DNA of 64,000 bases from Sphingomonas sp. LT1P40. GTDB lineage: Bacteria > Pseudomonadota > Alphaproteobacteria > Sphingomonadales > Sphingomonadaceae. This document shows positions 1 to 64,000 of the stretch, one piece after another. The position numbers and the translations under genes were made by a program. Position 1 is the stretch's first letter. Each line of letters opens with the position of its first letter. The notes beneath the pieces are model-generated. The model was not told the origin of the DNA and searched no databases. It worked only from the letters and a program-made list of their open reading frames with translations. Where the stretch lies: assembly GCF_036663835.1 (NCBI RefSeq), contig NZ_JAXOJT010000001.1:1-64000 (forward strand), given 5' to 3'.

Positions 1-3000
1 GTCGTTATGCGTGGTGATGTCGTAGCTGTCGCCCGGGCTGGCCAGTAGCCCGATCGTGTCGATGTTGCGCAGCGTCGTCGAGCCGAGCACCAGCGCGTTC
101 GCCCCGGCATAATCGCCGCGAAGGCCGACCTGATCGTTGGTCCCGGTCCCGCCGTCGATGCTGTCGCTCGCATCCAGCGACGCGCCCATCAGGAACGCGT
201 CGTTGGCGGCACCGCCATTGACGCTGTCCGTGCCGCCCTGTGACAGGTCGAAATAATCGGGGGCGGGCGTGCCAGTCAGGCCGTTGTCTCCGTCATTGCC
301 CTGAAGCCGGTCGCCCACCGTATCCTGACCCGTGACGGTGACCGTGACCAGGGCGCTGCCGCCATTGACGATGTATTCGAACGTGTCGATCGCGCTGCCA
401 TTGGTGGCACCAGTCGCCGCCGCCGTCGTCGGGCTGACCAGCCAGTCGAACTTGCGGTTGGTGTCATAGCTGATCGTGCCGTCTTCGTTGAGCGTCACCA
501 GCGCACCGGAGGCCAGCGTTACCGTGCCGCCCAGCGACACCGGCTGTCCGTCGATCGCGGTAATCATCAGCATCGGATCGTCGATGTCGGCATCGTTCTG
601 CTGCACATCGATGGTAACAGTCCCGCTCTCCAGCACCGTCGCATCGTCGGGCGTCGCGTATGCAGGATCGTCGATCGGGCTGACGACGATATCGACAGTC
701 GCCTGATTGGGGATCGGCGGCGTGCTGAGATTCTGATCAAAGCTGATAAAGCCCGTGCCGGCCGTGACGATGTCGAGCAAGCCGTCACCGGTCATATCGA
801 CCAGCGCCAGCCCGGTGCCGGGTGCGGAGTCGAAGCCGATCCGGTCGCCGAACGATCCATTGCCGCTGCCAAGGAAGACGCCGATGTTCGAACCGAACCC
901 ATCGCTCAGTGTGACGATGTCGACAATGCCATCGCCATTAACGTCGCCGGTCGCGATCGAGTTGATCCGTTGATCGACGGAAATGTTCCAGCCTAGGCTG
1001 TCGAAGCCGCCGCCTTCAACGCCAAGCGAAACGGACAGCGCGCTACTGAGTGGTCCGACGATCGAATAAATATAGTCGTTGAGGCCATCACCGTTCACAT
1101 CGGCGACCAGCAAGGCGGAGTAGTCACCGGCGGCTACTGTAAATGGCGGTTTAAAACTGCCGTCACCAAGCCCACCGAGGAAGGATATCCCGTCAACTGT
1201 GATCGCCACGATGTCGAGCACGCCATCTCCATCGGCGTCCGTGATGAAAAAGTCGTCGGACGCGGCATTGCTGCCGCTGACCGCACTACTGGTGTAAGTG
1301 CCCCCTTCGCCTGAAATCACCGCCAGGATTTCGCTGGTAACGGTGTCGCGCGTTACCGCGTCGAGCACGCCGTCGCCATTCAGGTCGGCGACCTGCAAGC
1401 CTTCGATGGCATTGGTGAAGGTCGCAATCTGCGAGGTTTCGGCGGTGACCGAAGCGATGAAGCGGATTTCGGAGCCGCTCTCGTTGATCCCGGCCACAAG
1501 CAGATCTTCGAGACCGTCGCCTGTGAAGTCGCCGACGGCAACGCCCACGGGCTTAGCGCCCCACGACAGCCCGTTCACACCACCGCCAGGCAGCGCCAGG
1601 TTCACGGTATAGCCATTTTCGGCATCGCCGACCGCCAGGACGCCGATGTTGGACCCGTTGACCGTCACCGTACGCAACGCCGTGCTAGGGACATCGCCGC
1701 CGAACATGCCGCCATAACCGGTGAAATCGACATTCGTCGGCGTGCCGCCATAGGGCAGGAGAACCTGCAATTGGTCGACGCCGTTATAGTCGACATCGGG
1801 CAGATAGGTCAGGCCGTTCGCGGCCAGCGTGGCGTTGATCGCAGCGCGCGACGCGGTGATCTCGACCTGTGACGTGCCGTCGGCGCTGATCGCGCTCGCA
1901 TCGACGCCGTCCTGCACATCGGTGCGGACTGTCAGCGTGCCGTGGGTGACGCTGAAGCGGACCGTGATGACCTCGGACGGATCATTGTCCACATCCTCGA
2001 TCGACAGGCCGGAGATGGCGATCGCGGTGTCTTCATCGACCGGGATGCCAGTAGGGACTGAAATCGTCGCCAGATCGTCGACGCCCTCCACCATCACGGT
2101 TGCGGTGGTGGTGTAATAGGTCACCTCGCCGCCGTCGCTGAGCGTGAAGGTCAGCGCGCGGGTCAGCGGATCGCCGACCTCGCCATTGTAATTATAGCGG
2201 ATCGCTTCCAGCGCGCCCTGTACGGCCTCATCGGACGCATCGGCGTTGAAGGTGATGACCAGCTCCAGCCCTTCATTACCGCCGGTGTAGGTGCCGATCA
2301 GCACGCCCTGATAGAACAGGTCGTTGCCTTGGACGCCGAAGTCCGTCTCCATCAGGTCGACGAGGAACAGATCCTCGTTCGGCAATCCGCCATCGTCGAA
2401 CGCGATGGTCAGCGTCAGGCCGTCGAACTCGGTTTCATCTGGATCGGCGAAAAACGGCGACTGGCTCAGCGCGACCGGCTCGCCATCCTCGGTGAACGTC
2501 GCTTCAAACCCGTTCGAGAATTCCTCGAGATAGAACCACGGGTTGTCGTCGACCGGCGTGACGTTGAAGGTCAGCACATTGTCGGAAACAGCGGTATCGG
2601 CGCCGCCATTATCGGTACCGCCATCGTCGCGGACGCGGAAGGTGATCGACGCATAATCGTCGCCATATTGGTCGCCATCATTGACGAAGCTGAGCCGGCC
2701 GGCGGCGATATCGGCCGCGCTGATCACTGCGCCGTCCACCTGATCGACGCCGTCGAGCCGCAGCCAGCCAGCGGCAGGCATGGTGACGATGGTGATGTCG
2801 GCCAGCGCGTTGCCGTCAACATCGTCGAAGCCGAAATCGGCGAGACTGAAGACGTGCGCGACGTCTTCATCGATCGTGAGAGTGGCGTCGGTGCCGGTGG
2901 GCGCGTCGCTGACCGCCCCGATCGCGATCCCGAAAATGTCGGCGGCGTATGAGAGGCCATCAAAGGCAAGCACTTCGACCGAGATGGTGCCGTTGAAATC

Positions 3001-6000
3001 CAGCGGCGGGGTGCCGGAGAACAGGCCGGTCACCGGGTTCAGAACCAGCCAGTCGGGAAGCGGATCGCCGTTATCCAGCGTCGCCGTATAGCTGAGCGTG
3101 CTGTCCGGATCGCTGAACGCGTCCGATGGGATCTGGAAGCTGAATACCGTGTCCTCGGTCCCGGTCTGATCCGGGATGCCGTTGGCGATACTTGGCGCGT
3201 CGTTTTCCGCCGCGATGTAAATCGGCACGGTGGACGTCGAAGTGGCGCCCTGATCGTCCATGATCGTGATCGAGAAGGTGGCAGATTCGGGCGGGGCGTC
3301 GCCGGTGAAGCTGTAGCTGACCGTCCCCTCGCCGCCGGCGCGGAACAGGGCGTTCAGCTGCGCCATCGTGCCGGACACGACGACTTCGTTCGTGCCGTTC
3401 CCGCTGTCGACCGTCGCGCCGCTGGTCCCGGCATCGACGTTGATCTCACCGGCATCGACCGACAGCGTCACACGCACGGTGCCACCGCCGTCGTTCAGGT
3501 CGAAAAAGTCGAGAATGCCGTTCAGGCTGGTTTCCGCCGTTTCCGAAGCGGCGATGCCGGGCATGTAACGCTGGGTAAAGATGCCCGCTTCGTCACCCTG
3601 ACCGCTGCCGCTCCAGCTGACGATAAAGCCGTCGCCCACGGTGACGATCACCGGTTCGAGCTGATCGCCGGCGGCGGAGGTGCTGACGTGCAGCTCGTTG
3701 CCGACCGGCAGCCCGGACCCATCGAATTGTTGCGCATAGATGCCGCGCCCGTCGCCATCCTGACCGGGTGACGTCCAGGCGATGACGAAGCCGCCACCGG
3801 TCAATATGGTGACGACCGGATTTTCCTGATCGTTGCCCAACGTCGTGTTGGCGCGAGTCTCCACACCATAGGGTTGTCCGGTCGCGTCGAACTGCTGGAA
3901 ATAAATCTCGTAGCTGTCCGAACCCGGGGGCTGGCTTTGATAGGCGACGACATAACCGCCACCGGCCCGTCCAGCGACCGACGGGTTGATCTGGCCACCC
4001 TCGGTAATCGTGTTGACGCGGACTTCGCCCTGTGGCTCGCCGGCAGCGTTGAAGCGTTGCGAAAAGATGCCCTCATATTCGCCATCCTGATCGTTGGACG
4101 TCCACACGGCGACGAACGCGCCGCCGTCCTGGGCAGCGATCGAGGGGGCGAACTGGCTGCCTGCGGTGGTCGAATTGACGCGGAATTCGGTGCCTGCGGG
4201 CGCGCCATTGCTGTCAAAGCGCTGGCCGAAAATACCATCGTAGCTGCCATCCTCACTGGACATCCAGATAACGACAAAGCCGCCGCCATCCAGTGCGGTA
4301 ACTTGTGGCTGAACCTCGCCATGTTGCGTGGTGGTGTTGACTGCGAACTCACCGCCGACGGGATTGCCGTTCGAGTCGAACCGCTGCCCGAAGATGCCTT
4401 CATAGGCTCCGTCCTGACCAGTCCATATGATGACATAGCCGCCATCGGCGAGCACGGTGACCGCCGGTTGCAGCTGATGGTCTGCGATAGTCGTATTGAC
4501 GCGAACCGGGGTCTGATAAGGTGTCCCATTGGTATCGTAATGCTGGACAAAAATGCCGCTGCCATCGCCATCGGGTGCCTGCCAGGCGATAAGGTAGCTG
4601 CCGTTCGGAAACCCGGCGATCGCGGAACTTTCCTGCCGCAACCCCTGATCCGCGCCGGCCGTGACATGGACTTCGCCGCCAGCCGCGACGAGGCCGGTGG
4701 TGAACCCGGCGTTGGCGGGGGGATTGGGCATGGGTGCGACAAGCACGTTGACGTTGCCGAAGGTCTGGCCGCCCTTGCCGTCCTGTACGACATAGGTGAA
4801 GCTGTCGTTCCCAGTGAACCAGGGATGCGGAGTGTAAACCACGTCGCCATTGGGGGACAGGCTCACATTACCGCCTGTCGGAAAAGTGTAGATGGACGCC
4901 GTAAGCGCGTCACCGTCGGGGTCGTTGTCGTTCGACAGGACGTTGACCTGACCCTCGCTCGTCGGGCTGGTCAGGAAGATGACGTCATTCTGGCTGCTCG
5001 GCGGGGTGTTGGGCGGCGGGGGCGGCGGGGGCGGGGTCGCCACTTCGGTTCCGATCGTCGCCGCCTCGGCCGAGATCCCGGTGATACCGCCCCGATTCGT
5101 CACGTCGATGGTGATCCGCGATCCGCCATCGGACGTCTGACCGGCATAAGTTGCGTCCAGCGCGTACACCGACAGCCCGGTCGGGGTGCCGAAGAATTCG
5201 GGATTGGGCACGAAGCGCAGCTTCGCATCTTCGTTCAGGACGAGGGCGGAGCCCTCTCCGACCAGTCCGACCTGGTTCCAGCCGACGCCGTCGGTGGAAT
5301 ATTCCCACTGACCTTCAGATCCGAATTGCGGGTTGTAGGCGATGGCGATGGCGTTGATCGTCTCGCTGGCATCGTCAGGATCGTCATAGGACGCCGCGAA
5401 CAGCGTATCGACCGAGATTTCGGGTGACGTTTCACCCTCGACCGGCACGATCATGACATTGTCAATGTCGGGCGACTGGTTCACCTCGAACGTGAACAAC
5501 GGGGTCGCGCCCGACGCGGCGGGGTCGGTGTTAACATCGACGGCCAGCACGGTCCCTTCCATCGTGCCGTCGGTGATCCACAATTCCGAACCGTGAATGC
5601 CGTCGTCGGCCGTGAAATAAAGCTTGCCATCGACCACGGTGAAATTGCCGGGATAGGTGCTGGCGGTACCGGCGTTGATGACCTTGAGTAGAAGCGCGCC
5701 GCCGGAACCGTCTGAAAACCATAATTCCGCGGTGAAGCCGTTGACGCCTTCGCCCGCCGTCAGAAAATACAGACGTCCGTTGAATTCAATCATCGCAGCG
5801 GGATCACGGGCAGACAGGATCGCGGTTCCTTCGGCGGTGCCGTCGGTGATCCAGAGCTGTTGGTCGATGCTATTCCCGCTAGCCTGAAACACGACACGGT
5901 CGCCGAACACCAGGAAGCTGCCTGGCGCCGAACTGGCCGTCGGCGACAGGTCCTTTAGCAGCACCGTTCCAGCGGTCGTGCCGTCCGAAATCCACAATTC

Positions 6001-8019
6001 ACTCTGGCCATTTGAACCCTGACCGCGGAACAAGACCTTGTTACCAAAGGCCACCGGCTCCCAGAAGATGTTGCTTGCGGTGCTGACCAGGACCGTGCCA
6101 TCGACCGTTCCGTCGGTTCGCCAAATCTGACCATTGGCGCGGAACATGACGAATGAACCCACCGACACAAACGCGCCGGGGCTGGAGTTTCCTGTGCCGG
6201 GGACGATATCTTTCAGCAGCAGTGTTCCGTCGGCGCTGCCGTCGGTGACCCACAATTCTCCACCTTCAGGGCCGTTGCCCGTAAACACCGCCTTGTCGCC
6301 GATGGTTGTCATGCCGAACGGCGACCCGTTACCCGCTGGATAGATGTCCTTCAGCAGCGTCGTCCCTTCCGGAGTGCCGTCGGTTACATAAAGTTCAGTA
6401 CCGGAAGGACCTGTGGCCGCAAAAAGCAGCTTGTCGCCCAGCTGCTCAAAATAAAACGGATTGCTGCCGCCTGTGCCCGGATTGATATCGGCAAGCATGA
6501 TCGTGCCGTCGGTCGTGCCGTCGGTGATCCACAATTCGCGGCCATTGCTGCCATCGGTTGCGGTAAATATGATCTTGTCGCCAAAGGCTTGCAGGTCGGC
6601 TGGCGAGGCGCTGCCAACTGGATTGATGTCAGCCAGTTTCGCCGTGCCGTCCTGTGAGCCGTCGCTGATCCACAATTCGGTTTCGCCGTTCACCGTTGCG
6701 ACGAACACCAGACTGTCGCCCAGCGCGACGGCAGCAGAGATAGCGGACGATGCGGTGACGCCGGTCTCGACCATGATCGGCATCGTCCCCTCCGGCGTGC
6801 CGTCGGTGATCCACATATCGTGGCCGTTGCCGCCATTGGCACGGAATAGGATATGATCCCCGATCACGACGAAATTACCGGGCGTGCTGCCAGTGCTGCC
6901 GGGAAAAATGTCCTTGAGCAGCATCGTTCCCGCCGTCGTGCCGTCCGTGACCCACAGTTCAACGCCGGTTGACCCGGGCTGAGTCGCCGAGAAGACGAGC
7001 TTGCCGCCAAGGGCCGTAAAATTCGCGGGGACGGACTGCAAATTGCCCGGCGCGATGTTCGCAAGCAGCGTCACCGTTCCGGTGGTGATGTTGGCGATCC
7101 ACGGCTCCACGCCGCTTGCCGAGACGCTGGCGCGAAATACGACGTAGTCACCGAACGCTGTCAGCGTCGTGGGGTTGGCGCTGGTAGGGCCTGCAACGGT
7201 ACTGCCGAGCAGGGCGGTGCCGCCAGTCGTGCCGTCGGTCATCCACAACTCGGCGCCATTCGTACCGTCGTTTGCGGTGAACACAATTTTGTCGCCGACG
7301 CGGACGAAATTGGCGGGGCTGGAGCCGGTCGCGCCGCTGCGGATTTCCAGCAAAAGCAACGTGCCCCCGTCGGTGCCGTCGGTGATCCACAATTCCCGGT
7401 TCGAGCCAGTGCTCGCGGCGCTGAAGATCACCTTGCCGTCCAGTTCGATCAGCCCTTGGGGCGATGACGATCCGGAGACGTTGATGTCCGGCAACTGGCG
7501 CGTGCCGAGAGCAGTGCCGTCGGAAACCCACAGTTCGTTGCCGCCCCCCGTGCCGCCGTCGGCCACGAACACGATTTTGTCACCAATGACCCTGAAATTG
7601 TTGGCGTTGGCCGATCCGGAGGCGTTGATCGTGGCGATCATTTCCGTGCCGTCTGCGGAGCCGTCCGTGCTCCACAATTCAGTGCCGCCGCTTTCCGACG
7701 TCACCGAGAACACGATCTTGCCGTGGAACGCCGTCAGGTTTGCGGGCGCCGCGCCGTTTCCGCCGACCACGATGTCCTTGAGCAGGAATGTCCCCGCCGT
7801 CGTCCCGTCGCTGATCCACAGCTCCGCGCCATTCACGCCATTGTCGGCGGAGAAAACGACGCGGTTGCCCAATGCGACGAAATTCTTCGCATCCGGATTT
7901 GCCGTGTCGAGCTCCCGGATGTCACTCAACAGCCGCGTCCCCGCCTCAGTGCCGTCGGTAATCCACAGCGACATGCCCTTGGTGGCGTGGTTCGCCACGA
8001 ACAGTGTCATCTTGGCCAT
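1..8019 (-). CDS. Giant modular RTX-like surface/secreted protein, C-terminus outside window
   Basis: One frame stays open from ATG at 8019 (preceded by GGGGAA about 8 nt upstream) to the window edge, at least 2,673 codons. Order of parts: residues ~1-820, about 18 copies of an ELWxxDGTxxGT repeat; ~820-990, cadherin-like region; ~995-1007, poly-proline linker; ~1010-1097, tandem cadherin-like domain (SNDNDPDGD, NDSFTYVVQDG); ~1107-1487, seven copies of a ~50-residue repeat (GGFVxxW...GIFGQRFDSNG); ~1490-2090, further cadherin/Ig-like domains including one with DWLVLNPVTGLFSGTP; ~2093-2430, FG-GAP/VCBS motifs such as DVNGDGIVDIV; ~2440-2567, another cadherin-like domain; ~2567 to edge, Gly/Asp-rich RTX-like sequence. 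No N-terminal signal peptide is visible, which fits type I secretion with a C-terminal signal; that end is not visible. Probably an adhesin or extracellular matrix protein. Function is inferred from architecture only. Confidence 0.85.
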   Translation of the reverse strand, partial: MAKMTLFVANHATKGMSLWITDGTEAGTRLLSDIRELDTANPDAKNFVALGNRVVFSADNGVNGAELWISDGTTAGTFLLKDIVVGGNGAAPANLTAFHGKIVFSVTSESGGTELWSTDGSADGTEMIATINASGSANANNFRVIGDKIVFVADGGTGGGNELWVSDGTALGTRQLPDINVSGSSSPQGLIELDGKVIFSAASTGSNRELWITDGTDGGTLLLLEIRSGATGSSPANFVRVGDKIVFTANDGTNGAELWMTDGTTGGTALLGSTVAGPTSANPTTLTAFGDYVVFRASVSASGVEPWIANITTGTVTLLANIAPGNLQSVPANFTALGGKLVFSATQPGSTGVELWVTDGTTAGTMLLKDIFPGSTGSTPGNFVVIGDHILFRANGGNGHDMWITDGTPEGTMPIMVETGVTASSAISAAVALGDSLVFVATVNGETELWISDGSQDGTAKLADINPVGSASPADLQAFGDKIIFTATDGSNGRELWITDGTTDGTIMLADINPGTGGSNPFYFEQLGDKLLFAATGPSGTELYVTDGTPEGTTLLKDIYPAGNGSPFGMTTIGDKAVFTGNGPEGGELWVTDGSADGTLLLKDIVPGTGNSSPGAFVSVGSFVMFRANGQIWRTDGTVDGTVLVSTASNIFWEPVAFGNKVLFRGQGSNGQSELWISDGTTAGTVLLKDLSPTASSAPGSFLVFGDRVVFQASGNSIDQQLWITDGTAEGTAILSARDPAAMIEFNGRLYFLTAGEGVNGFTAELWFSDGSGGALLLKVINAGTASTYPGNFTVVDGKLYFTADDGIHGSELWITDGTMEGTVLAVDVNTDPAASGATPLFTFEVNQSPDIDNVMIVPVEGETSPEISVDTLFAASYDDPDDASETINAIAIAYNPQFGSEGQWEYSTDGVGWNQVGLVGEGSALVLNEDAKLRFVPNPEFFGTPTGLSVYALDATYAGQTSDGGSRITIDVTNRGGITGISAEAATIGTEVATPPPPPPPPNTPPSSQNDVIFLTSPTSEGQVNVLSNDNDPDGDALTASIYTFPTGGNVSLSPNGDVVYTPHPWFTGNDSFTYVVQDGKGGQTFGNVNVLVAPMPNPPANAGFTTGLVAAGGEVHVTAGADQGLRQESSAIAGFPNGSYLIAWQAPDGDGSGIFVQHYDTNGTPYQTPVRVNTTIADHQLQPAVTVLADGGYVIIWTGQDGAYEGIFGQRFDSNGNPVGGEFAVNTTTQHGEVQPQVTALDGGGFVVIWMSSEDGSYDGIFGQRFDSNGAPAGTEFRVNSTTAGSQFAPSIAAQDGGAFVAVWTSNDQDGEYEGIFSQRFNAAGEPQGEVRVNTITEGGQINPSVAGRAGGGYVVAYQSQPPGSDSYEIYFQQFDATGQPYGVETRANTTLGNDQENPVVTILTGGGFVIAWTSPGQDGDGRGIYAQQFDGSGLPVGNELHVSTSAAGDQLEPVIVTVGDGFIVSWSGSGQGDEAGIFTQRYMPGIAASETAETSLNGILDFFDLNDGGGTVRVTLSVDAGEINVDAGTSGATVDSGNGTNEVVVSGTMAQLNALFRAGGEGTVSYSFTGDAPPESATFSITIMDDQGATSTSTVPIYIAAENDAPSIANGIPDQTGTEDTVFSFQIPSDAFSDPDSTLSYTATLDNGDPLPDWLVLNPVTGLFSGTPPLDFNGTISVEVLAFDGLSYAADIFGIAIGAVSDAPTGTDATLTIDEDVAHVFSLADFGFDDVDGNALADITIVTMPAAGWLRLDGVDQVDGAVISAADIAAGRLSFVNDGDQYGDDYASITFRVRDDGGTDNGGADTAVSDNVLTFNVTPVDDNPWFYLEEFSNGFEATFTEDGEPVALSQSPFFADPDETEFDGLTLTIAFDDGGLPNEDLFLVDLMETDFGVQGNDLFYQGVLIGTYTGGNEGLELVITFNADASDEAVQGALEAIRYNYNGEVGDPLTRALTFTLSDGGEVTYYTTTATVMVEGVDDLATISVPTGIPVDEDTAIAISGLSIEDVDNDPSEVITVRFSVTHGTLTVRTDVQDGVDASAISADGTSQVEITASRAAINATLAANGLTYLPDVDYNGVDQLQVLLPYGGTPTNVDFTGYGGMFGGDVPSTALRTVTVNGSNIGVLAVGDAENGYTVNLALPGGGVNGLSWGAKPVGVAVGDFTGDGLEDLLVAGINESGSEIRFIASVTAETSQIATFTNAIEGLQVADLNGDGVLDAVTRDTVTSEILAVISGEGGTYTSSAVSGSNAASDDFFITDADGDGVLDIVAITVDGISFLGGLGDGSFKPPFTVAAGDYSALLVADVNGDGLNDYIYSIVGPLSSALSVSLGVEGGGFDSLGWNISVDQRINSIATGDVNGDGIVDIVTLSDGFGSNIGVFLGSGNGSFGDRIGFDSAPGTGLALVDMTGDGLLDIVTAGTGFISFDQNLSTPPIPNQATVDIVVSPIDDPAYATPDDATVLESGTVTIDVQQNDADIDDPMLMITAIDGQPVSLGGTVTLASGALVTLNEDGTISYDTNRKFDWLVSPTTAAATGATNGSAIDTFEYIVNGGSALVTVTVTGQDTVGDRLQGNDGDNGLTGTPAPDYFDLSQGGTDSVNGGAANDAFLMGASLDASDSIDGGTGTNDQVGLRGDYAGANALVLGSTTLRNIDTIGLLASPGDSYDITTHND
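3560..4700 (-). repeat. Seven ~50-residue propeller-like coding repeats
   Basis: Seven successive units carry the pattern VTALxGGGFVxxWxSxDGxxxGIFxQRFDxxG (for example GGYVIIWTG, GGFVVIWMS, GAFVAVWTS, GGYVVAYQS, GGFVIAWTS). Seven copies of this length would fit a seven-bladed beta-propeller; that is inference. They lie between two cadherin-like regions of the giant protein. Confidence 0.7.
5555..7990 (-). repeat. Tandem ELWxxDGT coding repeats (about 18)
   Basis: Within the giant gene, a unit of ~45-50 codons recurs about 18 times with the core ELW(I/V)(T/S)DGTxxGT followed by LLxDIxPG and a hydrophobic strand. At DNA level a near-constant stretch reading gtgccgtcggtgatccaca on the plus strand marks many copies. 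One copy (~7.1 kb, PWIANITTGT) is degenerate. The spacing suggests a stack of beta blades. I relate it to the ELWxxDGT repeat family from memory of the motif. The DNA similarity makes copy-number change by recombination plausible. Confidence 0.8.
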
Positions 8020-8053
8020 TGATATTCCCCGCGCTCTGAACGGACTGCGCCCC

Positions 8054-8085
8054 CGCGCGTCACTGATTCGTCGAAGAATCGCGCG
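8054..8085. promoter_or_regulatory. Inverted repeat in leader of the giant gene
   Basis: GATTC-GTCGAA-GAATC (8065-8080) is nested inside GCGCG arms. It lies 35-65 nt upstream of the giant gene's ATG and after the stop of the neighbouring regulator. It could be an operator or a weak hairpin. There is no T-run, so a classic terminator is unlikely. Confidence 0.3.
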
Positions 8086-8146
8086 TAACTATCGAACCTG
8101 ATTAGGGAAACCACCTAGTGACCCAGATTGGATAACGAGGCGGAAA

Positions 8147-9091
8147 CTAGCTTACGGCGAGTCCCAAATCGGCAATGGGCGGTCGCCCGGTGATGTAGCG
8201 TGCGGGGATATCCGCCGGATTTAGGCCCAGCATGGCAAGGTCGCGCAGCTTGTTGGCCAGAAACACGCTGGGCGATGTGCTGATCGCGCGAATGTCGGCA
8301 TGCTGCAGATTATGGGCGAGCACGGTCCAGTCGCCATTGGGCAGGCGCGACACCAGTCCGGCCGCAGTCAGCGCCTCGATCTGACGCCACGCGGTGGCAT
8401 AGGGCATCGACAGCGCGGCGGCGATCCGGCGCAGCGAAATCCCCAACCGTACCGAGTCGGGCGGAATCTCGTTGGCGTAGCGGCGGGCGAGCACCGGGTC
8501 ATAGGTTACGTCGCGCACCGCGACGTTGGTCAGTCCGGCCCACAGCATCAACCCGTTCCGGCTGATGCCCCTTATCGCATAGCTGTCGACCGTCATCAGC
8601 AACGTATCGGCTGCGCGCTCCAGCAAATCGAGCATGCTGACCACCGCGGGCGTTACGGGGCTAAGGAAATAGTCGGAAGTATAGTGCAGATCCTCGACCA
8701 TTCGCAGGAACAGATCGTGGATGCCCGTAAAATTGCGGATCGCCGCCGATCGTGCCTGTGGCGTGTCGCCGAGCGCGATCCCGTGCGGCAACGCGACGAA
8801 AATGCCTTGGTCGAGCAGGTTGTTGACGTGGCGACGCACCGTCTCTGCCGATCCGCCGAGCGACTGGGCGATACGACGCACGGTAATGGCGTTGACCGGA
8901 ACAGCCGGCGGCGCGATCACCCCGTCCTGAATCCAGTCCGGCAGACACACGCGTGAGACGATGCCGAATTCCAGGCTGACCAGCGGTCGTCCGGAAAACA
9001 GACTGGCCGCCAGTTGCGTCGCTGCAATTGAAAACTCCGAACGCAACCGGGTCAACTGGCGCAGGGGCGGATCGGCGACGACAGGACTCAC
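8147..9091 (-). CDS. Putative transcription regulator with two winged-HTH motifs
   Basis: A protein of 314 residues with two separate helix-turn-helix/wing patterns. The first is in the N-terminal third (ITVRRIAQSLGGSAETVRRH, then LLDQGIF); the second is in the C-terminal third (ISLRRIAAALSMPYATAWRQ, then LTAAGLVSRL). A helical segment lies between them. The two motifs resemble each other, suggesting internal duplication. No ligand-binding domain is recognisable. It ends the minus-strand catabolic block after the SDR gene and before the giant surface gene, so it could control either. I do not recognise a named family; DNA binding is inferred from the helix patterns. Confidence 0.6.
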   Translation of the reverse strand: MSPVVADPPLRQLTRLRSEFSIAATQLAASLFSGRPLVSLEFGIVSRVCLPDWIQDGVIAPPAVPVNAITVRRIAQSLGGSAETVRRHVNNLLDQGIFVALPHGIALGDTPQARSAAIRNFTGIHDLFLRMVEDLHYTSDYFLSPVTPAVVSMLDLLERAADTLLMTVDSYAIRGISRNGLMLWAGLTNVAVRDVTYDPVLARRYANEIPPDSVRLGISLRRIAAALSMPYATAWRQIEALTAAGLVSRLPNGDWTVLAHNLQHADIRAISTSPSVFLANKLRDLAMLGLNPADIPARYITGRPPIADLGLAVS

Positions 9092-9144
9092 GCGGCCTGT
9101 TTGCCCGATTGTATTTCACACGTCCATGCAAGCGGCGGAGGTGG

Positions 9145-10029
9145 CTAGCAAATTTTGGGACGCGCCGCCGCAGCACTGGCCAGTTCACGCTCCGACTGGA
9201 CGAAGCCATAGGCCGGGATGATGGCGTCGGCGCGATCCGAAACCGCGGCCCACTGGTCCGTTACGCGCTGCCCGGCGTCCGCCGCGCCGCCGATATGGCG
9301 GCCCTGCGACAGGGCGATGCTGGCGGTGGCGAAATGGCCTGCGCCCGCACACAGGATCGCGCGCGTCGGCGCGTCTTCGCTGACCAGCGCGAGCAGACCG
9401 GGGCTGACCAGCGCCGGATCGAGTAGGTCGAGGCTGCCGTCCGCGAGCACCCCTTGCGTCATCTGGGTCGCGGCGGTGGGGGCGAGGCAGTTGACGCGAA
9501 TGTCGTATTTCTCGCCCTCGATCGCCAGCGTCTGCATCAGCCCGACCAGCGCCATCTTTGCCGCGCCGTAATTGGCCTGGCCGAAATTGCCCCACAGGCC
9601 GGAAGACGAAGTCGTCATCACGATGCGGCCGTAATTCTGGCTGCGCATGATCTCCCACACCGCCTTGGTACAGGTCGCCGCGCCCATCAAATGAACATCG
9701 ACCACCAGCCGGAAATCGTCGAGCGTCATCTTGGCGAAGCTCTTGTCGCGCAGGATACCGGCATTGTTCACCAGAATGTCGATCCGGCCCCACTGGTCGA
9801 TCGTCTGCTGGACCATCGTCTCGACCGCCGCTTCGTCGGTCACCGATGCGGCGATGGCGATCGCATGGCCACCGCGCGCGGCGATTTCGTCGGCCACACG
9901 CTGGGCAGCTTCGATACCGAGATCATTGACCACCACCCGGGCACCCTGGCTTGCCAGATACAAAGCGTGCGCGCGTCCCAGACCGCCGCCGGCCCCGGTT
10001 ACGATTGCAATGCGTCCATCGAGCGACAT
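9145..10029 (-). CDS. SDR-family dehydrogenase (17-beta-HSD4/3-hydroxyacyl type)
   Basis: A classical short-chain dehydrogenase of 294 residues: nucleotide-binding TGAGGGLG at ~11-18, NNAG at ~88-91, and a Ser141-Tyr154-Lys158 catalytic set (QANYGAAK). The TGxxxGLGRAHA and ANYGAAKMALVG signatures resemble the peroxisomal MFE-2/HSD17B4 group that oxidises 3-hydroxyacyl-CoA or hydroxysteroids. The start at 10029 is preferred because GGAG lies 9 nt upstream; an in-frame ATG at 10044 would add five residues. The TetR gene ends 76 nt upstream, and a palindrome-like site lies between. With the acyl-CoA ligase next door, a role in beta-oxidation-like processing of an acyl chain is plausible. The substrate is unknown. 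Confidence 0.85.
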   Translation of the reverse strand: MSLDGRIAIVTGAGGGLGRAHALYLASQGARVVVNDLGIEAAQRVADEIAARGGHAIAIAASVTDEAAVETMVQQTIDQWGRIDILVNNAGILRDKSFAKMTLDDFRLVVDVHLMGAATCTKAVWEIMRSQNYGRIVMTTSSSGLWGNFGQANYGAAKMALVGLMQTLAIEGEKYDIRVNCLAPTAATQMTQGVLADGSLDLLDPALVSPGLLALVSEDAPTRAILCAGAGHFATASIALSQGRHIGGAADAGQRVTDQWAAVSDRADAIIPAYGFVQSERELASAAAARPKIC

Positions 10030-10052
10030 CTGCTTCATCTCCATTAATCTTA

Positions 10053-10066
10053 ACTAACCAGTGAGT
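10053..10066. promoter_or_regulatory. Near-palindrome, candidate TetR operator before the SDR gene
   Basis: ACTAAC-CA-GTGAGT (11 or 12 of 14 positions symmetric) sits just upstream of the SDR start and immediately downstream of the tetR gene. The half-site ACTCACT on the minus strand recurs in the upstream region of the TonB receptor (17690-17696). Assignment to the neighbouring TetR protein is inference. Confidence 0.35.
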
Positions 10067-10105
10067 GAGTGTTCTGAATATGCGGTTTGGAGCGATCGGC
10101 TCCGG

Positions 10106-10852
10106 CTATTCCGCCTTGTTGCAGATCTGCATGAAACCGGCCGCCATGAACGACGCCATGCGTGCCTTGACCGCGGCGAAATCCTCGGACTTGCACAGCC
10201 CACCCGACAATTTGTCGATCCGTCCGGTCCGCGCCAGCGTCGTCATCAGCGCGCCGGTGACGAAGTGATAGCCCCAGAAGATATCCGCTTCCGCGCAACC
10301 GGGCAGCGCTTTTTTCAGCAGTTCGACCAGCCGCAACACCACGGGGTCGAAATGCGTGTCCATCATTTCCGCGCCCCATTCGGGACTGTTGGACACGAGT
10401 GCGCCGAGTGCGCCGTAATTCTTCCAGCTCTCGCCACCCTCGATATACAGATCGAGGTCGGTATCGAGGAACGCGCGCAGCGCTCCCTCGACCGACGGTT
10501 TTCCATCTGACGACGCCTCATAGGCATCGAGGGCCTCCATCCGGCGGCTGATGGTCACCTGCGCACGTCGCGCGAACACGGCATCGAACAGCTTCTTCTT
10601 GTCGTCGAAATAATAGTTCAGCAGCGTGTGATGCACGCCGACGCGCTTGGCCACATCCTTCAGCGTGACGCCGTACAGGCCGTGACGCGAGAACAGATAT
10701 TCGGCCTCGTCGAGGATCTGCTCCATCGTCTCGGCACGCTGCTCGGCCTTAGTCGAGCGCCGACGCGGTTTTGGCTCTGGTGCCACCAACTCGTCTTTCC
10801 AATCCTGTTCCCGCCGGTGCCGCTGCACCGGGCTGCGCTCAACCGCTTCCAT
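10106..10852 (-). CDS. TetR/AcrR-family transcriptional regulator
   Basis: About 248 residues from ATG 10852. After a basic, low-complexity N-terminus comes a typical TetR HTH: ILDEAEYLFSRHGLYGVTLK, DVAKRVGVHHTLLNYYF, then DDKKKLFDAVF. The remainder is the helical ligand domain. The start is uncertain. ATG 10852 overlaps the upstream ligase stop by 14 nt. A GTG at 10786, with GGAAAG about 9 nt upstream, would give a shorter, more typical protein. It is embedded in the operon between the ligase and the SDR, so it probably represses the operon and responds to a pathway intermediate such as an acyl-CoA. The effector is not deducible. Confidence 0.85.
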   Translation of the reverse strand: MEAVERSPVQRHRREQDWKDELVAPEPKPRRRSTKAEQRAETMEQILDEAEYLFSRHGLYGVTLKDVAKRVGVHHTLLNYYFDDKKKLFDAVFARRAQVTISRRMEALDAYEASSDGKPSVEGALRAFLDTDLDLYIEGGESWKNYGALGALVSNSPEWGAEMMDTHFDPVVLRLVELLKKALPGCAEADIFWGYHFVTGALMTTLARTGRIDKLSGGLCKSEDFAAVKARMASFMAAGFMQICNKAE

Positions 10853-12404
10853 ATTCGGCCCGCAACCGCAACTTGTCGATCTTGCCCGTCGCCGCAAGCG
10901 GCATCTCGGTCAGCCGGATCACGGCATCGGGTACCCACCACGGTGCCAGCCGCAAACGCACCGGCTCCAGCAGGACTTCGTCCTCGACCGCATCGCCATT
11001 CTTCATCTCGACCAGCAGGATCGGGCGTTCGCCCCATTTGGGGTCGCTGCGGCCGATCACGGCGGCCAGCGACACCTGTGGCAGCGCGCCGACGACCGCC
11101 TCGATCTCCGCCGGGTTGATCCATTCGCCGCCCGATTTGATGAGGTCCTTGGAACGTCCGGTGATGGTCAGATTGCCGCGCGTGTCGATGCGGGCGAGGT
11201 CGCCGGTGGGGAACCAGCCATCGCCATCGGTCGCGCTTTGCTCATGCCCGAAATAGCGATCGACCACGGATGCACCGCGCACGCGCAGATGCCCCTCCTG
11301 ACCGCGTTGTTCGGGCAAGGCCGTGCCATCGGCATCGGTCAGCAACAGATCGACGCCGAGCGCGGGGCGGCCCGACACCGATGCCGTGCGCTGCGGATCG
11401 TCGGGCGGGGCAACGGTGCCCGATGGCGAGAGTTCGGTCATGCCCCAGCTGGTCTGGACGGTCACGCCCAGCCGCGCTTCGATCCGCGCCATCAGCGCGG
11501 GAGCCATCGGCGCACCGCCGACGATGATGCGTTTGAGCGAGGGGAGTTCACCCCCCGTGGCCTCCAGATGCTCGACCAGCCCCAGCCAGACGGTCGGCAC
11601 GCCGACGCCGATCGTAACGCCTTCCCCCGCGATCAGCCGCGCGAGGCTTGCCCCATCGGCTTGACGGCCGGGCAGCACCAGCCTGCCGCCGACAGCTGGC
11701 AGCGCGAACGGCAGGCCCCAGGCATTGGCATGGAACATCGGCACCATCGCCAGCACCGTGTCGCGCCCTGAAATCGCCATCACATCGACTTGCAGGATAC
11801 GCAGCGTGTGCAGGAAGCTGGAGCGGTGGGTATAGGTCACGCCCTTTGGCGCGCCGGTGGTGCCGGAGGTGAAGCACAGGCCGCACGGTGCGGTCTCGTC
11901 GAACTGGCCCCAGATGGCGTCCGGCGCGGCGGCGGCGATCAGCGGGTTCAGCGCATGGGCGTCCGCGTCATCGCCGTCGATCGCCAGCACGCGCGTGATT
12001 GCGGGCGAGCGCGCGGCGATTTCCAGCGCGACCGGCATCAGGTCGGTGCTGGCGATCAGCATCTTTGCGCCGGACTCACTCGCCATCGCGCCCAGCTGGG
12101 CAACGGTCAGCCGCGGATTGAGCGTGTGGCACACTGCCCCCATCCCCATGATGCCGTACCACGCCTCGACATGCGCCTGGCTGTTCCACGCCAGCGTGGC
12201 GACGCGGTCGCCGACGCCGATGCCCAGCTCCGTCAGCAGCGACGACACGCGCAGGCTGCGATCGCGCAACGCGGCGTAATCGGTCCGCGTAACGCTACCA
12301 TCGGGCCGCGCGGTGACGATCTCGCCTTCGGGATACCAGCGCGCCGCGTGATCGAGAATCTTGTCCAGCGTCAGCGGAAACGCCTGCATACTGCCCGCAA
12401 TCAT
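10839..12404 (-). CDS. AMP-dependent acyl-CoA synthetase/ligase (FadD-like)
   Basis: An adenylate-forming ligase of 521 residues. Motifs in order: P-loop TSGTTGAPKGVTYTH, GGAPM, WGMTELSPSGT, WFPTGDLARID, the hinge/core GRSKDLIKSGGEWINP, and C-terminal TGKIDKLRLR with the acyl-adenylate lysine. It converts a carboxylic acid to its CoA thioester with ATP. The family covers medium/long-chain fatty acids and related acids such as methylmercaptopropionate, so the exact substrate is open. ATG 12404 forms an ATGA overlap with the esterase stop at 12401-12403, which decides the start and implies translational coupling. The enzyme would activate the acid released by the esterase. Confidence 0.88.
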   Translation of the reverse strand: MIAGSMQAFPLTLDKILDHAARWYPEGEIVTARPDGSVTRTDYAALRDRSLRVSSLLTELGIGVGDRVATLAWNSQAHVEAWYGIMGMGAVCHTLNPRLTVAQLGAMASESGAKMLIASTDLMPVALEIAARSPAITRVLAIDGDDADAHALNPLIAAAAPDAIWGQFDETAPCGLCFTSGTTGAPKGVTYTHRSSFLHTLRILQVDVMAISGRDTVLAMVPMFHANAWGLPFALPAVGGRLVLPGRQADGASLARLIAGEGVTIGVGVPTVWLGLVEHLEATGGELPSLKRIIVGGAPMAPALMARIEARLGVTVQTSWGMTELSPSGTVAPPDDPQRTASVSGRPALGVDLLLTDADGTALPEQRGQEGHLRVRGASVVDRYFGHEQSATDGDGWFPTGDLARIDTRGNLTITGRSKDLIKSGGEWINPAEIEAVVGALPQVSLAAVIGRSDPKWGERPILLVEMKNGDAVEDEVLLEPVRLRLAPWWVPDAVIRLTEMPLAATGKIDKLRLRAEYGSG

Positions 12405-14014
12405 GAGCAGCCCGAACCCTTTGCAGGCAGCACCGGCGACAGGATTCCGGTATTCCAGTTCCACGGCAAATTGCCCGCCGCACGACGGCGGCACATCGCC
12501 GTTTCATGCAGCGGATACATGCCGGGCATCATTCGCGTGCCGGGACGCGGTGTCTGTGCGAACGCCATATAGCCCTCGGTCGTGCCGTAAGCCGGCCAGT
12601 CGGGATTGCCCGCGGCTTTGGGGACGCCGGTGCGCGCGAACGACACCCAATAATCCATCATCGCGTTGGAGAATTTGCGTTCGGCGGCACCCTCCGCCTT
12701 TGGCCAATAGGGCGGGGTGCGATCGAGGTTGCCGAACATGAACGGAATCTCGGCAGCATGAAAGGCGTGCAAGCCCAGTGTCGATGCCGCCAGATAGGCG
12801 TGATCGAACACATAGAAATAGCCCGACTGTCCGATTGCGGTCTGCTTCACCGCCAGCCGTTCGGCGGTCCAGCCATACATCGCGTCACGCGGCGTGGCGA
12901 GGATGCTGTCGGCCAGCCTGCTCGACGGATAGAGCCGCAGGAACAGCGGCATGAGATCGCCATAACGCGCCCGGATTGCCGCTTCATAGGTCGCCGCATC
13001 CTTTGGCACCGGGGGTGCCAGCATCCGCAGCGAGCGGATTTCGCCGCTGTTGAACCCGGCCAGCACCGGCACCGGCGCCTGCTCGCCATGATCGAAGGTG
13101 TCGACAATCTGGCGCTTCAGGATTTTGCCGTCGATCGTACCCCACGGGAAATACCCGGCCGCTCCCGCCTTCGCCGTCAGCGCGTTCGGCTCGATCGCGC
13201 GCAAGGCCGCGACGTCCTTTGCCCCGAGCGCGGTTGCCACGCGAATGCCGGTTGCCTCCGCCGGAACCTCGCCGTGGCGCGCTTCCTTCAGCGTGGGCGT
13301 CGAGATCATGTAGCCGCTTTGCACCACCGCCTTGTGGAACAGGCCGCGCGCATTGGGCGACGCCATCAGGTACAGGATGCTGAGCGCCCCGGCGGACTCG
13401 CCCGCGACCGTGACATTGCCCGCATCGCCGCCGAACGCGCCGATGTTGCGCTTGACCCATTCAAGCGCGGCGACCTGATCGAGCAGCCCGTAATTGCCCG
13501 AGACTCCGTCGGCGGATTCGGCGCTCAGCCCCGGATGCGCGAAATAGCCGAGGATGCCGAGGCGGTAGTTGATCGACACGATAATCGCGCCCTTCGCCGC
13601 GAGCGCCGCGCCGTCATACATGTTTTCATGCGAGTAACCGTTGACCAGCGCGCCGCCGTGAATCCACACGATGACCGGCGCGTTCTTGGCCGCCTTCGGC
13701 TTCCAGATGTTGAGCGTCAGGCAATCCTCGCTCATCCGCTCGGGCGGGTTGGCATAGATGCTGACGGCGCTGGACCTGGGCTGGATGCACGCAGCACCGG
13801 GGCTGGTCGCCGGGCGCACGCCGTCCCATGCCGCCAATGCGACCGAGCGCTTCCAGCGCAGCGGGCCAACCGGTGGCTGGGCGAACGGAATGCCCTTGAA
13901 GACCTCGACCTGTCCCGCAGCCTTGCCCTCGACCGACCCGGCGGGGGCCTTGACCAACGGCCCGGCGATGGCAGGTGCCGACGACAGCAGCGCGGCAAGC
14001 AGCAACAGCTTCAT
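12401..14014 (-). CDS. Secreted type-B carboxylesterase
   Basis: A protein of 537 residues starting with a clear signal peptide (MKLLLLAALLSSAPAIAGP), so the mature enzyme is exported to periplasm or outside. Family marks: FKGIPFAQPPVGPLRW near the N-terminus, EDCLTLNIWKP, the oxyanion region WIHGGALVNG, and the nucleophile elbow GESAGALS. A late HAAEIPFMFGN probably holds the catalytic His. Type-B esterases hydrolyse carboxylic esters. It overlaps the MFS gene upstream and the ligase downstream, suggesting ester cleavage followed by uptake and CoA activation of the acid. The substrate is unknown. Confidence 0.88.
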   Translation of the reverse strand: MKLLLLAALLSSAPAIAGPLVKAPAGSVEGKAAGQVEVFKGIPFAQPPVGPLRWKRSVALAAWDGVRPATSPGAACIQPRSSAVSIYANPPERMSEDCLTLNIWKPKAAKNAPVIVWIHGGALVNGYSHENMYDGAALAAKGAIIVSINYRLGILGYFAHPGLSAESADGVSGNYGLLDQVAALEWVKRNIGAFGGDAGNVTVAGESAGALSILYLMASPNARGLFHKAVVQSGYMISTPTLKEARHGEVPAEATGIRVATALGAKDVAALRAIEPNALTAKAGAAGYFPWGTIDGKILKRQIVDTFDHGEQAPVPVLAGFNSGEIRSLRMLAPPVPKDAATYEAAIRARYGDLMPLFLRLYPSSRLADSILATPRDAMYGWTAERLAVKQTAIGQSGYFYVFDHAYLAASTLGLHAFHAAEIPFMFGNLDRTPPYWPKAEGAAERKFSNAMMDYWVSFARTGVPKAAGNPDWPAYGTTEGYMAFAQTPRPGTRMMPGMYPLHETAMCRRRAAGNLPWNWNTGILSPVLPAKGSGCS

Positions 14015-15312
14015 GCGGAAACTTTCTCACGGCGGAGTCGCCGTGCGAGCAGGAGGAAGAGCGCAATGGCGATCAGATAGAAGGGGGTGAGGGTGTAGAG
14101 CGCCGATTGCAGCCCGTGCATATCGCCCTGAGCCTTGAACCAGTCGCTGGCAAAGCCCACCCAGGTTGGGCCAAGGCCAAGGCCGATAAAGTTCATGATG
14201 AGCAGCAGCAGCGCCCCCGACAGCACGCGCTGGTTCGGCCTGACCTCTTCCTGCACCAGCGCCACCGATGCAGAGAGGTAGAAGTAATTGAACACCATCA
14301 CGACGGCCAGAAACGCCAGTGCCATCGGCCAGCCGGGTGCCCAGATGAAGCCGAGATAAAAGGGCATCGCTACAGCGAGCGATGCCGCGGGCGCAATCGC
14401 GTAACCGGCGCGCGATTTGCGCACCAGTCGGTCGATCACCCGGCCCGAAATCACCATCCCGCCGCCCATGCCGATCAGCAGCACCAGCGCATACCAGATC
14501 GCCACTTCGCTGAGCACCATCCCCTTTTCGCGCATCAGGAACAGGACGGCGAAATTGCCCAAGCCATAGGTGACGAACTGCGTCGCACCGCTGCCCAATG
14601 CTGCCAGCATCAGGACGGGGTTGGACAGGAACATGCGCACGGTCGGCCAGAACGGAGCCATTTCCTTATTCTGAGCCGATTGCACGGTGTCAGTCGCGCC
14701 CTTTTGCGGCTCGCGGACGGTTAGCCACACGATCAGCGCCGTGACGATGCCGATCGCACCGACCACGATGAACGGAATGCGCCAGCCGAAACGCTCGGCA
14801 ATCGCCGCGCCGAACGCCACGCCCAGCGCCGCGCCGATTGCGGGTCCCAGATTGAAGATTCCCAGCGCCGCCGCGCGCTTGCCCGGTGGATAGGTGTCGG
14901 TGATGATCGCATAGGATGGCGGCACGCCACCCGCTTCGCCGAATCCCACCATCATCCGCGCGACGACCAGCTGGCCATAGCTCGCCGCCATGCCGCACGC
15001 GACCGTCGCCCCGCTCCAGATCGCGCACGCCAGTGAAAGCACCCCGACGCGGCTGGTGCGGTCGGCGAACCAACCGACGGGAATTGCGATGAAGCAGTAG
15101 AACATCGCAAAATACAGGCCGCCGATCAGCCCCAATTGCGTGTCGCTGACGCCCAGCGAGTCCTGGATCGGCTTAGCGAGGATACCGATCAGCTGCCGGT
15201 CGAGGAAGTTGAGAATATAGACGAAGGTCAGCATCCCCAGCACGAACCCCGCGCGCGGTGCCGGTTGCGCCGGGATAGACCCGGGCTGCGCGAGAGGTTC
15301 GGCCGGGGCCAT
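14011..15312 (-). CDS. MFS transporter
   Basis: About 433 residues with the twelve-helix pattern of the major facilitator superfamily: NFLDRQLIGIL in the first helix, GWFADRTSR in the loop 2-3 signature position, then RMMVGFGEAGGVPPSYAII in helices 4-5. It resembles the spinster-type MFS proteins common beside sphingomonad catabolic genes. The start may be ATG 15312 or the GTG directly before it (15315); the TonB receptor stop lies at 15316-15318. The 3' end overlaps the esterase ATG. It is likely an inner-membrane importer of the esterase product or of the intact ester; the cargo is inferred only. Confidence 0.85.
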   Translation of the reverse strand: MAPAEPLAQPGSIPAQPAPRAGFVLGMLTFVYILNFLDRQLIGILAKPIQDSLGVSDTQLGLIGGLYFAMFYCFIAIPVGWFADRTSRVGVLSLACAIWSGATVACGMAASYGQLVVARMMVGFGEAGGVPPSYAIITDTYPPGKRAAALGIFNLGPAIGAALGVAFGAAIAERFGWRIPFIVVGAIGIVTALIVWLTVREPQKGATDTVQSAQNKEMAPFWPTVRMFLSNPVLMLAALGSGATQFVTYGLGNFAVLFLMREKGMVLSEVAIWYALVLLIGMGGGMVISGRVIDRLVRKSRAGYAIAPAASLAVAMPFYLGFIWAPGWPMALAFLAVVMVFNYFYLSASVALVQEEVRPNQRVLSGALLLLIMNFIGLGLGPTWVGFASDWFKAQGDMHGLQSALYTLTPFYLIAIALFLLLARRLRREKVSA

Positions 15313-15315
15313 CAC

Positions 15316-17613
15316 TTACAGCCCGTAACCGAGGCGCAGACCGAAGGTGCGCGGACGCATCGTGCCGAAGCGGCTGACCAGGAACGCTTCGGGATGGATG
15401 TACGTGATCGAATGATCGTCGAACACATTCTCGACATAGACCTGCCCCGACAATTTGCCCGACTTCACGCCGAAGCTTAGATTGACGTTGGCATATTCGT
15501 CGGTCTCGCCAAAGGTCGACAGGCGCAAATTCGGGTTGCCCGGCGTGTTCGGGAACGAGCTGTTATACGATCCGACATATTGCGTGCTGACCGCCAGCGT
15601 CCCCTTGGCAGTGCTGCCGATGTCGAAGCTGTTGCTGACCGTCAGCGCGCCCTGAAGCCGCGGTGCCGACAGCCGGTGACCGAGCACCGCGCCCGAAATC
15701 GCGGCCTCGGCTGCGCTGAGTTTCGTGATCTTGGAGTCGTTGTACGCCGCGTTCATGCCGATGAAGAAGCCGCTGCCGGGGAACACGCCCATCTCGACCT
15801 CGATCCCCTTTGACCGCGCCGCGCCGATATTGGTGGCGAACTGCACCGAATCCGACACGCGGTTGGCTTGCGCCTGGATGTTGCTCCAGTCGATCAGATA
15901 GGCAGCGGCGTTGATGCTGACGAGACCACCGAGAAAGCGGGCCTTGGCACCGATCTCATAGCTTTTGATATCGTCCGACGATGCGCCGTTGGGGATGATG
16001 ATGTCGGACGGCACGGTCAGGCTGGGCCGCCCGGCAAAGGCATTGACGATCGGCGCGCGAAAGCCGGTGGCGAAGGTCGCATAGGTTGTCAGCGACTCGC
16101 TCGGCTTATATGTGACGCTCGCCTTCCACGATGGCTTCGACCCTGTCGCCTTTACCCCGGTCGCGGCGGCATAGGGTGTGAAGGTGGTGAAGTTCACCGG
16201 AATGTTGAGCAGCGCATAGGTGTAGTAATTCTGCCCGAAGGCCGTGGCGAGGTAACCGCCCGCTTCTGTGAATGCCTGTGCCGAAGTGCGTCCGTAGCGC
16301 ATGCCGCCGGTCAGCCAGAACTTCTCGGTCACGCGATAGGTCAGCTCGCCGAACGCGGCGAGTTCCTCGCTTTTCGAATGCGTATATTGCTTCTGGAAAT
16401 ACTGGTCGGGCAACCCGGTCAGACCGCGCGCGGCCAGGAATGCGGGATTGGAACGATAGAAATAATCGACGTCGCGACGACGGTTCAAGTAGAAGCCACC
16501 GAGCGTGAACTGAAACGGGCCATCCAGCGTAGAAACCAGCCGGGTTTCCTGGACGAAGACCTTATCATAGGCATCGGCATCCAGCCCAAACGCAATCGGC
16601 GCGCCGACGAATGATCCGGGTGCGAAAGTGCCAGCAAGATCAACATAGAAGCGCTGGTCGAAATCGGAATAGGTGGACGAGCTGGTCAGCTGGGCAAAGT
16701 CGAATTCATAGTCGATCGTTGCGTTCAGGATCGTCTGCTTGCCGGTAAACCGATCGGGCTGGTCCGACGTGCGCTTTTCCCGGCCTAGCGACGGGCTAGT
16801 CAGCGACGAGTCCTTCGGATCGCTGTTTTCGTATGACGCGAGCAGGCGGATCGAGAGACGGTCGGTCGGCTTGAACAGCAGCAGCGCGCGGCCGCCCCAG
16901 TCGATCAGCGTGTTCGAGTTATGAACGCCGGTGCCGACGTTATCGAGATAGCCTTCCTCGTTGCGATAGAAGCCGACGACACGCAGCGCGAGCTTGTCAT
17001 CGACCAGCGGCAGATTGACCATCAGATTATAGCGCTGACGCAGCGAGTCCGACCCCGTCAGGCCGATATCGGCCAGCGCCGACACATCGAAATTGTTGAG
17101 GTTGGGGCTCTTGTTCAGGATGCGTATCGCGCCCGATAGCGAACCCGATCCGAACAGCGTGCCCTGTGGCCCGCGCAGCACTTCGACCCGCTCGACGTCG
17201 AACAAATTGGGATCGACTACCGTGGTGTTGCCGATCGTCGAGACCGGCAGTTCATCGATATAGATCGCCACCGAGCTTTGCAGATTGGCGTTATAGCCGT
17301 TGGTGGCAATGCCGCGTGCGGTGAAGTTGTTGAAGTTGGCGGTGGGCTTGTTCAGCACCACGCCCGGCGTTTCACGCGCGAGGCCTTCATAGCCGACGAT
17401 GCCCTTTTCGGTGAGCTGCTCCTGCGAGAATGCGGTGATGCTCAGCGGAACATCCTGAATGCGCTCGGCCCGGCGCGTCGCCGTGACGATAACGTCCGCA
17501 CCCGTGGTGGCTTCAGCTTCAGCCTCGGCCGCAGGTGCGGGATTGTCCTGCGCCAGTGCCGGCGCGGCGAAAATTGTGACCGCAGCAGCGGACGCGAGAA
17601 GACATGCCCTCAT
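15316..17613 (-). CDS. TonB-dependent outer-membrane receptor
   Basis: A protein of 765 residues from ATG 17613, chosen because GGGAG lies about 7 nt upstream and because it gives a clean signal peptide (MRACLLASAAAVTIFAAPAL). After it come a TonB-box-like DVIVTATRRAERIQDVP, a plug with VEVLRGPQGTLFGSGSLSGA, and a long beta-barrel ending TFGLRLGYGL rather than the usual terminal Phe. It is the OMR type common in sphingomonads for uptake of organic substrates, not obviously a siderophore receptor. It heads the run MFS-esterase-ligase-TetR-SDR and is separated by 122 nt from the upstream HSL esterase. An inverted repeat at 17688-17707 may be its operator. Confidence 0.92.
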   Translation of the reverse strand: MRACLLASAAAVTIFAAPALAQDNPAPAAEAEAEATTGADVIVTATRRAERIQDVPLSITAFSQEQLTEKGIVGYEGLARETPGVVLNKPTANFNNFTARGIATNGYNANLQSSVAIYIDELPVSTIGNTTVVDPNLFDVERVEVLRGPQGTLFGSGSLSGAIRILNKSPNLNNFDVSALADIGLTGSDSLRQRYNLMVNLPLVDDKLALRVVGFYRNEEGYLDNVGTGVHNSNTLIDWGGRALLLFKPTDRLSIRLLASYENSDPKDSSLTSPSLGREKRTSDQPDRFTGKQTILNATIDYEFDFAQLTSSSTYSDFDQRFYVDLAGTFAPGSFVGAPIAFGLDADAYDKVFVQETRLVSTLDGPFQFTLGGFYLNRRRDVDYFYRSNPAFLAARGLTGLPDQYFQKQYTHSKSEELAAFGELTYRVTEKFWLTGGMRYGRTSAQAFTEAGGYLATAFGQNYYTYALLNIPVNFTTFTPYAAATGVKATGSKPSWKASVTYKPSESLTTYATFATGFRAPIVNAFAGRPSLTVPSDIIIPNGASSDDIKSYEIGAKARFLGGLVSINAAAYLIDWSNIQAQANRVSDSVQFATNIGAARSKGIEVEMGVFPGSGFFIGMNAAYNDSKITKLSAAEAAISGAVLGHRLSAPRLQGALTVSNSFDIGSTAKGTLAVSTQYVGSYNSSFPNTPGNPNLRLSTFGETDEYANVNLSFGVKSGKLSGQVYVENVFDDHSITYIHPEAFLVSRFGTMRPRTFGLRLGYGL

Positions 17614-17687
17614 AATCGCTCTCCCATTCGCGTCGGTCATTTGCCGACGTTGTAGGGGCAAACTGATCCAGAATGCGGAGCGAGTCA

Positions 17688-17707
17688 ATACTCACTATCA
17701 CGAGTGT
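17688..17707. promoter_or_regulatory. Inverted repeat upstream of TonB receptor, candidate operator
   Basis: ATACTC-N8-GAGTGT (5 of 6 arm pairs match) lies 75 nt upstream of the receptor start. It contains ACTCACT, the same heptamer as in the SDR leader. Its proximity and shared half-site suggest control by the operon's TetR protein. This is inference. Confidence 0.3.
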
Positions 17708-17735
17708 GAACGTTTTTCAGGGCGGGTTCAGCGCC

Positions 17736-18860
17736 TCATTTCGGTTTCCCCTGTTGCGCTGCGATCGCCTCGCGTGCCAGCACCCCGGCGGCCTGCGCGG
17801 TCTCCCGCGAAGCGCGGGCGGCGGCGGGCGACAGACCGGTGTGTTGCAGGAAGCCGTGGATCAGCGTGGGAAACTCGCGGTAGATCACGGTATTGCCGCC
17901 CAATGCCAGCTTGGCTGCATAAGCGCGTTCGGAATCGCGCAGCGGATCGAATCCGGCGGTTGCGATCAGCGTCGGCGGCATCTTGCGCGTCGCGTCGAAC
18001 AGCGGCGAGACTTCGGGCTGCGACAGGTCCTGATCAGGGAACACGATCGGCAGGATATAGTCGGTGAACGACCGGTCGAGCCGGAACCCTTCGCCGAACA
18101 GGCGTGACGAGCTGTACGTCGCGCGCATCGCATCGATCGGGCGATTGTCGACGGCGGGGTAATAGAGGATCTGGCACAATGGTGCCGACTTGCCCTTTGC
18201 CAGCCGGCGCGTCGTGACGACGATCGCCATGTTGCCGCCCGCACTGTCTCCCGCGACGCACACCTGATCGGGCGCGCCGCCCAGCCGCGTCGCTTCGCCG
18301 ACGACCCATTCAAACGCGTTTTCGGCATCGTCCCATGAGGCAGGGTAGGGTGCTTCGGGCGCAAGCCGGTAATCGACGCTGACAACGATCGCACGCGCGT
18401 CGTCGGCGAGCTGGCGCGACGAACGGTCGGAGGCGTCGATACCGCCGATGAACCATGCGCCACCATGATAATAGACGATGGTCGGCAGCGTGCCGGTGGC
18501 CTTGGGGCGATAGATGCGCACCGGAACGCTGACGCCGCCGCGCTTGACCACATCGTCCTTCACCGATTGCATTTCCGGCGGCGTGGCGGTGCCGGCCAAC
18601 CATGCGTCGGCGACTTCGCGGCGGATGGCCTTCAGACCGGCCGCAGTGGTCGCGTCATTATCGGGCTTGCCCTTCGCCGCCGCCTCCTGAACCTTGTCGT
18701 TTTCCAGCATCGCCTGAATGCCGGGATCCAGCGTCTGACCGTCGAGCCGGATCGGGGCAGCCGGCTTCGACGGCGCGGAATCCTGGCCGTACACCATGGC
18801 GGGAACCGTCAGGCTGGAGGCGACGGTGGCCCGAAGCACGATTACGCTGAACCTGTTCAT
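17736..18860 (-). CDS. HSL-family alpha/beta hydrolase (esterase), exported
   Basis: About 374 residues. The start at 18860 (second of two adjacent ATGs) has GGGAG at a good distance and gives the signal-like MNRFSVIVLRATVASSLTVP. Hormone-sensitive-lipase marks: oxyanion motif YYHGGAWFIGG, VSVDYRLAPEAPYP, nucleophile GDSAGGN, then GFDPLRD and a terminal LIHGF for Asp and His. The family hydrolyses short- to medium-chain and aryl esters. Together with the type-B esterase it gives this block two exported esterases. It is either first gene of the operon or a separate unit just upstream of it. Confidence 0.85.
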   Translation of the reverse strand: MNRFSVIVLRATVASSLTVPAMVYGQDSAPSKPAAPIRLDGQTLDPGIQAMLENDKVQEAAAKGKPDNDATTAAGLKAIRREVADAWLAGTATPPEMQSVKDDVVKRGGVSVPVRIYRPKATGTLPTIVYYHGGAWFIGGIDASDRSSRQLADDARAIVVSVDYRLAPEAPYPASWDDAENAFEWVVGEATRLGGAPDQVCVAGDSAGGNMAIVVTTRRLAKGKSAPLCQILYYPAVDNRPIDAMRATYSSSRLFGEGFRLDRSFTDYILPIVFPDQDLSQPEVSPLFDATRKMPPTLIATAGFDPLRDSERAYAAKLALGGNTVIYREFPTLIHGFLQHTGLSPAAARASRETAQAAGVLAREAIAAQQGKPK

Positions 18861-18949
18861 CATTTTCTCCCGCATGTTCCCTTCGTCATTGCCGAGAGCG
18901 CGCGCCGATCGCAGCCCTTCTCAAGGGTAAGGGCACTCCGAAAAGGGTA

Positions 18950-19159
18950 ATGATCAGAACCGTCGATCTGGCCGCCGCTGGCCGCACGCTCGGCGCGGGC
19001 GAGGCGGTCCTGTTCACCGCCAGTAGCGGTAACATGAGCGGGCGAACCTTTGTGCTGATCGACGCGAACGGCGTGGCGGGTTATGAGTCGGACGAGGATT
19101 ATGTGATCGAACTGGTCAACCCGCTGCTCCTGGTCGATCCGCCTTTCCCGTTCGTATGA
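18950..19159 (+). pseudogene. Orphan bluetail/RTX-type C-terminal domain fragment
   Basis: A 69-codon frame reads VDLAAAGRTLGAGEAVLFTA, then SGRTFVLIDANGVAGYESD and DYVIELVNP. This matches, by memory of the pattern, the extreme C-terminus of sphingomonad calcium-binding 'bluetail' surface proteins. The sequence upstream in the same frame does not look like the rest of such a protein, and no secretion partner is adjacent. The sense strand is opposite to its neighbours. It is probably a remnant left after loss or transfer of a large surface gene; a short independent protein is possible, since an ATG is present. Confidence 0.5.
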
Positions 19160-19169
19160 GGAGGTTCCC

Positions 19170-20669
19170 CTATCCCATCGTGGGGATGACGAAAGCGTTC
19201 CCGCCATCCACCGACCCGTCCGGCCAGCGCTGGGTGATCGTCTTGACCTTGGTGAAGAACTTGACCCCCTCCATGCCGTGCTGGTTGGTGTCGCCGAACG
19301 CTGAGCGCTTCCATCCGCCAAAGCTGTGATAGGCGACCGGCACCGGGATCGGCACGTTGATGCCGACCATCCCGACATTGACGCGCGAGGCGAACTCGCG
19401 TGCGGCATGGCCGTTGCGGGTGAAGATCGCGACGCCATTGCCATACTGGTGATCGCTGGCGAGCTTCAGTGCATCCTCGAACCCGTCCGCCCGCACCATC
19501 TGGAGCACCGGGCCGAAAATCTCCTCCTGATAGGACCGCATCTGCGGGGTCACGCGGTCGAACAAGGTCGGGCCGACGAAGAAGCCGTTCTCATGCCCCT
19601 GAAGCGTAAAGCCGCGCCCGTCGACGACCAGCTCCGCGCCCTCATCGACGCCCATCTGGATGTAGCTTTCGATCTTCGCCTTGTGCGCAGCGGTGACGAC
19701 CGGCCCGTAATGCGCCTCGGCATCGGTCGAGACACCGATCCGCAGCGCGTCGATCGCAGGCAGCAGCTTCTCGCGCAAAGCGATCGCGGTCTTTTCCCCG
19801 ACCGGGACGACCACCGGGAGCGCCATACAGCGCTCGCCCGCCGACCCGAACGCCGCGCCCGCCAGATCGTTGACCACCTGATCCAGATCGGCGTCGGGCA
19901 TCACGATACCATGGTTCTTGGCACCGCCCATCGCCTGCACGCGCTTTCCGGCATCGACGCCGCGTCGATATACATAATGCGCGATGTCGGACGACCCGAC
20001 GAAGCTCACCGCCTTGATCTCCGGATGGTCGAGGATCGCGTCGACCATTTCCTTGTCGCCATGGACGACCTGCAACACGCCCTCGGGCAGCCCGGCCTCC
20101 AGCATCAGTTCGGCCAGCCGCACCGGCACGCTCGGATCACGCTCGGACGGCTTCAGGATGAAGGCATTGCCGCAGGCGATGGCCACGCCGAACATCCACA
20201 TCGGGATCATCGCCGGGAAGTTGAACGGGGTAATCCCGGCCACCACGCCCAGCGGCTGGCGCATCGAATAGACGTCGATCCCCGGCCCGGCACCCTGGGT
20301 GTACTCCCCCTTCAGCACATGAGGGATGCCGCACGCGAACTCGATAACCTCCAGCCCGCGCTGAATGTCGCCCTTCGAATCCGCGATCACCTTGCCATGT
20401 TCGGACGACAGCAGATGCGCGAGGCTGTCCATGTTGGCCTCGATCAGTTCCTTGAACCTGAACATGACGCGCGCGCGGCGTTGCGGGTTGGTTGCCGCCC
20501 AGCCGATTTGCGCCGCAACCGCTTTGGCCATCGCGGTATCGAGGTCGGCGGCGGTGCCCAAGCGCACTCGCGCCTGCACCGCGCCTGTGTTGGGGTCGAA
20601 AATGTCCGACGTGCGCGTACCCATGCCCGACGTGGCAATGCTGCCGATGAAGTGATTGACTAGGTGCAT
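19170..20669 (-). CDS. mmsA: CoA-acylating methylmalonate-semialdehyde dehydrogenase
   Basis: A protein of 499 residues from ATG 20669, with AAGGA 7 nt upstream. Aldehyde dehydrogenase fold: PFNFPAMIPMWM with the oxyanion Asn (~149), FVGSSDIAHYVY, catalytic Cys281 in GSAGERCMALP, and EEIFGPVLQMVRA. The GERCMA and IPVPVAYHSFGGWK signatures are those of MmsA, which converts methylmalonate or malonate semialdehyde to propionyl- or acetyl-CoA with NAD and CoA. It is used in valine and inositol catabolism and in degradation of C3 acids. Upstream lies a remnant of another aldehyde dehydrogenase, then an enolase-superfamily gene, suggesting a sugar-acid or lactone-type pathway. Confidence 0.92.
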   Translation of the reverse strand: MHLVNHFIGSIATSGMGTRTSDIFDPNTGAVQARVRLGTAADLDTAMAKAVAAQIGWAATNPQRRARVMFRFKELIEANMDSLAHLLSSEHGKVIADSKGDIQRGLEVIEFACGIPHVLKGEYTQGAGPGIDVYSMRQPLGVVAGITPFNFPAMIPMWMFGVAIACGNAFILKPSERDPSVPVRLAELMLEAGLPEGVLQVVHGDKEMVDAILDHPEIKAVSFVGSSDIAHYVYRRGVDAGKRVQAMGGAKNHGIVMPDADLDQVVNDLAGAAFGSAGERCMALPVVVPVGEKTAIALREKLLPAIDALRIGVSTDAEAHYGPVVTAAHKAKIESYIQMGVDEGAELVVDGRGFTLQGHENGFFVGPTLFDRVTPQMRSYQEEIFGPVLQMVRADGFEDALKLASDHQYGNGVAIFTRNGHAAREFASRVNVGMVGINVPIPVPVAYHSFGGWKRSAFGDTNQHGMEGVKFFTKVKTITQRWPDGSVDGGNAFVIPTMG

Positions 20670-20692
20670 AGGAAATCCTTGGAGGGTCCGAT

Positions 20693-20896
20693 TCAGATCG
20701 GATAATGCCCGGCTTCGGTCTCGATCGTGATCCACCGCAATTCGGTGAAGCTGTCGATCCCGGCCTTGCCGCCGAACCGACCGTAACCGGATGATTTGAC
20801 GCCACCGAACGGCATCTGCGCCTCGTCATGCACGGTCGATCCGTTGACGTGGCAGATGCCGGACTTGATCTGCCGCGCGACCTTCAGCCCGCGTGC
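20693..20896 (-). pseudogene. C-terminal remnant of an aldehyde dehydrogenase
   Basis: Reading from about 20896 to a TGA at 20693-20695, 67 codons give the tail of an ALDH: RGLKVARQIKSGICHVNGST, VHDEAQMPFGGVKSSGYGRF, then ELRWITIETEAGHYPI. The style is that of vanillin/salicylaldehyde dehydrogenases. There is no start codon, no Rossmann domain and no catalytic Cys. The homologous part ends abruptly ~30 nt from the enolase gene's stop. About 85% of the gene is missing, so this is a deletion scar between the enolase gene and mmsA. Confidence 0.8.
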
Positions 20897-20927
20897 GGAT
20901 TCAGTCGAGCGAAGCTGTCCATTGCGA

Positions 20928-22103
20928 TCAGGCCGTGACGACGCGGGTTTCGAGTTCGGTACTGATGTGCTCGCGGATGAAATCCTCGTTCAGCTCGATA
21001 CCCAGACCCGGCCCTTCGGGCGCGAACATGCGGCCCTTCGCATAGCGCGGCCCGTTCAGCGCTACCTCGCCCGTCAAATTAGTCCCTTCGAGTTCATAGA
21101 CGTCGTGGATCGACAGCGGGCCGCAATTTTCCTGTACGAACTGCGACGCCCATTGATCGGCGACCAGCAGATGCGCGGTCGGTGCCGCTTCGAGGCCGGA
21201 GCCGGGCATGCACCCGCACATCACCGGCAGGCCCGACAGGCGCGCCAGCGTCAGCCAGCGTTGCGACTTGAGCAGGCCACCCGCCTTTTGCGTCTTGATA
21301 AACAGACCATCGGCGGCGCGGCGATCAATGATCTCCTTGATCTGATGCAGTTCACGCGCGGATTCATCGGCCCAGACCGGCGTCGAGACCTTGCCGCGCA
21401 GCCGCGCCATCCCCTCGATATCCCAATAGGGCAGTGGTTGTTCGATCAACTCCAGATTGACGTTGGCCTTTTCCCAACGCCGCAGCGCCTTGAACGCCTG
21501 GTCGTAATTCCACAGGCCGTTGATATCGATCATCAGCCGCGCGTCGTCGCCCAGGCCCGCGCGGACCTCGATCATCGTCTGCACCGCTTCCTCATAATCG
21601 ATGCAGGGCTTGAACTTGATGACCTTGAACCCGGCCGCCAGTGCCTTTTGCGCTTCCCCGATCAGCTGTTCCGGGGGCGCCGCCATCAGGACATAGCCGC
21701 AGTCGATCGCCTCGACCGTCTTGCCGCCGAGAAGCTGATAGACCGGCACGCCCAGCGCCTTGCCCTTGATGTCATGCAGTGCTGCATCGACCATCGACTT
21801 GGCGTGGAAATTGTCGCGGACGATCAGGTCCATCCGGCCCACGATCTTTTCGATATTGGTCGGATCTTCGCCGATCAGGATGCGTGGCGCGATCTGGCTG
21901 GCGATGATTCCGGAAATCGAAAAGTCGGTTTCGCCGTGATAGAAAGCGGAAGTATCGCCCGAATCCGCGATGCCGACGATCCCCTCGTCGGTGTGGATCT
22001 TGAGGACGATCTGGTCGAGCTTGCTGATGTTCGTCGTGGCGATGACGATCGGCCGCTTGAGCGGCGTGTGGACGGGAATGCACTCGACCTTGATGATGCG
22101 CAT
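20928..22103 (-). CDS. Enolase-superfamily enzyme, muconate-lactonizing (MLE) subgroup
   Basis: A protein of 391 residues. The active-site set of the muconate-cycloisomerase subgroup can be read in order: KxK at Lys163/Lys165 (VIKFKP), metal ligands Asp193 (MIDING), Glu221 (LIEQP) and Asp246 (WADES), then a second-face lysine at 270 or 273 (IKTQKAGG). Spacing is close to that of characterised MLE enzymes. The family abstracts a proton alpha to a carboxylate: cycloisomerisation, racemisation or dehydration. Sequence alone does not tell which. Neighbours are a DUF3237 protein upstream and, past an ALDH scar, mmsA downstream. Confidence 0.87.
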   Translation of the reverse strand: MRIIKVECIPVHTPLKRPIVIATTNISKLDQIVLKIHTDEGIVGIADSGDTSAFYHGETDFSISGIIASQIAPRILIGEDPTNIEKIVGRMDLIVRDNFHAKSMVDAALHDIKGKALGVPVYQLLGGKTVEAIDCGYVLMAAPPEQLIGEAQKALAAGFKVIKFKPCIDYEEAVQTMIEVRAGLGDDARLMIDINGLWNYDQAFKALRRWEKANVNLELIEQPLPYWDIEGMARLRGKVSTPVWADESARELHQIKEIIDRRAADGLFIKTQKAGGLLKSQRWLTLARLSGLPVMCGCMPGSGLEAAPTAHLLVADQWASQFVQENCGPLSIHDVYELEGTNLTGEVALNGPRYAKGRMFAPEGPGLGIELNEDFIREHISTELETRVVTA

Positions 22104-22130
22104 TGAATACTCCTGCGAAAATGGGGGCGG

Positions 22131-22598
22131 TCAGGCGACCGCGAAGAAATCGAACACCGAATGATCGGCATGCTTCTCGCCGTATCCGACGAACACGGTG
22201 CGGGTGAGCCAGTCGTGCGGGCCGGGGGCGGTCTCGAACGAGGGGGCCAGGCGGAAATAATTGTCGGCAGGATCGACCTGCTCGCCGCGCTCGATCCGTG
22301 CCTGCACCTCGGGCGGGGCGTGCGCGAAGCCACGGTTCGATACCTGAATCAGCGTGCCGTCGCTGGCGCGGATCAGATAGCGCGCGTCGAACGCGATGAC
22401 CCCGTCGGAGCGGATCAGCGGCCAGTCGCCACCGCTCCCGGCGATGACCTCACCCGTCAGGCGCGGGCCGGTGACGATGCCGCCGGAGACCTGGACGAAA
22501 CCACGGGCTTCGCCGCCGCGTACCGGAAAGCGGATGCGCGGTCCGGGTGGAAAGTCGAGATGCACGCGAAAGGCGAAGTCGAGCGTGGGAATGTTCAT
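22131..22598 (-). CDS. DUF3237 (UPF0311) family protein
   Basis: A beta-rich protein of 155 residues, beginning PTLDFAFRVHLDF and carrying GGIVTGPRLTGEVIAGSGGD, WPLIRSDGVIAFDARYLI and a C-terminal TRTVFVGYGE. These fit the DUF3237 family, small proteins of unknown activity that often sit in aromatic and sugar-acid degradation operons. ATG 22598 forms an ATGA overlap with the stop of the (frameshifted) MFS gene, so the two were translationally coupled. The enolase-superfamily gene follows after 27 nt. No catalytic residues can be assigned. Confidence 0.8.
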   Translation of the reverse strand: MNIPTLDFAFRVHLDFPPGPRIRFPVRGGEARGFVQVSGGIVTGPRLTGEVIAGSGGDWPLIRSDGVIAFDARYLIRASDGTLIQVSNRGFAHAPPEVQARIERGEQVDPADNYFRLAPSFETAPGPHDWLTRTVFVGYGEKHADHSVFDFFAVA

Positions 22599-23891
22599 GC
22601 GCGGTCTCGTTTCCGTTGGAAGGGTGCGATCACCAACCCGCCCAGCACGAGCAGCAGCGCGAGCACGATCAGCGCGGGGACGAAGCTCCCGGTGCTTTGC
22701 TTGAGGCTGCCGATCAGCATCGGCCCCAGGATGCCCCCCGCCGTGCCGAACATGCTGATGAGCGCAATCGCAGTCACCGAAATGCGGCCGTTGCCGATGC
22801 CCATCGATGACGGGACTGCCCAGAATACCGATTGTGCCGCGCCGATCGCGGTGCCGGTAACGACCAGCAGCAGCAGCGCCAGCCAACCCGATGGCAACAG
22901 CGCGGCGATCAGCAATGCCAGGCCCGCCACGACGGCGGCGATACCGACATGCCAGCGGCGCTCGCCCGTGCGATCCGAATGCCAGCCATTGACCAGCATG
23001 CCGATGACCAGTCCCGCCTGTGGCAAGGCAGAGATCGTGCCGATCATGAACTCGGTGCCACCCAAATCCATCTGCCGGACCATCTGCGGCAACCAGAAGA
23101 CCAGGGCATAGGAGCCGGTCATCACGAACAGCCACGTCACCGCACAGCGCCACACACGCGTATCGCCGACCACACTGCGAATTGGTTCGCGCGGCGGCGA
23201 AACGGCCGTTGGTGCAAGCTGCGCGCGCTCATCGTCGTTCAGCCAGCGCGATTGCGTGACATCGTCGCGAAAGTAGAAATAGGCGGCAATCGCAAGCGCG
23301 AAATTGGGAAGTGCCTGGAGCACGAACATCCAGCGCCACGGGGCGATGCCGAACGGATTGCCGATGCCCAGCATCCACCCGCATAACGGACCGCCGACCA
23401 CCAGCGAGAACGGCACGGCGGCAAGCACGGTGGCCATCGCCTTGGCGCGCATTTCGGGGGGAACCCAGCGATTGATGTACCAGGTGACGCCGGGCGCGAA
23501 CCCCGCTTCGGTGATGCCGAGCAGGAACCGCGCCGCCACCATTTCGCCGACCGTATCGACCCGCGCCATCAACAGCCCCGGCAACACCCCACAGCGTTAC
23601 CGAACCCAGCAGCCAGCGGCGCATCCCGAACCGGCGCAGCAACTCGGCATGCGGATATTGAAAGATGAGATAGGCGACGAAGAACGCGCTGACACCCAGT
23701 CCGAACGTTGCCGGCGACAGGCCGATATCCGGCCCCATCGCATGCGCGGCAAAGCTGACATTCACGCGATCTATCGCATTCACGAAGGTCAGCAGCGCAA
23801 GCGGCAGCACCAGCCAGCGAATCATGCGGCCGCCAAGCGCTATCCGTGCAGCACGGTCGTCGCCAACCATGCTCACGCGCACCGCCGCCAT
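22595..23891 (-). pseudogene. MFS transporter (ACS-like) split by a frameshift
   Basis: The N-terminal part (ATG 23891, AAGG upstream) reads VNAIDRVNVSFAAHAMG through RRFGMRRWLLGSVTLWG, the first helices of an anion:cation-symporter-type MFS protein. The rest continues in another frame as LPGLLMARVDTVGEMVAARF, LLGITEAGFAPGVTWYINRW and so on to the stop at 22595. The frames would join if one base were removed near the four-C run at 23587-23590 (GGGG in the coding sense). As read here the full ~430-residue transporter cannot be made. Either the gene is recently broken or there is a sequencing error in the run. Its intact operon partners argue for recent loss or error. Confidence 0.75.
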
Positions 23892-23985
23892 AGTGTCGCC
23901 TTGCTCGAAATGGCACCTCTCCCCAAACCCTTGCAACGCAACCGATCATGGCAGCATCGATGGGTTATTGTGAAGTCAGGTAATA

Positions 23986-23999
23986 TAGTTTAAAAACTA
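23986..23999. promoter_or_regulatory. Perfect 14-bp palindrome in divergent promoter
   Basis: TAGTTT-AA-AAACTA is fully symmetric. It lies in the AT-rich gap between the MFS operon (minus, start 23891) and the NTF2-like gene (plus, start 24026). The decamer AAAACTAAAT overlapping its right arm (23993-24002) recurs upstream of the TonB receptor at 25148. It is a candidate operator for the nearby MarR regulator. Confidence 0.45.
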
Positions 24000-24025
24000 A
24001 ATCAACTGGATATTGGAGGTTTCGC

Positions 24026-24535
24026 GTGAACGAGAAAACGGGACTGTCGGCAGAGGATCGACTGGACATCCACGAGTTGCTGGCCCGATATGCCTGGACC
24101 TTCGACACGGGGGATGTCGAGGGGTTCGTCGCCTGCTTCACGCCCGACGCCACGTTGTGCGAAGACGCGTTCGATGAGCCGGACGTGTGGCGCGGCGCGG
24201 AGGGTATCCGGGCGATGGCCGAGTTCTTTTTCTCGCGGCCGAGCTTTCCGGGTCGCCAGCATCATGTCAGCCATATTCTAATCGACGGGTCGGAAAATGC
24301 AGCGACCGTTCGATCCTTTTGCTTCGTCACAGATTGCAAGGGCGAGCCGCCGTTTCACTTGCGCTTCGCCGGCCATTATCTGGATCGGGTCGTTCGGGTC
24401 GACGGCCGCTGGCTGTTCCGTGAACGACTGATCCGCGACTGGTCGGGCGAGGCGCTCGCGCTGTTTCCGGGGCAGAGCGGCGTCAAAACGCCCCGCGCTC
24501 GCCCGCCAGAACTGGTCAGGCCCCGCCAGGATTAG
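24026..24535 (+). CDS. NTF2/SnoaL-like protein
   Basis: A protein of 169 residues with a GTG start and TTGGAGG 6 nt upstream. The N-terminus (DRLDIHELLARYAWTFDTGD, VEGFVACFTPDATL) and the central GRQHHVSHILID and HYLDRVVRVDGRWLFRERLI are the SnoaL_4 form of the cone-shaped NTF2 fold. Such proteins act as small isomerases, dehydratases, cyclases or accessory subunits in ring-processing pathways; the His pair in QHH could be in the pocket. It is transcribed alone and meets marR tail to tail with a 20-nt overlap. Its promoter shares a motif with the next TonB receptor operon, suggesting co-regulation. Confidence 0.8.
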   Translation: MNEKTGLSAEDRLDIHELLARYAWTFDTGDVEGFVACFTPDATLCEDAFDEPDVWRGAEGIRAMAEFFFSRPSFPGRQHHVSHILIDGSENAATVRSFCFVTDCKGEPPFHLRFAGHYLDRVVRVDGRWLFRERLIRDWSGEALALFPGQSGVKTPRARPPELVRPRQD

Positions 24536-25079
24536 ACCCGGCATGGAGCTTGGCCAGCAGCCCGACCAGCTGCTCCAGCTCCGCGTCGGTCAACGAGTCG
24601 CCGCTGAAGCTGCGATCGAACCAGCCGACGACTTCGCGCAGCCGCGTCAGCAAGGCGCGACCCGCGTCGGTCAGATACACGTGGCGCGAGCGCCCGTCGG
24701 TTTCGGACACCCGCCGCTCGACATAACCGCGCCGCTCGAACTGGTTGAGCAAGGCGGTGATCTGCGCGCCGTCCATCGCCAGCGCTTCCCGAAGTTGCGA
24801 TGGTGTCAGCCCCGGGTTCAGTCCGATCACGAATGCGGCGCCGACTTCGCGCGGACCGAAGTTGAACTCGGCGGCCACGGTCATGAAATGGCGGCGGTAA
24901 TTCTCGTAAAGGCGGCGCAGATAATAGCCGAGATAATTGTCGAGCGGCCCGACATCGATCTCTGCGGCTTCCGGAGACACCGCGTCGGTGGGGGTCACGA
25001 TCTTGTTCGGCGCGCGCTTTTCGCCTTTGGAATCGTGAGCGGCTGCACCCTTTTTCACAAACCTCGCTCCCTGGACCAT
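24516..25079 (-). CDS. MarR-family transcriptional regulator
   Basis: About 187 residues from ATG 25079. The winged HTH is clear: LTPSQLREALAMDGAQITAL, LNQFERRGYVERRVSETDGR, then RHVYLTDAGRALL. MarR proteins bind short palindromes as dimers and usually release DNA on binding a phenolic or other aromatic ligand. The gene is divergent from the TonB receptor (25225) and its 3' end overlaps the NTF2-like gene by 20 nt. The shared decamer in the 23.99 and 25.15 kb promoters is the best guess for its binding site. Confidence 0.88.
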   Translation of the reverse strand: MVQGARFVKKGAAAHDSKGEKRAPNKIVTPTDAVSPEAAEIDVGPLDNYLGYYLRRLYENYRRHFMTVAAEFNFGPREVGAAFVIGLNPGLTPSQLREALAMDGAQITALLNQFERRGYVERRVSETDGRSRHVYLTDAGRALLTRLREVVGWFDRSFSGDSLTDAELEQLVGLLAKLHAGSNPGGA

Positions 25080-25147
25080 GCGCCGATGGCACCGGATATG
25101 ACTTGGCCATAGCCGAATGTCGACCCGCACGAAACTACTTTACATTC

Positions 25148-25157
25148 AAAACTAAAT
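25148..25157. promoter_or_regulatory. Shared decamer in marR/TonB-receptor divergent promoter
   Basis: AAAACTAAAT occurs here and again at 23993-24002 over the palindrome upstream of the NTF2-like gene. The local region is AT-rich in an otherwise GC-rich stretch, as expected of a promoter. Only one half of the palindrome is conserved at this site. Confidence 0.35.
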
Positions 25158-25224
25158 TAAATAGCTGAAGCGGACGACGACGCCCTGATGCGTCGCAAGG
25201 ATGATTTTGGGGAGGTGTCGTAGG

Positions 25225-27642
25225 ATGACTTTCGATCGTATCGCGCTGTTGAGCGGCGCAGCAACGCTGGCACTGCTGGCCACGCCTGCGGTGGCGCAGC
25301 AGGCCGCACCGGACGCAGCCCAGTCCGCATCCGACGGGCAAGAGGCGGAAACCACCGACGAGATCGTGGTGACCGCGCAGTTCCGCGCCCAGAATCTTCA
25401 GGATACGCCGCTGGCAATCACCGCCGTCGACGCGGCGATGCTGGAAGCGCGCGGCCAGACCTCGGTGATCGACGTTGCGGCACAGGCGCCGAACGTGACG
25501 CTGCGTCCGGCGACGGCGACCTTCGGTCCGTCGATCCAGGCATTCATCCGCGGCGTCGGACAATATGATTCCAGCTTTGCGTTCGAGCCCGGCGTCGGCC
25601 TGTATGTCGACGACGTTTATTACCCGACGCTGACCGGATCGATCGTCGACCTGGTCGATCTGGACCGGGTCGAAGTGCTGCGCGGGCCGCAGGGGACGCT
25701 ATCGGGTCAGAACTCGATCGGCGGTTCGATCAAGATCTTCTCGAAAAAACCGCAGGGTGACGGCAGCGGATTTGTCCAGGCCACCGTTGGCCGCTTCAAC
25801 CGGATCGAGCTGCGCGGCGCGGTCGATTTCGCACTTGTGCCCGATCAGCTGTTTGCCCGCATCACCGCGACCGGCGTGTCCAAGGACGGCTATGTCAAAC
25901 GTTACGACTATGCCTGCACCCATCCCGGCACCACGGTCCCGTCGTTCCAGACCGCGAACAAGGACTGCCTGCTAGGCACGCAGGGTGGCAAATCCTATGC
26001 AGCGATCCGCGGCGCGCTGCGCTGGATGCCGACCGACCGGCTCGAGGTCAATCTGATCGGCGACTATACCAACGACAAGAGCGAGGGTGCGCCGAGCACG
26101 CTGTTGTTCGTCGGAAACCAGGCTGGCGTGCCGGGCGTGCCCAACACGACGTCCGCCTATCAACTGGGCGGCGTCCCGCTGGGCAACGCGACCGGGTCGC
26201 CGTTCATCACCTCGTCGCCCTATGGCAATTTCGCGCAGGATAGCTTCACCGACAGCCCCTATGTGAACTATTCAACCTACATCAACTCCGCTCCGCGCGA
26301 CGGGACCGCGCCGTACAGCGTGGCGGATCGCAACGCGATCAATGGCTGGGGCGTATCGGGGCAGGTCGATTACGAACTGAGCGACAGCCTCTCGATCAAG
26401 TCGATCACCGCGACGCGGGGTTACGACACGCAATATGTGTTCGACGAAGGATCGCCGATCGACACCGCGCTGATCGACAATTTTCACGAAGTCACGCAGT
26501 TCAGCCAGGAACTGCGGCTGTCGGGCAAGGTTGCGGACAGTGTGAACTTCACCGTCGGCGGCTTCTATTTCAAATATGACGCGCGCTCGCGCCAGCGAGT
26601 GAGCATCCCGTCGTTGCAGTTCATTCAGGACGACCGGATCGAACAGCGTACCAAAGCCGCATTCGTCAATATCGACTGGCAGGCGACCGATGCGCTGAAT
26701 TTGGTCGGCGGCCTGCGTTACACCAGCGCGTCGAAAACGGTTCGCTATGGCCGCGTCGGCATCCCCGGCAGCATCTATGGCGGTCTGCCCGATCCGCGCA
26801 TCCGTTCGCTCGACGGCGTGGTCGGAAAGTTCGAGGGCGACAACTGGGATTATCGCGTCGCGCTGCAATATCGCTGGTCGCCCGAATTGATGACCTATGC
26901 CCAGGTTTCGACCGGGTTCAAGATCGGCGGCGTCAACCCGCGCGCCTTCTTTCCGCAACAGGCGCTGCCGTTCGGTTCCGAAAAACTCACCGCCTATGAA
27001 CTCGGCTTCAAGAGCGACTTGTTCGATCGCCGGGTGCGCCTGAACGTCTCCGGTTTCTACAACAAATATGACGATATTCTCGTCGTCGTCTCATCCTGTC
27101 CGCTGACGGGTGCGCCGGCTGCGCCGTGCGCGCTTCCGGTCAATGCGGGCAAGGCGAACGTGCGCGGGATCGAGGCGGAAACGACGTTGCGGATCGTGGA
27201 CGGTTTGATGGTCGACGCGTCGATCGCCTATCTCGATTTCGAATATAAGTCGCTCAGCGCCGCCGCGATCGCATCGGGTGTCACGCTGGCGATGCGCGGC
27301 CCGTTCACGCCGGAATGGCAATACAGCACTGGTGTTCAATATGAGATCGGAATGGGCAACGCCGGCACGATAACGCCGCGCTTCGACCTCAGCCATGTCG
27401 ACGGCTTCTTTCAGCAGGCGTCCAACGCGGCGCTCAACCGCGTGCCGGGGCGCACGCTGGTCAATGCCAATGTGACCTGGCGTTCGGTCGACCGCGACTG
27501 GTCGGTCGCGCTTGCGGTCACGAATGTCGCGGACAGACTTTATTATAACAGCATCTTCGACAATCGTGGCTCCAACAGCACGGTCACCGGCTATCCCGGC
27601 GCGCCGCGCGAATGGTCGCTCACGCTCAAGCGCAGCTTCTGA
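25225..27642 (+). CDS. TonB-dependent outer-membrane receptor
   Basis: A protein of 805 residues. ATG 25225 is chosen over 25201 because GGGGAGG lies 9 nt upstream and the signal peptide RIALLSGAATLALLATPAVA then starts cleanly. TonB-box-like DEIVVTAQFRAQNLQDTPLA, plug motif RVEVLRGPQGTLSGQNSIGG, and a barrel ending REWSLTLKRSF with the terminal Phe typical of outer-membrane proteins. It is followed after 13 nt by a carotenoid-oxygenase-like gene, so the imported compound may be that enzyme's substrate. Expression is probably controlled by the divergent MarR protein. Confidence 0.92.
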   Translation: MTFDRIALLSGAATLALLATPAVAQQAAPDAAQSASDGQEAETTDEIVVTAQFRAQNLQDTPLAITAVDAAMLEARGQTSVIDVAAQAPNVTLRPATATFGPSIQAFIRGVGQYDSSFAFEPGVGLYVDDVYYPTLTGSIVDLVDLDRVEVLRGPQGTLSGQNSIGGSIKIFSKKPQGDGSGFVQATVGRFNRIELRGAVDFALVPDQLFARITATGVSKDGYVKRYDYACTHPGTTVPSFQTANKDCLLGTQGGKSYAAIRGALRWMPTDRLEVNLIGDYTNDKSEGAPSTLLFVGNQAGVPGVPNTTSAYQLGGVPLGNATGSPFITSSPYGNFAQDSFTDSPYVNYSTYINSAPRDGTAPYSVADRNAINGWGVSGQVDYELSDSLSIKSITATRGYDTQYVFDEGSPIDTALIDNFHEVTQFSQELRLSGKVADSVNFTVGGFYFKYDARSRQRVSIPSLQFIQDDRIEQRTKAAFVNIDWQATDALNLVGGLRYTSASKTVRYGRVGIPGSIYGGLPDPRIRSLDGVVGKFEGDNWDYRVALQYRWSPELMTYAQVSTGFKIGGVNPRAFFPQQALPFGSEKLTAYELGFKSDLFDRRVRLNVSGFYNKYDDILVVVSSCPLTGAPAAPCALPVNAGKANVRGIEAETTLRIVDGLMVDASIAYLDFEYKSLSAAAIASGVTLAMRGPFTPEWQYSTGVQYEIGMGNAGTITPRFDLSHVDGFFQQASNAALNRVPGRTLVNANVTWRSVDRDWSVALAVTNVADRLYYNSIFDNRGSNSTVTGYPGAPREWSLTLKRSF

Positions 27643-27655
27643 CGGACGCGCTGAC

Positions 27656-29128
27656 ATGGCCGATTTCTCGCTGACTCATCCGCTTTCGGGCTTCTTCGCA
27701 CCGACCCGGTTCGAGGCGGATGTGGTCGATTGCATCGTGACCGGCACGATTCCGCCCGATCTCGACGGAGCCTTCTATCGCATGCACGGCGACTGGCTCT
27801 ATGCGCCGAAGTTCAAGGACGAGGCGAGCCTGTCGGCGGACGGCTATATCAGCAGTTTCCGGTTCCGGAACGGATCGGTCGATTATCGCGGCCGCTATGT
27901 GAAAACCGACCGTTACTGGCGTCAGGTCGCGGCGCGGCGACAGCTTTACGGCTATTACCGCAACCCGCACACCGACGATGCGGAGGTCCGCGACCTCGAC
28001 AATCCGCATCTGCGGACGACCGCCAACACCACGCCGGTGGTGATGGCGGGGCGGCTTTACGCCACCAAGGAAGAAGGGCTGCCGCACGAGATCGACCCCA
28101 ACACGCTGGAGACGCTCGGCCCGACCGACTTCGACGGCAGCTGGGACAGCCAGACCTTTACCGCGCATCCCAAGTTCGACCCGTTTACCGGCGAGACCGT
28201 GGCCTATGGCTATGAATCGCGCGGACTCGCCACCAACGACGTGCATGTGGCGATATTCGACCGTGATGGCCGCATAACCTGGAGCCTCGATTTTGAAGTG
28301 CCCTATTCGTCGATGCTGCACGACATGGCACTGACCCGCGACTATCTGATTATCCCCGGCGGCGGCACGGCAACGAGTGCCGACTACCTCAAACAGGGCA
28401 AGACCCACTGGTTCTGGGATGCCAAGCGGCCATCCTATTATGCGGTGATTCCGCGCGGCGGACGGCGTGAGGACGTGCGCATTTTCGAGGGGCCGCAGCG
28501 ATCGATCGTCCACACCGCCAATGCGTGGAATGACGGCGATACCATTTTCATGGATGCGCCGATGGCCGACGGCAACACCTGGCCGTGGTTTCCCGATGTG
28601 GACGGCGATCCGTTCGGCATGAACATTTTCACGATCCGTCGCGTGACGCTGGACATGCGGTCGAACGATGCCACGGCGCAGGAAGAAACGCTGTTCGACC
28701 GCGACGTGACCAGCTTCACGCGGATCGACGACCGCTACATCACGCGGTCGCATCGCTATATCTGGGTGCAATATGCCGATCCCGATCGACCGTTCCACGC
28801 GTCGCTGCCGGAGGATCCGCGGCTGCGCCCGGTGAATTGCTATGGCCGTTTCGACGTGATCGACGGGACGCAGACCGTGTGGTTCGCCGGTCCGGATCAT
28901 GTCCTGCAAGAGCCGGTGTTCGTTCCGCGTGTAAAGGATTCGGCGGAAGGCGACGGCTATCTGCTGGGGACCGCACACAATCTGGTCGAGATGCGCACCG
29001 AACTGGTGATCCTGGACGCATCGCGCATGCAGGAAATCGCGCGCGTCATTCTGCCGTTCAGAAACGCGTATCAGGTTCACGGCGTCTGGGCGGGTAGCGA
29101 TGAGCTCCCATTGCGGCACGACGTTTAG
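27656..29128 (+). CDS. Carotenoid-oxygenase family dioxygenase (lignostilbene dioxygenase-like)
   Basis: A protein of 490 residues from ATG 27656. The four Fe(II)-binding histidines of the RPE65/CCD family are visible: His171 (TAHPKFDP), His222 (MLHDMALT), His286 (IVHTANAW) and His475 (VHGVWAG). No signal peptide, so cytoplasmic. The family cleaves C=C bonds of carotenoids or stilbenes with O2 to give two aldehydes. TKEEGLPHEIDP and Tyr100/Tyr101 with Lys138 may correspond to the phenol-binding Tyr/Lys pair of lignostilbene dioxygenases; that needs an alignment. It sits 13 nt after the TonB receptor stop. An aromatic aldehyde product would fit the general lignin-type catabolic setting. Confidence 0.87.
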   Translation: MADFSLTHPLSGFFAPTRFEADVVDCIVTGTIPPDLDGAFYRMHGDWLYAPKFKDEASLSADGYISSFRFRNGSVDYRGRYVKTDRYWRQVAARRQLYGYYRNPHTDDAEVRDLDNPHLRTTANTTPVVMAGRLYATKEEGLPHEIDPNTLETLGPTDFDGSWDSQTFTAHPKFDPFTGETVAYGYESRGLATNDVHVAIFDRDGRITWSLDFEVPYSSMLHDMALTRDYLIIPGGGTATSADYLKQGKTHWFWDAKRPSYYAVIPRGGRREDVRIFEGPQRSIVHTANAWNDGDTIFMDAPMADGNTWPWFPDVDGDPFGMNIFTIRRVTLDMRSNDATAQEETLFDRDVTSFTRIDDRYITRSHRYIWVQYADPDRPFHASLPEDPRLRPVNCYGRFDVIDGTQTVWFAGPDHVLQEPVFVPRVKDSAEGDGYLLGTAHNLVEMRTELVILDASRMQEIARVILPFRNAYQVHGVWAGSDELPLRHDV

Positions 29129-29134
29129 GGTCAG

Positions 29135-29401
29135 TCACCCGGCGTCCGAGCCGTGGTCCCCGGGGAATATCGTCGCCGATGTGACATGTGCCGGATGATG
29201 GTCCCGGCGAAGGATTTCGACGGCGGCTGTGGCGACGGTCGAAAGCCCCGAACCATCGGCGAGAATCGCGTGCTTCATGCGCGGGTCCCAAAAGCTTGCA
29301 ATATGGTCGGCGGTGGCTCTGGCCGCGATGTCGTCGCCCTGAATGGCGAAATTCCGCGCAACCTGATTGGCCATATAGACGAGGCGCGCCTGCTGCGTCA
29401 C
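29135..29401 (-). CDS. fdsD: Formate dehydrogenase delta subunit
   Basis: An 88-residue protein with the FdsD signature RLVYMANQVARNFA and ADHIASFWDPRMKHAI. This small subunit accompanies soluble NAD-dependent formate dehydrogenases; I assign no catalytic residues. The GTG start at 29401 overlaps the fdsA stop (GTGA), making it last in the operon. Its stop lies 6 nt from the stop of the convergent dioxygenase gene, leaving no room for a separate terminator. Confidence 0.88.
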   Translation of the reverse strand: MTQQARLVYMANQVARNFAIQGDDIAARATADHIASFWDPRMKHAILADGSGLSTVATAAVEILRRDHHPAHVTSATIFPGDHGSDAG

Positions 29402-32232
29402 GACGCGGCCGCAACCCGGCGCGACCGCTTGCCGAGCGCCTCATACTTCTCCTGCCAGTCCGTCGGGCCGTTGGAGGGTGCCACCTGCACTGCCGTGACC
29501 TTGTATTCCGGGCAATTGGTCGCCCAGTCGGAATAATCGGTGGTAATGACATTGGCCTGCGTCGTCGGGTGGTGAAACGTCGTATAGACGACGCCGGGGG
29601 CGACGCGATCCGTCACCTGCACCCGCAATGTGGTTTCACCGGACCGGCTGGACAGTCGCGCCCAGTCGCCATCCTTCAGCCCGCGATCCTCGGCATCGAC
29701 TGGATGGACTTCGAGCAAATCCTCGGGATGCCACGCGACATTCTCGGTACGCCGCGTCTGTGCGCCGACATTGTAATGGCTGAGGATGCGGCCCGTCGTC
29801 AGCAACAGCGGGAAGCGCGGGCCGGTCTTTTCGTCGGTCGGGATATAGTCGGTGACGACGAACTTGCCCTTGCCGCGCACGAAGCCGTCGATGTGCATGA
29901 CCGGGGTGCCGCCCGGCATGGCTGCGGTGGCGGGCCATTGCATCGATCCGAGCTCGTCGAGCTTCGCAAAGCTGACACCGGCAAAGGTCGGGGTGAGGCG
30001 CGCGACTTCGTCCATGATCTGCGACGGGTGGGTGTAGCGCCAGTCGAGACCGAGCGCGTTGGCCAGCCCCTGCGTCACTTCCCAGTCGGCAAGGCCGTTC
30101 AGCGGCGTCATCACCTTGCGCACCGGCTGGATGCGGCGTTCGGCGTTGGTGAAGGTGCCGTCCTTTTCCAGGAAGGTCGATCCGGGCAGGAAGATATGCG
30201 CGTAGTTCGCGGTTTCGTTGAGGAACAGGTCGTGGACGATCACGCATTCCATCGCGGCGAGGCCCGCGCTGACATGCTTCGTGTTCGGGTCGGATTGCAG
30301 GATGTCCTCGCCCTGCACGTAGAGCGCCTTGAAGCTGCCATCGACGGCGGCGTCGAGCATGTTGGGGATGCGCAGGCCCGGCTCGGAATCGATCGTAACG
30401 CCCCAATCTACCTCGAACAGCGCGCGGGCATTATCGTCCGAGACATGGCGGTAGCCGGACAGTTCGTGCGGGAAACTGCCCATGTCGCACGCGCCCTGCA
30501 CATTGTTCTGGCCGCGCAAGGGATTCACCCCGACGCCGGGACGGCCGATATTGCCGGTCGCCATGGCGAGATTGGCGATGGCCATGACGGTGGACGACCC
30601 TTGCGAATGCTCAGTCACGCCAAGGCCGTAATAGATCGCCCCATTCCCGCCGGTGGCATAGAGCCGCGCCGCCTCGCGCAGGTCCGTCGGATCGACATTG
30701 GTGACCGGGGCGAGCGCTTCGGGTGCGTTGCGCGGCAGGGCGACGAATTCTGCCCAGTGGCTGTATTCGTCCCAGTCGCAGCGTTCGCGGATGAAGGCTT
30801 CGTCCGCCAGCCCTTCAGTGACGATGACATGCGCCATCGCGGTCAGCACCGCGACATTGGTGCCGGGCCGCAGCGGCAGATGATGCGCAGCCTCGATATG
30901 CGGGCTGCGCACGATGTCGGTGCGGCGCGGGTCGATGACGATCAGCTTTGCGCCTTGCCGCAACCGCCGCTTCATCCGGCTGGCGAAGACCGGGTGTCCG
31001 TCGGTGGGGTTGGCCCCGATGATGAGGATGACGTCCGACTGCATGACGCTGTCGAAATCCTGCGTCCCCGCCGACGTGCCGAACGTCGTTTTCAGGCCAT
31101 AGCCAGTGGGCGAGTGACACACGCGGGCGCAGGTATCGACATTGTTGTTGCCAAAGCCGGCGCGGACCAGTTTCTGGACGAGGAAGGTTTCCTCGTTGGT
31201 GCAGCGGCTCGACGTGATCCCGCCGACGGATGCCTTGCCGTATTTCCCCTGGATGCGGTGGATTTCGGCTGCGGCATGGGCCAAGGCCTCGTCCCACGAA
31301 ACTTCGCGCCACGGCTGGTCGATGCTCGCCCGGATCATCGGGTTGAGGACACGCTCGCTGTGATTGGCATAGCCCCAGGCGAAGCGGCCCTTGACGCAGC
31401 TATGGCCGCGATTGGCCTTGCCGTCCTTCCACGGCACCATCCGCACGAGCTGTTCGCCGCGCATTTCGGCGCGGAACGTGCAGCCGACCCCGCAATAGGC
31501 ACAGGTGGTGACGACGCTGCGATCGGGCGTGCCGATCTCGACCACCTTCTTCTCGGTCAGCGTCGCGGTGGGACAGGCCTGAACGCATGCGCCGCACGAG
31601 ACGCATTCGGACGACAGGAAGTCGTCGACGGGTGTGCCTGCCGACACCTTTGAATCGAACCCCATGCCGTCGATGGTCAGCGCGAACGTCCCCTGCACTT
31701 CGTCGCACGCGCGCACGCAGCGCGAGCAGACGATGCATTTGGACGGGTCGAAGTCGAAATAAGGGTTGGACTGGTCTTTCGCCTGACCCAGATGGCCGTC
31801 GCCCGCGCCGTAACGCACGTCGCGCAGCCCGACTGCGCCGGCCTGATCCTGCAACTCGCAATCCCCGTTCGCTGCGCAAGTCAGGCAATCGAGTGGGTGA
31901 TCGGAAATATAGAGTTCCATCACGCCCTTGCGCAGCTTTTGCAGCACCGGCGTCTGGGTACGTACGACCATGCCGGACTCGACCGGCGTCGTGCAACTGG
32001 CCGGCGTGCCGCGCCGCCCGTCGATCTCGACCAGGCACAGGCGGCACGATCCGAATTGCTTGAGGCTGTCGGTGGCGCAGAGCTTGGGGATCGCCGTGCC
32101 GATTTCGGCTGCCGCGCGCATCACCGTGGTCCCGGCGGGAACGCTGGTTTCGCGCCCGTCGATGGTCAGGGTGATCGTCTCGGCGGCGTCCGATGCGGGC
32201 GTGCCGAAATCGGGTTGCGGTTCATAGCCCAT
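29398..32232 (-). CDS. fdsA: NAD-dependent formate dehydrogenase, catalytic alpha subunit
   Basis: A protein of 944 residues. Cofactor sites read in order: [2Fe-2S] Cys52/63/66/80; His-Cys cluster His112, Cys116/119/125; two ferredoxin [4Fe-4S] sets Cys166/169/172/176 and 210/213/216/220; the Mo-domain cluster Cys244/247/251/279; and the Mo-ligating Cys372 in CARVCHSPTGYG (Cys, not selenocysteine). It oxidises formate to CO2 at bis-MGD and passes electrons through FdsB/FdsG to NAD. ATG 32232 is preferred to an in-frame start 21 nt further upstream. The gene overlaps mobA by 11 nt and fdsD by GTGA. Formate may come from demethylation of methoxy-aromatics; that is inference. Confidence 0.94.
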   Translation of the reverse strand: MGYEPQPDFGTPASDAAETITLTIDGRETSVPAGTTVMRAAAEIGTAIPKLCATDSLKQFGSCRLCLVEIDGRRGTPASCTTPVESGMVVRTQTPVLQKLRKGVMELYISDHPLDCLTCAANGDCELQDQAGAVGLRDVRYGAGDGHLGQAKDQSNPYFDFDPSKCIVCSRCVRACDEVQGTFALTIDGMGFDSKVSAGTPVDDFLSSECVSCGACVQACPTATLTEKKVVEIGTPDRSVVTTCAYCGVGCTFRAEMRGEQLVRMVPWKDGKANRGHSCVKGRFAWGYANHSERVLNPMIRASIDQPWREVSWDEALAHAAAEIHRIQGKYGKASVGGITSSRCTNEETFLVQKLVRAGFGNNNVDTCARVCHSPTGYGLKTTFGTSAGTQDFDSVMQSDVILIIGANPTDGHPVFASRMKRRLRQGAKLIVIDPRRTDIVRSPHIEAAHHLPLRPGTNVAVLTAMAHVIVTEGLADEAFIRERCDWDEYSHWAEFVALPRNAPEALAPVTNVDPTDLREAARLYATGGNGAIYYGLGVTEHSQGSSTVMAIANLAMATGNIGRPGVGVNPLRGQNNVQGACDMGSFPHELSGYRHVSDDNARALFEVDWGVTIDSEPGLRIPNMLDAAVDGSFKALYVQGEDILQSDPNTKHVSAGLAAMECVIVHDLFLNETANYAHIFLPGSTFLEKDGTFTNAERRIQPVRKVMTPLNGLADWEVTQGLANALGLDWRYTHPSQIMDEVARLTPTFAGVSFAKLDELGSMQWPATAAMPGGTPVMHIDGFVRGKGKFVVTDYIPTDEKTGPRFPLLLTTGRILSHYNVGAQTRRTENVAWHPEDLLEVHPVDAEDRGLKDGDWARLSSRSGETTLRVQVTDRVAPGVVYTTFHHPTTQANVITTDYSDWATNCPEYKVTAVQVAPSNGPTDWQEKYEALGKRSRRVAAAS

Positions 32233-32737
32233 CTTGCTGCTCCAGCCGCGCAAGGTCTTCGCGCGTGTTCACATTGGCGAGGATGTCGACCGTCACGGCA
32301 CGCGCGCGGATATCGTCGGCGAAGGCGCGGACCGAATGGCTGCTGTCGCCGAACAGCCGCTCCTCGATCGCGCCAGCAGCCGCTGCGGGCCATAGCCCGA
32401 TCACCGGCTGGCTGGCGACATAAGCGGGCGCGGGCGACAGGTGCCTCACCAGATCGGCGGGCAGACCGACGCTGTCGACGCCGCAAGTCAGGACTTCGGC
32501 GAAACCATTGCCCAGCGCGTGATTGAGCGCGGCGGCGATGCCCCCGAGCGGGCCGAGGCCGGGGGCGGGCCAGTCGGCAATGCCGTCGTCGCGGCCTATG
32601 ACCACCACATCGTCGCATTGCGATGCCAGCGCGGTACGGGCCAGGTCGATCAGCTTGCGGCCATGGAGTTCGGCCAGCGCCTTGTCGGAGCCGAAGCGGG
32701 AGGACTCGCCGCCCGCGAGGATCGCGCCGAGGATCAC
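32222..32737 (-). CDS. mobA: Molybdenum cofactor guanylyltransferase
   Basis: A protein of 171 residues with GTG start at 32737 (GGGGGAG 7-8 nt upstream). N-terminal ILGAILAGGESSRFGSDKAL is the nucleotide-binding LAGGxSxRxGxDK motif of MobA; GPLGGIAAAL and TCGVDSVGLP follow, the latter replacing the usual CDxPxLP with CGVDSVGLP. It transfers GMP to molybdopterin to form the MGD needed by FdsA. It lies between fdhD (GTGA overlap) and fdsA (11-nt overlap), so cofactor supply is tied to enzyme synthesis. Confidence 0.88.
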   Translation of the reverse strand: MILGAILAGGESSRFGSDKALAELHGRKLIDLARTALASQCDDVVVIGRDDGIADWPAPGLGPLGGIAAALNHALGNGFAEVLTCGVDSVGLPADLVRHLSPAPAYVASQPVIGLWPAAAAGAIEERLFGDSSHSVRAFADDIRARAVTVDILANVNTREDLARLEQQDGL

Positions 32738-33531
32738 GCGATGCTCCCCCACGGGTCGTTCAGCACCAGCGCGGTGTCCGCCCGCGCCAGCGCCACCAGC
32801 GTCAGCCCTGCCGCCGTGGCACGCTCGACCGCCAGGCTGGTCGGGGCGGAGATCGTCACCAGCATCGGGCATCCCGCGCGCACGGTCTTTTCCACCAGCT
32901 CGTAACTGCACCGCGCCGAGAGAAGAATGAAGCCGGTGGCGGGATCGACGTCGTCGAGCGCCAGCGTACCGATCAGCTTGTCCAGCGCATTGTGCCGCCC
33001 GACATCCTCGCGCGCGGCGACGATCGCGCCATCGGGCGTGCAGAAGGCGGCGGCATGCACCGCGCCGGTCGCGCGGCTGAGCGGCTGATGATTGGGCAGT
33101 GCCGCCAGCGCGCGGGCAATCGCATCCCGGCTGGTGGCAATGCGCGCGGTGACGGGGGGCAGGGGCCGCAGTACTTGCTCGATACTCTCGATCCCGCACA
33201 GGCCGCAGCTGCTTTCCGACACGCGGGTGCGGGCGCGGGCGAGTACCGGCTCCATGCGCGCCGTGGGCAACGTAACCCGCACGATCCAGCCGCCGTCGAT
33301 CGCATGGATATCGACAGCCTCGATTTCGTCGGCACGCGCGATTCCTTCAGCCAGCGTCAGGCCGACCACATAAGCCTGCAAATCCGCCGGGGTCGCCATC
33401 ATCACGGCATAGCCGATGCCGTTATACTCGATTGCGACCGGTGCCTCGATCGGCACGTCGCGCATCAGGCCGGCGTCGCCGGACCCGTCAAACCCGACCC
33501 GCCGCACGGCAAAGGCGGACGCCGACGTCAC
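32734..33531 (-). CDS. fdhD: Formate dehydrogenase sulfurtransferase FdhD
   Basis: A protein of 265 residues from GTG 33531, which overlaps the fdsB stop as GTGA and decides the start. FdhD carries sulfur to the molybdenum cofactor before insertion into formate dehydrogenase. The conserved SSCGLCGIESIEQ supplies the CxxC cysteines; EDVGRHNALDKLIG and SARCSYELVEKTVRAGCPML are further family motifs. In Fds operons this gene (called fdsC) usually follows fdsA; here it precedes mobA and fdsA. Confidence 0.9.
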   Translation of the reverse strand: MTSASAFAVRRVGFDGSGDAGLMRDVPIEAPVAIEYNGIGYAVMMATPADLQAYVVGLTLAEGIARADEIEAVDIHAIDGGWIVRVTLPTARMEPVLARARTRVSESSCGLCGIESIEQVLRPLPPVTARIATSRDAIARALAALPNHQPLSRATGAVHAAAFCTPDGAIVAAREDVGRHNALDKLIGTLALDDVDPATGFILLSARCSYELVEKTVRAGCPMLVTISAPTSLAVERATAAGLTLVALARADTALVLNDPWGSIA

Positions 33532-35006
33532 TCCGCCGCCGCCTGTCCGCGGGCATCGAAATCCTCCGGAAAGTGCGTTATCGCGCTCATCACCGGATAG
33601 GGGGTAAAACCGCCCAGCGCGCACAGCGACCCGAACTTCATCGTCTCGCACAGGTCGGCGACCAGTGTCAGGTTATCCGCCGTCCGCTCGCCCGCAATCA
33701 TGCGGTCCATCGTCTCGCGCCCGCGCACCGCGCCGATCCGGCAGGGGGTGCATTTCCCGCAACTCTCCGCCGCGCAGAACTCGAATGCGAAGCGTGCTTG
33801 CGCCGCCATATCGACGCTGTCATCGAACACCGTGATCCCGCCATGTCCGATCAGGCCATCGACCGCCGTGAACGCTTCGTAATCGAACGGCGTGTCGAAC
33901 AGGGCCGGGGGGAAATACGCGCCCAACGGCCCGCCGACTTGCACAGCGCGAACCGGGCGACCGTTCGCGGTCCCGCCGCCGATCTTCTCGACCAGTTCGC
34001 CCAAGGTGATGCCGAACGCCGTCTCGAACAGCCCGCCATGCTTCACATTGCCCGCAAGCTGCACCGGCATCGTCCCGCGCGACCGGCCCATGCCGTAATC
34101 GGCATAGGCCCGGGCACCCTTAGCCAGCACAAACGGTGTGGCGGCCAGCGTGAGGACGTTGTTGATGACCGTTGGGCAGCCGAACAGTCCGTCATGCGCG
34201 GGCAGCGGCGGCTTGGCGCGAACTTCGCCGCGCTTGCCCTCGATGCTGTTGAGCAACGAGGTCTCTTCGCCACAGACATAGGCTCCTGCGCCGACGCGCA
34301 CGTCGATCTCGAACGGCGCGATCAGTGGTGCGGCGAGGCGGACGGCGGCGCGCATCTTGGCTACTGCATGGGGATATTCGGAGCGGATATAGACGAACCC
34401 CTTGTCCGCCCCCGTTGCCAGACCCGCAATCGCCATGCCCTCAATCAGCATGAAGGGGTCGCCCTCCATCAGCATGCGGTCGGCAAAGGTGCCGCTGTCG
34501 CCCTCATCGGCATTGCAGACGATATATTTGCGTGTCCCCGGCGCGAGGCGAACGGTGTTCCACTTGATCCCGGCGGGAAACCCCGCGCCGCCGCGCCCGC
34601 GCAGCCCCGAACGGGTGACTTCCTCGACGATCGCCTCGGCGGACAGCGCGCGCGCCTGCTTCAACCCACCCCAGCCGCCGGTCGCGGCATAATCCTCCAG
34701 GCTCAACGGCCGCGTCCATCCCGCCCGCGCGAAGGTCAGCCGGGTCTGTGCGGCGATGAAGGGGTGCTCGGCGATCCGGCCGATGCGGATCGCGTCCGCC
34801 TTGCCCGCAAGGATGTTCTCGACATCCGCGGCGGCAGCGGGGCCATAGCCGATGCCGTCGATCTCGACGAGCGGTTCGAGCCAGTGCATGCCCCAGCTCG
34901 ACGTCCGCACGACGTCGTGCCCGAACTCGGCGAAGCGATGCGCCACCGCGTCGGCACCGCAAGCCACTGCCAAAGCATCGTCGGAAATGCGAATCTGCAT
35001 GGTCAC
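33528..35006 (-). CDS. fdsB: Formate dehydrogenase beta subunit (NuoF-like, FMN/NAD)
   Basis: A protein of 492 residues with GTG 35006 overlapping the fdsG stop; ATG 35000 is a second possibility. NADH/FMN motifs: GLRGRGGAGFPAGIKW, YIVCNADEGDSGTFADR and GAGAYVCGEETSLLNSIEG. The [4Fe-4S] set is ESCGKCTPCRIG with a later Cys in SLCALGGFTPYP. The N-terminal ~110 residues are extra to NuoF, and no Cys set is evident there. It receives electrons from FdsA and reduces NAD. Confidence 0.92.
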   Translation of the reverse strand: MTMQIRISDDALAVACGADAVAHRFAEFGHDVVRTSSWGMHWLEPLVEIDGIGYGPAAAADVENILAGKADAIRIGRIAEHPFIAAQTRLTFARAGWTRPLSLEDYAATGGWGGLKQARALSAEAIVEEVTRSGLRGRGGAGFPAGIKWNTVRLAPGTRKYIVCNADEGDSGTFADRMLMEGDPFMLIEGMAIAGLATGADKGFVYIRSEYPHAVAKMRAAVRLAAPLIAPFEIDVRVGAGAYVCGEETSLLNSIEGKRGEVRAKPPLPAHDGLFGCPTVINNVLTLAATPFVLAKGARAYADYGMGRSRGTMPVQLAGNVKHGGLFETAFGITLGELVEKIGGGTANGRPVRAVQVGGPLGAYFPPALFDTPFDYEAFTAVDGLIGHGGITVFDDSVDMAAQARFAFEFCAAESCGKCTPCRIGAVRGRETMDRMIAGERTADNLTLVADLCETMKFGSLCALGGFTPYPVMSAITHFPEDFDARGQAAAE

Positions 35007-35410
35007 AGCCCGTCGATCAAGGCGGTGATCCGGGCCGGATCAAGCCGCGCGTGCAGCTGGTCGCCGATCATCGCGTTGGGGCCGGCGGCGCACAGGCCAA
35101 GGCAATAGACGGCCTCGACCCTAACGCGCTGGCCGGCGGCGCGCTCGGCATGTTCCGCCACCCGCTCGCCGCCGCGTGCCTGACAGGCTTCGGCGCGACA
35201 CAGCCTGATCGTCGGGCGCTTGTCCGCGGTCCGGCGGAAATCACGATAGAAGCTGACGACGCCGGAAACCTCGGCACGGCTCAGATTGAGATGCAACGCG
35301 ATCGCATGAATCGCCTCAATCGAAACATGGCCGAACCTGGCTTGCACGTCATGCAGGATCGGCAGCAGGGCATCCTGCGACGGCGCATGGCGTGCCAGAA
35401 TTTCCGCCAT
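35003..35410 (-). CDS. fdsG: Formate dehydrogenase gamma subunit (NuoE-like)
   Basis: About 135 residues with a thioredoxin-like [2Fe-2S] fold: ALLPILHDVQARFGHV, VSGVVSFYRDFR, and ligands in CRAEACQARGG and YCLGLCAAGPN. It is the first gene of the formate dehydrogenase operon. ATG 35410 is preferred because the alternative GTG 35431 falls inside the operator-like inverted repeat; neither has a strong ribosome site. The divergent LysR gene shares the promoter region. Confidence 0.88.
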   Translation of the reverse strand: MAEILARHAPSQDALLPILHDVQARFGHVSIEAIHAIALHLNLSRAEVSGVVSFYRDFRRTADKRPTIRLCRAEACQARGGERVAEHAERAAGQRVRVEAVYCLGLCAAGPNAMIGDQLHARLDPARITALIDGL

Positions 35411-35430
35411 TGAAGAGTCGCAATCGGGCA

Positions 35431-35467
35431 CCGCGCAAATGTGCCGATTTGCGCGGCAAATTCAAAT
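35431..35467. promoter_or_regulatory. LysR-type operator cluster in fds/lysR divergent promoter
   Basis: CCGCGCAAAT-gtgccg-ATTTGCGCGG (35431-35456) is a perfect 10-bp inverted repeat. It overlaps ATTTG-N5-CAAAT (35447-35461), which fits the T-N11-A consensus for LysR-type binding sites. A further CAAAT lies at 35463-35467. The arrangement of four half-sites upstream of fdsG and of lysR is what a divergent, autoregulated LysR system would show. Confidence 0.6.
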
Positions 35468-35544
35468 TATAACCGTGTATGGGCGGTTCGTCATATTTTG
35501 GCGAAAGGGCCGCTACGGAATGCGGACGCTTTAAGGGATCGGAC

Positions 35545-36513
35545 ATGACGCGCGGTAGCTTCGACCTCAATCTGCTTCGCGCGCTCGATATGCTGCTGCG
35601 GCATCGCAATGTGACGCGCGCGGCGGAGACGCTGTTCGTGACGCAACAGGCGATGAGCGGATCGTTGCGGCGGCTGCGCGACCATTTCGACGATCCGCTG
35701 CTCGTCCGCGTCGGGCGGTCGCTGGAATTGTCGCCACTCGCGCGCTCGCTGGAGGGACCGGTGCGGGAGGCGATCCTGCGCGCGGACGCGGCCATTTCGA
35801 CGCGCCCGCATTTCGATCCGGCAACGGCGCGGATGAGCGTGCGGATCGCCATGTCCGATTATGCGACCTTCGTGATTCTGCCGCGGCTGTTGCGCCTGCT
35901 CACCCGCCGTGCGCCGCACATCGTCTGCCATTTCGAGGCGCTCAATCGTCATAGTCTTGAGGCGATCGAGCTGGGCGAGATCGACCTGTGCATCACCGCC
36001 GGAAACTGGGCGCTCTATCCAACCTATACCCCCATTCCCGACATTCGCGTGCAGCCGCTGTTCCACGAAGGGTTTATCTGTGCGGTCGATGGCGCGAAGC
36101 GCGATCCGGGGGAATTGCTGACGACGGCGCAATATGTCCGCATGCGGCACAATACGGCGGTGTTCGGTCAGGGCATCGAAACCGTCGTGGAAACGGCATG
36201 GCGGACCCATCGGCTGCCGATCAATGTGGTCGCCAGCGCCCCCAATTTCTCCAGCTTGCTCTATATGCTGCCCGGCACCGAGCTGATCGCCACGGTTCAG
36301 CGCCGGCTGGCGCATGCACTGGCCCCGTCGCTGGGCCTCAAGCTGCTCGAATGCCCGATCGAGATCGAGCCTTTGGAGGAGACATTGATCTGGCACGATC
36401 GCACCACCAACGATCCCGGCCACAGCTTCCTGCGCGACCAGCTGATTGAAATCGCACAACGTATTGATGCCGAAGCACCGCACAGCCCGGTCACAACTGT
36501 CAGTGATACCTAG
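35545..36513 (+). CDS. LysR-family transcriptional regulator (NodD/LinR-like)
   Basis: A protein of 322 residues. ATG 35545 follows AAGGGA at 6 nt and gives the family-typical start RGSFDLNLLRALDMLLRHRN; HTH is VTRAAETLFVTQQAMSGSLR followed by RLRDHFDDPLLVR. The effector domain follows (ARMSVRIAMSDYATFVIL). The N-terminus resembles the NodD/NahR/LinR subgroup that answers aromatic inducers. It lies between the fds operon (divergent) and the aromatic-type cluster that begins at 36603 on the same strand, so it could control either or both. Confidence 0.9.
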   Translation: MTRGSFDLNLLRALDMLLRHRNVTRAAETLFVTQQAMSGSLRRLRDHFDDPLLVRVGRSLELSPLARSLEGPVREAILRADAAISTRPHFDPATARMSVRIAMSDYATFVILPRLLRLLTRRAPHIVCHFEALNRHSLEAIELGEIDLCITAGNWALYPTYTPIPDIRVQPLFHEGFICAVDGAKRDPGELLTTAQYVRMRHNTAVFGQGIETVVETAWRTHRLPINVVASAPNFSSLLYMLPGTELIATVQRRLAHALAPSLGLKLLECPIEIEPLEETLIWHDRTTNDPGHSFLRDQLIEIAQRIDAEAPHSPVTTVSDT

Positions 36514-36602
36514 GATCGAAAAATACAGTTTATTGCGATGATGATCGCGCGGCATTCTCGACAAACCAGATGGCCCGCCAAGGGTCGCGGAGGGAGAGGG
36601 AT

Positions 36603-38939
36603 ATGGCTATCATCAAGGGGCGGCGGCAGCTGGCCGCATGCGTTTCCGTCATCGCGCTCGCTAGCGTTTCTACGCCGGCCGTTGCACAGGATGCAGCAGG
36701 CAACGGTGCGCAGCAGAGCGAAGCATCGGAAGGCGAGATTATCGTCACCGCGCAGCGGCGCGAGGAAAGCCTTCAGCGCACCGCGCTCGCCGTCGCCGCG
36801 ATCGGTGCCGACGACCTGGCCGAGGCGGGGGTCTCCGACGTCACCGGCCTGACCAAGCTGGTGCCCTCGCTGATCGTGCAGCCCGCGACCGGCACCTCGG
36901 TCGGTTTCTATCTGCGCGGCATCGGCGCGCTGGTCGGCAATGCCTTCACCGAGAACCCGGTCGCGTTCAACTTCAACCAGATTTACGTCGCCCGCCCCGC
37001 CGCCTTGCTCGGCACCTTTTACGATCTGGAACGGGTCGAGGTGCTGAAGGGGCCGCAGGGCACGCTCTATGGTCGCAACGCGACCGGCGGCGCGATCAAC
37101 GTCATCCCCAAACGCCCGCAGCTCGGAGAACGCGGTGCCGAAATCAATTTCGAGGGCGGCAGTTACAATGCGGTTCGCGCACAGGCAGCGGTCAACCTGC
37201 CGCTGGGCGATACCGCAGCACTTCGCGTGGCGGGTCAGGTGGCGCGGCGCGACGGCTATCTGTCCGATGGTTATGACGATGAGCAGGGCGAAGCGCTGCG
37301 CGGGTCGCTGCGGTTCGAGAGCGGGATTTTCGCGGCCACCATCGTCGGCGATTATTTCCATCAGGGCGGCATGGGCGTCGGCAGCGTGCTCGTGCCGTCG
37401 CCGCTGGTGCCCACCGCACCCGCCGTCGACCGGCGGATCGGCGCGTCCGACCCACGCAGCACCGGACCGCTTTATGCCGGTATTCTTGCAAGCGCATTGC
37501 CGCCACCGGCCAAGACCGACGGGCCGCTGCCCGGGATCATCCGGCCGAAAGGCGACGGGTTCGTCGACAGCGAATTCTGGGGCATCTCGGCCAATATGGA
37601 TGTCGATCTGGGCTTTGCGACGCTGTCGTTCATCCCGGCCTATCGCGACAGCCGACCCAATTACCTGAACTATAATGGCGGCTATTACGGCCACGTCCGC
37701 GAACAGGCGCAGCAAACCAGCATCGAAGCGCGGCTGGCATCGAACGGCGACGGGCCGCTGCAATATGTCATCGGCGGCTATTATTTCGACGAGGATCAGA
37801 CCGCGTTCAACCATTTCGTGCAGGGCAATGTGCTCAGCACGAAGTTCGCGGTGGACCTGACCAGCCGGTCGCGCGCCGTGTTCGGTCAGGCGACCTACGA
37901 GATTTTCCCCGATTTCCGGCTGCTCGGCGGGCTGCGCTACAGCCATGAGAAGAAGACCAATCGCGCGGCGCTGACCCAGACCGGCGTGTTCGCGGGTAAC
38001 CCGGTCGATCCGTTCAACAACAATGTCGCACCGGTTATCGTCACGGGCGCAAACACGTTCGACGATGTGACGTGGAAGGCTGGCTTCGAGTGGCAGGCAA
38101 CGCCGGAAAACCTGATCTATGCCAATGTCGCAACGGGCTTCAAATCGGGCGGCTTCTTCATCGCCACGCTCGACAACACCTTCGATCCCGAAAGCATCAC
38201 CGCCTATACCTTCGGCAGCAAGAACCGCTTTTTCGACCGACGGCTGACGTTCAATATCGAGGCATTTTACTGGAAGTATCAGGACCAGCAGGTCAACTAT
38301 ATCGGCCCGACGCGGAACCAGAATGCGATGGGTCAGACCGTCGTGGGCGCGGGACTGGTCACCACCAATGCCGGTTCGTCGCGCATCTATGGCGCGGAGG
38401 CGGAGCTGTCGTTCCGGGTCGTGGCCAAGGGCGTGTTTGCCGCCAACGTGCAGTATCTCAACGGCAAATATACCGAACTCACTTATCTCGCGGCGGGCAA
38501 TTCGCCGCCGCGCACCGCCTGTGGCGTGGCGCCGGTGGTCGATCCGAACTTCCCGGTGACGCCTCCGACGCAAACCTATCGCGTCAATTGTTCGGGGCGG
38601 CCACAGATCAACTCGCCCGAATGGAGCCTCAACCTCTCCTATGAACAGGGCTTCGATGTCGGCGACGACAGCGAGATCACGCTGGGCGCGCGGACCAAGA
38701 TCGAATCAAGCCGCTTCCTGTCGCCGGAATATCTGCCCGAGCAGCAGCAGGGAGCCTACATGATGTCGGACCTGTGGATCACCTATCGCAAGGATGACTG
38801 GTCGATCACCGGCTTCGTCAACAATGTCGAGGACGAGACGGTCTATGCCGGCACCAGCCTGAGGCCCGTTTTCCCCGCCGTGTTCAACATCCTGCGTGCG
38901 CCGCGCACATGGGGTGTGCGGGGCTCGTTCAAGTTCTGA
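36603..38939 (+). CDS. TonB-dependent outer-membrane receptor
   Basis: A protein of 778 residues from ATG 36603 with a GGAGGGAGAGGG tract upstream. Signal peptide (ACVSVIALASVSTPAVAQ), TonB-box-like GEIIVTAQRREESLQRTALA, plug motif RVEVLKGPQGTLYGRNATGG, barrel ending RTWGVRGSFKF with terminal Phe. It opens the eight-gene catabolic unit; the GST gene begins 30 nt after its stop. It probably brings the aromatic or heterocyclic substrate across the outer membrane. The cargo cannot be read from sequence. Confidence 0.92.
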   Translation: MAIIKGRRQLAACVSVIALASVSTPAVAQDAAGNGAQQSEASEGEIIVTAQRREESLQRTALAVAAIGADDLAEAGVSDVTGLTKLVPSLIVQPATGTSVGFYLRGIGALVGNAFTENPVAFNFNQIYVARPAALLGTFYDLERVEVLKGPQGTLYGRNATGGAINVIPKRPQLGERGAEINFEGGSYNAVRAQAAVNLPLGDTAALRVAGQVARRDGYLSDGYDDEQGEALRGSLRFESGIFAATIVGDYFHQGGMGVGSVLVPSPLVPTAPAVDRRIGASDPRSTGPLYAGILASALPPPAKTDGPLPGIIRPKGDGFVDSEFWGISANMDVDLGFATLSFIPAYRDSRPNYLNYNGGYYGHVREQAQQTSIEARLASNGDGPLQYVIGGYYFDEDQTAFNHFVQGNVLSTKFAVDLTSRSRAVFGQATYEIFPDFRLLGGLRYSHEKKTNRAALTQTGVFAGNPVDPFNNNVAPVIVTGANTFDDVTWKAGFEWQATPENLIYANVATGFKSGGFFIATLDNTFDPESITAYTFGSKNRFFDRRLTFNIEAFYWKYQDQQVNYIGPTRNQNAMGQTVVGAGLVTTNAGSSRIYGAEAELSFRVVAKGVFAANVQYLNGKYTELTYLAAGNSPPRTACGVAPVVDPNFPVTPPTQTYRVNCSGRPQINSPEWSLNLSYEQGFDVGDDSEITLGARTKIESSRFLSPEYLPEQQQGAYMMSDLWITYRKDDWSITGFVNNVEDETVYAGTSLRPVFPAVFNILRAPRTWGVRGSFKF

Positions 38940-38968
38940 CTCGGTAAATTGCGCGCGTGGGAGATGGT

Positions 38969-39703
38969 ATGACGACGGAGCTGACACTCTATTACGCACC
39001 GGACACCTGCGCGCGCGTTTCCATGATCGCGCTGGAGGAGACGGGCGCGCCGTATCGCGCGCAGCTCATCTCCTTCGTGCGCGGCGATCACCGGGCCGAG
39101 GCGTTCCTCGAATTACAGCCGCAGGGGCGAGTCCCCCTGTTGCTGGTCGATGGCGAACCGCTGGTCGAAAATGTTGCGATCCTGTCGTGGCTGCATGGCC
39201 GGTTTCCGGACGCGGGGCTGTTGCCAGCGGCGGAGAGTGATCTCGCCGCCGCGCGCCAGCTTGCCGATCTCGCCTGGTGCGCCTCGGGACTGCATCCGCT
39301 GGTCACGCGTATCCGTCTGCCGCAATTCAGCTGTCCGGTGCCGGAAGCACAACCCGCGGTGCGTGCGGCGGCGATGGCTGCGATGGCCGGGCAATTGCGC
39401 ATTGCCGAGGCGCGGCTAAACGACGGGCCGTGGTGGTATGGCGAGCGCTGGTCGATCGTCGATGCCTATCTCAACTGGGTATGGTTTCGCATCACCGGTG
39501 CCGGGTTCGACGCCGGACCTTTCCCCAGGCTGGCAGATCATGACCGGCGGATTACAGCGCGCCCGTCGGTGGCGCGGACGCTGGAAATCCATGCCACCGC
39601 TGCCCGCGAACTCGCCGACCAGGGCCTGGCGGTCAATTTCGACACGATCGCGCCGGTGCCGATGCCGCAGGTGGCAAACATCCTAATTGACGGAGTAAAA
39701 TAA
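38969..39703 (+). CDS. Glutathione S-transferase family protein
   Basis: A protein of 244 residues, ATG 38969 after GGGAGA. The N-terminal thioredoxin fold is LTLYYAPDTCARVSMIALEE with VPLLLVDGEPLVENVAILSW, where cis-Pro and the EN glutathione site are visible; an all-helical C-terminal domain follows (WWYGERWSIVDAYLNWVWF). In aromatic clusters such proteins often act as glutathione-dependent isomerases of ring-cleavage products or as ether-cleaving enzymes, rather than in detoxification. Its stop overlaps the VOC gene start (TAATG), so it is part of the same transcript and pathway. Confidence 0.85.
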   Translation: MTTELTLYYAPDTCARVSMIALEETGAPYRAQLISFVRGDHRAEAFLELQPQGRVPLLLVDGEPLVENVAILSWLHGRFPDAGLLPAAESDLAAARQLADLAWCASGLHPLVTRIRLPQFSCPVPEAQPAVRAAAMAAMAGQLRIAEARLNDGPWWYGERWSIVDAYLNWVWFRITGAGFDAGPFPRLADHDRRITARPSVARTLEIHATAARELADQGLAVNFDTIAPVPMPQVANILIDGVK

Positions 39704-40698
39704 TGGCGATCCTGGGAATTGACTCCCTGATCTTTGGCGTCGCGGACGTCGGCACATGCGTGCGCTATTTCGAGGATTTCGGACTTAACCTCGTCGATTC
39801 CGCGCCGGATCACGGGCGTTTCGAGCTGGCGGAGGGATCGAGCGTGGTGATCCGGCATCGCGCCGACCCCGCGCTCCCCGCCACCCGGATGGAGGGCGAC
39901 GGCGTGCGCGAGGTGATCTGGGGCGTCGATACCGCCACCGCGCTGGATCGGCTGGCCGCCGACCTGGCCCGCGATTGCGATGTGCGGCGCGATGCCGACG
40001 GGGTTGTGCGGTTCATGACGCCGTTCGGCCTGCCAATGGGGCTGCGCGTGTTCGCCAAGCGCCCGGTGCTCTACGCGCCCGATCCGGTCAACGCGCCAGG
40101 CCGCGTCAACCGGCTGAACCAGCACCGCAAGTGGCGCGAGCGCGCGCGACCGAAGGTCATCAATCACGTCGTCTTTGCCATCCCGGGCTATCAGGACGGC
40201 TATCATTTCATGCGCGACCGGCTGGGCTTTCGCCTGTCGGACCATCAGGTCGGGTTCGGCATGTATCTGCGCAGCGACGGGTCGAACAATCATCACAGCC
40301 TGTTGCTGCTCAACGCCAACGCGCCCTTCCCCGGCATGGACGGGGCGGTGCGGTTCCATCACGCCAATTTCGGGGTCGAGGATATCGACGAGATGATGAC
40401 CGGCGCGAACCATATGGCGCGCAAGGGCTGGGAGCCGTCCGAACACGGGCTGGGCCGTCACCGGATCGATTCGGCGCTGTTCTACTACCTGCCCTGTCCG
40501 GCGGGCGGAGAGGCCGAATATGGCGCAGATTCCGATTATATCGACGACAGCTGGGTGCCGCGTGAATGGACCGAACCGCTATTCGCCTATGCCCATTACA
40601 TTCATAACCTGCCGCATTTCCTGCATCAGTCGCCCAGCTGGAACCTGCGATACCTGACCACCGAAGCGGCACAGACCGCGCATGAGGGAGAGCATTGA
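39703..40698 (+). CDS. Two-domain VOC protein, extradiol ring-cleavage dioxygenase-like
   Basis: A protein of 331 residues with two vicinal-oxygen-chelate modules. The C-terminal module has a likely Fe(II) triad His155 (KVINHVVF), His219/220 (RFHHANFG) and Glu270 (AGGEAEYG). The spacing matches type I extradiol dioxygenases such as BphC. His197/198 and His248/253 could be the second-sphere histidines. The N-terminal module lacks these ligands, as is normal. It would open a catechol-like ring with O2. It is joined to the GST by TAATG and to the monooxygenase by TGATG overlap, which places ring cleavage directly after hydroxylation. Confidence 0.82.
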   Translation: MAILGIDSLIFGVADVGTCVRYFEDFGLNLVDSAPDHGRFELAEGSSVVIRHRADPALPATRMEGDGVREVIWGVDTATALDRLAADLARDCDVRRDADGVVRFMTPFGLPMGLRVFAKRPVLYAPDPVNAPGRVNRLNQHRKWRERARPKVINHVVFAIPGYQDGYHFMRDRLGFRLSDHQVGFGMYLRSDGSNNHHSLLLLNANAPFPGMDGAVRFHHANFGVEDIDEMMTGANHMARKGWEPSEHGLGRHRIDSALFYYLPCPAGGEAEYGADSDYIDDSWVPREWTEPLFAYAHYIHNLPHFLHQSPSWNLRYLTTEAAQTAHEGEH

Positions 40699-41837
40699 TG
40701 GCCGCCGTGCAAAGGGTGCTGGTGATCGGCGGGGGCATTGGCGGGCTGTTCACCGCGCGCGCGCTGCGGCTGAAGGGGATCGCGGTCGACCTGATCGAGA
40801 AACAGCCCGACTGGACGGTCTATGGCGTGGGGATCATCCAGCCCAACAACGCGCTGCGTGCGTTCGAGCGGGTCGGGCTGGCGCAGGCCTGTCTGGAACG
40901 CGGCGGCGCGTTCGAGGGGTGGCGGATCCACGATGTCAACGGCAAGGTGCTGATCGAGGCGCATGGCGCGCGCGAGGCGGCCCCGCATTTGCCGCCCAAT
41001 AACGGCATTCCCCGGCCGATATTGCACGAGATACTGATCGAGGGCGCGAAATCGACCGGCACGGATATCCGGCTGGGTGTGACGGCGACGCGTATCGCCG
41101 ATGACGGAGCGGGGGTGGACGTCGATTTTTCGGACGGCGTTTCGCGGCGCTACGATTTGGTGGTGGGTTTCGACGGCGCGTTTTCGGACACCCGCAAATT
41201 GCTTTTCGGGGATCGCTACACACCGACCTTCACCGGGCAGGGGGTATGGCGATACAATCTGCCGCGCCCGCCCGAGGTGGACACCGGGGGCGTGTTCTTC
41301 GGACCCGACACAAAGATCGGCCTCACGCCGATGTCGCCGACCCAGATGTATATGTTCGTGGTCACGCCCGAGGCCGACAATCGCTGGCTGGAGGGGCCGC
41401 AGCTTGCCGACGAGATGCGCCGCCGCGTTGCCGCCTATGGCGGGCCGATCCCGGCACTGGCGGCGCAGATCGTCGATCCGGCGGAGGTCGTCTATCGCCC
41501 GATGATGCACGTAATGGTGACCGAGCCGTGGTATCGCGGGCGGGTGATGATCGCGGGCGATGCGGCACATGCCACCACGCCGCATCTGGCACAGGGCGCG
41601 GCGATGGCGATCGAGGACGGCGTGCTGCTGGCCGAACTGCTCGCCGCCGAGGATGCGCTGGAACCGGCGTTGCAGGCATTCATGGCGCGCCGTTACGACC
41701 GCGCCAAATATGTCGTCGATGTCTCCAACCAGCTTGCCGAATGGGAGCTGGAGGAATGGGCCGGCGTTCATAATCCCGACGCCAATCCCGGTGCCCTGCT
41801 CCATAGCGCCACGCACGCGCTGATGGCCGATTATTGA
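40698..41837 (+). CDS. FAD-dependent aromatic-ring monooxygenase (PHBH-like)
   Basis: A class A flavoprotein monooxygenase of 379 residues: dinucleotide site VLVIGGGIGGLFTARAL, DG motif VVGFDGAFSDTRK, and FAD-ribityl GD motif MIAGDAAHATTPHLAQGAAM. The family uses NAD(P)H and O2 to hydroxylate a phenolic or N-heteroaromatic ring. ATG 40698 overlaps the VOC stop by one base (TGATG). The natural order is hydroxylation here followed by cleavage by the VOC enzyme. Exact substrate unknown. Confidence 0.88.
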   Translation: MAAVQRVLVIGGGIGGLFTARALRLKGIAVDLIEKQPDWTVYGVGIIQPNNALRAFERVGLAQACLERGGAFEGWRIHDVNGKVLIEAHGAREAAPHLPPNNGIPRPILHEILIEGAKSTGTDIRLGVTATRIADDGAGVDVDFSDGVSRRYDLVVGFDGAFSDTRKLLFGDRYTPTFTGQGVWRYNLPRPPEVDTGGVFFGPDTKIGLTPMSPTQMYMFVVTPEADNRWLEGPQLADEMRRRVAAYGGPIPALAAQIVDPAEVVYRPMMHVMVTEPWYRGRVMIAGDAAHATTPHLAQGAAMAIEDGVLLAELLAAEDALEPALQAFMARRYDRAKYVVDVSNQLAEWELEEWAGVHNPDANPGALLHSATHALMADY

Positions 41838-41848
41838 GGAAGCCGGAC

Positions 41849-42775
41849 ATGGCCAAGGTCATCATCAGCTGTGCCGTCACCGGATCGGCGCACGTCCCCA
41901 GCATGTCGGACGCGCTGCCGATCACGCCCGAGGAGATCGCAACGCAGGCGATCGACGCGGCGGCGGCAGGGGCGGCGATTCTGCATCTGCACGCACGCAT
42001 GCCCGAGGATGGCCGACCGACCGGCGACCCGGATGTGTATGCACACTTTCTGCCCGTCATCCGGCAAGCGACGGACGCGGTGGTGAACCTGACCACCGGC
42101 GGCGCGGTGACGATGACCGTGGCGGAGCGGCTGGCGGCGGCGGTCAGGTTCCGCCCGGAAATGTGCTCGCTCAACATGGGGTCGATCAACTTCGCCTTCT
42201 TCCCGGCCGCCGCCCGGATTTCGACGTGGAAGCATGACTGGGAGCGTGATTATGTCGTGAACTCGGACGACTATATCTTCCGCAACACGTTCCGCGACAT
42301 CGCCTATATCCTCGAAACGCTGAGTGACAGCGGCACCCGTTTCGAGCATGAATGCTACGACGTCGGCCACCTCTACAACCTCGCCCATTTCGTCGATCGC
42401 GGGTTGGTGAAGCCGCCTTTCTTCATCCAGATGGTCTTTGGCATATTGGGCGGGATCGGCCCCGACCTCGACAACCTGATGTTCATGAAACAGACCGCCG
42501 ACCGCCTGTTCGGGCGTGAGAATTTTCAGTGGTCGGTGCTGGCGGCGGGGCGGCACCAGATGCCGTTCCTCACGCAAGCCGCGCTGCTCGGCGGGCATAT
42601 CCGCGTCGGGCTGGAGGACAGCCTGTTCATCGAGCGCGGGACGCTGGCGCTCAGCAACGCGCAACAGGTCGAAAAGGCCGTCCGCATCCTGCGCGAAATG
42701 GGTCACGAACCCGCCACCCCGGCCGAGGCGCGCGCGATGCTGCACCTCAAGGGCGGCGACAGGGTGGAGTTCTGA
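41849..42775 (+). CDS. BKACE-family (beta-keto acid cleavage) enzyme, DUF849
   Basis: A TIM-barrel protein of 308 residues beginning AKVIISCAVTGSAHVP. The zinc pair His46/His48 is in AAILHLHARMPEDGRPTGD, and NLTTGGA, SLNMGSINF and HIRVGLEDSLFI follow as in 3-keto-5-aminohexanoate cleavage enzyme. The family condenses a beta-keto acid with acetyl-CoA and splits it to acetoacetate and a new CoA ester. This would let the pathway enter central metabolism without a dedicated CoA ligase, and none is present in the cluster. GAGGAAG precedes ATG 41849. The cyclase gene follows after 2 nt. Confidence 0.85.
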   Translation: MAKVIISCAVTGSAHVPSMSDALPITPEEIATQAIDAAAAGAAILHLHARMPEDGRPTGDPDVYAHFLPVIRQATDAVVNLTTGGAVTMTVAERLAAAVRFRPEMCSLNMGSINFAFFPAAARISTWKHDWERDYVVNSDDYIFRNTFRDIAYILETLSDSGTRFEHECYDVGHLYNLAHFVDRGLVKPPFFIQMVFGILGGIGPDLDNLMFMKQTADRLFGRENFQWSVLAAGRHQMPFLTQAALLGGHIRVGLEDSLFIERGTLALSNAQQVEKAVRILREMGHEPATPAEARAMLHLKGGDRVEF

Positions 42776-42777
42776 TC

Positions 42778-43554
42778 ATGTCACGCCGCATCGTCGATCT
42801 GTCCATCTATCTCGAAAACGACGTTATTTCCGACCCCGCGCCGTTCCGCCCCAGAATCGAGTATATCGACCACAAGATGTCGGTGCCGGAACTGGCGGCT
42901 TTCTTCCCCGGCCTGCAACCCGGCGACCTTCCAGATGGCGAGGCATGGGCGATCGAGCGGATCGACCTTATCACGCACAACGGCACGCATCTCGACGCGC
43001 CCTATCACTTCGCCTCGACCATGGACCGGGGCGAGCGGGCGATCACGATCGACGAGGTGCCGCTGGACTGGTGTTTCCAGCCGGGCGTGAAACTCGATTT
43101 CACCGCGCTGCCTGACGGTCATGTCGTCACCGCGCAGGAGGTGGAGGCGGAACTGGCGCGGATCGGGCACATCCTGTCCCCGCTCGAAATCGTGGTCGTC
43201 AACACCGCCGCCGGCAAACGCTATGGCCAGGACGATTACGTCACCGCCGGATGCGGCATGGGCTATGAAGCGACCATGTATCTGCTGGAGCGCGGCGTGC
43301 GGCTGACCGGCACCGACGGGTGGAGCTGGGACGCGCCGTTCGTCCATACGCGCGAGAAATACCTCGCCAGCGGCGACGCCTCGCTGATCTGGGAGGGGCA
43401 CAAGGCAGGGCGCGACATCGGTTATTGCCACCTGGAGAAGCTCCACAATCTGGAGGGCCTGCCGCCGACCGGCTTCACCATCGCCTGTTTCCCCATGAAG
43501 ATCCGCGCCGCATCCGCCGGGTGGACGCGCGCCGTCGCCATTTTCGAGGATTGA
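42778..43554 (+). CDS. Cyclase-family (kynurenine-formamidase-like) metal hydrolase
   Basis: A protein of 258 residues with the cyclase-family signature His67-x-Gly-Thr-His71-x-Asp73-x-Pro-x-His77 (THNGTHLDAPYHF), the divalent-metal site of bacterial kynurenine formamidase and isatin hydrolase. Other conserved bits are EIVVVNTAAG and TGTDGWSWDAPF. Members hydrolyse amide or lactam bonds or open cyclic compounds. Here the probable substrate is an amide, lactam or lactone formed after ring opening. It starts 2 nt after the BKACE stop. Confidence 0.85.
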   Translation: MSRRIVDLSIYLENDVISDPAPFRPRIEYIDHKMSVPELAAFFPGLQPGDLPDGEAWAIERIDLITHNGTHLDAPYHFASTMDRGERAITIDEVPLDWCFQPGVKLDFTALPDGHVVTAQEVEAELARIGHILSPLEIVVVNTAAGKRYGQDDYVTAGCGMGYEATMYLLERGVRLTGTDGWSWDAPFVHTREKYLASGDASLIWEGHKAGRDIGYCHLEKLHNLEGLPPTGFTIACFPMKIRAASAGWTRAVAIFED

Positions 43555-43560
43555 TCCGCA

Positions 43561-44709
43561 ATGTACGAACCCTTTCCCGGAAATTACGTCTGGAATCTCG
43601 GCGTCAACATCTGCCTGTGCATGGGTGCCAGCATGGGCGAGATCGACAAGGCGAACGACAAGGTCCGCGCCATCGCACAGGAGGGTGAGGACAAGGGCAC
43701 CGAGGCGTTCTTCGAAAGCTGGGGCGCGATGGCCGACAATCTGGTCGCGCTGGGCGAGGAATGCGAAGCGGCAGGCGACGGACCGGGCGCGTCGGAGAAA
43801 TATCTGCGCGCCACCGCTTATTATATGACGGCGGAGCGGATGCAGAGCCGCGACTATGCGCCGCGCCAGCAAATGTATCGGACCATGCTCGACACGATGA
43901 ACCGCGCGGTCGCAACCGGCGGGCTGGACTGCGAGCGGGTCGAAATCCCCTATGAAGGGACCAGCTATCCCGCCTTGTTCGTGCGTGGGCATGGCGACGG
44001 CCCGCGCCCGACGATGATATTCTGCAACGGCCTCGATAGCGTGAAGGAGATGATCTACCTCTCGACCCGCGATACCTTCGCGGTGCGCGGCATATCCGTG
44101 TTGATGGTCGATCAGCCTGGCGTGGGCGAAGCGCTGCGGCTCAAGGGGCTGCACGCCATCCCCGACAGCGAACGCTGGGCCGGCGCGGCGGTCGACTGGC
44201 TGGAGGGCCGCGCCCATGTCGATGCCGACCGGATCGGGATGATGGGCTGGTCGCTGGGCGGCTATTACGCGCCGCGCGCGACATGCTATGAACCGCGCTT
44301 CAAGCTGTGCGTGTCATGGGGTGCCAACCATAATTGGGGCGAGCTTCAGGCGCGGCGCATGCAGCGCGAGGGCGATCGCCCGGTGCCGCATTATTGGGAC
44401 CATGTGATGTGGGTATGGGGGCATAACGATATCGACGCCTTCATGGCCTTTACCCCGGTCGTGACGCTGGAAGGGCATATGGACCGCATGACCGTCCCCT
44501 ATCTCATCACCCACGGCGCGAACGACCGGCAGATCCCGCGCGAATATGCCCATCAAAGCCACGATCAGGCGGTCAACAGCCCCGATTGCGAACTGAAATT
44601 CTTCACCGAGCGCGAGGGCGGGGTGGAGCATTGCAGCGCCGACAATATGGAGCCGGTCAAAAGCTATATCGCGCATTGGGTGGCGAAACGGTTCGAGGGG
44701 ATGGGATGA
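43561..44709 (+). CDS. Alpha/beta hydrolase, 2,6-dihydroxypseudooxynicotine hydrolase-like
   Basis: A protein of 382 residues with a helical N-terminal cap (~1-125) and a C-terminal alpha/beta-hydrolase domain. Nucleophile Ser231 is in GMMGWSLGGYYA; Asp and His are probably in THGANDRQIPRE and GGVEHCSADN. The layout (helical lid first, then PTMIFCNGLDSVKEMIYL) resembles the C-C bond hydrolase of nicotine degradation and FrsA-type proteins. It could split a vinylogous 1,3-diketone or acyl-aromatic C-C bond. A 6-nt gap follows the cyclase gene, and its stop overlaps the SMP-30 start (ATGA). Confidence 0.82.
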   Translation: MYEPFPGNYVWNLGVNICLCMGASMGEIDKANDKVRAIAQEGEDKGTEAFFESWGAMADNLVALGEECEAAGDGPGASEKYLRATAYYMTAERMQSRDYAPRQQMYRTMLDTMNRAVATGGLDCERVEIPYEGTSYPALFVRGHGDGPRPTMIFCNGLDSVKEMIYLSTRDTFAVRGISVLMVDQPGVGEALRLKGLHAIPDSERWAGAAVDWLEGRAHVDADRIGMMGWSLGGYYAPRATCYEPRFKLCVSWGANHNWGELQARRMQREGDRPVPHYWDHVMWVWGHNDIDAFMAFTPVVTLEGHMDRMTVPYLITHGANDRQIPREYAHQSHDQAVNSPDCELKFFTEREGGVEHCSADNMEPVKSYIAHWVAKRFEGMG

Positions 44710-45749
44710 CATTGATCCGGCACGGGCGCGGTCCCAATCCGCTAAAGGGCTTTCAGGTCGATCCGGCGGCGATCCGGCGGATCGGACAGGATCTGCAACG
44801 CCCCGAATGCATCCTGGCCGAGCGTGACGGCACGTTATGGGCGGCCGATGCGCGCGGCGGGGTGATGCGGATCGCGCCGGATCGCAGCCAGCAACTGATT
44901 GTGCAGGCGGCCGATCCGCATTTCGACGCTTCGCCCGACAGCCTGTTGACCGGCACGCTGCCCAATGGCCTGGCCTTTGCCGCCAATGGCGACCTGTTGA
45001 TCGCCAATTTCGGGACCGACCGGCTGGAGCGGATGACGCGCAGCGGTGAAACCCGCGTGCTGCTGGACCGCATCGACGGCAGGCCGCCGGGCAAGGTCAA
45101 TTTCGTTCTGCGCGACAGCCGCGACCGGCTGTGGGTGACGATCTCGACGATGATCAATCCGTGGAGCGATGCGATCAATTCGACGCTGGCGGACGGCTAT
45201 GTGGTGCTGATCGACGAACGCGGCGCGCGCATCGTCGCCGACGGATTCCACTTCACCAACGAAGTCCGGCTCGATGCGGCGGAGGAATGGCTCTACGTCG
45301 CCGAGACCACCGCGAAACGGGTGACGCGGCTGCGCGTCCAGCCCGACGGATCGCTCACCGACCGCGAAGTCTATGGCCCCGCCAGCCTGGGCGCGGGGCT
45401 GATCGACGGCATCGCGTTCGACGCCTATGGCAATTTGTGGGCGACGATGATCTTCGCCGACCGGCTGGTCGCAATCACCCCCGATGGCGACTTGCTCGAA
45501 CTGATGAACGATGGCGATACTCAGGCAACGGCGCGGTTCGAGGCGATCTTCGCCACCGGCGCGAACGTGCCGTTCGACATCAGCATGGCATGCGGCGGCC
45601 CGACCTGCACCTGGCTGGCCAGTGTCACCTTCGGCGGGCCTGACCTCGGCACGGTCTATCTGGGCGGATTGCGGAGCACATCGATTCCCTATTTCCAAAG
45701 CCCGGTCCCCGGACTGGCCATGTCACACTGGGATCGTAAAAGGGCCTGA
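44706..45749 (+). CDS. SMP-30/gluconolactonase-family protein
   Basis: A protein of 347 residues with a six-bladed propeller pattern of the SMP-30/LRE family: PECILAERDGTLWAADARGG, LPNGLAFAANGDLLIANFGT, KVNFVLRDSRDRLWVTIST, GFHFTNEVRLDAAEEWLYVA, LIDGIAFDAYGNLWATMIF. The Glu/Asn/Asp metal site characteristic of lactonases can be placed on these repeats (Glu in PECI, Asn in KVNF or TNE, Asp in LIDG). Likely hydrolyses a lactone formed during the pathway. ATG 44706 overlaps the hydrolase stop. It is the last gene before the tRNA. Confidence 0.85.
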   Translation: MTLIRHGRGPNPLKGFQVDPAAIRRIGQDLQRPECILAERDGTLWAADARGGVMRIAPDRSQQLIVQAADPHFDASPDSLLTGTLPNGLAFAANGDLLIANFGTDRLERMTRSGETRVLLDRIDGRPPGKVNFVLRDSRDRLWVTISTMINPWSDAINSTLADGYVVLIDERGARIVADGFHFTNEVRLDAAEEWLYVAETTAKRVTRLRVQPDGSLTDREVYGPASLGAGLIDGIAFDAYGNLWATMIFADRLVAITPDGDLLELMNDGDTQATARFEAIFATGANVPFDISMACGGPTCTWLASVTFGGPDLGTVYLGGLRSTSIPYFQSPVPGLAMSHWDRKRA

Positions 45750-45816
45750 GCGCCGACACGCCACCGCAATATCGCCAGCAGGGCTTCGGCGGGCGAACAC
45801 AATCGACCGTTTGACT

Positions 45817-45891
45817 TGGTGACCCCTACGGGAATCGAACCCGTGCTTCAGCCGTGAAAGGGCCGCGTCCTAACCGCTAGACGAAGGGGCC
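45817..45891 (-). tRNA. tRNA-Glu (anticodon TTC), CCA encoded
   Basis: The minus strand folds to a full cloverleaf. The acceptor stem starts GGCCCCT and pairs with AGGGGTC (one G-U), then A73 and genomic CCA (45817-45819). D-arm TCTAGCGGTTAGGA, anticodon loop CCTTTCACGG giving TTC for glutamate, T-arm CGGGTTCGAATCCCG. It separates the catabolic region from the core genes beginning with recJ. No second copy of its 3' end was noticed in the window. Confidence 0.97.
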
Positions 45892-45950
45892 ATGAAGGCG
45901 AGCGCGCGCACTAGGCAAAGCGGGGCGGACGGTCAAGGGGCTGGATGCCC

Positions 45951-47705
45951 TCAATTCACCCAGGCCGCGTCATCGACATGGATTTCCGCCGCCGGTCGTG
46001 CGCCCCAGTCGTCGATCTTGGCGCGGCCCGCGATCCACAGCTTGCGGTCGCGCGGCGCGCCGAGCAGCGCCATGCCCAGTGCGTTGTCGGCGGCGCGGAA
46101 CGCCATTGCCTTGATGCTGCGACCGTCGTCGCCCGCCACGATCGCGCGGACATGGCCATTACCGACGATGTCGCATTTGATGACGCGCACCGGCCCCGCC
46201 ACCACGCGCGGCGCGGGCCAGCCCATGCCATAGGGGCCGCCCGCCTCCATCGCATTGACCAGATCGGGATTGACCCCGCCGGGTGCCAGCAGCGCGTCGA
46301 GCAGCAGCGCCCGGTCGCTCGATGCGTGCGCGACCTTATCGGCCAGCTTGGCCTCCAGATAGGCGGTGAACTCGGCGATCCTGTCCTCGGCCACGGTCAC
46401 GCCCGCCGCCATCGCATGCCCGCCGCCCGCGATCAGCAGCCCCGCTTCCTTCGCCGACAGGATCGCGCCGCCCAGATCGACACCGGGGATCGAACGGCCC
46501 GATCCCTTGCCGATGCCGTCCTCGCCGATCGCAATGACGATCGCTGGACGGCCCAGTTTTTCCTTCAGCCGCCCCGCGACGATGCCGATCACGCCGGGAT
46601 GCCAGCCGCGCGCCGCGACCACTGCGACCGCGCCGGTGGTTTCCATCACTTCCGCCGATTGCTGGACCTTGGTCTCGATCGCGCGGCGTTCCTCGTTCAG
46701 CCGGTTGAGTTCCTCGGCGATCGTGCGCGCTTCGTCCATGTCGTCGGTGGTCAGCAGCCGCACGCCCAGATCGGACTTGCCGACGCGACCTCCGGCATTG
46801 ATCCGCGGCCCCAGCGCAAAGCCCAGATCGGTCGCGGTGGGCGCACGGGTCAGGCGACTGGCCTCGATCAGCGCGTTCATGCCGATATTGCGGCGCTGGC
46901 CCATGACCTTCAGCCCCTGTGCCACGAACGCACGGTTCAGCCCTTTGAGCGAGGCGACATCGGCGACGGTGCCAAGCGCGACCAGATCGAGCAGGTCGAG
47001 CAGCTTCGGCTCCGCCCGGCTGGCGAAAAAACCGCGTGCCCGCAACGTCCGCACCAAAGCCGCGCCGAGCAGCCAGGCGACGCCCACCGCCGCCAGATGC
47101 CCGTGCGCCGCGCCTTCATCCTCGTCGAGCCGGTTGGGGTTTACCAGCGCCAGCGCCACCGGCAGCGCGGACACGCATTTATGATGATCGACCACGATCA
47201 CATCGGCATCCACCGCGCGCGCCTGTTCCAGCGCGTCGAACGCCTGTGCCCCGCAATCGACGGTAACGATCAGATCGGCACCCTCACGCTTCAGCCGCAC
47301 CAGCGCCTCGCCCGAGGGGCCGTATCCCTCCATCAGTCGGTCCGGAATATACGCACGTGGGTTCAGCCCCAGATCGCGCAACAGCCGCACCAGCAGCGCC
47401 GCCGACGTCGCGCCATCGACGTCATAATCGCCGCACACCGTCACCGCCTCGCCGCGCGTCACCGCATCGGCCAGCCGCTCGGCTGCCTTGTCCATATCGC
47501 GGAAGATCGAAGGATCGGGCATGAAGGCGCGGATGCTGGGGTTGCGATGCGCCTCCAGATCTTCGCGCGAACAACCGCGCGTCAACAGCAGTTGCGTCAC
47601 CAGATCGTCGGGTGAGTAACCCGGATCGCGCGCATCCGCCGCCAGCCCGCGCCACCGCCACGGCTGACCCAGGATCGAGCATTGGATATTCAGAACGGCA
47701 CTCAA
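45951..47705 (-). CDS. recJ: Single-stranded-DNA-specific exonuclease RecJ
   Basis: A protein of 584 residues, DHH/DHHA1 architecture: CGDYDVDGATSAALL (motif I), VTVDCGAQ, VVDHHKCVSALP (DHH), ALGTVADVASLKGLNR, GPRINAGGRVG, GGGHAMAAGVTV of DHHA1, and a C-terminal OB-like region. It degrades 5' single strands in recombination and mismatch repair. A TTG start at 47705 with GGAAGA just upstream gives the family-typical LSAVLNIQCSILGQPWRWRG; no nearby ATG does. The MFS permease stop lies one base upstream, so the two are probably cotranscribed. Confidence 0.93.
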   Translation of the reverse strand: MSAVLNIQCSILGQPWRWRGLAADARDPGYSPDDLVTQLLLTRGCSREDLEAHRNPSIRAFMPDPSIFRDMDKAAERLADAVTRGEAVTVCGDYDVDGATSAALLVRLLRDLGLNPRAYIPDRLMEGYGPSGEALVRLKREGADLIVTVDCGAQAFDALEQARAVDADVIVVDHHKCVSALPVALALVNPNRLDEDEGAAHGHLAAVGVAWLLGAALVRTLRARGFFASRAEPKLLDLLDLVALGTVADVASLKGLNRAFVAQGLKVMGQRRNIGMNALIEASRLTRAPTATDLGFALGPRINAGGRVGKSDLGVRLLTTDDMDEARTIAEELNRLNEERRAIETKVQQSAEVMETTGAVAVVAARGWHPGVIGIVAGRLKEKLGRPAIVIAIGEDGIGKGSGRSIPGVDLGGAILSAKEAGLLIAGGGHAMAAGVTVAEDRIAEFTAYLEAKLADKVAHASSDRALLLDALLAPGGVNPDLVNAMEAGGPYGMGWPAPRVVAGPVRVIKCDIVGNGHVRAIVAGDDGRSIKAMAFRAADNALGMALLGAPRDRKLWIAGRAKIDDWGARPAAEIHVDDAAWVN

Positions 47706-47706
47706 A

Positions 47707-48996
47707 TCAGTCTTCCAATATCTTGCTGTGCGTGCGCGTATCCCGCATCCGCAGATACGTCACCAGCGACACCGCGATCATCGCCGTCACATACCAGTAA
47801 AAGCCCCGCTCCATCCCGGCATCCTTGAACCACAGCGCTACATAAGGCGCGGTCCCGCCAAAGATCGCATTCGCCAGCGCATAGGGTAACGCCACGCCCA
47901 GCGTGCGGATATGCGCCGGGAACATCTCCGCCTTCACCACCGCGTTGATCGAGGTATAGCCGGTGACGATCACCAGCGCGCCGGTCATGATGAGGAACGC
48001 GACGAACGGGCTTTGCACGGTTTCCAGCGCGGTAAAGATCGGCCAGGTCAGCGTGACCCCCAGCACCCCGAACCCGATCATCAGCGGCTTGCGCCCGATC
48101 CGGTCGGACAGCGCGCCGGCCAGCGGCTGAATGCACATGAACACGAACAGCGCCGCCGCGCTGATCTGGGTCGAAACCTGTTTGCTGAAATCGCCGGTGC
48201 CGCTGAGGAAGGTGAGCAGGTAAACCGAATAGGCATAGAAGGCGAGCGTGCCCCCGGCCGTCAGCAGCATCACCACCACCGCCTCGCGCGGGTGCTGGCG
48301 GATCAGCGCGCCAAAGCTGGAGCGATGTTCGGTGGCGGTGCTGCGGTTGGCGAAGCTCTCGGTCTCCGGCAGATTGCGACGCAGCCAGAATACGCCGATC
48401 GCAAGGACGCCGCCGATAAAAAACGGGATGCGCCAGCCCCAGTCGGTCAGCGTCGCCTCACTCATCGTCGATTGCAGGAGCAACAGCACGGCGAGCGAGA
48501 TCAACTGGCCCGAGATCAACGTCACATATTGAAAGCTGGAGAAGAAACCACGCCGCTTCTTGCCCGCCATTTCGGACAAATAGGTCGCACTCGCCCCATA
48601 TTCGCCGCCGACCGACAAACCCTGCATCAGCCGCGCGACGACCAGCGACACCGTCGCCCAGCCGCCGATGCTGTCATAGCCCGGCGTCACCGCGATCAGC
48701 ATCGATCCGCCGCACATCAACGTCACCGACAGCGTCAGCCCGGCCTTGCGTCCGTGCCGGTCGCCGTAAATCCCCATGAGCCACGCCCCGATCGGGCGCA
48801 TGAAGAAACCGACGGCAAAGATCGCCCACACGTTCAGCGTCTGCGCGACGGAATCGCCCTTGGGAAAGAAATGCGGGGCGAGATAGGCGGTGAAGGCGGC
48901 ATAGGCGTACCAGTCATACCATTCGACCAGATTGCCCGCCGACCCGCCGAAAATCGACTTCAGCCGGGTCCGCGTCCGCGTCGCGTCATCGTTCAT
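47707..48996 (-). CDS. MHS-family MFS permease (alpha-ketoglutarate permease-like)
   Basis: A protein of 429 residues. Metabolite:H+ symporter marks: GGSAGNLVEWYDWYAYAAFT at the first helix, MGIYGDRHGRKAGLTLSV in loop 2-3, LMQGLSVGGEYGASATYLSE in helices 4-5, and RRNLPETESF in the central loop. The subfamily carries dicarboxylates, alpha-ketoglutarate, shikimate, citrate or betaine with protons; KgtP-like is the best guess. ATG 48996 overlaps the stop of the nucleotidyltransferase gene (ATGA). The gene ends one base before recJ. Confidence 0.88.
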   Translation of the reverse strand: MNDDATRTRTRLKSIFGGSAGNLVEWYDWYAYAAFTAYLAPHFFPKGDSVAQTLNVWAIFAVGFFMRPIGAWLMGIYGDRHGRKAGLTLSVTLMCGGSMLIAVTPGYDSIGGWATVSLVVARLMQGLSVGGEYGASATYLSEMAGKKRRGFFSSFQYVTLISGQLISLAVLLLLQSTMSEATLTDWGWRIPFFIGGVLAIGVFWLRRNLPETESFANRSTATEHRSSFGALIRQHPREAVVVMLLTAGGTLAFYAYSVYLLTFLSGTGDFSKQVSTQISAAALFVFMCIQPLAGALSDRIGRKPLMIGFGVLGVTLTWPIFTALETVQSPFVAFLIMTGALVIVTGYTSINAVVKAEMFPAHIRTLGVALPYALANAIFGGTAPYVALWFKDAGMERGFYWYVTAMIAVSLVTYLRMRDTRTHSKILED

Positions 48997-50204
48997 GCCC
49001 AGTCCCTCGGTGAATGCGTGAGCCCGAACAGCCGCCGTCCCGCGCGAATGCCGCCGCGCGCGACATAGGACAAAGCCGATCCTCGCCGGTCGCCATCGCG
49101 GGCGCGATCCTCGGGATTGCTCAATTTCTGCCCCATCTCGGCCAGCTTGTAGCGCAGTCCGCGCCGCAACAGAAAGTGCGATGCGATGACGGGCGCGGGC
49201 AGCCACAGCGCATGGCGATGCTCCGCGCTTTCATAATCGCCCGCCATCGACGCCAGACCGACCTTTGCCAGCCAGCGATTGACGGCCGAGCGTTTCAGCG
49301 TCCGCGACAGCGCCGCCGGCAAATTCAGCCCAAGCAGTCGTTCGCCCAGCAGCAAGGCCTGCGCCGAACAACGCCCTACCCCCAGCGCGACTGCATGGCC
49401 GTGCAGCGCTTCGACCCCCTCCGGCGCGCGCGTCACCAGCGCAGATATGTCCGCCAGCCATTTCAGCCGCGCCCAGCCATGCCACGCGCCGTGCGCGGTC
49501 AGATAGGCGTAGAGATCCGGCCCGTTCAGCGTCTCCACCGTCGCGCCGCTGGCCAACGCAACCGCCTGTCGGGGTGACGCCACACCCACCCCCGGCAACA
49601 ACGCCGCCGTCTCTAGCAGCCGCGCGTGCAGCTCGACCATCACCCCGCGCTCATGATGCACCCACGCGCTTTCCTTGGCCGTCGCCAGCCATGCGCGAAA
49701 CTGCGCCGCGCCCAGCTCCGGTGCCGGCCGGATGCGGACATAGCCCAGCTCGGCCAGTGCCGCCGCCGCCGCTTCCAGCCGCTCGGGCGCGACGAGCAGG
49801 TCGATGTCGATCGATTGCTTCACCGCCAGCGTGCCATAGGCCAGCATCGCCAGGCTCGCGCCCTTGACCATCAGCGGGCGTTCGCCCTCCACCGTCAGCG
49901 CACGGTCGAGCCGCAACGTCTCCGCCGCCAGTTTCAAATTTTCCTGCGCGGTGCCGCTCGCCTCCGCCGCCAGCAATGCCGCAAACGGCGTCGGCGCGGC
50001 GATCCCCGCCCGCCGCAATCCGTCCGCGATCAGTGCGCAGACCCGCTGCCGTTTGCCGATTGCGATCAAGCGCGCCCAGTCGATGTCCTTAGCGGCGCTG
50101 GCTACGGCATGCTCGCGTGCCGGGGAGGGCGGCCAGCGACAGCATGCGGCGGCGAGCGCGAATGCCGGACTTACTTTCCCGCTGGTTGTCCCCGAAACGT
50201 TCAT
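48993..50204 (-). CDS. Nucleotidyltransferase-fold protein (NTP_transf_5-like)
   Basis: About 403 residues from ATG 50204. The centre carries a minimal nucleotidyltransferase active site: PLMVKGASLAMLAYG and then SIDIDLLV with the DxD, followed by ALAELGYVR and HHERGVMVELHARLLE as in the uncharacterised NTP_transf_5 family, often found near polysaccharide genes. The rest is helical. It heads the run with the permease and recJ. Specific activity unknown. Confidence 0.7.
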   Translation of the reverse strand: MNVSGTTSGKVSPAFALAAACCRWPPSPAREHAVASAAKDIDWARLIAIGKRQRVCALIADGLRRAGIAAPTPFAALLAAEASGTAQENLKLAAETLRLDRALTVEGERPLMVKGASLAMLAYGTLAVKQSIDIDLLVAPERLEAAAAALAELGYVRIRPAPELGAAQFRAWLATAKESAWVHHERGVMVELHARLLETAALLPGVGVASPRQAVALASGATVETLNGPDLYAYLTAHGAWHGWARLKWLADISALVTRAPEGVEALHGHAVALGVGRCSAQALLLGERLLGLNLPAALSRTLKRSAVNRWLAKVGLASMAGDYESAEHRHALWLPAPVIASHFLLRRGLRYKLAEMGQKLSNPEDRARDGDRRGSALSYVARGGIRAGRRLFGLTHSPRDWA

Positions 50205-50283
50205 CGGCGCTACCCATAACCGCTTGCTCCGCAATCGAAAGCGCGCAATGTTCTGGGTTCCGATTTCGCCGGGGTGGGGGCGT

Positions 50284-50478
50284 ATGCGTTTATTGAAGTT
50301 GCTGACCTCCTATCGTTGCGTGCGTGGGCATCATGCGCGCAGCCGCAGCCGCGCGCACAAGGTTGAGGGGCATTGGGAAAGCGTCTGCCGCAATTGCGGC
50401 ACGCCGATGCTGCGGCTGCGCAAGCATCGCTGGGTGGTGCGGCCCAGCAACTGGTCGCCGGGCGACCCCGCACCCTGA
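50284..50478 (+). CDS. Small basic protein with a CxxC motif, hypothetical
   Basis: A 64-residue frame from ATG 50284, divergent from the nucleotidyltransferase gene. It is rich in Arg and His (GHHARSRSRAHKVEGHWESV) and ends in a half zinc-ribbon, VCRNCGTPMLRLRKHRWVV. A lone Cys12 (YRC) and His residues could complete a metal site. Codon pattern and a conserved-looking CRNCGTPM core favour a real gene; no function is assigned. Confidence 0.55.
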   Translation: MRLLKLLTSYRCVRGHHARSRSRAHKVEGHWESVCRNCGTPMLRLRKHRWVVRPSNWSPGDPAP

Positions 50479-50549
50479 TTCGCGGTCCTACCTTTTAGGG
50501 CGTGCCGATATTCAGCTTGCAGCCCCGCATGGGCTTAATGCGGTCCGCC

Positions 50550-51998
50550 TTAGAACGACCCCGGCACTTCGCGCTGTGCCGTCGTCGGACGCTGTGGCAT
50601 CAGCAATTCGCGCGTCGTCCCCTTTGCCGCCGTCGCGCCGATCGCAGTGCAGCTGCGCCCGGCCAGGAAATCCAGCGCGCGGCGCGTCGAGGCCTCCGCC
50701 GGATCGCCCAGTGGCTTGCTGATATCGTCCGATGCCTGGCAGGTCGCACCCATGAAGGGGGCAAGGCCGTCATAATAGGCGCCTTGATGATCCCGATTCT
50801 CTAGCGCGAACGCGATCACGCGCAACCGGTCGTCGCACGCCGACTGGTCGAGCGCGATCTGCCCCACCGGCTTGCCATAAGTGTTGGTGCCGACCAGCGC
50901 CGAGTTCGCGCCCAGATACGGGATGAAGGTGTTCATCACCAGCTCGCTCGCCGATGCCGAACCGCCGGTGCCGATGAACGCGATTCGCGTCGGCGTGATC
51001 GACTGCGGCTGCGGGGCGAAGGTGGTCGTCTCGTTGTTCGACGCTTTTGACGCGCGGAAGGTGGTGTAGCTGGCGACTTGCGCGCTCGTTTTGTCGCGTC
51101 CCAGCAAATTGTTCATCAGGTCAGCGACCGACACCAGCCCGCCGCCATTATAGCGCAGATCGATGATGACCTCGGTAATGCCCTGCGACCTGAAATTGGC
51201 AAAGGCGTTGCGCAGCGGCGTTTCCGCGGTCGTGATGAAGGTGCGCAGGTTGATATAGCCGACCTTGCGTCCGGCATCGTCGATCACCTTTGCGCCGTAA
51301 CGCGACGATACCGGGGTCAGCTCGTAATCGGCCATCGCCACCGTAACCGTGCGCGTGCCCGCCGCATCGCGGATCTGGAACGCCCGCGTCAGGCCGACGG
51401 CGGAGCTGCCCAGCGCGGCATTGAGGCCTGCGCTGCCCTCGGCCGACAGGATCGCGCTGACGTTGCGCAGTGAAGCGCTGCTGTTGCCGATCGCCAGAAT
51501 TTCGGTCCCGCGATCGATGCCGGCGGCCAGCGCGGGCGCGCCCTCGAACGCTTCGGTGATGAACAGCCGGCCCGAACTGTCGAGGCCCAGGCGGAATCCG
51601 AAGCCGGCGCTGGAGCCCGACGAATAATAAGCATTCTCTTCGGCGATCGAGGTGATGTAGGTGAAATAACGGTCCTTGCGCTGTGCCCGCGCGGTCGCGG
51701 TCAGCGCGTCGATATAGTCGTCCACCGTGGAATAGGACGCCGGGTTCAGGCCGGTCGGCAGCGTCTCGGGGAACAGATACCATTCGTTCATCCGCGCCGC
51801 GACCCAGTCCTGCCGCGAACGCAGCGAACAGGTGCCGGTTGGAGTCGGCGTGGATGTGCCGCCGCCCGCGCTCGGTCCGCCGCCCGATCCTCCGCTGACC
51901 GATCCGGACCCGCCACCGCCGCCACAGGCGGAAAGCATGGCGAGGGTTGCGGTCAGCGCCGTCATGCGGCGAATGATGGTTTTGGATACGCGCTTCAT
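50550..51998 (-). CDS. Lipoprotein S41-family (C-terminal-processing-like) peptidase
   Basis: A protein of 482 residues. Lipobox LAMLSACGGG gives Cys25 for lipidation; a long Gly/Ser/Thr/Pro linker follows. PDZ-like region at ~120-230 (FITEAFEGAPALAAGIDRGT, EILAIGNSS), then the S41 core: VGYINLRTF, EVIIDLRYNGGGLVS, catalytic Ser in TGGSASASELVMN and Lys in GTNTYGKPVGQ. Probably acts in the periplasm at a membrane surface on unfolded or tagged proteins. Stands alone, divergent from rpsU. Confidence 0.88.
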   Translation of the reverse strand: MKRVSKTIIRRMTALTATLAMLSACGGGGGSGSVSGGSGGGPSAGGGTSTPTPTGTCSLRSRQDWVAARMNEWYLFPETLPTGLNPASYSTVDDYIDALTATARAQRKDRYFTYITSIAEENAYYSSGSSAGFGFRLGLDSSGRLFITEAFEGAPALAAGIDRGTEILAIGNSSASLRNVSAILSAEGSAGLNAALGSSAVGLTRAFQIRDAAGTRTVTVAMADYELTPVSSRYGAKVIDDAGRKVGYINLRTFITTAETPLRNAFANFRSQGITEVIIDLRYNGGGLVSVADLMNNLLGRDKTSAQVASYTTFRASKASNNETTTFAPQPQSITPTRIAFIGTGGSASASELVMNTFIPYLGANSALVGTNTYGKPVGQIALDQSACDDRLRVIAFALENRDHQGAYYDGLAPFMGATCQASDDISKPLGDPAEASTRRALDFLAGRSCTAIGATAAKGTTRELLMPQRPTTAQREVPGSF

Positions 51999-52232
51999 TT
52001 CAACACCTTACGCCTTTTTTTCGGCCCCGTCAGCCAAAAACACACGGCGCTTGACACCGTCCTGTGGTATCTTCGCCACTTGGCGCTGAAACTCAAGCAA
52101 TAGTCGCAATCGATACCGCCTCCTGCCCTTGTCTTTCCACCCATCCCTTGCTAGTGGCGCGTCCCAACGCCCGGGGCTCATGCTTCGGCGATCCCTGTTC
52201 TATTGAATACGATTCGGAGTTGAGACGGACTT

Positions 52233-52439
52233 ATGCAGATCATCGTTCGCGACAATAATGTCGACCAGGCGCTGCGGGCGCTCAAGAAGAAGCTGCAGCG
52301 TGAGGGCGTCTATCGCGAGATGAAGCTTCGCCGGCATTACGAAAAGCCGAGCGAGAAGCGCGCCCGTGAGCGTGCCGCTGCCGTTCGCCGCGCCCGCAAG
52401 CTGGAGCGCAAGCGCATGGAGCGCGACGGCGCCAAATAG
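52233..52439 (+). CDS. rpsU: 30S ribosomal protein S21
   Basis: A 68-residue, strongly basic protein starting [20 protein letters not shown], with [20 protein letters not shown], the S21 signature. It binds the 3' end of 16S rRNA on the small subunit and supports initiation. It is followed by the FKBP gene after 95 nt on the same strand. The 234 nt upstream (to the S41 peptidase start) hold TTGACA at 52051-52056 but no convincing -10 at the right distance. Confidence 0.97.
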
Positions 52440-52534
52440 GCTTCGTCGACTCGCCGTCCGCGCAGTTGCGTGGATGGCTTGACCTTTGTGACTTTTCGCC
52501 GCGTCGTGCTGCGGCCACCCGGGATAGCTGATCC

Positions 52535-53155
52535 ATGTCGACCGTGACCGCCGTGCCGATTCCGCTGACGAAGCGCAGCTATCTGGCCTGGATCTGGGTC
52601 GGCATCGTCGTGGCGATTGCCGCTGCGGTCGCGCTGGCATGGTTCGGCACCGCGAAGGTCGTCGCCGAAAAGGGTGACGCGGCCAGCTATCTGGCATGGA
52701 ACAAGGGTCAGTCGGGCGTCACCGAGACGGCATCGGGTCTTCAGATCCAGACGATCAAGGAAGGGCAGGGCGCCAGCCCGACCGACGCCGACGTCGCGCT
52801 GGTGATGTATAAGGGCACGCTGCGCGATGGCACCGTGTTCGACGCCAGCCAGCAGCCGACCCCGCTGCCCGTCGCGGGCATGATCCCCGGTTTCACCGAA
52901 GCGTTGAAGCTGATGAAGAAGGGCGGCGAGTACCGCATCTGGATCAAGCCCGAACTGGGCTATGGTGCTGAGGCGCGCCGCGACCAGCAGGGCCGCGAGG
53001 TCATTCCCGCCAATTCGCTGCTCGTGTTCAACGTCAGCCTGCTCGAATTCCTGCCGCAAAGCGTTTATCAGCAGATGATGCAGCAGCAGCAAATGGGTGG
53101 CGCACCGGGTGGCCCGCCCCCGGGTGGCGCGCCACCGCCGCCCCAAGGTCGCTGA
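52535..53155 (+). CDS. Membrane-anchored FKBP-type peptidyl-prolyl isomerase
   Basis: A protein of 206 residues with one N-terminal membrane helix (~17-40, LAWIWVGIVVAIAAAVALAW), a short linker, and an FKBP domain: DADVALVMYKGTLRDGTVFD, PVAGMIPGFTEALKLMKKGG, RIWIKPELGYG, IPANSLLVFNVSLLEF. The last ~25 residues are a Gln/Met then Gly/Pro-rich tail. Likely faces the periplasm and helps fold proteins by Xaa-Pro isomerisation. It lies between rpsU and the cio operon. Confidence 0.9.
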   Translation: MSTVTAVPIPLTKRSYLAWIWVGIVVAIAAAVALAWFGTAKVVAEKGDAASYLAWNKGQSGVTETASGLQIQTIKEGQGASPTDADVALVMYKGTLRDGTVFDASQQPTPLPVAGMIPGFTEALKLMKKGGEYRIWIKPELGYGAEARRDQQGREVIPANSLLVFNVSLLEFLPQSVYQQMMQQQQMGGAPGGPPPGGAPPPPQGR

Positions 53156-53174
53156 TCGAGCGCCGCTAACCTTC

Positions 53175-53187
53175 CGGGAATATCCCG
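53175..53187. promoter_or_regulatory. 13-bp palindrome upstream of cioA
   Basis: CGGGA-ATA-TCCCG is perfectly symmetric and lies about 90 nt upstream of the cioA GTG, just after the FKBP stop. Candidate operator for oxygen or redox control of the oxidase. There is no T-run, so it is not a classic terminator. Function inferred from position. Confidence 0.3.
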
Positions 53188-53276
53188 CAACTCCGGTTGC
53201 GCGCGGCGCACTTGCGGCACGATTGCAAAAAGCGCACTAGCCCGCCGCGAGAGCCTTTCGGCTTGCGGAGAGTAAG

Positions 53277-54683
53277 GTGTTCGACGCTTTCGATCCCATC
53301 GTCCTGGCGCGAATCCAGTTCGCGTTCACGGTCAGCTTCCACTTCATCTTCCCGGCCTTTTCGATCGGGCTGGCCAGCTATCTGATGGTGCTTGAGGGGC
53401 TGTGGCTGAAGACCGGCCGCGAGCTTTACCTCGACCTGTTCCGCTACTGGATCAAGATTTTCGCCGTCACTTTTGCGATGGGTGTCGTCTCCGGCATCGT
53501 CATGTCTTATCAATTCGGCACCAACTGGTCGGTTTTCTCCGACAAGACCGGGCCGATCCTGGGGCCGCTGATGGCCTATGAGGTCCTCACCGCCTTCTTC
53601 CTCGAAGCCGGCTTCCTCGGCGTCATGCTGTTCGGGATGAAGAAGGTGGGCAAAAAGCTTCACTTCGCCGCCACCTGCATGGTCGCGGTCGGCACCTTCA
53701 TCTCCTCCTTCTGGATTCTCAGCGTCAACAGCTGGATGCAGACGCCCGTAGGTTATGCCATCAACGCCGCCGGGCAGTTCATCCCCGCCGCCCCGTGGTG
53801 GGACATCGTGTTCAACCCCAGCTTCCCTTATCGCCTCGTCCACACCGTCATCGCCGCTTACCTCACCACCAGCCTCGTCGTCGGCGCGGTCGGCGCGTGG
53901 CATCTGCTCAAGGACAAGACCGACGCACACGCGCGAAAAATGTTCAGCATGGCGATGTGGATGGCGGCGATCGTCGCACCCATCCAGATCTTCGTCGGCG
54001 ACCTGCATGGCCTCAACACGCTGGAGCATCAGCCGCAAAAGGTGATGGCGATGGAGGGGCATTATGACAGCCACCCCGACGGCGCGCCGCTGATCCTGTT
54101 CGGCATTCCCAATTCCGCCGAGAAGCGCGTCGATTACAAGATCGAGATTCCCAAGGCATCGTCGCTAATCCTGAAGCATGACGCCAACGCCCCGCTCGCC
54201 GGTCTCGACACCATCCCCGATACCGACGAGCCCCCGGTCGGCATCGTTTTCTGGTCGTTCCGCATCATGGTCGGCATGGGGATGCTGATGCTCGCGCTGG
54301 GCCTGTTCAGCCTGTTCGCGCGCGTTCGCGGCAAGCTCTACGACTGGCCACTGCTCCACCGCGCCGCGCTGGTGATGGGGCCATCGGGGTTCGTCGCAGT
54401 GCTGGCGGGCTGGGTGACGACCGAGGTCGGGCGGCAACCCTTCACCGTGTATAATTTGCTGCGCACCGTCGACAGCGCCTCGCCGCTGGCCGCGCCTGCG
54501 GTCGGCGCGTCGCTGGTGGCGTTTGTGGTCGTCTATTTCGCGGTATTCGGTTTCGGCACCTGGTACATCCTTAAGCTGATGCAGAAGGGCGCACAGCCGC
54601 ACGAGCCGGAAATCACCGATGACGCGCCGATCCGCACGGCGGGCATCACGCCGGGACCGGCGCAGAAGGGGGACGAGCTGTGA
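53277..54683 (+). CDS. cioA: Cytochrome bd-type (CIO) quinol oxidase subunit I
   Basis: A protein of 468 residues with a GTG start and GGAG upstream (53267-53270). CydA/CioA marks: ARIQFAFTVSFHFIFPAFSI (haem-ligand region), GTNWSVFSDKTGPILGPLMA, EVLTAFFLEAGFLGVMLFGM, LSVNSWMQTPVGY, and GWVTTEVGRQPFTVYNLLRT. The Q-loop is short, as in the cyanide-insensitive subfamily. It sits in the inner membrane, oxidises ubiquinol and reduces O2 to water with little or no proton pumping. GTGA overlap with cioB. Confidence 0.93.
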   Translation: MFDAFDPIVLARIQFAFTVSFHFIFPAFSIGLASYLMVLEGLWLKTGRELYLDLFRYWIKIFAVTFAMGVVSGIVMSYQFGTNWSVFSDKTGPILGPLMAYEVLTAFFLEAGFLGVMLFGMKKVGKKLHFAATCMVAVGTFISSFWILSVNSWMQTPVGYAINAAGQFIPAAPWWDIVFNPSFPYRLVHTVIAAYLTTSLVVGAVGAWHLLKDKTDAHARKMFSMAMWMAAIVAPIQIFVGDLHGLNTLEHQPQKVMAMEGHYDSHPDGAPLILFGIPNSAEKRVDYKIEIPKASSLILKHDANAPLAGLDTIPDTDEPPVGIVFWSFRIMVGMGMLMLALGLFSLFARVRGKLYDWPLLHRAALVMGPSGFVAVLAGWVTTEVGRQPFTVYNLLRTVDSASPLAAPAVGASLVAFVVVYFAVFGFGTWYILKLMQKGAQPHEPEITDDAPIRTAGITPGPAQKGDEL

Positions 54684-55687
54684 CCCCCGACCTGACCCTC
54701 GCCACGATCTGGGCGTTCCTGATCGCGTTCGCCGTGTTCGCCTATGTCGTGATGGACGGATTCGACCTCGGCATTGGCATCCTGTTCCCGGTATTCGACG
54801 TGGGGGACGAGCGCGACAAGGCGATGAACTCGATCGCGCCGGTGTGGGACGGCAACGAAACCTGGCTGGTGCTGGGCGGCGGCGGGCTGATGGCGGCATT
54901 CCCGCTGGCTTATGCCGTCATCCTCCCCGCGCTCTATCCGCCGATCATCGCGATGCTGCTGGCGCTGGTGTTCCGCGGCGTGGCGTTCGAGTTTCGCTGG
55001 CGCGATCCGGGTCACCGGCGTTGGTGGGATCTGGCCTTTACCGGCGGATCGTTCATGGCCGCGCTCTCGCAGGGCATCATTCTTGGGGCGTTGCTACAGG
55101 GGATCACGGTATCGGGCCGCGCCTATGCCGGCGGTTGGCTCGACTGGCTGACCCCGTTCACCCTGCTCACCGGTGTCAGTGTCGTCGCGGGCTATGGCCT
55201 GCTGGGTGCGACCTGGCTGATCTGGAAAACCGACGGGCGCGGACAGGACCATGCCTATCGCCTCGCCGGCTGGTTCGGCCTCGCCACCCTTGTCGCCATC
55301 GCCGCTGTCAGCGCCGCGACCCCGTTCCTGTCGCATGGCTACTGGCAACGCTGGTTCGAGTTCCCGAACGTGCTGGCGACCGCACAGGTGCCGCTGCTCA
55401 CCGCGATCATCGCGTTCGCCTTCTATCGCTCGCTGAAGAAGCGGCGGGAGGCGCGCCCGTTCTTCCTCGCGCTCGGCCTGTTCCTGATGGGCTTCGTCGG
55501 CTTGGGCGTCAGCATGTGGCCCTATGTCATCCCGCCCAGCGTCACGATCATGGACGCCGCCGCGCCATCCGCCAGTCAGGGGTTCATGCTGATCGGCGCG
55601 GGTATCCTGATCCCGATCATCCTCGCCTACACCGTCTTCTCCTACTGGGTGTTCCGCGGCAAGGTCGGCACGGACGGCTATCATTGA
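54680..55687 (+). CDS. cioB: Cytochrome bd-type (CIO) quinol oxidase subunit II
   Basis: A protein of 335 residues, GTG start overlapping the cioA stop. CydB signature: FAYVVMDGFDLGIGILFPVF, MNSIAPVWDGNETWLVLGGG, AFPLAYAVILPALYPPIIAM and VFRGVAFEFRWRD. It pairs with CioA in the inner membrane. The third small gene starts on its last base. Confidence 0.93.
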   Translation: MTPDLTLATIWAFLIAFAVFAYVVMDGFDLGIGILFPVFDVGDERDKAMNSIAPVWDGNETWLVLGGGGLMAAFPLAYAVILPALYPPIIAMLLALVFRGVAFEFRWRDPGHRRWWDLAFTGGSFMAALSQGIILGALLQGITVSGRAYAGGWLDWLTPFTLLTGVSVVAGYGLLGATWLIWKTDGRGQDHAYRLAGWFGLATLVAIAAVSAATPFLSHGYWQRWFEFPNVLATAQVPLLTAIIAFAFYRSLKKRREARPFFLALGLFLMGFVGLGVSMWPYVIPPSVTIMDAAAPSASQGFMLIGAGILIPIILAYTVFSYWVFRGKVGTDGYH

Positions 55688-55803
55688 TGACCGACGCCCC
55701 CGGCCCCTTGTGGAAACGCCTCGTCTGGCTGGTGGCGATCTGGACGGCTAGCGTCGCCATTTTGGGACTCGTCGCGATGATCATCCGTTTCTGGCTGTCG
55801 TAA
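55687..55803 (+). CDS. DUF2474 single-helix small subunit of the CIO oxidase
   Basis: A 38-residue protein: [20 protein letters not shown] followed by [11 protein letters not shown], one transmembrane helix. Its ATG (55687-55689) overlaps the cioB TGA stop (55685-55687) as TGATG. DUF2474 peptides occupy the place of CydX/CydS-type small subunits that stabilise bd oxidases. The gene is short, but position, overlap and helix make it convincing. Confidence 0.85.
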
Positions 55804-55867
55804 CCGTTGTTTCCCCAGGCGCGTTCGACTAGTGCCGCGCACGATCAAAGCGGGGGATTCGCCGGAA

Positions 55868-56749
55868 ATGAAGGGCATTATTCTGGCGGGGGGCAGCGGG
55901 ACGCGCCTTTATCCGGCGACGCTGGCGATCTCGAAGCAGCTGCTGCCGGTGTTCGACAAGCCGATGATCTATTATCCGCTGTCGGTGCTGATGCTGGCTG
56001 GGATTCGCGAAATCCTGATCATCTCCACGCCGCGCGATTTGCCGATGTTCGAATCGCTGCTGGGCGACGGGTCCGACTTCGGCGTCAGCTTCAGCTATGC
56101 GGTTCAGCCGCAGCCCAACGGTCTGGCCGAAGCCTTCATCATCGGTGCGGATTTCGTCGGCAACGGCCCCAGCGCGTTGATCCTGGGCGACAACATCTAT
56201 CATGGCGACAAGATGGGCGACAAATGCCGCGCCGCCGCCGATGAAGCCGCGAAGGGCGGGGCCAATGTCTTTGCCTATCATGTCGACGATCCCGAGCGGT
56301 ACGGCGTCGTGTCGTTCGACCCCGAAACGGGCCGCGCCACCAGCGTCGAGGAAAAACCTGCCAAACCCCAGTCCAACTGGGCGATCACCGGTCTGTATTT
56401 CTATGACAAGGACGTGGTCGATATCGCAAAATCGATTGCGCCCTCAGCGCGCGGCGAGCTGGAAATCACCGACGTCAACCGCGTCTATATGGATCGCGGT
56501 GACCTCCACATCACCCGGCTGGGGCGCGGCTATGCCTGGCTCGACACCGGCACGCATGAGAGCCTGCACGAAGCGGGGGCGTTCGTCCGCACGATCGAGC
56601 ATCGCACGGGTATCAAGATCGCCTGTCCGGAGGAGATCGCGCTGGAACTGGGCTGGCTCGACGGCGAGGCCGTGCTCAAACGCGCCGCCAGCCTGGGCAA
56701 GACCGGCTATGCCGATTACCTCAAGAAGCGCGTGGCGAGCCTCGCATGA
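55868..56749 (+). CDS. rmlA: Glucose-1-phosphate thymidylyltransferase
   Basis: A protein of 293 residues; ATG 55868 gives the canonical [20 protein letters not shown] start. Other motifs: [81 protein letters not shown]. It makes dTDP-glucose from dTTP and glucose-1-phosphate, first step to dTDP-L-rhamnose. ATGA overlap with rmlC. Confidence 0.95.
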
Positions 56750-57309
56750 CCCAGTTTAATCGTCTCGCCATCCCGGAAGTGATCGAGGTGATCCCGCCCA
56801 AGTTCGGCGATCATCGCGGCTTCTTTTCCGAAGTGTTCAAGCAATCCGCCTTTGTCGCGGAGGGCATCGACATTGGCTGGATTCAGGACAATCACAGCCA
56901 CTCCGCGCCCGCCGGCACGATCCGCGGCTGTCATTTTCAGGTTCCCCCGACCGCGCAGGACAAGCTGGTCCGCGTGCTGAAGGGGGCCGTTTACGACGTC
57001 GCGATCGACATCCGCAAAGGCTCGCCCAGCTATGGCAAATGGGTTGGCTGCGAATTGTCGGCGGAGAAGTGGAATCAGTTGCTGGTGCCCAAGGGGTTCG
57101 CGCACGTCTTCATGACGCTCGTCCCCCATACCGAGGTGATGTACAAGGTCAGCGCGCCTTGGTCGAAAGACGATGAGCGCGCGATCCGCTGGGACGATCC
57201 CGCGCTCGGCATCGACTGGCCCGATCTCGGCCCGGTGACCATTACCGACAAGGATCGCGACGCGCCGTTGCTCGCCGATTACGATTCCCCGTTCATCTAC
57301 GAAGGCTGA
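56746..57309 (+). CDS. rmlC: dTDP-4-dehydrorhamnose 3,5-epimerase
   Basis: A cupin of 187 residues. Active-site stretch [20 protein letters not shown], then [51 protein letters not shown]. Epimerises C3 and C5 of the keto sugar in the rhamnose pathway. Coupled to rmlA by ATGA; rmlB follows after 7 nt. Confidence 0.95.
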
Positions 57310-57316
57310 TCGCCCC

Positions 57317-58375
57317 ATGCAGACCGTCCTCGTCACCGGCGGCGCCGGGTTCATCGGCTCGGCGGTGGTGCGCCATCTGGTCCGCAAGGGCGTGCGCGTC
57401 ATCAATCTCGACCTGCTCACCTATGCCGGTAATCCGGCCAGCCTGAAGCCAATCGAGAATGCGCCCAACCACCGCTTCGTGCAGGGGGATATCGCCGACG
57501 TGCCGCTGATCCTGTCGCTGCTGCGTGAGGAGCAGGTCGATGGCATCATGCACCTTGCCGCCGAAAGCCATGTCGACCGCTCGATCGATGGCCCGGCCGC
57601 GTTCGTCGAGACCAATGTCGTCGGCACCTTCCGCATCCTCTCCGCCGCGCTCGATTATTGGCGTGGGCTGGAGGGGGCGAAGAAGGATGCGTTCCGCTTC
57701 CATCATATCTCGACCGACGAAGTGTTCGGCGACCTGCCGTTCGACAGCGGCATCTTCACCGAGGAGACGCCCTATTCGCCGTCCTCGCCCTATTCGGCAT
57801 CGAAGGCGGCGAGCGACCATTTCGTCCGCGCGTGGCACGATACCTATGGCCTGCCGGTGGTGCTCTCGAACTGCTCGAACAACTACGGGCCGTATCATTT
57901 CCCGGAAAAGCTGATCCCGCTCGTCATTCTCAATGCGCTCGAGGGCAAGCCGCTGCCGGTCTATGGCGCGGGCGAGAATGTCCGCGACTGGCTGTATGTC
58001 GATGACCATGCCAAGGCGCTGGAGCTGGTGCTGACCAAGGGCGTCGTCGGCGAAAGCTATAATGTCGGCGGGCGCAACGAGCGGACGAACCTGCAAGTGG
58101 TCGAGACGATCTGCGACACGCTCGACGCGCGCGTGCCGCTGGCCGACGGCCGCAAACGGCGCGAACTGATCACCTTCGTCACCGACCGCCCCGGCCATGA
58201 CCGCCGCTATGCGATCGACGCGAGCAAGATCGAGCGTGAATTGGGGTGGAAGGCGGAGGAAAGCTTCGACACCGGACTCGCCCGCACTGTGGACTGGTAT
58301 CTCGACAATCGCTGGTGGTGGGAGCCGATCCGGTCGGGCAGCTATGCCGGTGAGCGGTTGGGCAAAAGCGCATGA
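57317..58375 (+). CDS. rmlB: dTDP-glucose 4,6-dehydratase
   Basis: An extended SDR of 352 residues: [53 protein letters not shown], catalytic Tyr-x3-Lys in [15 protein letters not shown], and [17 protein letters not shown]. Converts dTDP-glucose to the 4-keto-6-deoxy sugar using bound NAD. Its stop overlaps the rmlD start (ATGA). Confidence 0.95.
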
Positions 58376-59241
58376 AAATCCTCGTCACCGGGCGCGACGG
58401 ACAGGTCGCACAGAGCCTTGCCGAGCGGCATGGCGGGCATGAGCTGATCTTCGTCGGTCGCCCCGATCTCGATCTGGCGGACGCCGCCTCGATCGAGCGT
58501 GTCGTCGCGGCGGTGAACCCCGAACTGGTGATCTCCGCCGCCGCCTACACTGCGGTGGACAAGGCCGAGGACGAACCCGACCTCGCGATGGCGGTGAACG
58601 GGGAGGGGCCGGGCGTCCTCGCCCGCGCCGCCGCGCGGATTAGCGCACCGGTGATCCACCTTTCGACCGACTATGTCTTCGACGGCGGTCTCGACCGCCC
58701 GTGGCGCGAGGACGACGCCGTCGCCCCGCTCGGCGTCTATGGCCGCACCAAGCTGGCGGGCGAGGAAGCGGTTGCGGCGTCGGGCGCAGCTCACGCGATC
58801 CTGCGTACCGCCTGGGTCTATGGCCCGTTCGGCGCGAATTTCGTCAAGACGATGCTGCGGCTGGCGGCGGACCGCGATACGCTGAACGTCGTCGAGGACC
58901 AGATCGGTTGCCCCACATCATCGCTCGACATCGCCGACGGGATCAGTGCCGTAATCGCGGCGTGGCAACGCGATCCGGCGCATGGCGCGAACGCCGTCTA
59001 TCACTTCGCCGGGGCGGGAGAAACGAGTTGGGCCGATTTCGCCCGCGCGATCTTCGCCGAAAGCGTGGGCCGGGGCGGGCCGGGTGCGGCGGTGACCGGC
59101 ATCCCTGCCAGCGCCTATCCGACTCGCGCCGTCAGACCTGCTAACTCGCGTCTGGACTGCACGCGCTTCGCCAGCGTTTTCAATCATTCCACGCCGCTAT
59201 GGCAGCAATCCCTTTCGGAAACCGTGGCGCGACTGGTCTGA
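58372..59241 (+). CDS. rmlD: dTDP-4-dehydrorhamnose reductase
   Basis: A protein of 289 residues, start [16 protein letters not shown] (the GxxGQ form of the Rossmann motif), [46 protein letters not shown] with Tyr/Lys, and [20 protein letters not shown]. Last step to dTDP-L-rhamnose with NAD(P)H. It ends the rml set; 265 nt follow before the sugar transferase. Confidence 0.94.
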
Positions 59242-59506
59242 TATTTCGTCCCATTTTGAACACGGCTGGGACAAGGGTTCCAGTGCGTGAGACATGGGCG
59301 ATAGCCGTAACATCCTGTAACTGATTGTTCCGCCGTCAGATTTGGTTAGATGCGGCGCGCTATTCTGCTGCGTAACCCGCTGGACTTCGCACATGCGAAA
59401 GGAGTATGGGGCCAACGCCCGGCATCGCCAGTAAATAGCGAGTCGGCTGCTCAGGCGTCAGGATAAAGCTAAAATCTTTCCGCAATCGCGGACAGAAGGG
59501 GTTCGG
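59242..59506. promoter_or_regulatory. Gap with a 14-bp palindrome before the sugar-transferase gene
   Basis: No convincing gene in these 265 nt. TTCGCA-CA-TGCGAA at 59386-59399 is a near-perfect palindrome, and GAAGGGG just before 59507 is the ribosome site. This is the largest gap in the plus-strand polysaccharide locus, so a separate promoter for the downstream genes is likely here. Confidence 0.4.
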
Positions 59507-60796
59507 ATGCTGATGGTTCGTGAAACGGTGGCGACGCAGGTGCAGGGAACTGTGTTTTCGTCCTTCCGTGTTCAGGCTCTGGCCGGACTGGTCGTCGCCG
59601 TGCTGCTGCCGGCGGCGATCCGCTACGGCACGTTCCAGTTTAGTGATATTACCGGGCTGGACACCTCGATGATCGCGGCGGCCGCGGCTTATCTTGTTGG
59701 CCTGTTTCTGATGCGTCGGGTGCTGATGTTCCCGGGGACGCGCAGCTTCGAGCTGATCCTCCCGTCCTTCAGCACATCCTTTGCGATTGCTCTTGCCACG
59801 CTCTTCGCGCTTCGCCTTGAATATCAGCGCATTTATTTCACCTCGACCTTCCTGCTGGCGGTCGGCATCACGTTCCTCATCAGCTTTTATGTGGAACGCC
59901 GGACCACGCGGCGTTTCTATACGATCCCCAACACCGATGTCGGTGAATTGCGACAGGTGCCGGGCATCGAATGGTGCACGCTGAGCGACCCCAATCTACC
60001 GGCCAATCGCAACGCGCAGATTGTCGCCGACCTGCATTATGACCACCCACCCGAATGGGAACGTTTGCTGGCCGAAGCGGCGGTGGCGGGGCATCCGGTC
60101 TATCACATCAAACAGCTGACCGAATCGCTCACCGGCTGCGTCAGCATGGAGCATTTGTCCGAAAACAGCTTCGGCTCGCTGATGCCGAACCTCGCCTATC
60201 GCAAGGTCAAGCGGCTTGCCGATATCGTCGGCTGTATTCTGCTGACCCCGATCCTGATCGGGCCGATGCTGCTGATCGCGCTGGCGATCCGGCTGGATTC
60301 AAAGGGGTCGGTGATCTTTCGGCAGGAACGGATGGGTTTCCGCGGACATCCTTTCATGATGTACAAATTTCGCACGATGCGGCCCCGGCCGGCATTCGAG
60401 TGCGAGGAGGCGTCACGGCAGGACGCGATGACCCAGGCCGACGATGCGCGGATCACGCGGATCGGCCGGTTCCTGCGCCGCACCCGGCTCGACGAGCTGC
60501 CGCAGTTCGTCAACGTGCTGCGTGGCGAGATGAGCTGGATCGGCCCGCGTCCGGAGGCGGTGCCGCTGTCGCGCTGGTACGAGGCGGAAATTCCGTTCTA
60601 CTTCTATCGCCATATCGTGCGTCCGGGCATCAGCGGCTGGGCCCAGGTCAATCAGGGCCATGTCGCCGACCTTGAGGCTGTGAACCTCAAGCTCAATTAT
60701 GATTTCTATTACATCAAGAACTTCTCGGCCTCGCTCGACATCCTAATCGTGCTGCGCACGCTTAGGACGGTGCTCACCGGCTTCGGGTCGAAATAG
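59507..60796 (+). CDS. Initiating sugar transferase (polyprenyl glycosylphosphotransferase)
   Basis: A protein of 429 residues. The N-terminal half has about four membrane helices (QALAGLVVAVLLPAAIRYG; STFLLAVGITFLISFYV). The C-terminal bacterial-sugar-transferase domain has another helix (DIVGCILLTPILIGPMLLIA) and the catalytic motifs VIFRQERMGFRGHPFMMYKF, RTMRP, RRTRLDELPQFVNVLRGEM, SWIGPRPEAVP, RPGISGWAQVNQG. It loads the first sugar-phosphate onto undecaprenyl phosphate to start capsule or EPS synthesis. Lies between rml and pse genes. Confidence 0.92.
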   Translation: MLMVRETVATQVQGTVFSSFRVQALAGLVVAVLLPAAIRYGTFQFSDITGLDTSMIAAAAAYLVGLFLMRRVLMFPGTRSFELILPSFSTSFAIALATLFALRLEYQRIYFTSTFLLAVGITFLISFYVERRTTRRFYTIPNTDVGELRQVPGIEWCTLSDPNLPANRNAQIVADLHYDHPPEWERLLAEAAVAGHPVYHIKQLTESLTGCVSMEHLSENSFGSLMPNLAYRKVKRLADIVGCILLTPILIGPMLLIALAIRLDSKGSVIFRQERMGFRGHPFMMYKFRTMRPRPAFECEEASRQDAMTQADDARITRIGRFLRRTRLDELPQFVNVLRGEMSWIGPRPEAVPLSRWYEAEIPFYFYRHIVRPGISGWAQVNQGHVADLEAVNLKLNYDFYYIKNFSASLDILIVLRTLRTVLTGFGSK

Positions 60797-60924
60797 GGCA
60801 ATTCGTTTTTAACGGGCGTGCGGACGCGGCTTGATCGCGCTTCGTCGCTCGACTACCGCGCGCATGCGCTCAACCGGGTCCGCACTGCCGGATCGATCCA
60901 AGAATTTCAGGGGCTATTCTCGCG

Positions 60925-61935
60925 ATGCTGAACAACAAGTCGATCCTGATAACCGGCGGCACGGGCTCGTTCGGCAAGGCGTTCGTGAAAACGGTGCTGG
61001 AGCGCTACCCGGATGTGAAGCGCGTGGTCATCTATTCGCGCGACGAGCTCAAGCAGTTCGAGATGGCGCAGCAATTCCCGGAGAGCAAATATCCGGGCAT
61101 CCGTTATTTCATCGGCGACGTGCGCGATGAGCCCCGGCTGCGCCGCGCGCTGGAAGGGGTGGACGTCGTGATCCACGCCGCCGCACTGAAGCAGGTGCCG
61201 GCGGCTGAATACAACCCGTTCGAGTGCATCAAGACCAACATTCTGGGTGCGCAGAATTTGATCGAGGCCTGCCTCGACAGCAAGATCGAGCGTCTCGTCG
61301 CGCTGTCGACCGACAAGGCCGCGGCTCCGATCAACCTGTACGGTGCGACCAAGCTCGCCTCCGACAAGCTGTTCGTCGCGGCCAACCGTATCCAGGGTTC
61401 GCGCGGCATCCGTTTCAGCGTCGTTCGCTACGGCAATGTCATGGGCAGCCGCGGATCGGTGATCCCGTTCTTCATGGATCGCAAGGACAGCGGCACGCTG
61501 CCGATCACCGACCATGAAATGACCCGCTTCAACATCTCGCTGCAGGAGGGGGTCGATATGGTCCTCTGGTCGCTCGAAAATGCGCTGGGCGGCGAGATTC
61601 TGGTACCGAAGATCCCGTCCTATCGCATCGGCGACGTCGCCACCGCGATCGCACCCGACGCGAAACAGGAAGTGGTCGGCATCCGTCCGGGCGAGAAGAT
61701 CCACGAGGAAATGATTACCTCGTCGGACAGCCTGAACACCGTCGATCTCGGCGATTATTACGCGATCCTGCCGTCGGCGGGCGCATACAGCGTCGAGGAA
61801 TATTGCACCAGGCAGGGCGGCAAGCCGGTCGAGCCTGGCTTTGCCTATAACAGCGGCACCAACCCCGATTTCCTGAACGTCGAACAGCTGCGCGAGCTGA
61901 TCGACCGCCATGTCATCGGTCAGAAGGTCGACTGA
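60925..61935 (+). CDS. pseB: UDP-GlcNAc 4,6-dehydratase (inverting), pseudaminic acid step 1
   Basis: A protein of 336 residues. SILITGGTGSFGKAFVKTVL, YSRDELKQFEMAQQFP, GDVRDEPRLRRALEGVDVVI, HAAALKQVPAAEYNPFECIK, LSTDKAAAPINLYGATKLAS with the Tyr-x3-Lys, and RYGNVMGSRGSVIPFF are the PseB/FlaA1 signature. It inverts C5 while dehydrating UDP-GlcNAc. The pse set follows with gaps of 5, 4 and -4 nt. Confidence 0.93.
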   Translation: MLNNKSILITGGTGSFGKAFVKTVLERYPDVKRVVIYSRDELKQFEMAQQFPESKYPGIRYFIGDVRDEPRLRRALEGVDVVIHAAALKQVPAAEYNPFECIKTNILGAQNLIEACLDSKIERLVALSTDKAAAPINLYGATKLASDKLFVAANRIQGSRGIRFSVVRYGNVMGSRGSVIPFFMDRKDSGTLPITDHEMTRFNISLQEGVDMVLWSLENALGGEILVPKIPSYRIGDVATAIAPDAKQEVVGIRPGEKIHEEMITSSDSLNTVDLGDYYAILPSAGAYSVEEYCTRQGGKPVEPGFAYNSGTNPDFLNVEQLRELIDRHVIGQKVD

Positions 61936-61940
61936 CCGCA

Positions 61941-63095
61941 ATGTCCTTCATCCCCTATAGCTGTCAGCAGATCGAGGACGAGGATATCGCCGCGGTCGTC
62001 GCGGTGCTGAAGAGCGATTTCCTCACGCAAGGTCCAGCGATCACCGCGTTCGAGCAGGAATTCGCGGCAAAGCATGATGCCGCCTTCGGCATTGCCGTGT
62101 GCAATGCCACGGCGGCGCTGCACATCGCCTGTCTTGCGCTCGACATCGGGCCGGGGTCGCTGGTGTGGACCAGCCCGAACAGCTTCGTCGCCTCTGCCAA
62201 TTGCGCGCGCTATGTCGGCGCGGATGTCGATTTCGTCGATATCGATCCGGTGATGCGCAATATGTCGCTGGAAGCGCTGACCGTGAAGCTGGAAGCGGCG
62301 GATGCCGCCGGACGGCTGCCCAACTTGCTGATCCCGGTCGATTTCGCGGGGCTGCCCTGCGACATGATCGAGATGCGCGCGCTGGCCGACCGCTATGGCT
62401 TCAAGATCGTCGAGGATGCCTCGCACGCGGCGGGCGCGACCTATCACGGTCGACCGGTCGGTGTGCACGCCGATATCTGCGTGTTCAGTTTTCATGCGGT
62501 GAAGGTCGTAACCACGGCTGAGGGCGGACTGCTCGCGACCAACGACCCGAAGATTGCCGAGCGGCTCGAATTGCTCCGCTCGCACGGTGTGACGCGCAAG
62601 CCGGAGTTGCTCGAAAACCCGTCCGAGGGTGGCTGGTATTACGAGCAGGTCACGCTCGGCTATAACTACCGCATGACCGATCTTCAGGCGGCGCTGGGAA
62701 GCTCGCAGCTTTCCCGCATCGACGCGATGCAGGCCAGGCGGATCGCGCATGCCGATCGCTATGACGAGCTGTTCGCGGATATGCCGCTCAAGCTGCCCGC
62801 GCGCGCCAACGACCGCGTGTCTGCGTGGCACCTGTACGCGATCGAACTGGGCGACGACGCGAAGGTCAGCCGCGCCGACGTGTTCGCAGCGCTTCGCGCG
62901 GCGCAGATCGGCGCCAATGTCCATTATATCCCGATCCATCGTCAGCCCGATTACGAACGACTGGGCTTCAAACGCGGCGATTTTCCCGCGTCGGAGCATT
63001 ATTACGATCGCGCGATCAGCTTGCCGTTGTTCCCGCGCATGACGAGCGAGCAGCAGGAGCGGGTGGTGTCGGTGATCCGCGACGCGCTGAGCTGA
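61941..63095 (+). CDS. pseC: UDP-4-amino-4,6-dideoxy-L-AltNAc transaminase
   Basis: A PLP-dependent DegT/DnrJ-type aminotransferase of 384 residues. FLTQGPAITAFEQEFAAKHD, CNATAALHIACLALDIGPGS, VEDASHAAGATYHGRPVG, PLP lysine in FSFHAVKVVTTAEGG, and NYRMTDLQAALGSSQLSRID. Uses glutamate to aminate the PseB product. Starts 5 nt after pseB. Confidence 0.92.
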   Translation: MSFIPYSCQQIEDEDIAAVVAVLKSDFLTQGPAITAFEQEFAAKHDAAFGIAVCNATAALHIACLALDIGPGSLVWTSPNSFVASANCARYVGADVDFVDIDPVMRNMSLEALTVKLEAADAAGRLPNLLIPVDFAGLPCDMIEMRALADRYGFKIVEDASHAAGATYHGRPVGVHADICVFSFHAVKVVTTAEGGLLATNDPKIAERLELLRSHGVTRKPELLENPSEGGWYYEQVTLGYNYRMTDLQAALGSSQLSRIDAMQARRIAHADRYDELFADMPLKLPARANDRVSAWHLYAIELGDDAKVSRADVFAALRAAQIGANVHYIPIHRQPDYERLGFKRGDFPASEHYYDRAISLPLFPRMTSEQQERVVSVIRDALS

Positions 63096-63099
63096 CCCC

Positions 63100-63798
63100 A
63101 TGAAGGTCGCGATCATCCCCGCACGCGGCGGCAGCAAGCGCATCCCGCGCAAGAATATCAAGCCGTTCGCGGGCAAGCCGATGATCGGCTATGCGATCGA
63201 CGCGGCGATCGAGAGCGGACAGTTCGACCGCGTGATCGTCTCGACCGACGATGCCGAGATTGCGGAGATCGCCAAGGGGCGCGGCGCGGAATTGCCGTTC
63301 ATGCGGCCCGCCGACCTTGCCGACGACCACACGCCAACGGTGCCGGTGATCCAGCATGCGATTCAGGCGTGCAACGCGCTCGGCTGGGATGTTACCCATG
63401 CGTGCTGCATTTATCCCGGCGTGCCATTCATCCGCGCCGCCGATCTGGCCGCCGCGCTCGACCTGCTCGAAGCAAATGACGGCGAGGGTTACACCTTTCC
63501 TGTCACCGGCTTTCCCTCACCGATCCAGCGCGCATTGAAGCGCGGCGGCGACGGTGCAGTCGCGCCGTTCAATCCCGAGCATGTCGCAACGCGCACACAG
63601 GATCTGGAACCGGCCTATTTCGATGCCGGCCAATTCTATTGGGGTCGCGCCGAAGCATGGCTGGCGGGGCTGAACATCCACGCCAATGGCCGCGCGATCG
63701 TGCTGCCCGAATGGCGCGTGGTCGATATCGACACGCCCGATGACTGGGAGCGCGCCGAGGCGCTTCACCGCGTGATCGCGGCGACGCCCGACCGGTGA
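63100..63798 (+). CDS. pseF: Pseudaminic acid cytidylyltransferase
   Basis: A CMP-sialic-acid-synthetase-like protein of 232 residues: IIPARGGSKRIPRKNIKPFA, MIGYAIDAAIESGQFDRVIV, STDDAEIAEIAKGRGAELPF, and DIDTPDDWERAE at the end. It activates pseudaminic acid as CMP-Pse. GTGA overlap with pseG. Confidence 0.92.
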   Translation: MKVAIIPARGGSKRIPRKNIKPFAGKPMIGYAIDAAIESGQFDRVIVSTDDAEIAEIAKGRGAELPFMRPADLADDHTPTVPVIQHAIQACNALGWDVTHACCIYPGVPFIRAADLAAALDLLEANDGEGYTFPVTGFPSPIQRALKRGGDGAVAPFNPEHVATRTQDLEPAYFDAGQFYWGRAEAWLAGLNIHANGRAIVLPEWRVVDIDTPDDWERAEALHRVIAATPDR

Positions 63799-64000
63799 AA
63801 ATCGCGATCCGCGTCGATGCGTCGCGGGCGATCGGCACCGGGCATGTCCGCCGGATGATCGCGCTTGCCGAAGCGCTGCGGACTTGCGGCGCGCAGGTTC
63901 GGTTCGTCACCCGCGACCTGGGTCTCGATGTGGCGGGGATGCTGGCGGAGGCGGGTTTCGAGTGCGCGCTGCTACCTAAACCGGCGGGCATGCCGTTCGA
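63795..64000 (+). CDS. pseG: UDP-sugar hydrolase PseG, N-terminal part, cut by window edge
   Basis: A GTG start at 63795 overlaps the pseF stop. The 68 visible codons read IRVDASRAIGTGHVRRMIAL and EALRTCGAQVRFVTRDLG, the N-terminal domain of PseG, with the His of TGHV in the expected place (usual GHVMRCLTLA here is GHVRRMIALA). It removes UDP from the 2,4-diacetamido sugar before condensation with PEP. pseH and pseI are expected beyond the edge. Confidence 0.85.
   Translation, partial: MKIAIRVDASRAIGTGHVRRMIALAEALRTCGAQVRFVTRDLGLDVAGMLAEAGFECALLPKPAGMPF

Follow-up and report, generated by a model that had tools for sequence, protein, structure and literature searches.

A putative polyphenol catabolic gene cluster of Sphingomonas with a BKACE in place of a fumarylacetoacetase-family enzyme

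Introduction

Cleavage of the flavonoid A ring has been described for two similar gene clusters. In the fde cluster of Herbaspirillum seropedicae SmR1, which acts on naringenin, an FAD monooxygenase hydroxylates the A ring and ring cleavage follows (available parts of PMC8552027 and PMC11069340), the Rieske protein FdeD working with FdeE (PMC8552027). The ifc cluster for isoflavone in Variovorax sp. V35 resembles fde and comprises, in the accessible part of its description, an FAD monooxygenase (FMO), an FdeC-like dioxygenase of the VOC superfamily and an alpha/beta hydrolase (ABH) that is pseudooxynicotine-hydrolase-like; an ifc cupin double mutant accumulates 2-hydroxy-5-(4-hydroxyphenyl)-4H-pyran-4-one (PMC11069340).

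BKACE enzymes are known from other settings. The anaerobic phloroglucinol pathway of Clostridium scatologenes (PGR, DPGC, TfD, TAL) combines a 'cyclase'-family C-C hydrolase with a BKACE, TAL (available part of PMC10470551). A BKACE was also proposed as the CoA-dependent tail of aerobic catechol/beta-ketoadipate metabolism in Betaproteobacteria, and no flavonoid or extradiol context was found beside this proposal in the accessible text (PMC6449761). BKACE15 of Paracoccus denitrificans accepts 3,5-dioxohexanoate, and the available part of the report describes its role in the organism as unknown (PMC11961710).

A description of the gene set presented here was not found in the open-access literature searched, which does not establish its absence from print. 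The same search gave no paper on sorgoleone together with Burkholderia anthina, and 'trioxoheptanoate', of the orcinol route, was not found among the matches listed. An fde gene list was not found in the available parts of PMC11303751 and PMC4440368, and the likeness to fde drawn below rests on publications and fde-like loci, not on Fde protein sequences.

Results

The locus lies in a 64,000-nt stretch of DNA from Sphingomonas sp. LT1P40 (the window). Eight closely packed genes occupy positions 36603-45749 of the forward strand, and directly upstream lies a LysR-family gene, the likely regulator of the operon (Table 1). The preliminary description had named the eight families, all of which are present and match by Pfam, and had omitted this ninth gene. 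The best starts are ATG codons at 40698 (FMO), 41849 (BKACE), 42778 (cyclase) and 44706 (SMP-30). Junctions measure +89 nt between the LysR and TonB receptor genes, +29 (receptor-GST), -1 (GST-VOC), -1 (VOC-FMO), +11 (FMO-BKACE), +2 (BKACE-cyclase), +6 (cyclase-ABH) and -4 (ABH-SMP-30), in agreement with the head-to-tail packing described initially, with overlaps or gaps under 12 nt at most junctions after the GST gene. A scan for promoters and terminators yielded nothing usable: the unit had 1 promoter-like site where shuffled sequences had 2.7, and 8 sites resembling terminators where these had 5.9. Pfam detected no CoA ligase among the nine proteins, which bears out for the unit an earlier claim that does not hold for the window, where an AMP-binding ligase is encoded at 10839-12491.

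Table 1. Genes of the unit, with positions in the window
Product	Length (aa)	Coordinates	Strand	Family match
LysR-family regulator	322	35545..36513	+	Pfam HTH_1 + LysR_substrate
TonB-dependent receptor	778	36603..38939	+	Pfam PF00593/PF07715
Glutathione S-transferase (GST)	244	38969..39703	+	Pfam GST_N/GST_C
Extradiol ring-cleavage dioxygenase, VOC superfamily	331	39703..40698	+	Pfam PF00903
Class A FAD monooxygenase (FMO, aromatic hydroxylase)	379	40698..41837	+	PF01494 (FAD_binding_3), 107.6 bits
BKACE		41849..42775	+	PF05853, 371 bits
Cyclase-family metal hydrolase	258 (counted from ATG)	42778..43554	+	PF04199
Alpha/beta hydrolase (ABH), FrsA-like	382	43561..44709	+	Pfam
SMP-30/gluconolactonase-family (SGL) beta-propeller	347	44706..45749	+	PF08450, 72.6 bits

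The proteins of the first half fit the early steps of an aromatic pathway. The TonB receptor would serve substrate uptake. The FMO scores above the cut-off of the PRK06847 subfamily, and its best match among solved structures is the distant 6-hydroxynicotinate 3-monooxygenase (8uiq, 110 bits). When the VOC protein was aligned to the BphC structures 1han and 2zi8, its residues H155, H220 and E272 fell on what we take to be the metal-ligand positions of BphC; this alignment predicts the 2-His-1-carboxylate metal site of a type I extradiol dioxygenase. The likely catalytic residues of the VOC protein are in place, and ring-cleavage activity is predicted. The best NCBIfam models of the GST, GstA and MaiA, both stay under cut-off, and the protein could be an isomerase of the ring-fission product.

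The window FMO gene adjoins that of the extradiol VOC, with a LysR gene present, as in fde/ifc-type clusters for flavonoid A-ring cleavage, and the pseudooxynicotine-hydrolase-like ABH is a further feature of such clusters; FMO, VOC and this ABH are common to the window and ifc. The front half is similar to that of fde and is shared with the fde-like loci L003, L006 and L007. Against this likeness, the window VOC has only 31-37% identity with the fde-like VOCs found at L003, L007 and L008, compared with 65.8% between FdeC and IfcB. In the fde-like plasmid operon L007, the ABH is 52% and the cyclase 72% identical to those of the window, but a cupin and a fumarylacetoacetase-family hydrolase (FAH) are present and a window-type BKACE was not found. 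Among the nine proteins of the unit, in turn, Pfam gave no match to an FdeD-type Rieske protein or a cupin. The initial impression of a set without a match among known pathways is not supported, given the FMO, FdeC-like VOC and ABH reported for ifc (available part of PMC11069340) and the ABH and cyclase of L007. Judged by sequence, the front half (LysR, FMO, VOC, ABH, cyclase) resembles fde/ifc-type clusters, whereas the tail differs in having a BKACE in place of an FAH-family enzyme.

The BKACE, which is the single PF05853 match in the host genome, scores 515.9 bits against NF053538 (3,5-dioxohexanoate:acetyl-CoA transferase; curated cut-off 430), 175.8 bits against NF053568 (3-oxoadipate:acetyl-CoA acetyltransferase; cut-off 350) and 373 bits against BKACE15 (PDB 8RIO/8RIP/9HNF). 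These scores assign it to the 3,5-dioxohexanoate family, from which we infer its substrate here. Since BKACEs with 69-83% identity occur also in loci without ring-cleavage genes, this substrate may be generic. The beta-ketoadipate BKACE differs from that of the window in substrate and clade, and the ring cleavage preceding it is not of the window VOC type. The phloroglucinol pathway is reductive and oxygen-free, whereas the unit encodes two oxygenases, and Pfam found no reductase or dehydrogenase (PGR, TfD; SDR-type) among its nine proteins. Locus L069, considered as the BKACE15 locus, was ruled out, as its translation differs from the 8RIO sequence and represents another BKACE of Paracoccus denitrificans.

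In the ABH, residues S231, D322 and H357 are invariant among 20 aligned sequences. Its best sequence match among solved structures is 2,6-dihydroxypseudooxynicotine (DHPON) hydrolase (2jbw, 22% identity), which ranks second by fold; the closest fold is that of SMU_737, titled acylaminoacyl peptidase, with FrsA likewise among the near ones. DHPON hydrolase, AntI, Ayg1/Wdyg1, FrsA and SMU_737 make up the fold group, in which the N-terminal helical part and the catalytic domain align over nearly the full length. The ABH may be a C-C hydrolase, but its fold leaves this activity unfixed because the group also holds FrsA and SMU_737 with its peptidase title. Moreover, since disruption of the Variovorax ABH homologue (locus 59470) left daidzein degradation unaffected (available part of PMC11069340), the C-C cleavage step is unproven. 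In the cyclase-family protein, the H, H, D and H of the motif HNGTHLDAPYH are invariant in 16 sequences, and a weak match to the solved isatin hydrolase A was obtained; the predicted structure (pLDDT 62) was too poor for a fold search. This protein would open a lactone or a cyclic diketone, and the SMP-30 protein, with weak matches to solved gluconolactonases, is a putative lactonase. Among 20 loci carrying both BKACE and ABH, eight have both lactonase candidates, five the cyclase only, seven the SMP-30 protein only and none (0) neither (P 0.083), which is no more than suggestive of an interchange between the two.

A search of other genomes for the same gene set, as had been proposed, found it conserved. 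In 249 sampled genomes of the host's family, a close VOC (at least 57% identity) occurs in eight, and in 8/8 of these it is accompanied on its own strand by the BKACE, at a distance of 1.2-3.0 kb, and by the ABH, at 1.9-6.0 kb. The genes remain together through reordering and inversion, and the unit is a real conserved gene set. The original proposal of a single aromatic-degradation operon with a plausible order of steps gains support from this conservation and from the packing.

A set of named genomes gave 39 loci, 26 with a VOC of at least 57% identity and 13 below this cut, which was chosen after the table was seen. The 26 loci contain homologues of the ABH (23), BKACE (22), FMO (20), LysR (18, at 32-52% identity), SMP-30 protein (17), cyclase (16) and GST (4), whereas BKACE is found in none (0) and ABH in two of the 13. 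A TonB receptor is present in 14 of the 26 but close in only four (L023 70%, L017 69%, L021 61%, L019 55%). With a homologue in just 4/26 loci, the GST was dropped as a defining member of the unit. Window-type loci with BKACE and ABH occur in sphingomonads, Burkholderia/Paraburkholderia, Niveispirillum, Pseudomonas and others. The borders of the BKACE-type set are not sharp, since genomes G174 and G220 combine a 51% VOC with a 57% BKACE about 6 kb away and the isoflavone-like locus L008 has a 35% BKACE nearby. In three loci (L034, L035, L037) the FMO was not found and the locus holds a ring-hydroxylating dioxygenase and a diol dehydrogenase, which could constitute an alternative way to the catechol and would support the pathway reading; L029, carrying the FMO together with this pair, counts against such a substitution.

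The distribution of BKACE and FAH over the 39 loci is uneven: BKACE only in 21, FAH only in 10, both in 1 and neither in 7 (Fisher 2.6e-4, a test that ignores relatedness). Part of this contrast is a clade difference, since 8/10 FAH-only loci carry more distant VOCs. The FAH enzymes match generic models only. On contig 2 the host itself carries a second cluster, of the FAH type (L092), like that of Sphingobium yanoikuyae pKN1 (L006). It shares with the window LysR, VOC, ABH (52%), FMO (47%) and a TonB receptor (48%; the window receptor is 46% identical to that of L006), and has its own FAA_hydrolase, cupin, epimerase, MFS and metallo-beta-lactamase-fold genes, while the window's BKACE, cyclase and SMP-30 protein are unmatched in the 19 kb fetched.

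Discussion

We consider it somewhat probable that the operon serves the breakdown of a polyphenol, probably from plants, in which an oxygen heterocycle is fused to a phenolic ring, as in flavonoids or chromones. It would be a catabolic unit like fde and ifc whose final step is a CoA-dependent retro-Claisen reaction, with a predicted substrate and predicted activities. After import through the TonB receptor, the FMO would act on the phenolic ring; enzymes of this family add a hydroxyl group ortho to a phenol, here giving a catechol. The VOC would then cleave the ring beside the catechol. Next, perhaps after isomerisation of the fission product by the GST, the ABH would cut a C-C bond of the resulting beta-diketone to yield a keto-diacid such as oxaloacetate and a 4-hydroxy-2-pyrone or dihydro-lactone. 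The pyranone of the ifc mutant would be a tautomer of the pyrone type predicted here; in ifc it is handled by the cupin enzymes IfcD1/D2 (available part of PMC11069340), whereas the window encodes lactonase candidates and BKACE in place of such cupins. Opening of the lactone by the cyclase and/or the SMP-30 protein would provide a 3-oxo or 3,5-dioxo acid, which the BKACE, assigned by family with a presumed substrate, would convert with acetyl-CoA into acetoacetate and an acyl-CoA, namely aroylacetyl-CoA from flavones or 3-hydroxy-3-arylpropionyl-CoA from flavanones. FAH-type clusters would perform this last step by plain hydrolysis. Since the BKACE step yields acyl-CoA from acetyl-CoA, no ATP-using ligase would be needed, and the ligase-free route to acyl-CoA envisaged in the preliminary description stands as a possibility. 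The host also has PobA, LigA and a PcaI/ScoA-family CoA transferase; these serve many pathways, which lessens the weight of their presence, and in 14 control genomes they exceed the cut-off in 1/14, 0/14 and 5/14, respectively.

The same chemistry could act, in place of a flavonoid or chromone, on a phenol of polyketide origin, monocyclic or otherwise (an alkylresorcinol, an acylphloroglucinol, or a compound of the orcinol or lichen type). Such a substrate would suit the BKACE family substrate 3,5-dioxohexanoate, an aliphatic triketide, the action of some ABH fold relatives on polyketides (AntI, Wdyg1p, Ayg1p), and the pairing of a cyclase-family enzyme with BKACE for phloroglucinol (available part of PMC10470551). 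We find it rather unlikely, however, as the front half is like that of fde-like clusters, two FAH-type clusters have receptors with 46-48% identity to that of the window, and a lactonase candidate in 20/20 loci with BKACE and ABH agrees better with a fused oxygen heterocycle. That the unit degrades a larger polycycle, such as a steroid, estrogen or PAH-derived catechol, is improbable: locus L010 does have a VOC with 52% identity in the vicinity of genes for P450, acyl-CoA dehydrogenase and several SDRs, but all other window proteins are missing from that locus, and Pfam found no beta-oxidation genes among the nine proteins of the unit.

The tight overlaps within the unit, and the fact that BKACE stays with the VOC despite rearrangements and accompanies it in 8/8 sampled close-VOC genomes, make it quite improbable that a ring-cleavage module and an independent cyclase/BKACE module for small lactones simply stand side by side, even though the cyclase is near BKACE in 8/11 fetched BKACE loci without VOC, and also in the plasmid loci L004, L005, L069 and L070. 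Degradation of an N-heterocycle or nicotine-like compound, hinted at initially, has in our view the slightest probability. The best solved matches of the FMO and ABH come from such pathways, and the cyclase weakly matches isatin hydrolase, whose family includes amide hydrolases; the FMO and ABH resemblances are remote, which is why this reading is kept low, and do not point to N-heterocycles in particular. An ABH of the same family is, moreover, reported in a flavonoid cluster (available part of PMC11069340), molybdenum hydroxylase and amine oxidase were not found by Pfam among the nine proteins, and none of the curated models of the nicotine/6-hydroxynicotinate pathway reached cut-off (for the FMO, among the best 25 of 60 models).

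Within the polyphenol reading, the unusual part is the BKACE tail instead of a fumarylacetoacetase-family enzyme, and the locus would be a variant of flavonoid-type clusters, not a wholly new system. It is quite possible, if slightly short of probable, that it represents a CoA-conserving branch of aerobic polyphenol ring cleavage, in which BKACE takes over from the FAH-type hydrolase at an intermediate of the same type (an acyl-acetoacetate, that is, a 3,5-dioxo acid). One fragment would be caught as acyl-CoA, at the cost of one acetyl-CoA given back as acetoacetate, and BKACE would be fed by interchangeable lactonases, namely enzymes of the cyclase family, SMP-30 proteins and proteins of the metallo-beta-lactamase fold. 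The surprise is somewhat lowered by the BKACE tail already suggested for the beta-ketoadipate route (available part of PMC6449761). The unit nevertheless offers a concrete pathway and substrate class for the subgroup of BKACE15, an enzyme well studied in vitro, and a CoA-conserving branch, if true, would give this subgroup a physiological role and bear on plant polyphenol turnover by soil and root bacteria. Furthermore, the FAH/BKACE swap looks like a natural experiment, in which water-driven and CoA-driven retro-Claisen steps seem interchangeable in otherwise similar pathways. Both tail types are carried by one genome, that of the host.

Operon organization and proposed function

The nine operon genes share the plus strand in head-to-tail arrangement, each with an ATG start, and the successive gaps from GST to SMP are -1, -1, 11, 2, 6 and -4 nt. 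The base composition of the operon is unremarkable, and formate-dehydrogenase-like genes, recognised from their translations, lie upstream on the minus strand. We regard the operon with high confidence as a single unit for aromatic ring meta-cleavage. It is likely to encode a pathway resembling those of the fde (naringenin, Herbaspirillum seropedicae) and ifc (isoflavone, Variovorax sp. V35) clusters, with a tail in which the BKACE (beta-keto acid cleavage enzyme-type protein) acts on a beta-keto or 3,5-dioxo acid; a flavonoid or chromone substrate is a more tentative proposal, with at best an even chance. The novelty resides in the BKACE tail and its exchange with a fumarylacetoacetase-family hydrolase (FAH), not in the operon as a whole.

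The window also holds a second catabolic-looking group (10839-18875, minus strand; AMP-binding ligase, carboxylesterase, MFS, TonB receptor and Abhydrolase_3), a DUF3237 protein (22134-23153) and another TonB receptor (25201-27639).

Features of the operon and its downstream border
Feature	Position	Strand	Remark
LysR	35545-36513	+	
TBDR (TonB-dependent receptor)	36603-38939	+	
GST	38969-39703	+	
VOC (extradiol dioxygenase)	39703-40698	+	
FMO (FAD monooxygenase)	40698-41837	+	
BKACE	41849-42775	+	
CYC (cyclase-family hydrolase)	42778-43554	+	
ABH (alpha/beta hydrolase)	43561-44709	+	
SMP (SMP-30 protein)	44706-45749	+	
tRNA-Glu	45817-45891	opposite to operon	downstream of operon

Conservation of the gene set

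The preliminary description had called for a search for the same gene set in other genomes; the set indeed recurs and stays together, even though gene order is variable, with inversions in L022, L025, L034, L035 and L037. A profile scan of genome contigs with a VOC alignment yielded 39 loci; presence thresholds were fixed for each gene, and the 57% VOC identity cut was placed post hoc, with the table in view. Genes carried by the 26 loci above it are ABH (23), BKACE (22), FMO (20), LysR (18), SMP (17), CYC (16), TBDR (14, only four of them with at least 55% identity) and GST (4). Below it, FMO is present in 10 of 13 loci, ABH and LysR in two each, CYC and TBDR in one each, and BKACE, SMP and GST in none; since several of the 39 loci end at contig ends, some genes may be falsely scored as missing. 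Sphingomonas colocasiae (L023) has a complete set, with GST at 67-68% and the receptor at 70% identity.

Even sampling of the host's family gave 249 genomes, of which 14 have a VOC at E <=1e-40, eight of them with at least 57% identity. In all eight, BKACE (76-88%; 100% in the host's own genome) and ABH lie 1.2-3.0 kb and 1.9-6.0 kb from VOC, respectively, on the same contig and strand. The remaining six gave no BKACE match near their VOC. Sample-wide, BKACE reached this threshold in 59/249 genomes and ABH in 45/249. The border of the unit is not sharp: G174 and G220 carry additional VOCs at 51% identity, with a BKACE of 57% at a distance of about 6 kb. Because VOC, BKACE and ABH are all absent at E <=1e-40 from the four sampled same-genus genomes, the data suggest that the operon was gained by transfer or patchily lost. 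In one draft genome among the eight with the close VOC (G012, contig 20, 9230-10382), the ABH gene reads as two overlapping pieces, through a frameshift or assembly error.

Alternative tails of the proposed pathway

FAH genes were sought by tblastn with six reference FAA_hydrolase-family proteins from plasmid loci. Of the 39 loci, 21 have BKACE only, 10 FAH only, one both (L050, with FAH about 7 kb away) and seven neither (Fisher 2.6e-4, relatedness ignored). The corresponding counts for the 26 close loci are 21, two (L016 and L027), one and two. The other eight FAH-only loci have more distant VOCs, so part of the BKACE/FAH contrast is one of clade versus clade. L016 is otherwise close to the window unit (VOC 70%, ABH 76%, CYC 81%); neither BKACE nor SMP was found in it, and its FAH is encoded on the opposite strand, about 2.5 kb downstream from ABH. 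The five FAHs scanned matched generic models only.

Since fumarylacetoacetate also belongs to the 3,5-dioxo acids, FAH and a 3,5-dioxohexanoate-type BKACE could share the same kind of intermediate as substrate. BKACE15 is reported to take 3,5-dioxohexanoate and 5-hydroxy-beta-ketohexanoate, its cellular role being stated there as unknown (PMC11961710). A role in beta-ketoadipate metabolism has been put forward for a BKACE of Betaproteobacteria (PMC6449761); the idea of such a tail on an aerobic aromatic pathway is therefore not new in itself.

From a larger number of matches, 11 BKACE loci without VOC were examined: CYC is nearby in eight, SMP in one and neither in two. Judging from these neighbourhoods, the CYC-BKACE pair appears to be portable as a module. 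In Clostridium, the "cyclase"-family DPGC and the BKACE TAL belong to one pathway (PMC10470551). A cyclase lies close to BKACE, with ring-cleavage genes absent, in L080-L087, L004, L005, L069 and L070, several with TRAP, MFS or TonB transporters alongside; these pairs possibly act on small lactones or diketones as a self-contained module.

Relationship to fde and ifc clusters

The ifc cluster combines an FMO 36.3% identical to FdeE, a glyoxalase 65.8% identical to FdeC, cupins, and an ABH 25% identical to pseudooxynicotine hydrolase (PMC11069340). The same source reports isoflavone 8-hydroxylation by IfcA, build-up of the pyranone 2-hydroxy-5-(4-hydroxyphenyl)-4H-pyran-4-one in a cupin double mutant of V35, and unaffected daidzein degradation after ABH gene disruption. 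In Herbaspirillum, the Rieske protein FdeD is the partner of FdeE, and FdeA is listed as resembling a phenol-degradation protein (PMC8552027). A plasmid operon of a Burkholderia anthina strain from sorghum rhizosphere (L007) has the order PF13557 transporter, ABH, EthD, VOC, Rieske, FMO, MFS, cyclase, cupin, FAA_hydrolase, epimerase; we infer that it is fde-like because it agrees with the reported FdeA, C, D and E. Its proteins in common with the window are ABH (52%), CYC (72%), FMO (38%), VOC (35%) and LysR (33%), and a PF13557 protein lies beside the unit in two Burkholderia-group window-type loci (L025, L028). On a plasmid of the soybean-associated Bradyrhizobium elkanii USDA 76 (L008), LysR, VOC, a Rieske protein and FMO have BKACE (35%) and a cupin nearby, possibly an isoflavone-type cluster; tblastn gave no FAH match in 25 kb.

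Variant loci

No FMO was found in L034, L035 and L037, which carry a ring-hydroxylating dioxygenase alpha subunit and a cis-diol dehydrogenase (family assignments checked in L034 alone); these would provide an alternative route to a catechol. Both systems are present in L029. In L012-L016 the unit encloses two VanA-type Rieske oxygenases (Pfam checked on L012 and L014), which suggests O-methylated substrates for these loci. A third possible lactonase is a metallo-beta-lactamase-fold hydrolase, which L019 and L023 encode between the receptor and GST/VOC and which also adjoins the receptor of the host's second cluster.

A second cluster in the host

This separate fde-like cluster on host contig 2 (L092, 7868-18789) comprises LysR, VOC, ABH, FAH, epimerase, cupin, MFS, FMO, the metallo-beta-lactamase-fold hydrolase and the receptor. 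It resembles the cluster of Sphingobium yanoikuyae pKN1 (L006; VOC 77%, ABH 78%, FAH 66%, cupin 53%, FMO 74%); identities to the window operon are 47% for FMO, 52% for ABH and 48% for the receptor. Both types of tail are thus present in the host, which probably has two parallel ring-cleavage pathways. An RtcR-type sigma-54 regulator (5562-7157) adjoins the cluster.

The host genome gave no PcaH match at E <=0.001. It encodes a PcaI/ScoA-family CoA transferase (239.8 bits, cut-off 128.5) and, with about 2 kb between them, LigA and a PobA (611.5 bits, cut-off 538.7); of 14 control genomes, five exceeded the cut-off for the CoA transferase, one for PobA and none for LigA. These enzymes could complete the breakdown of a 4-hydroxyphenyl product, but they take part in many pathways.
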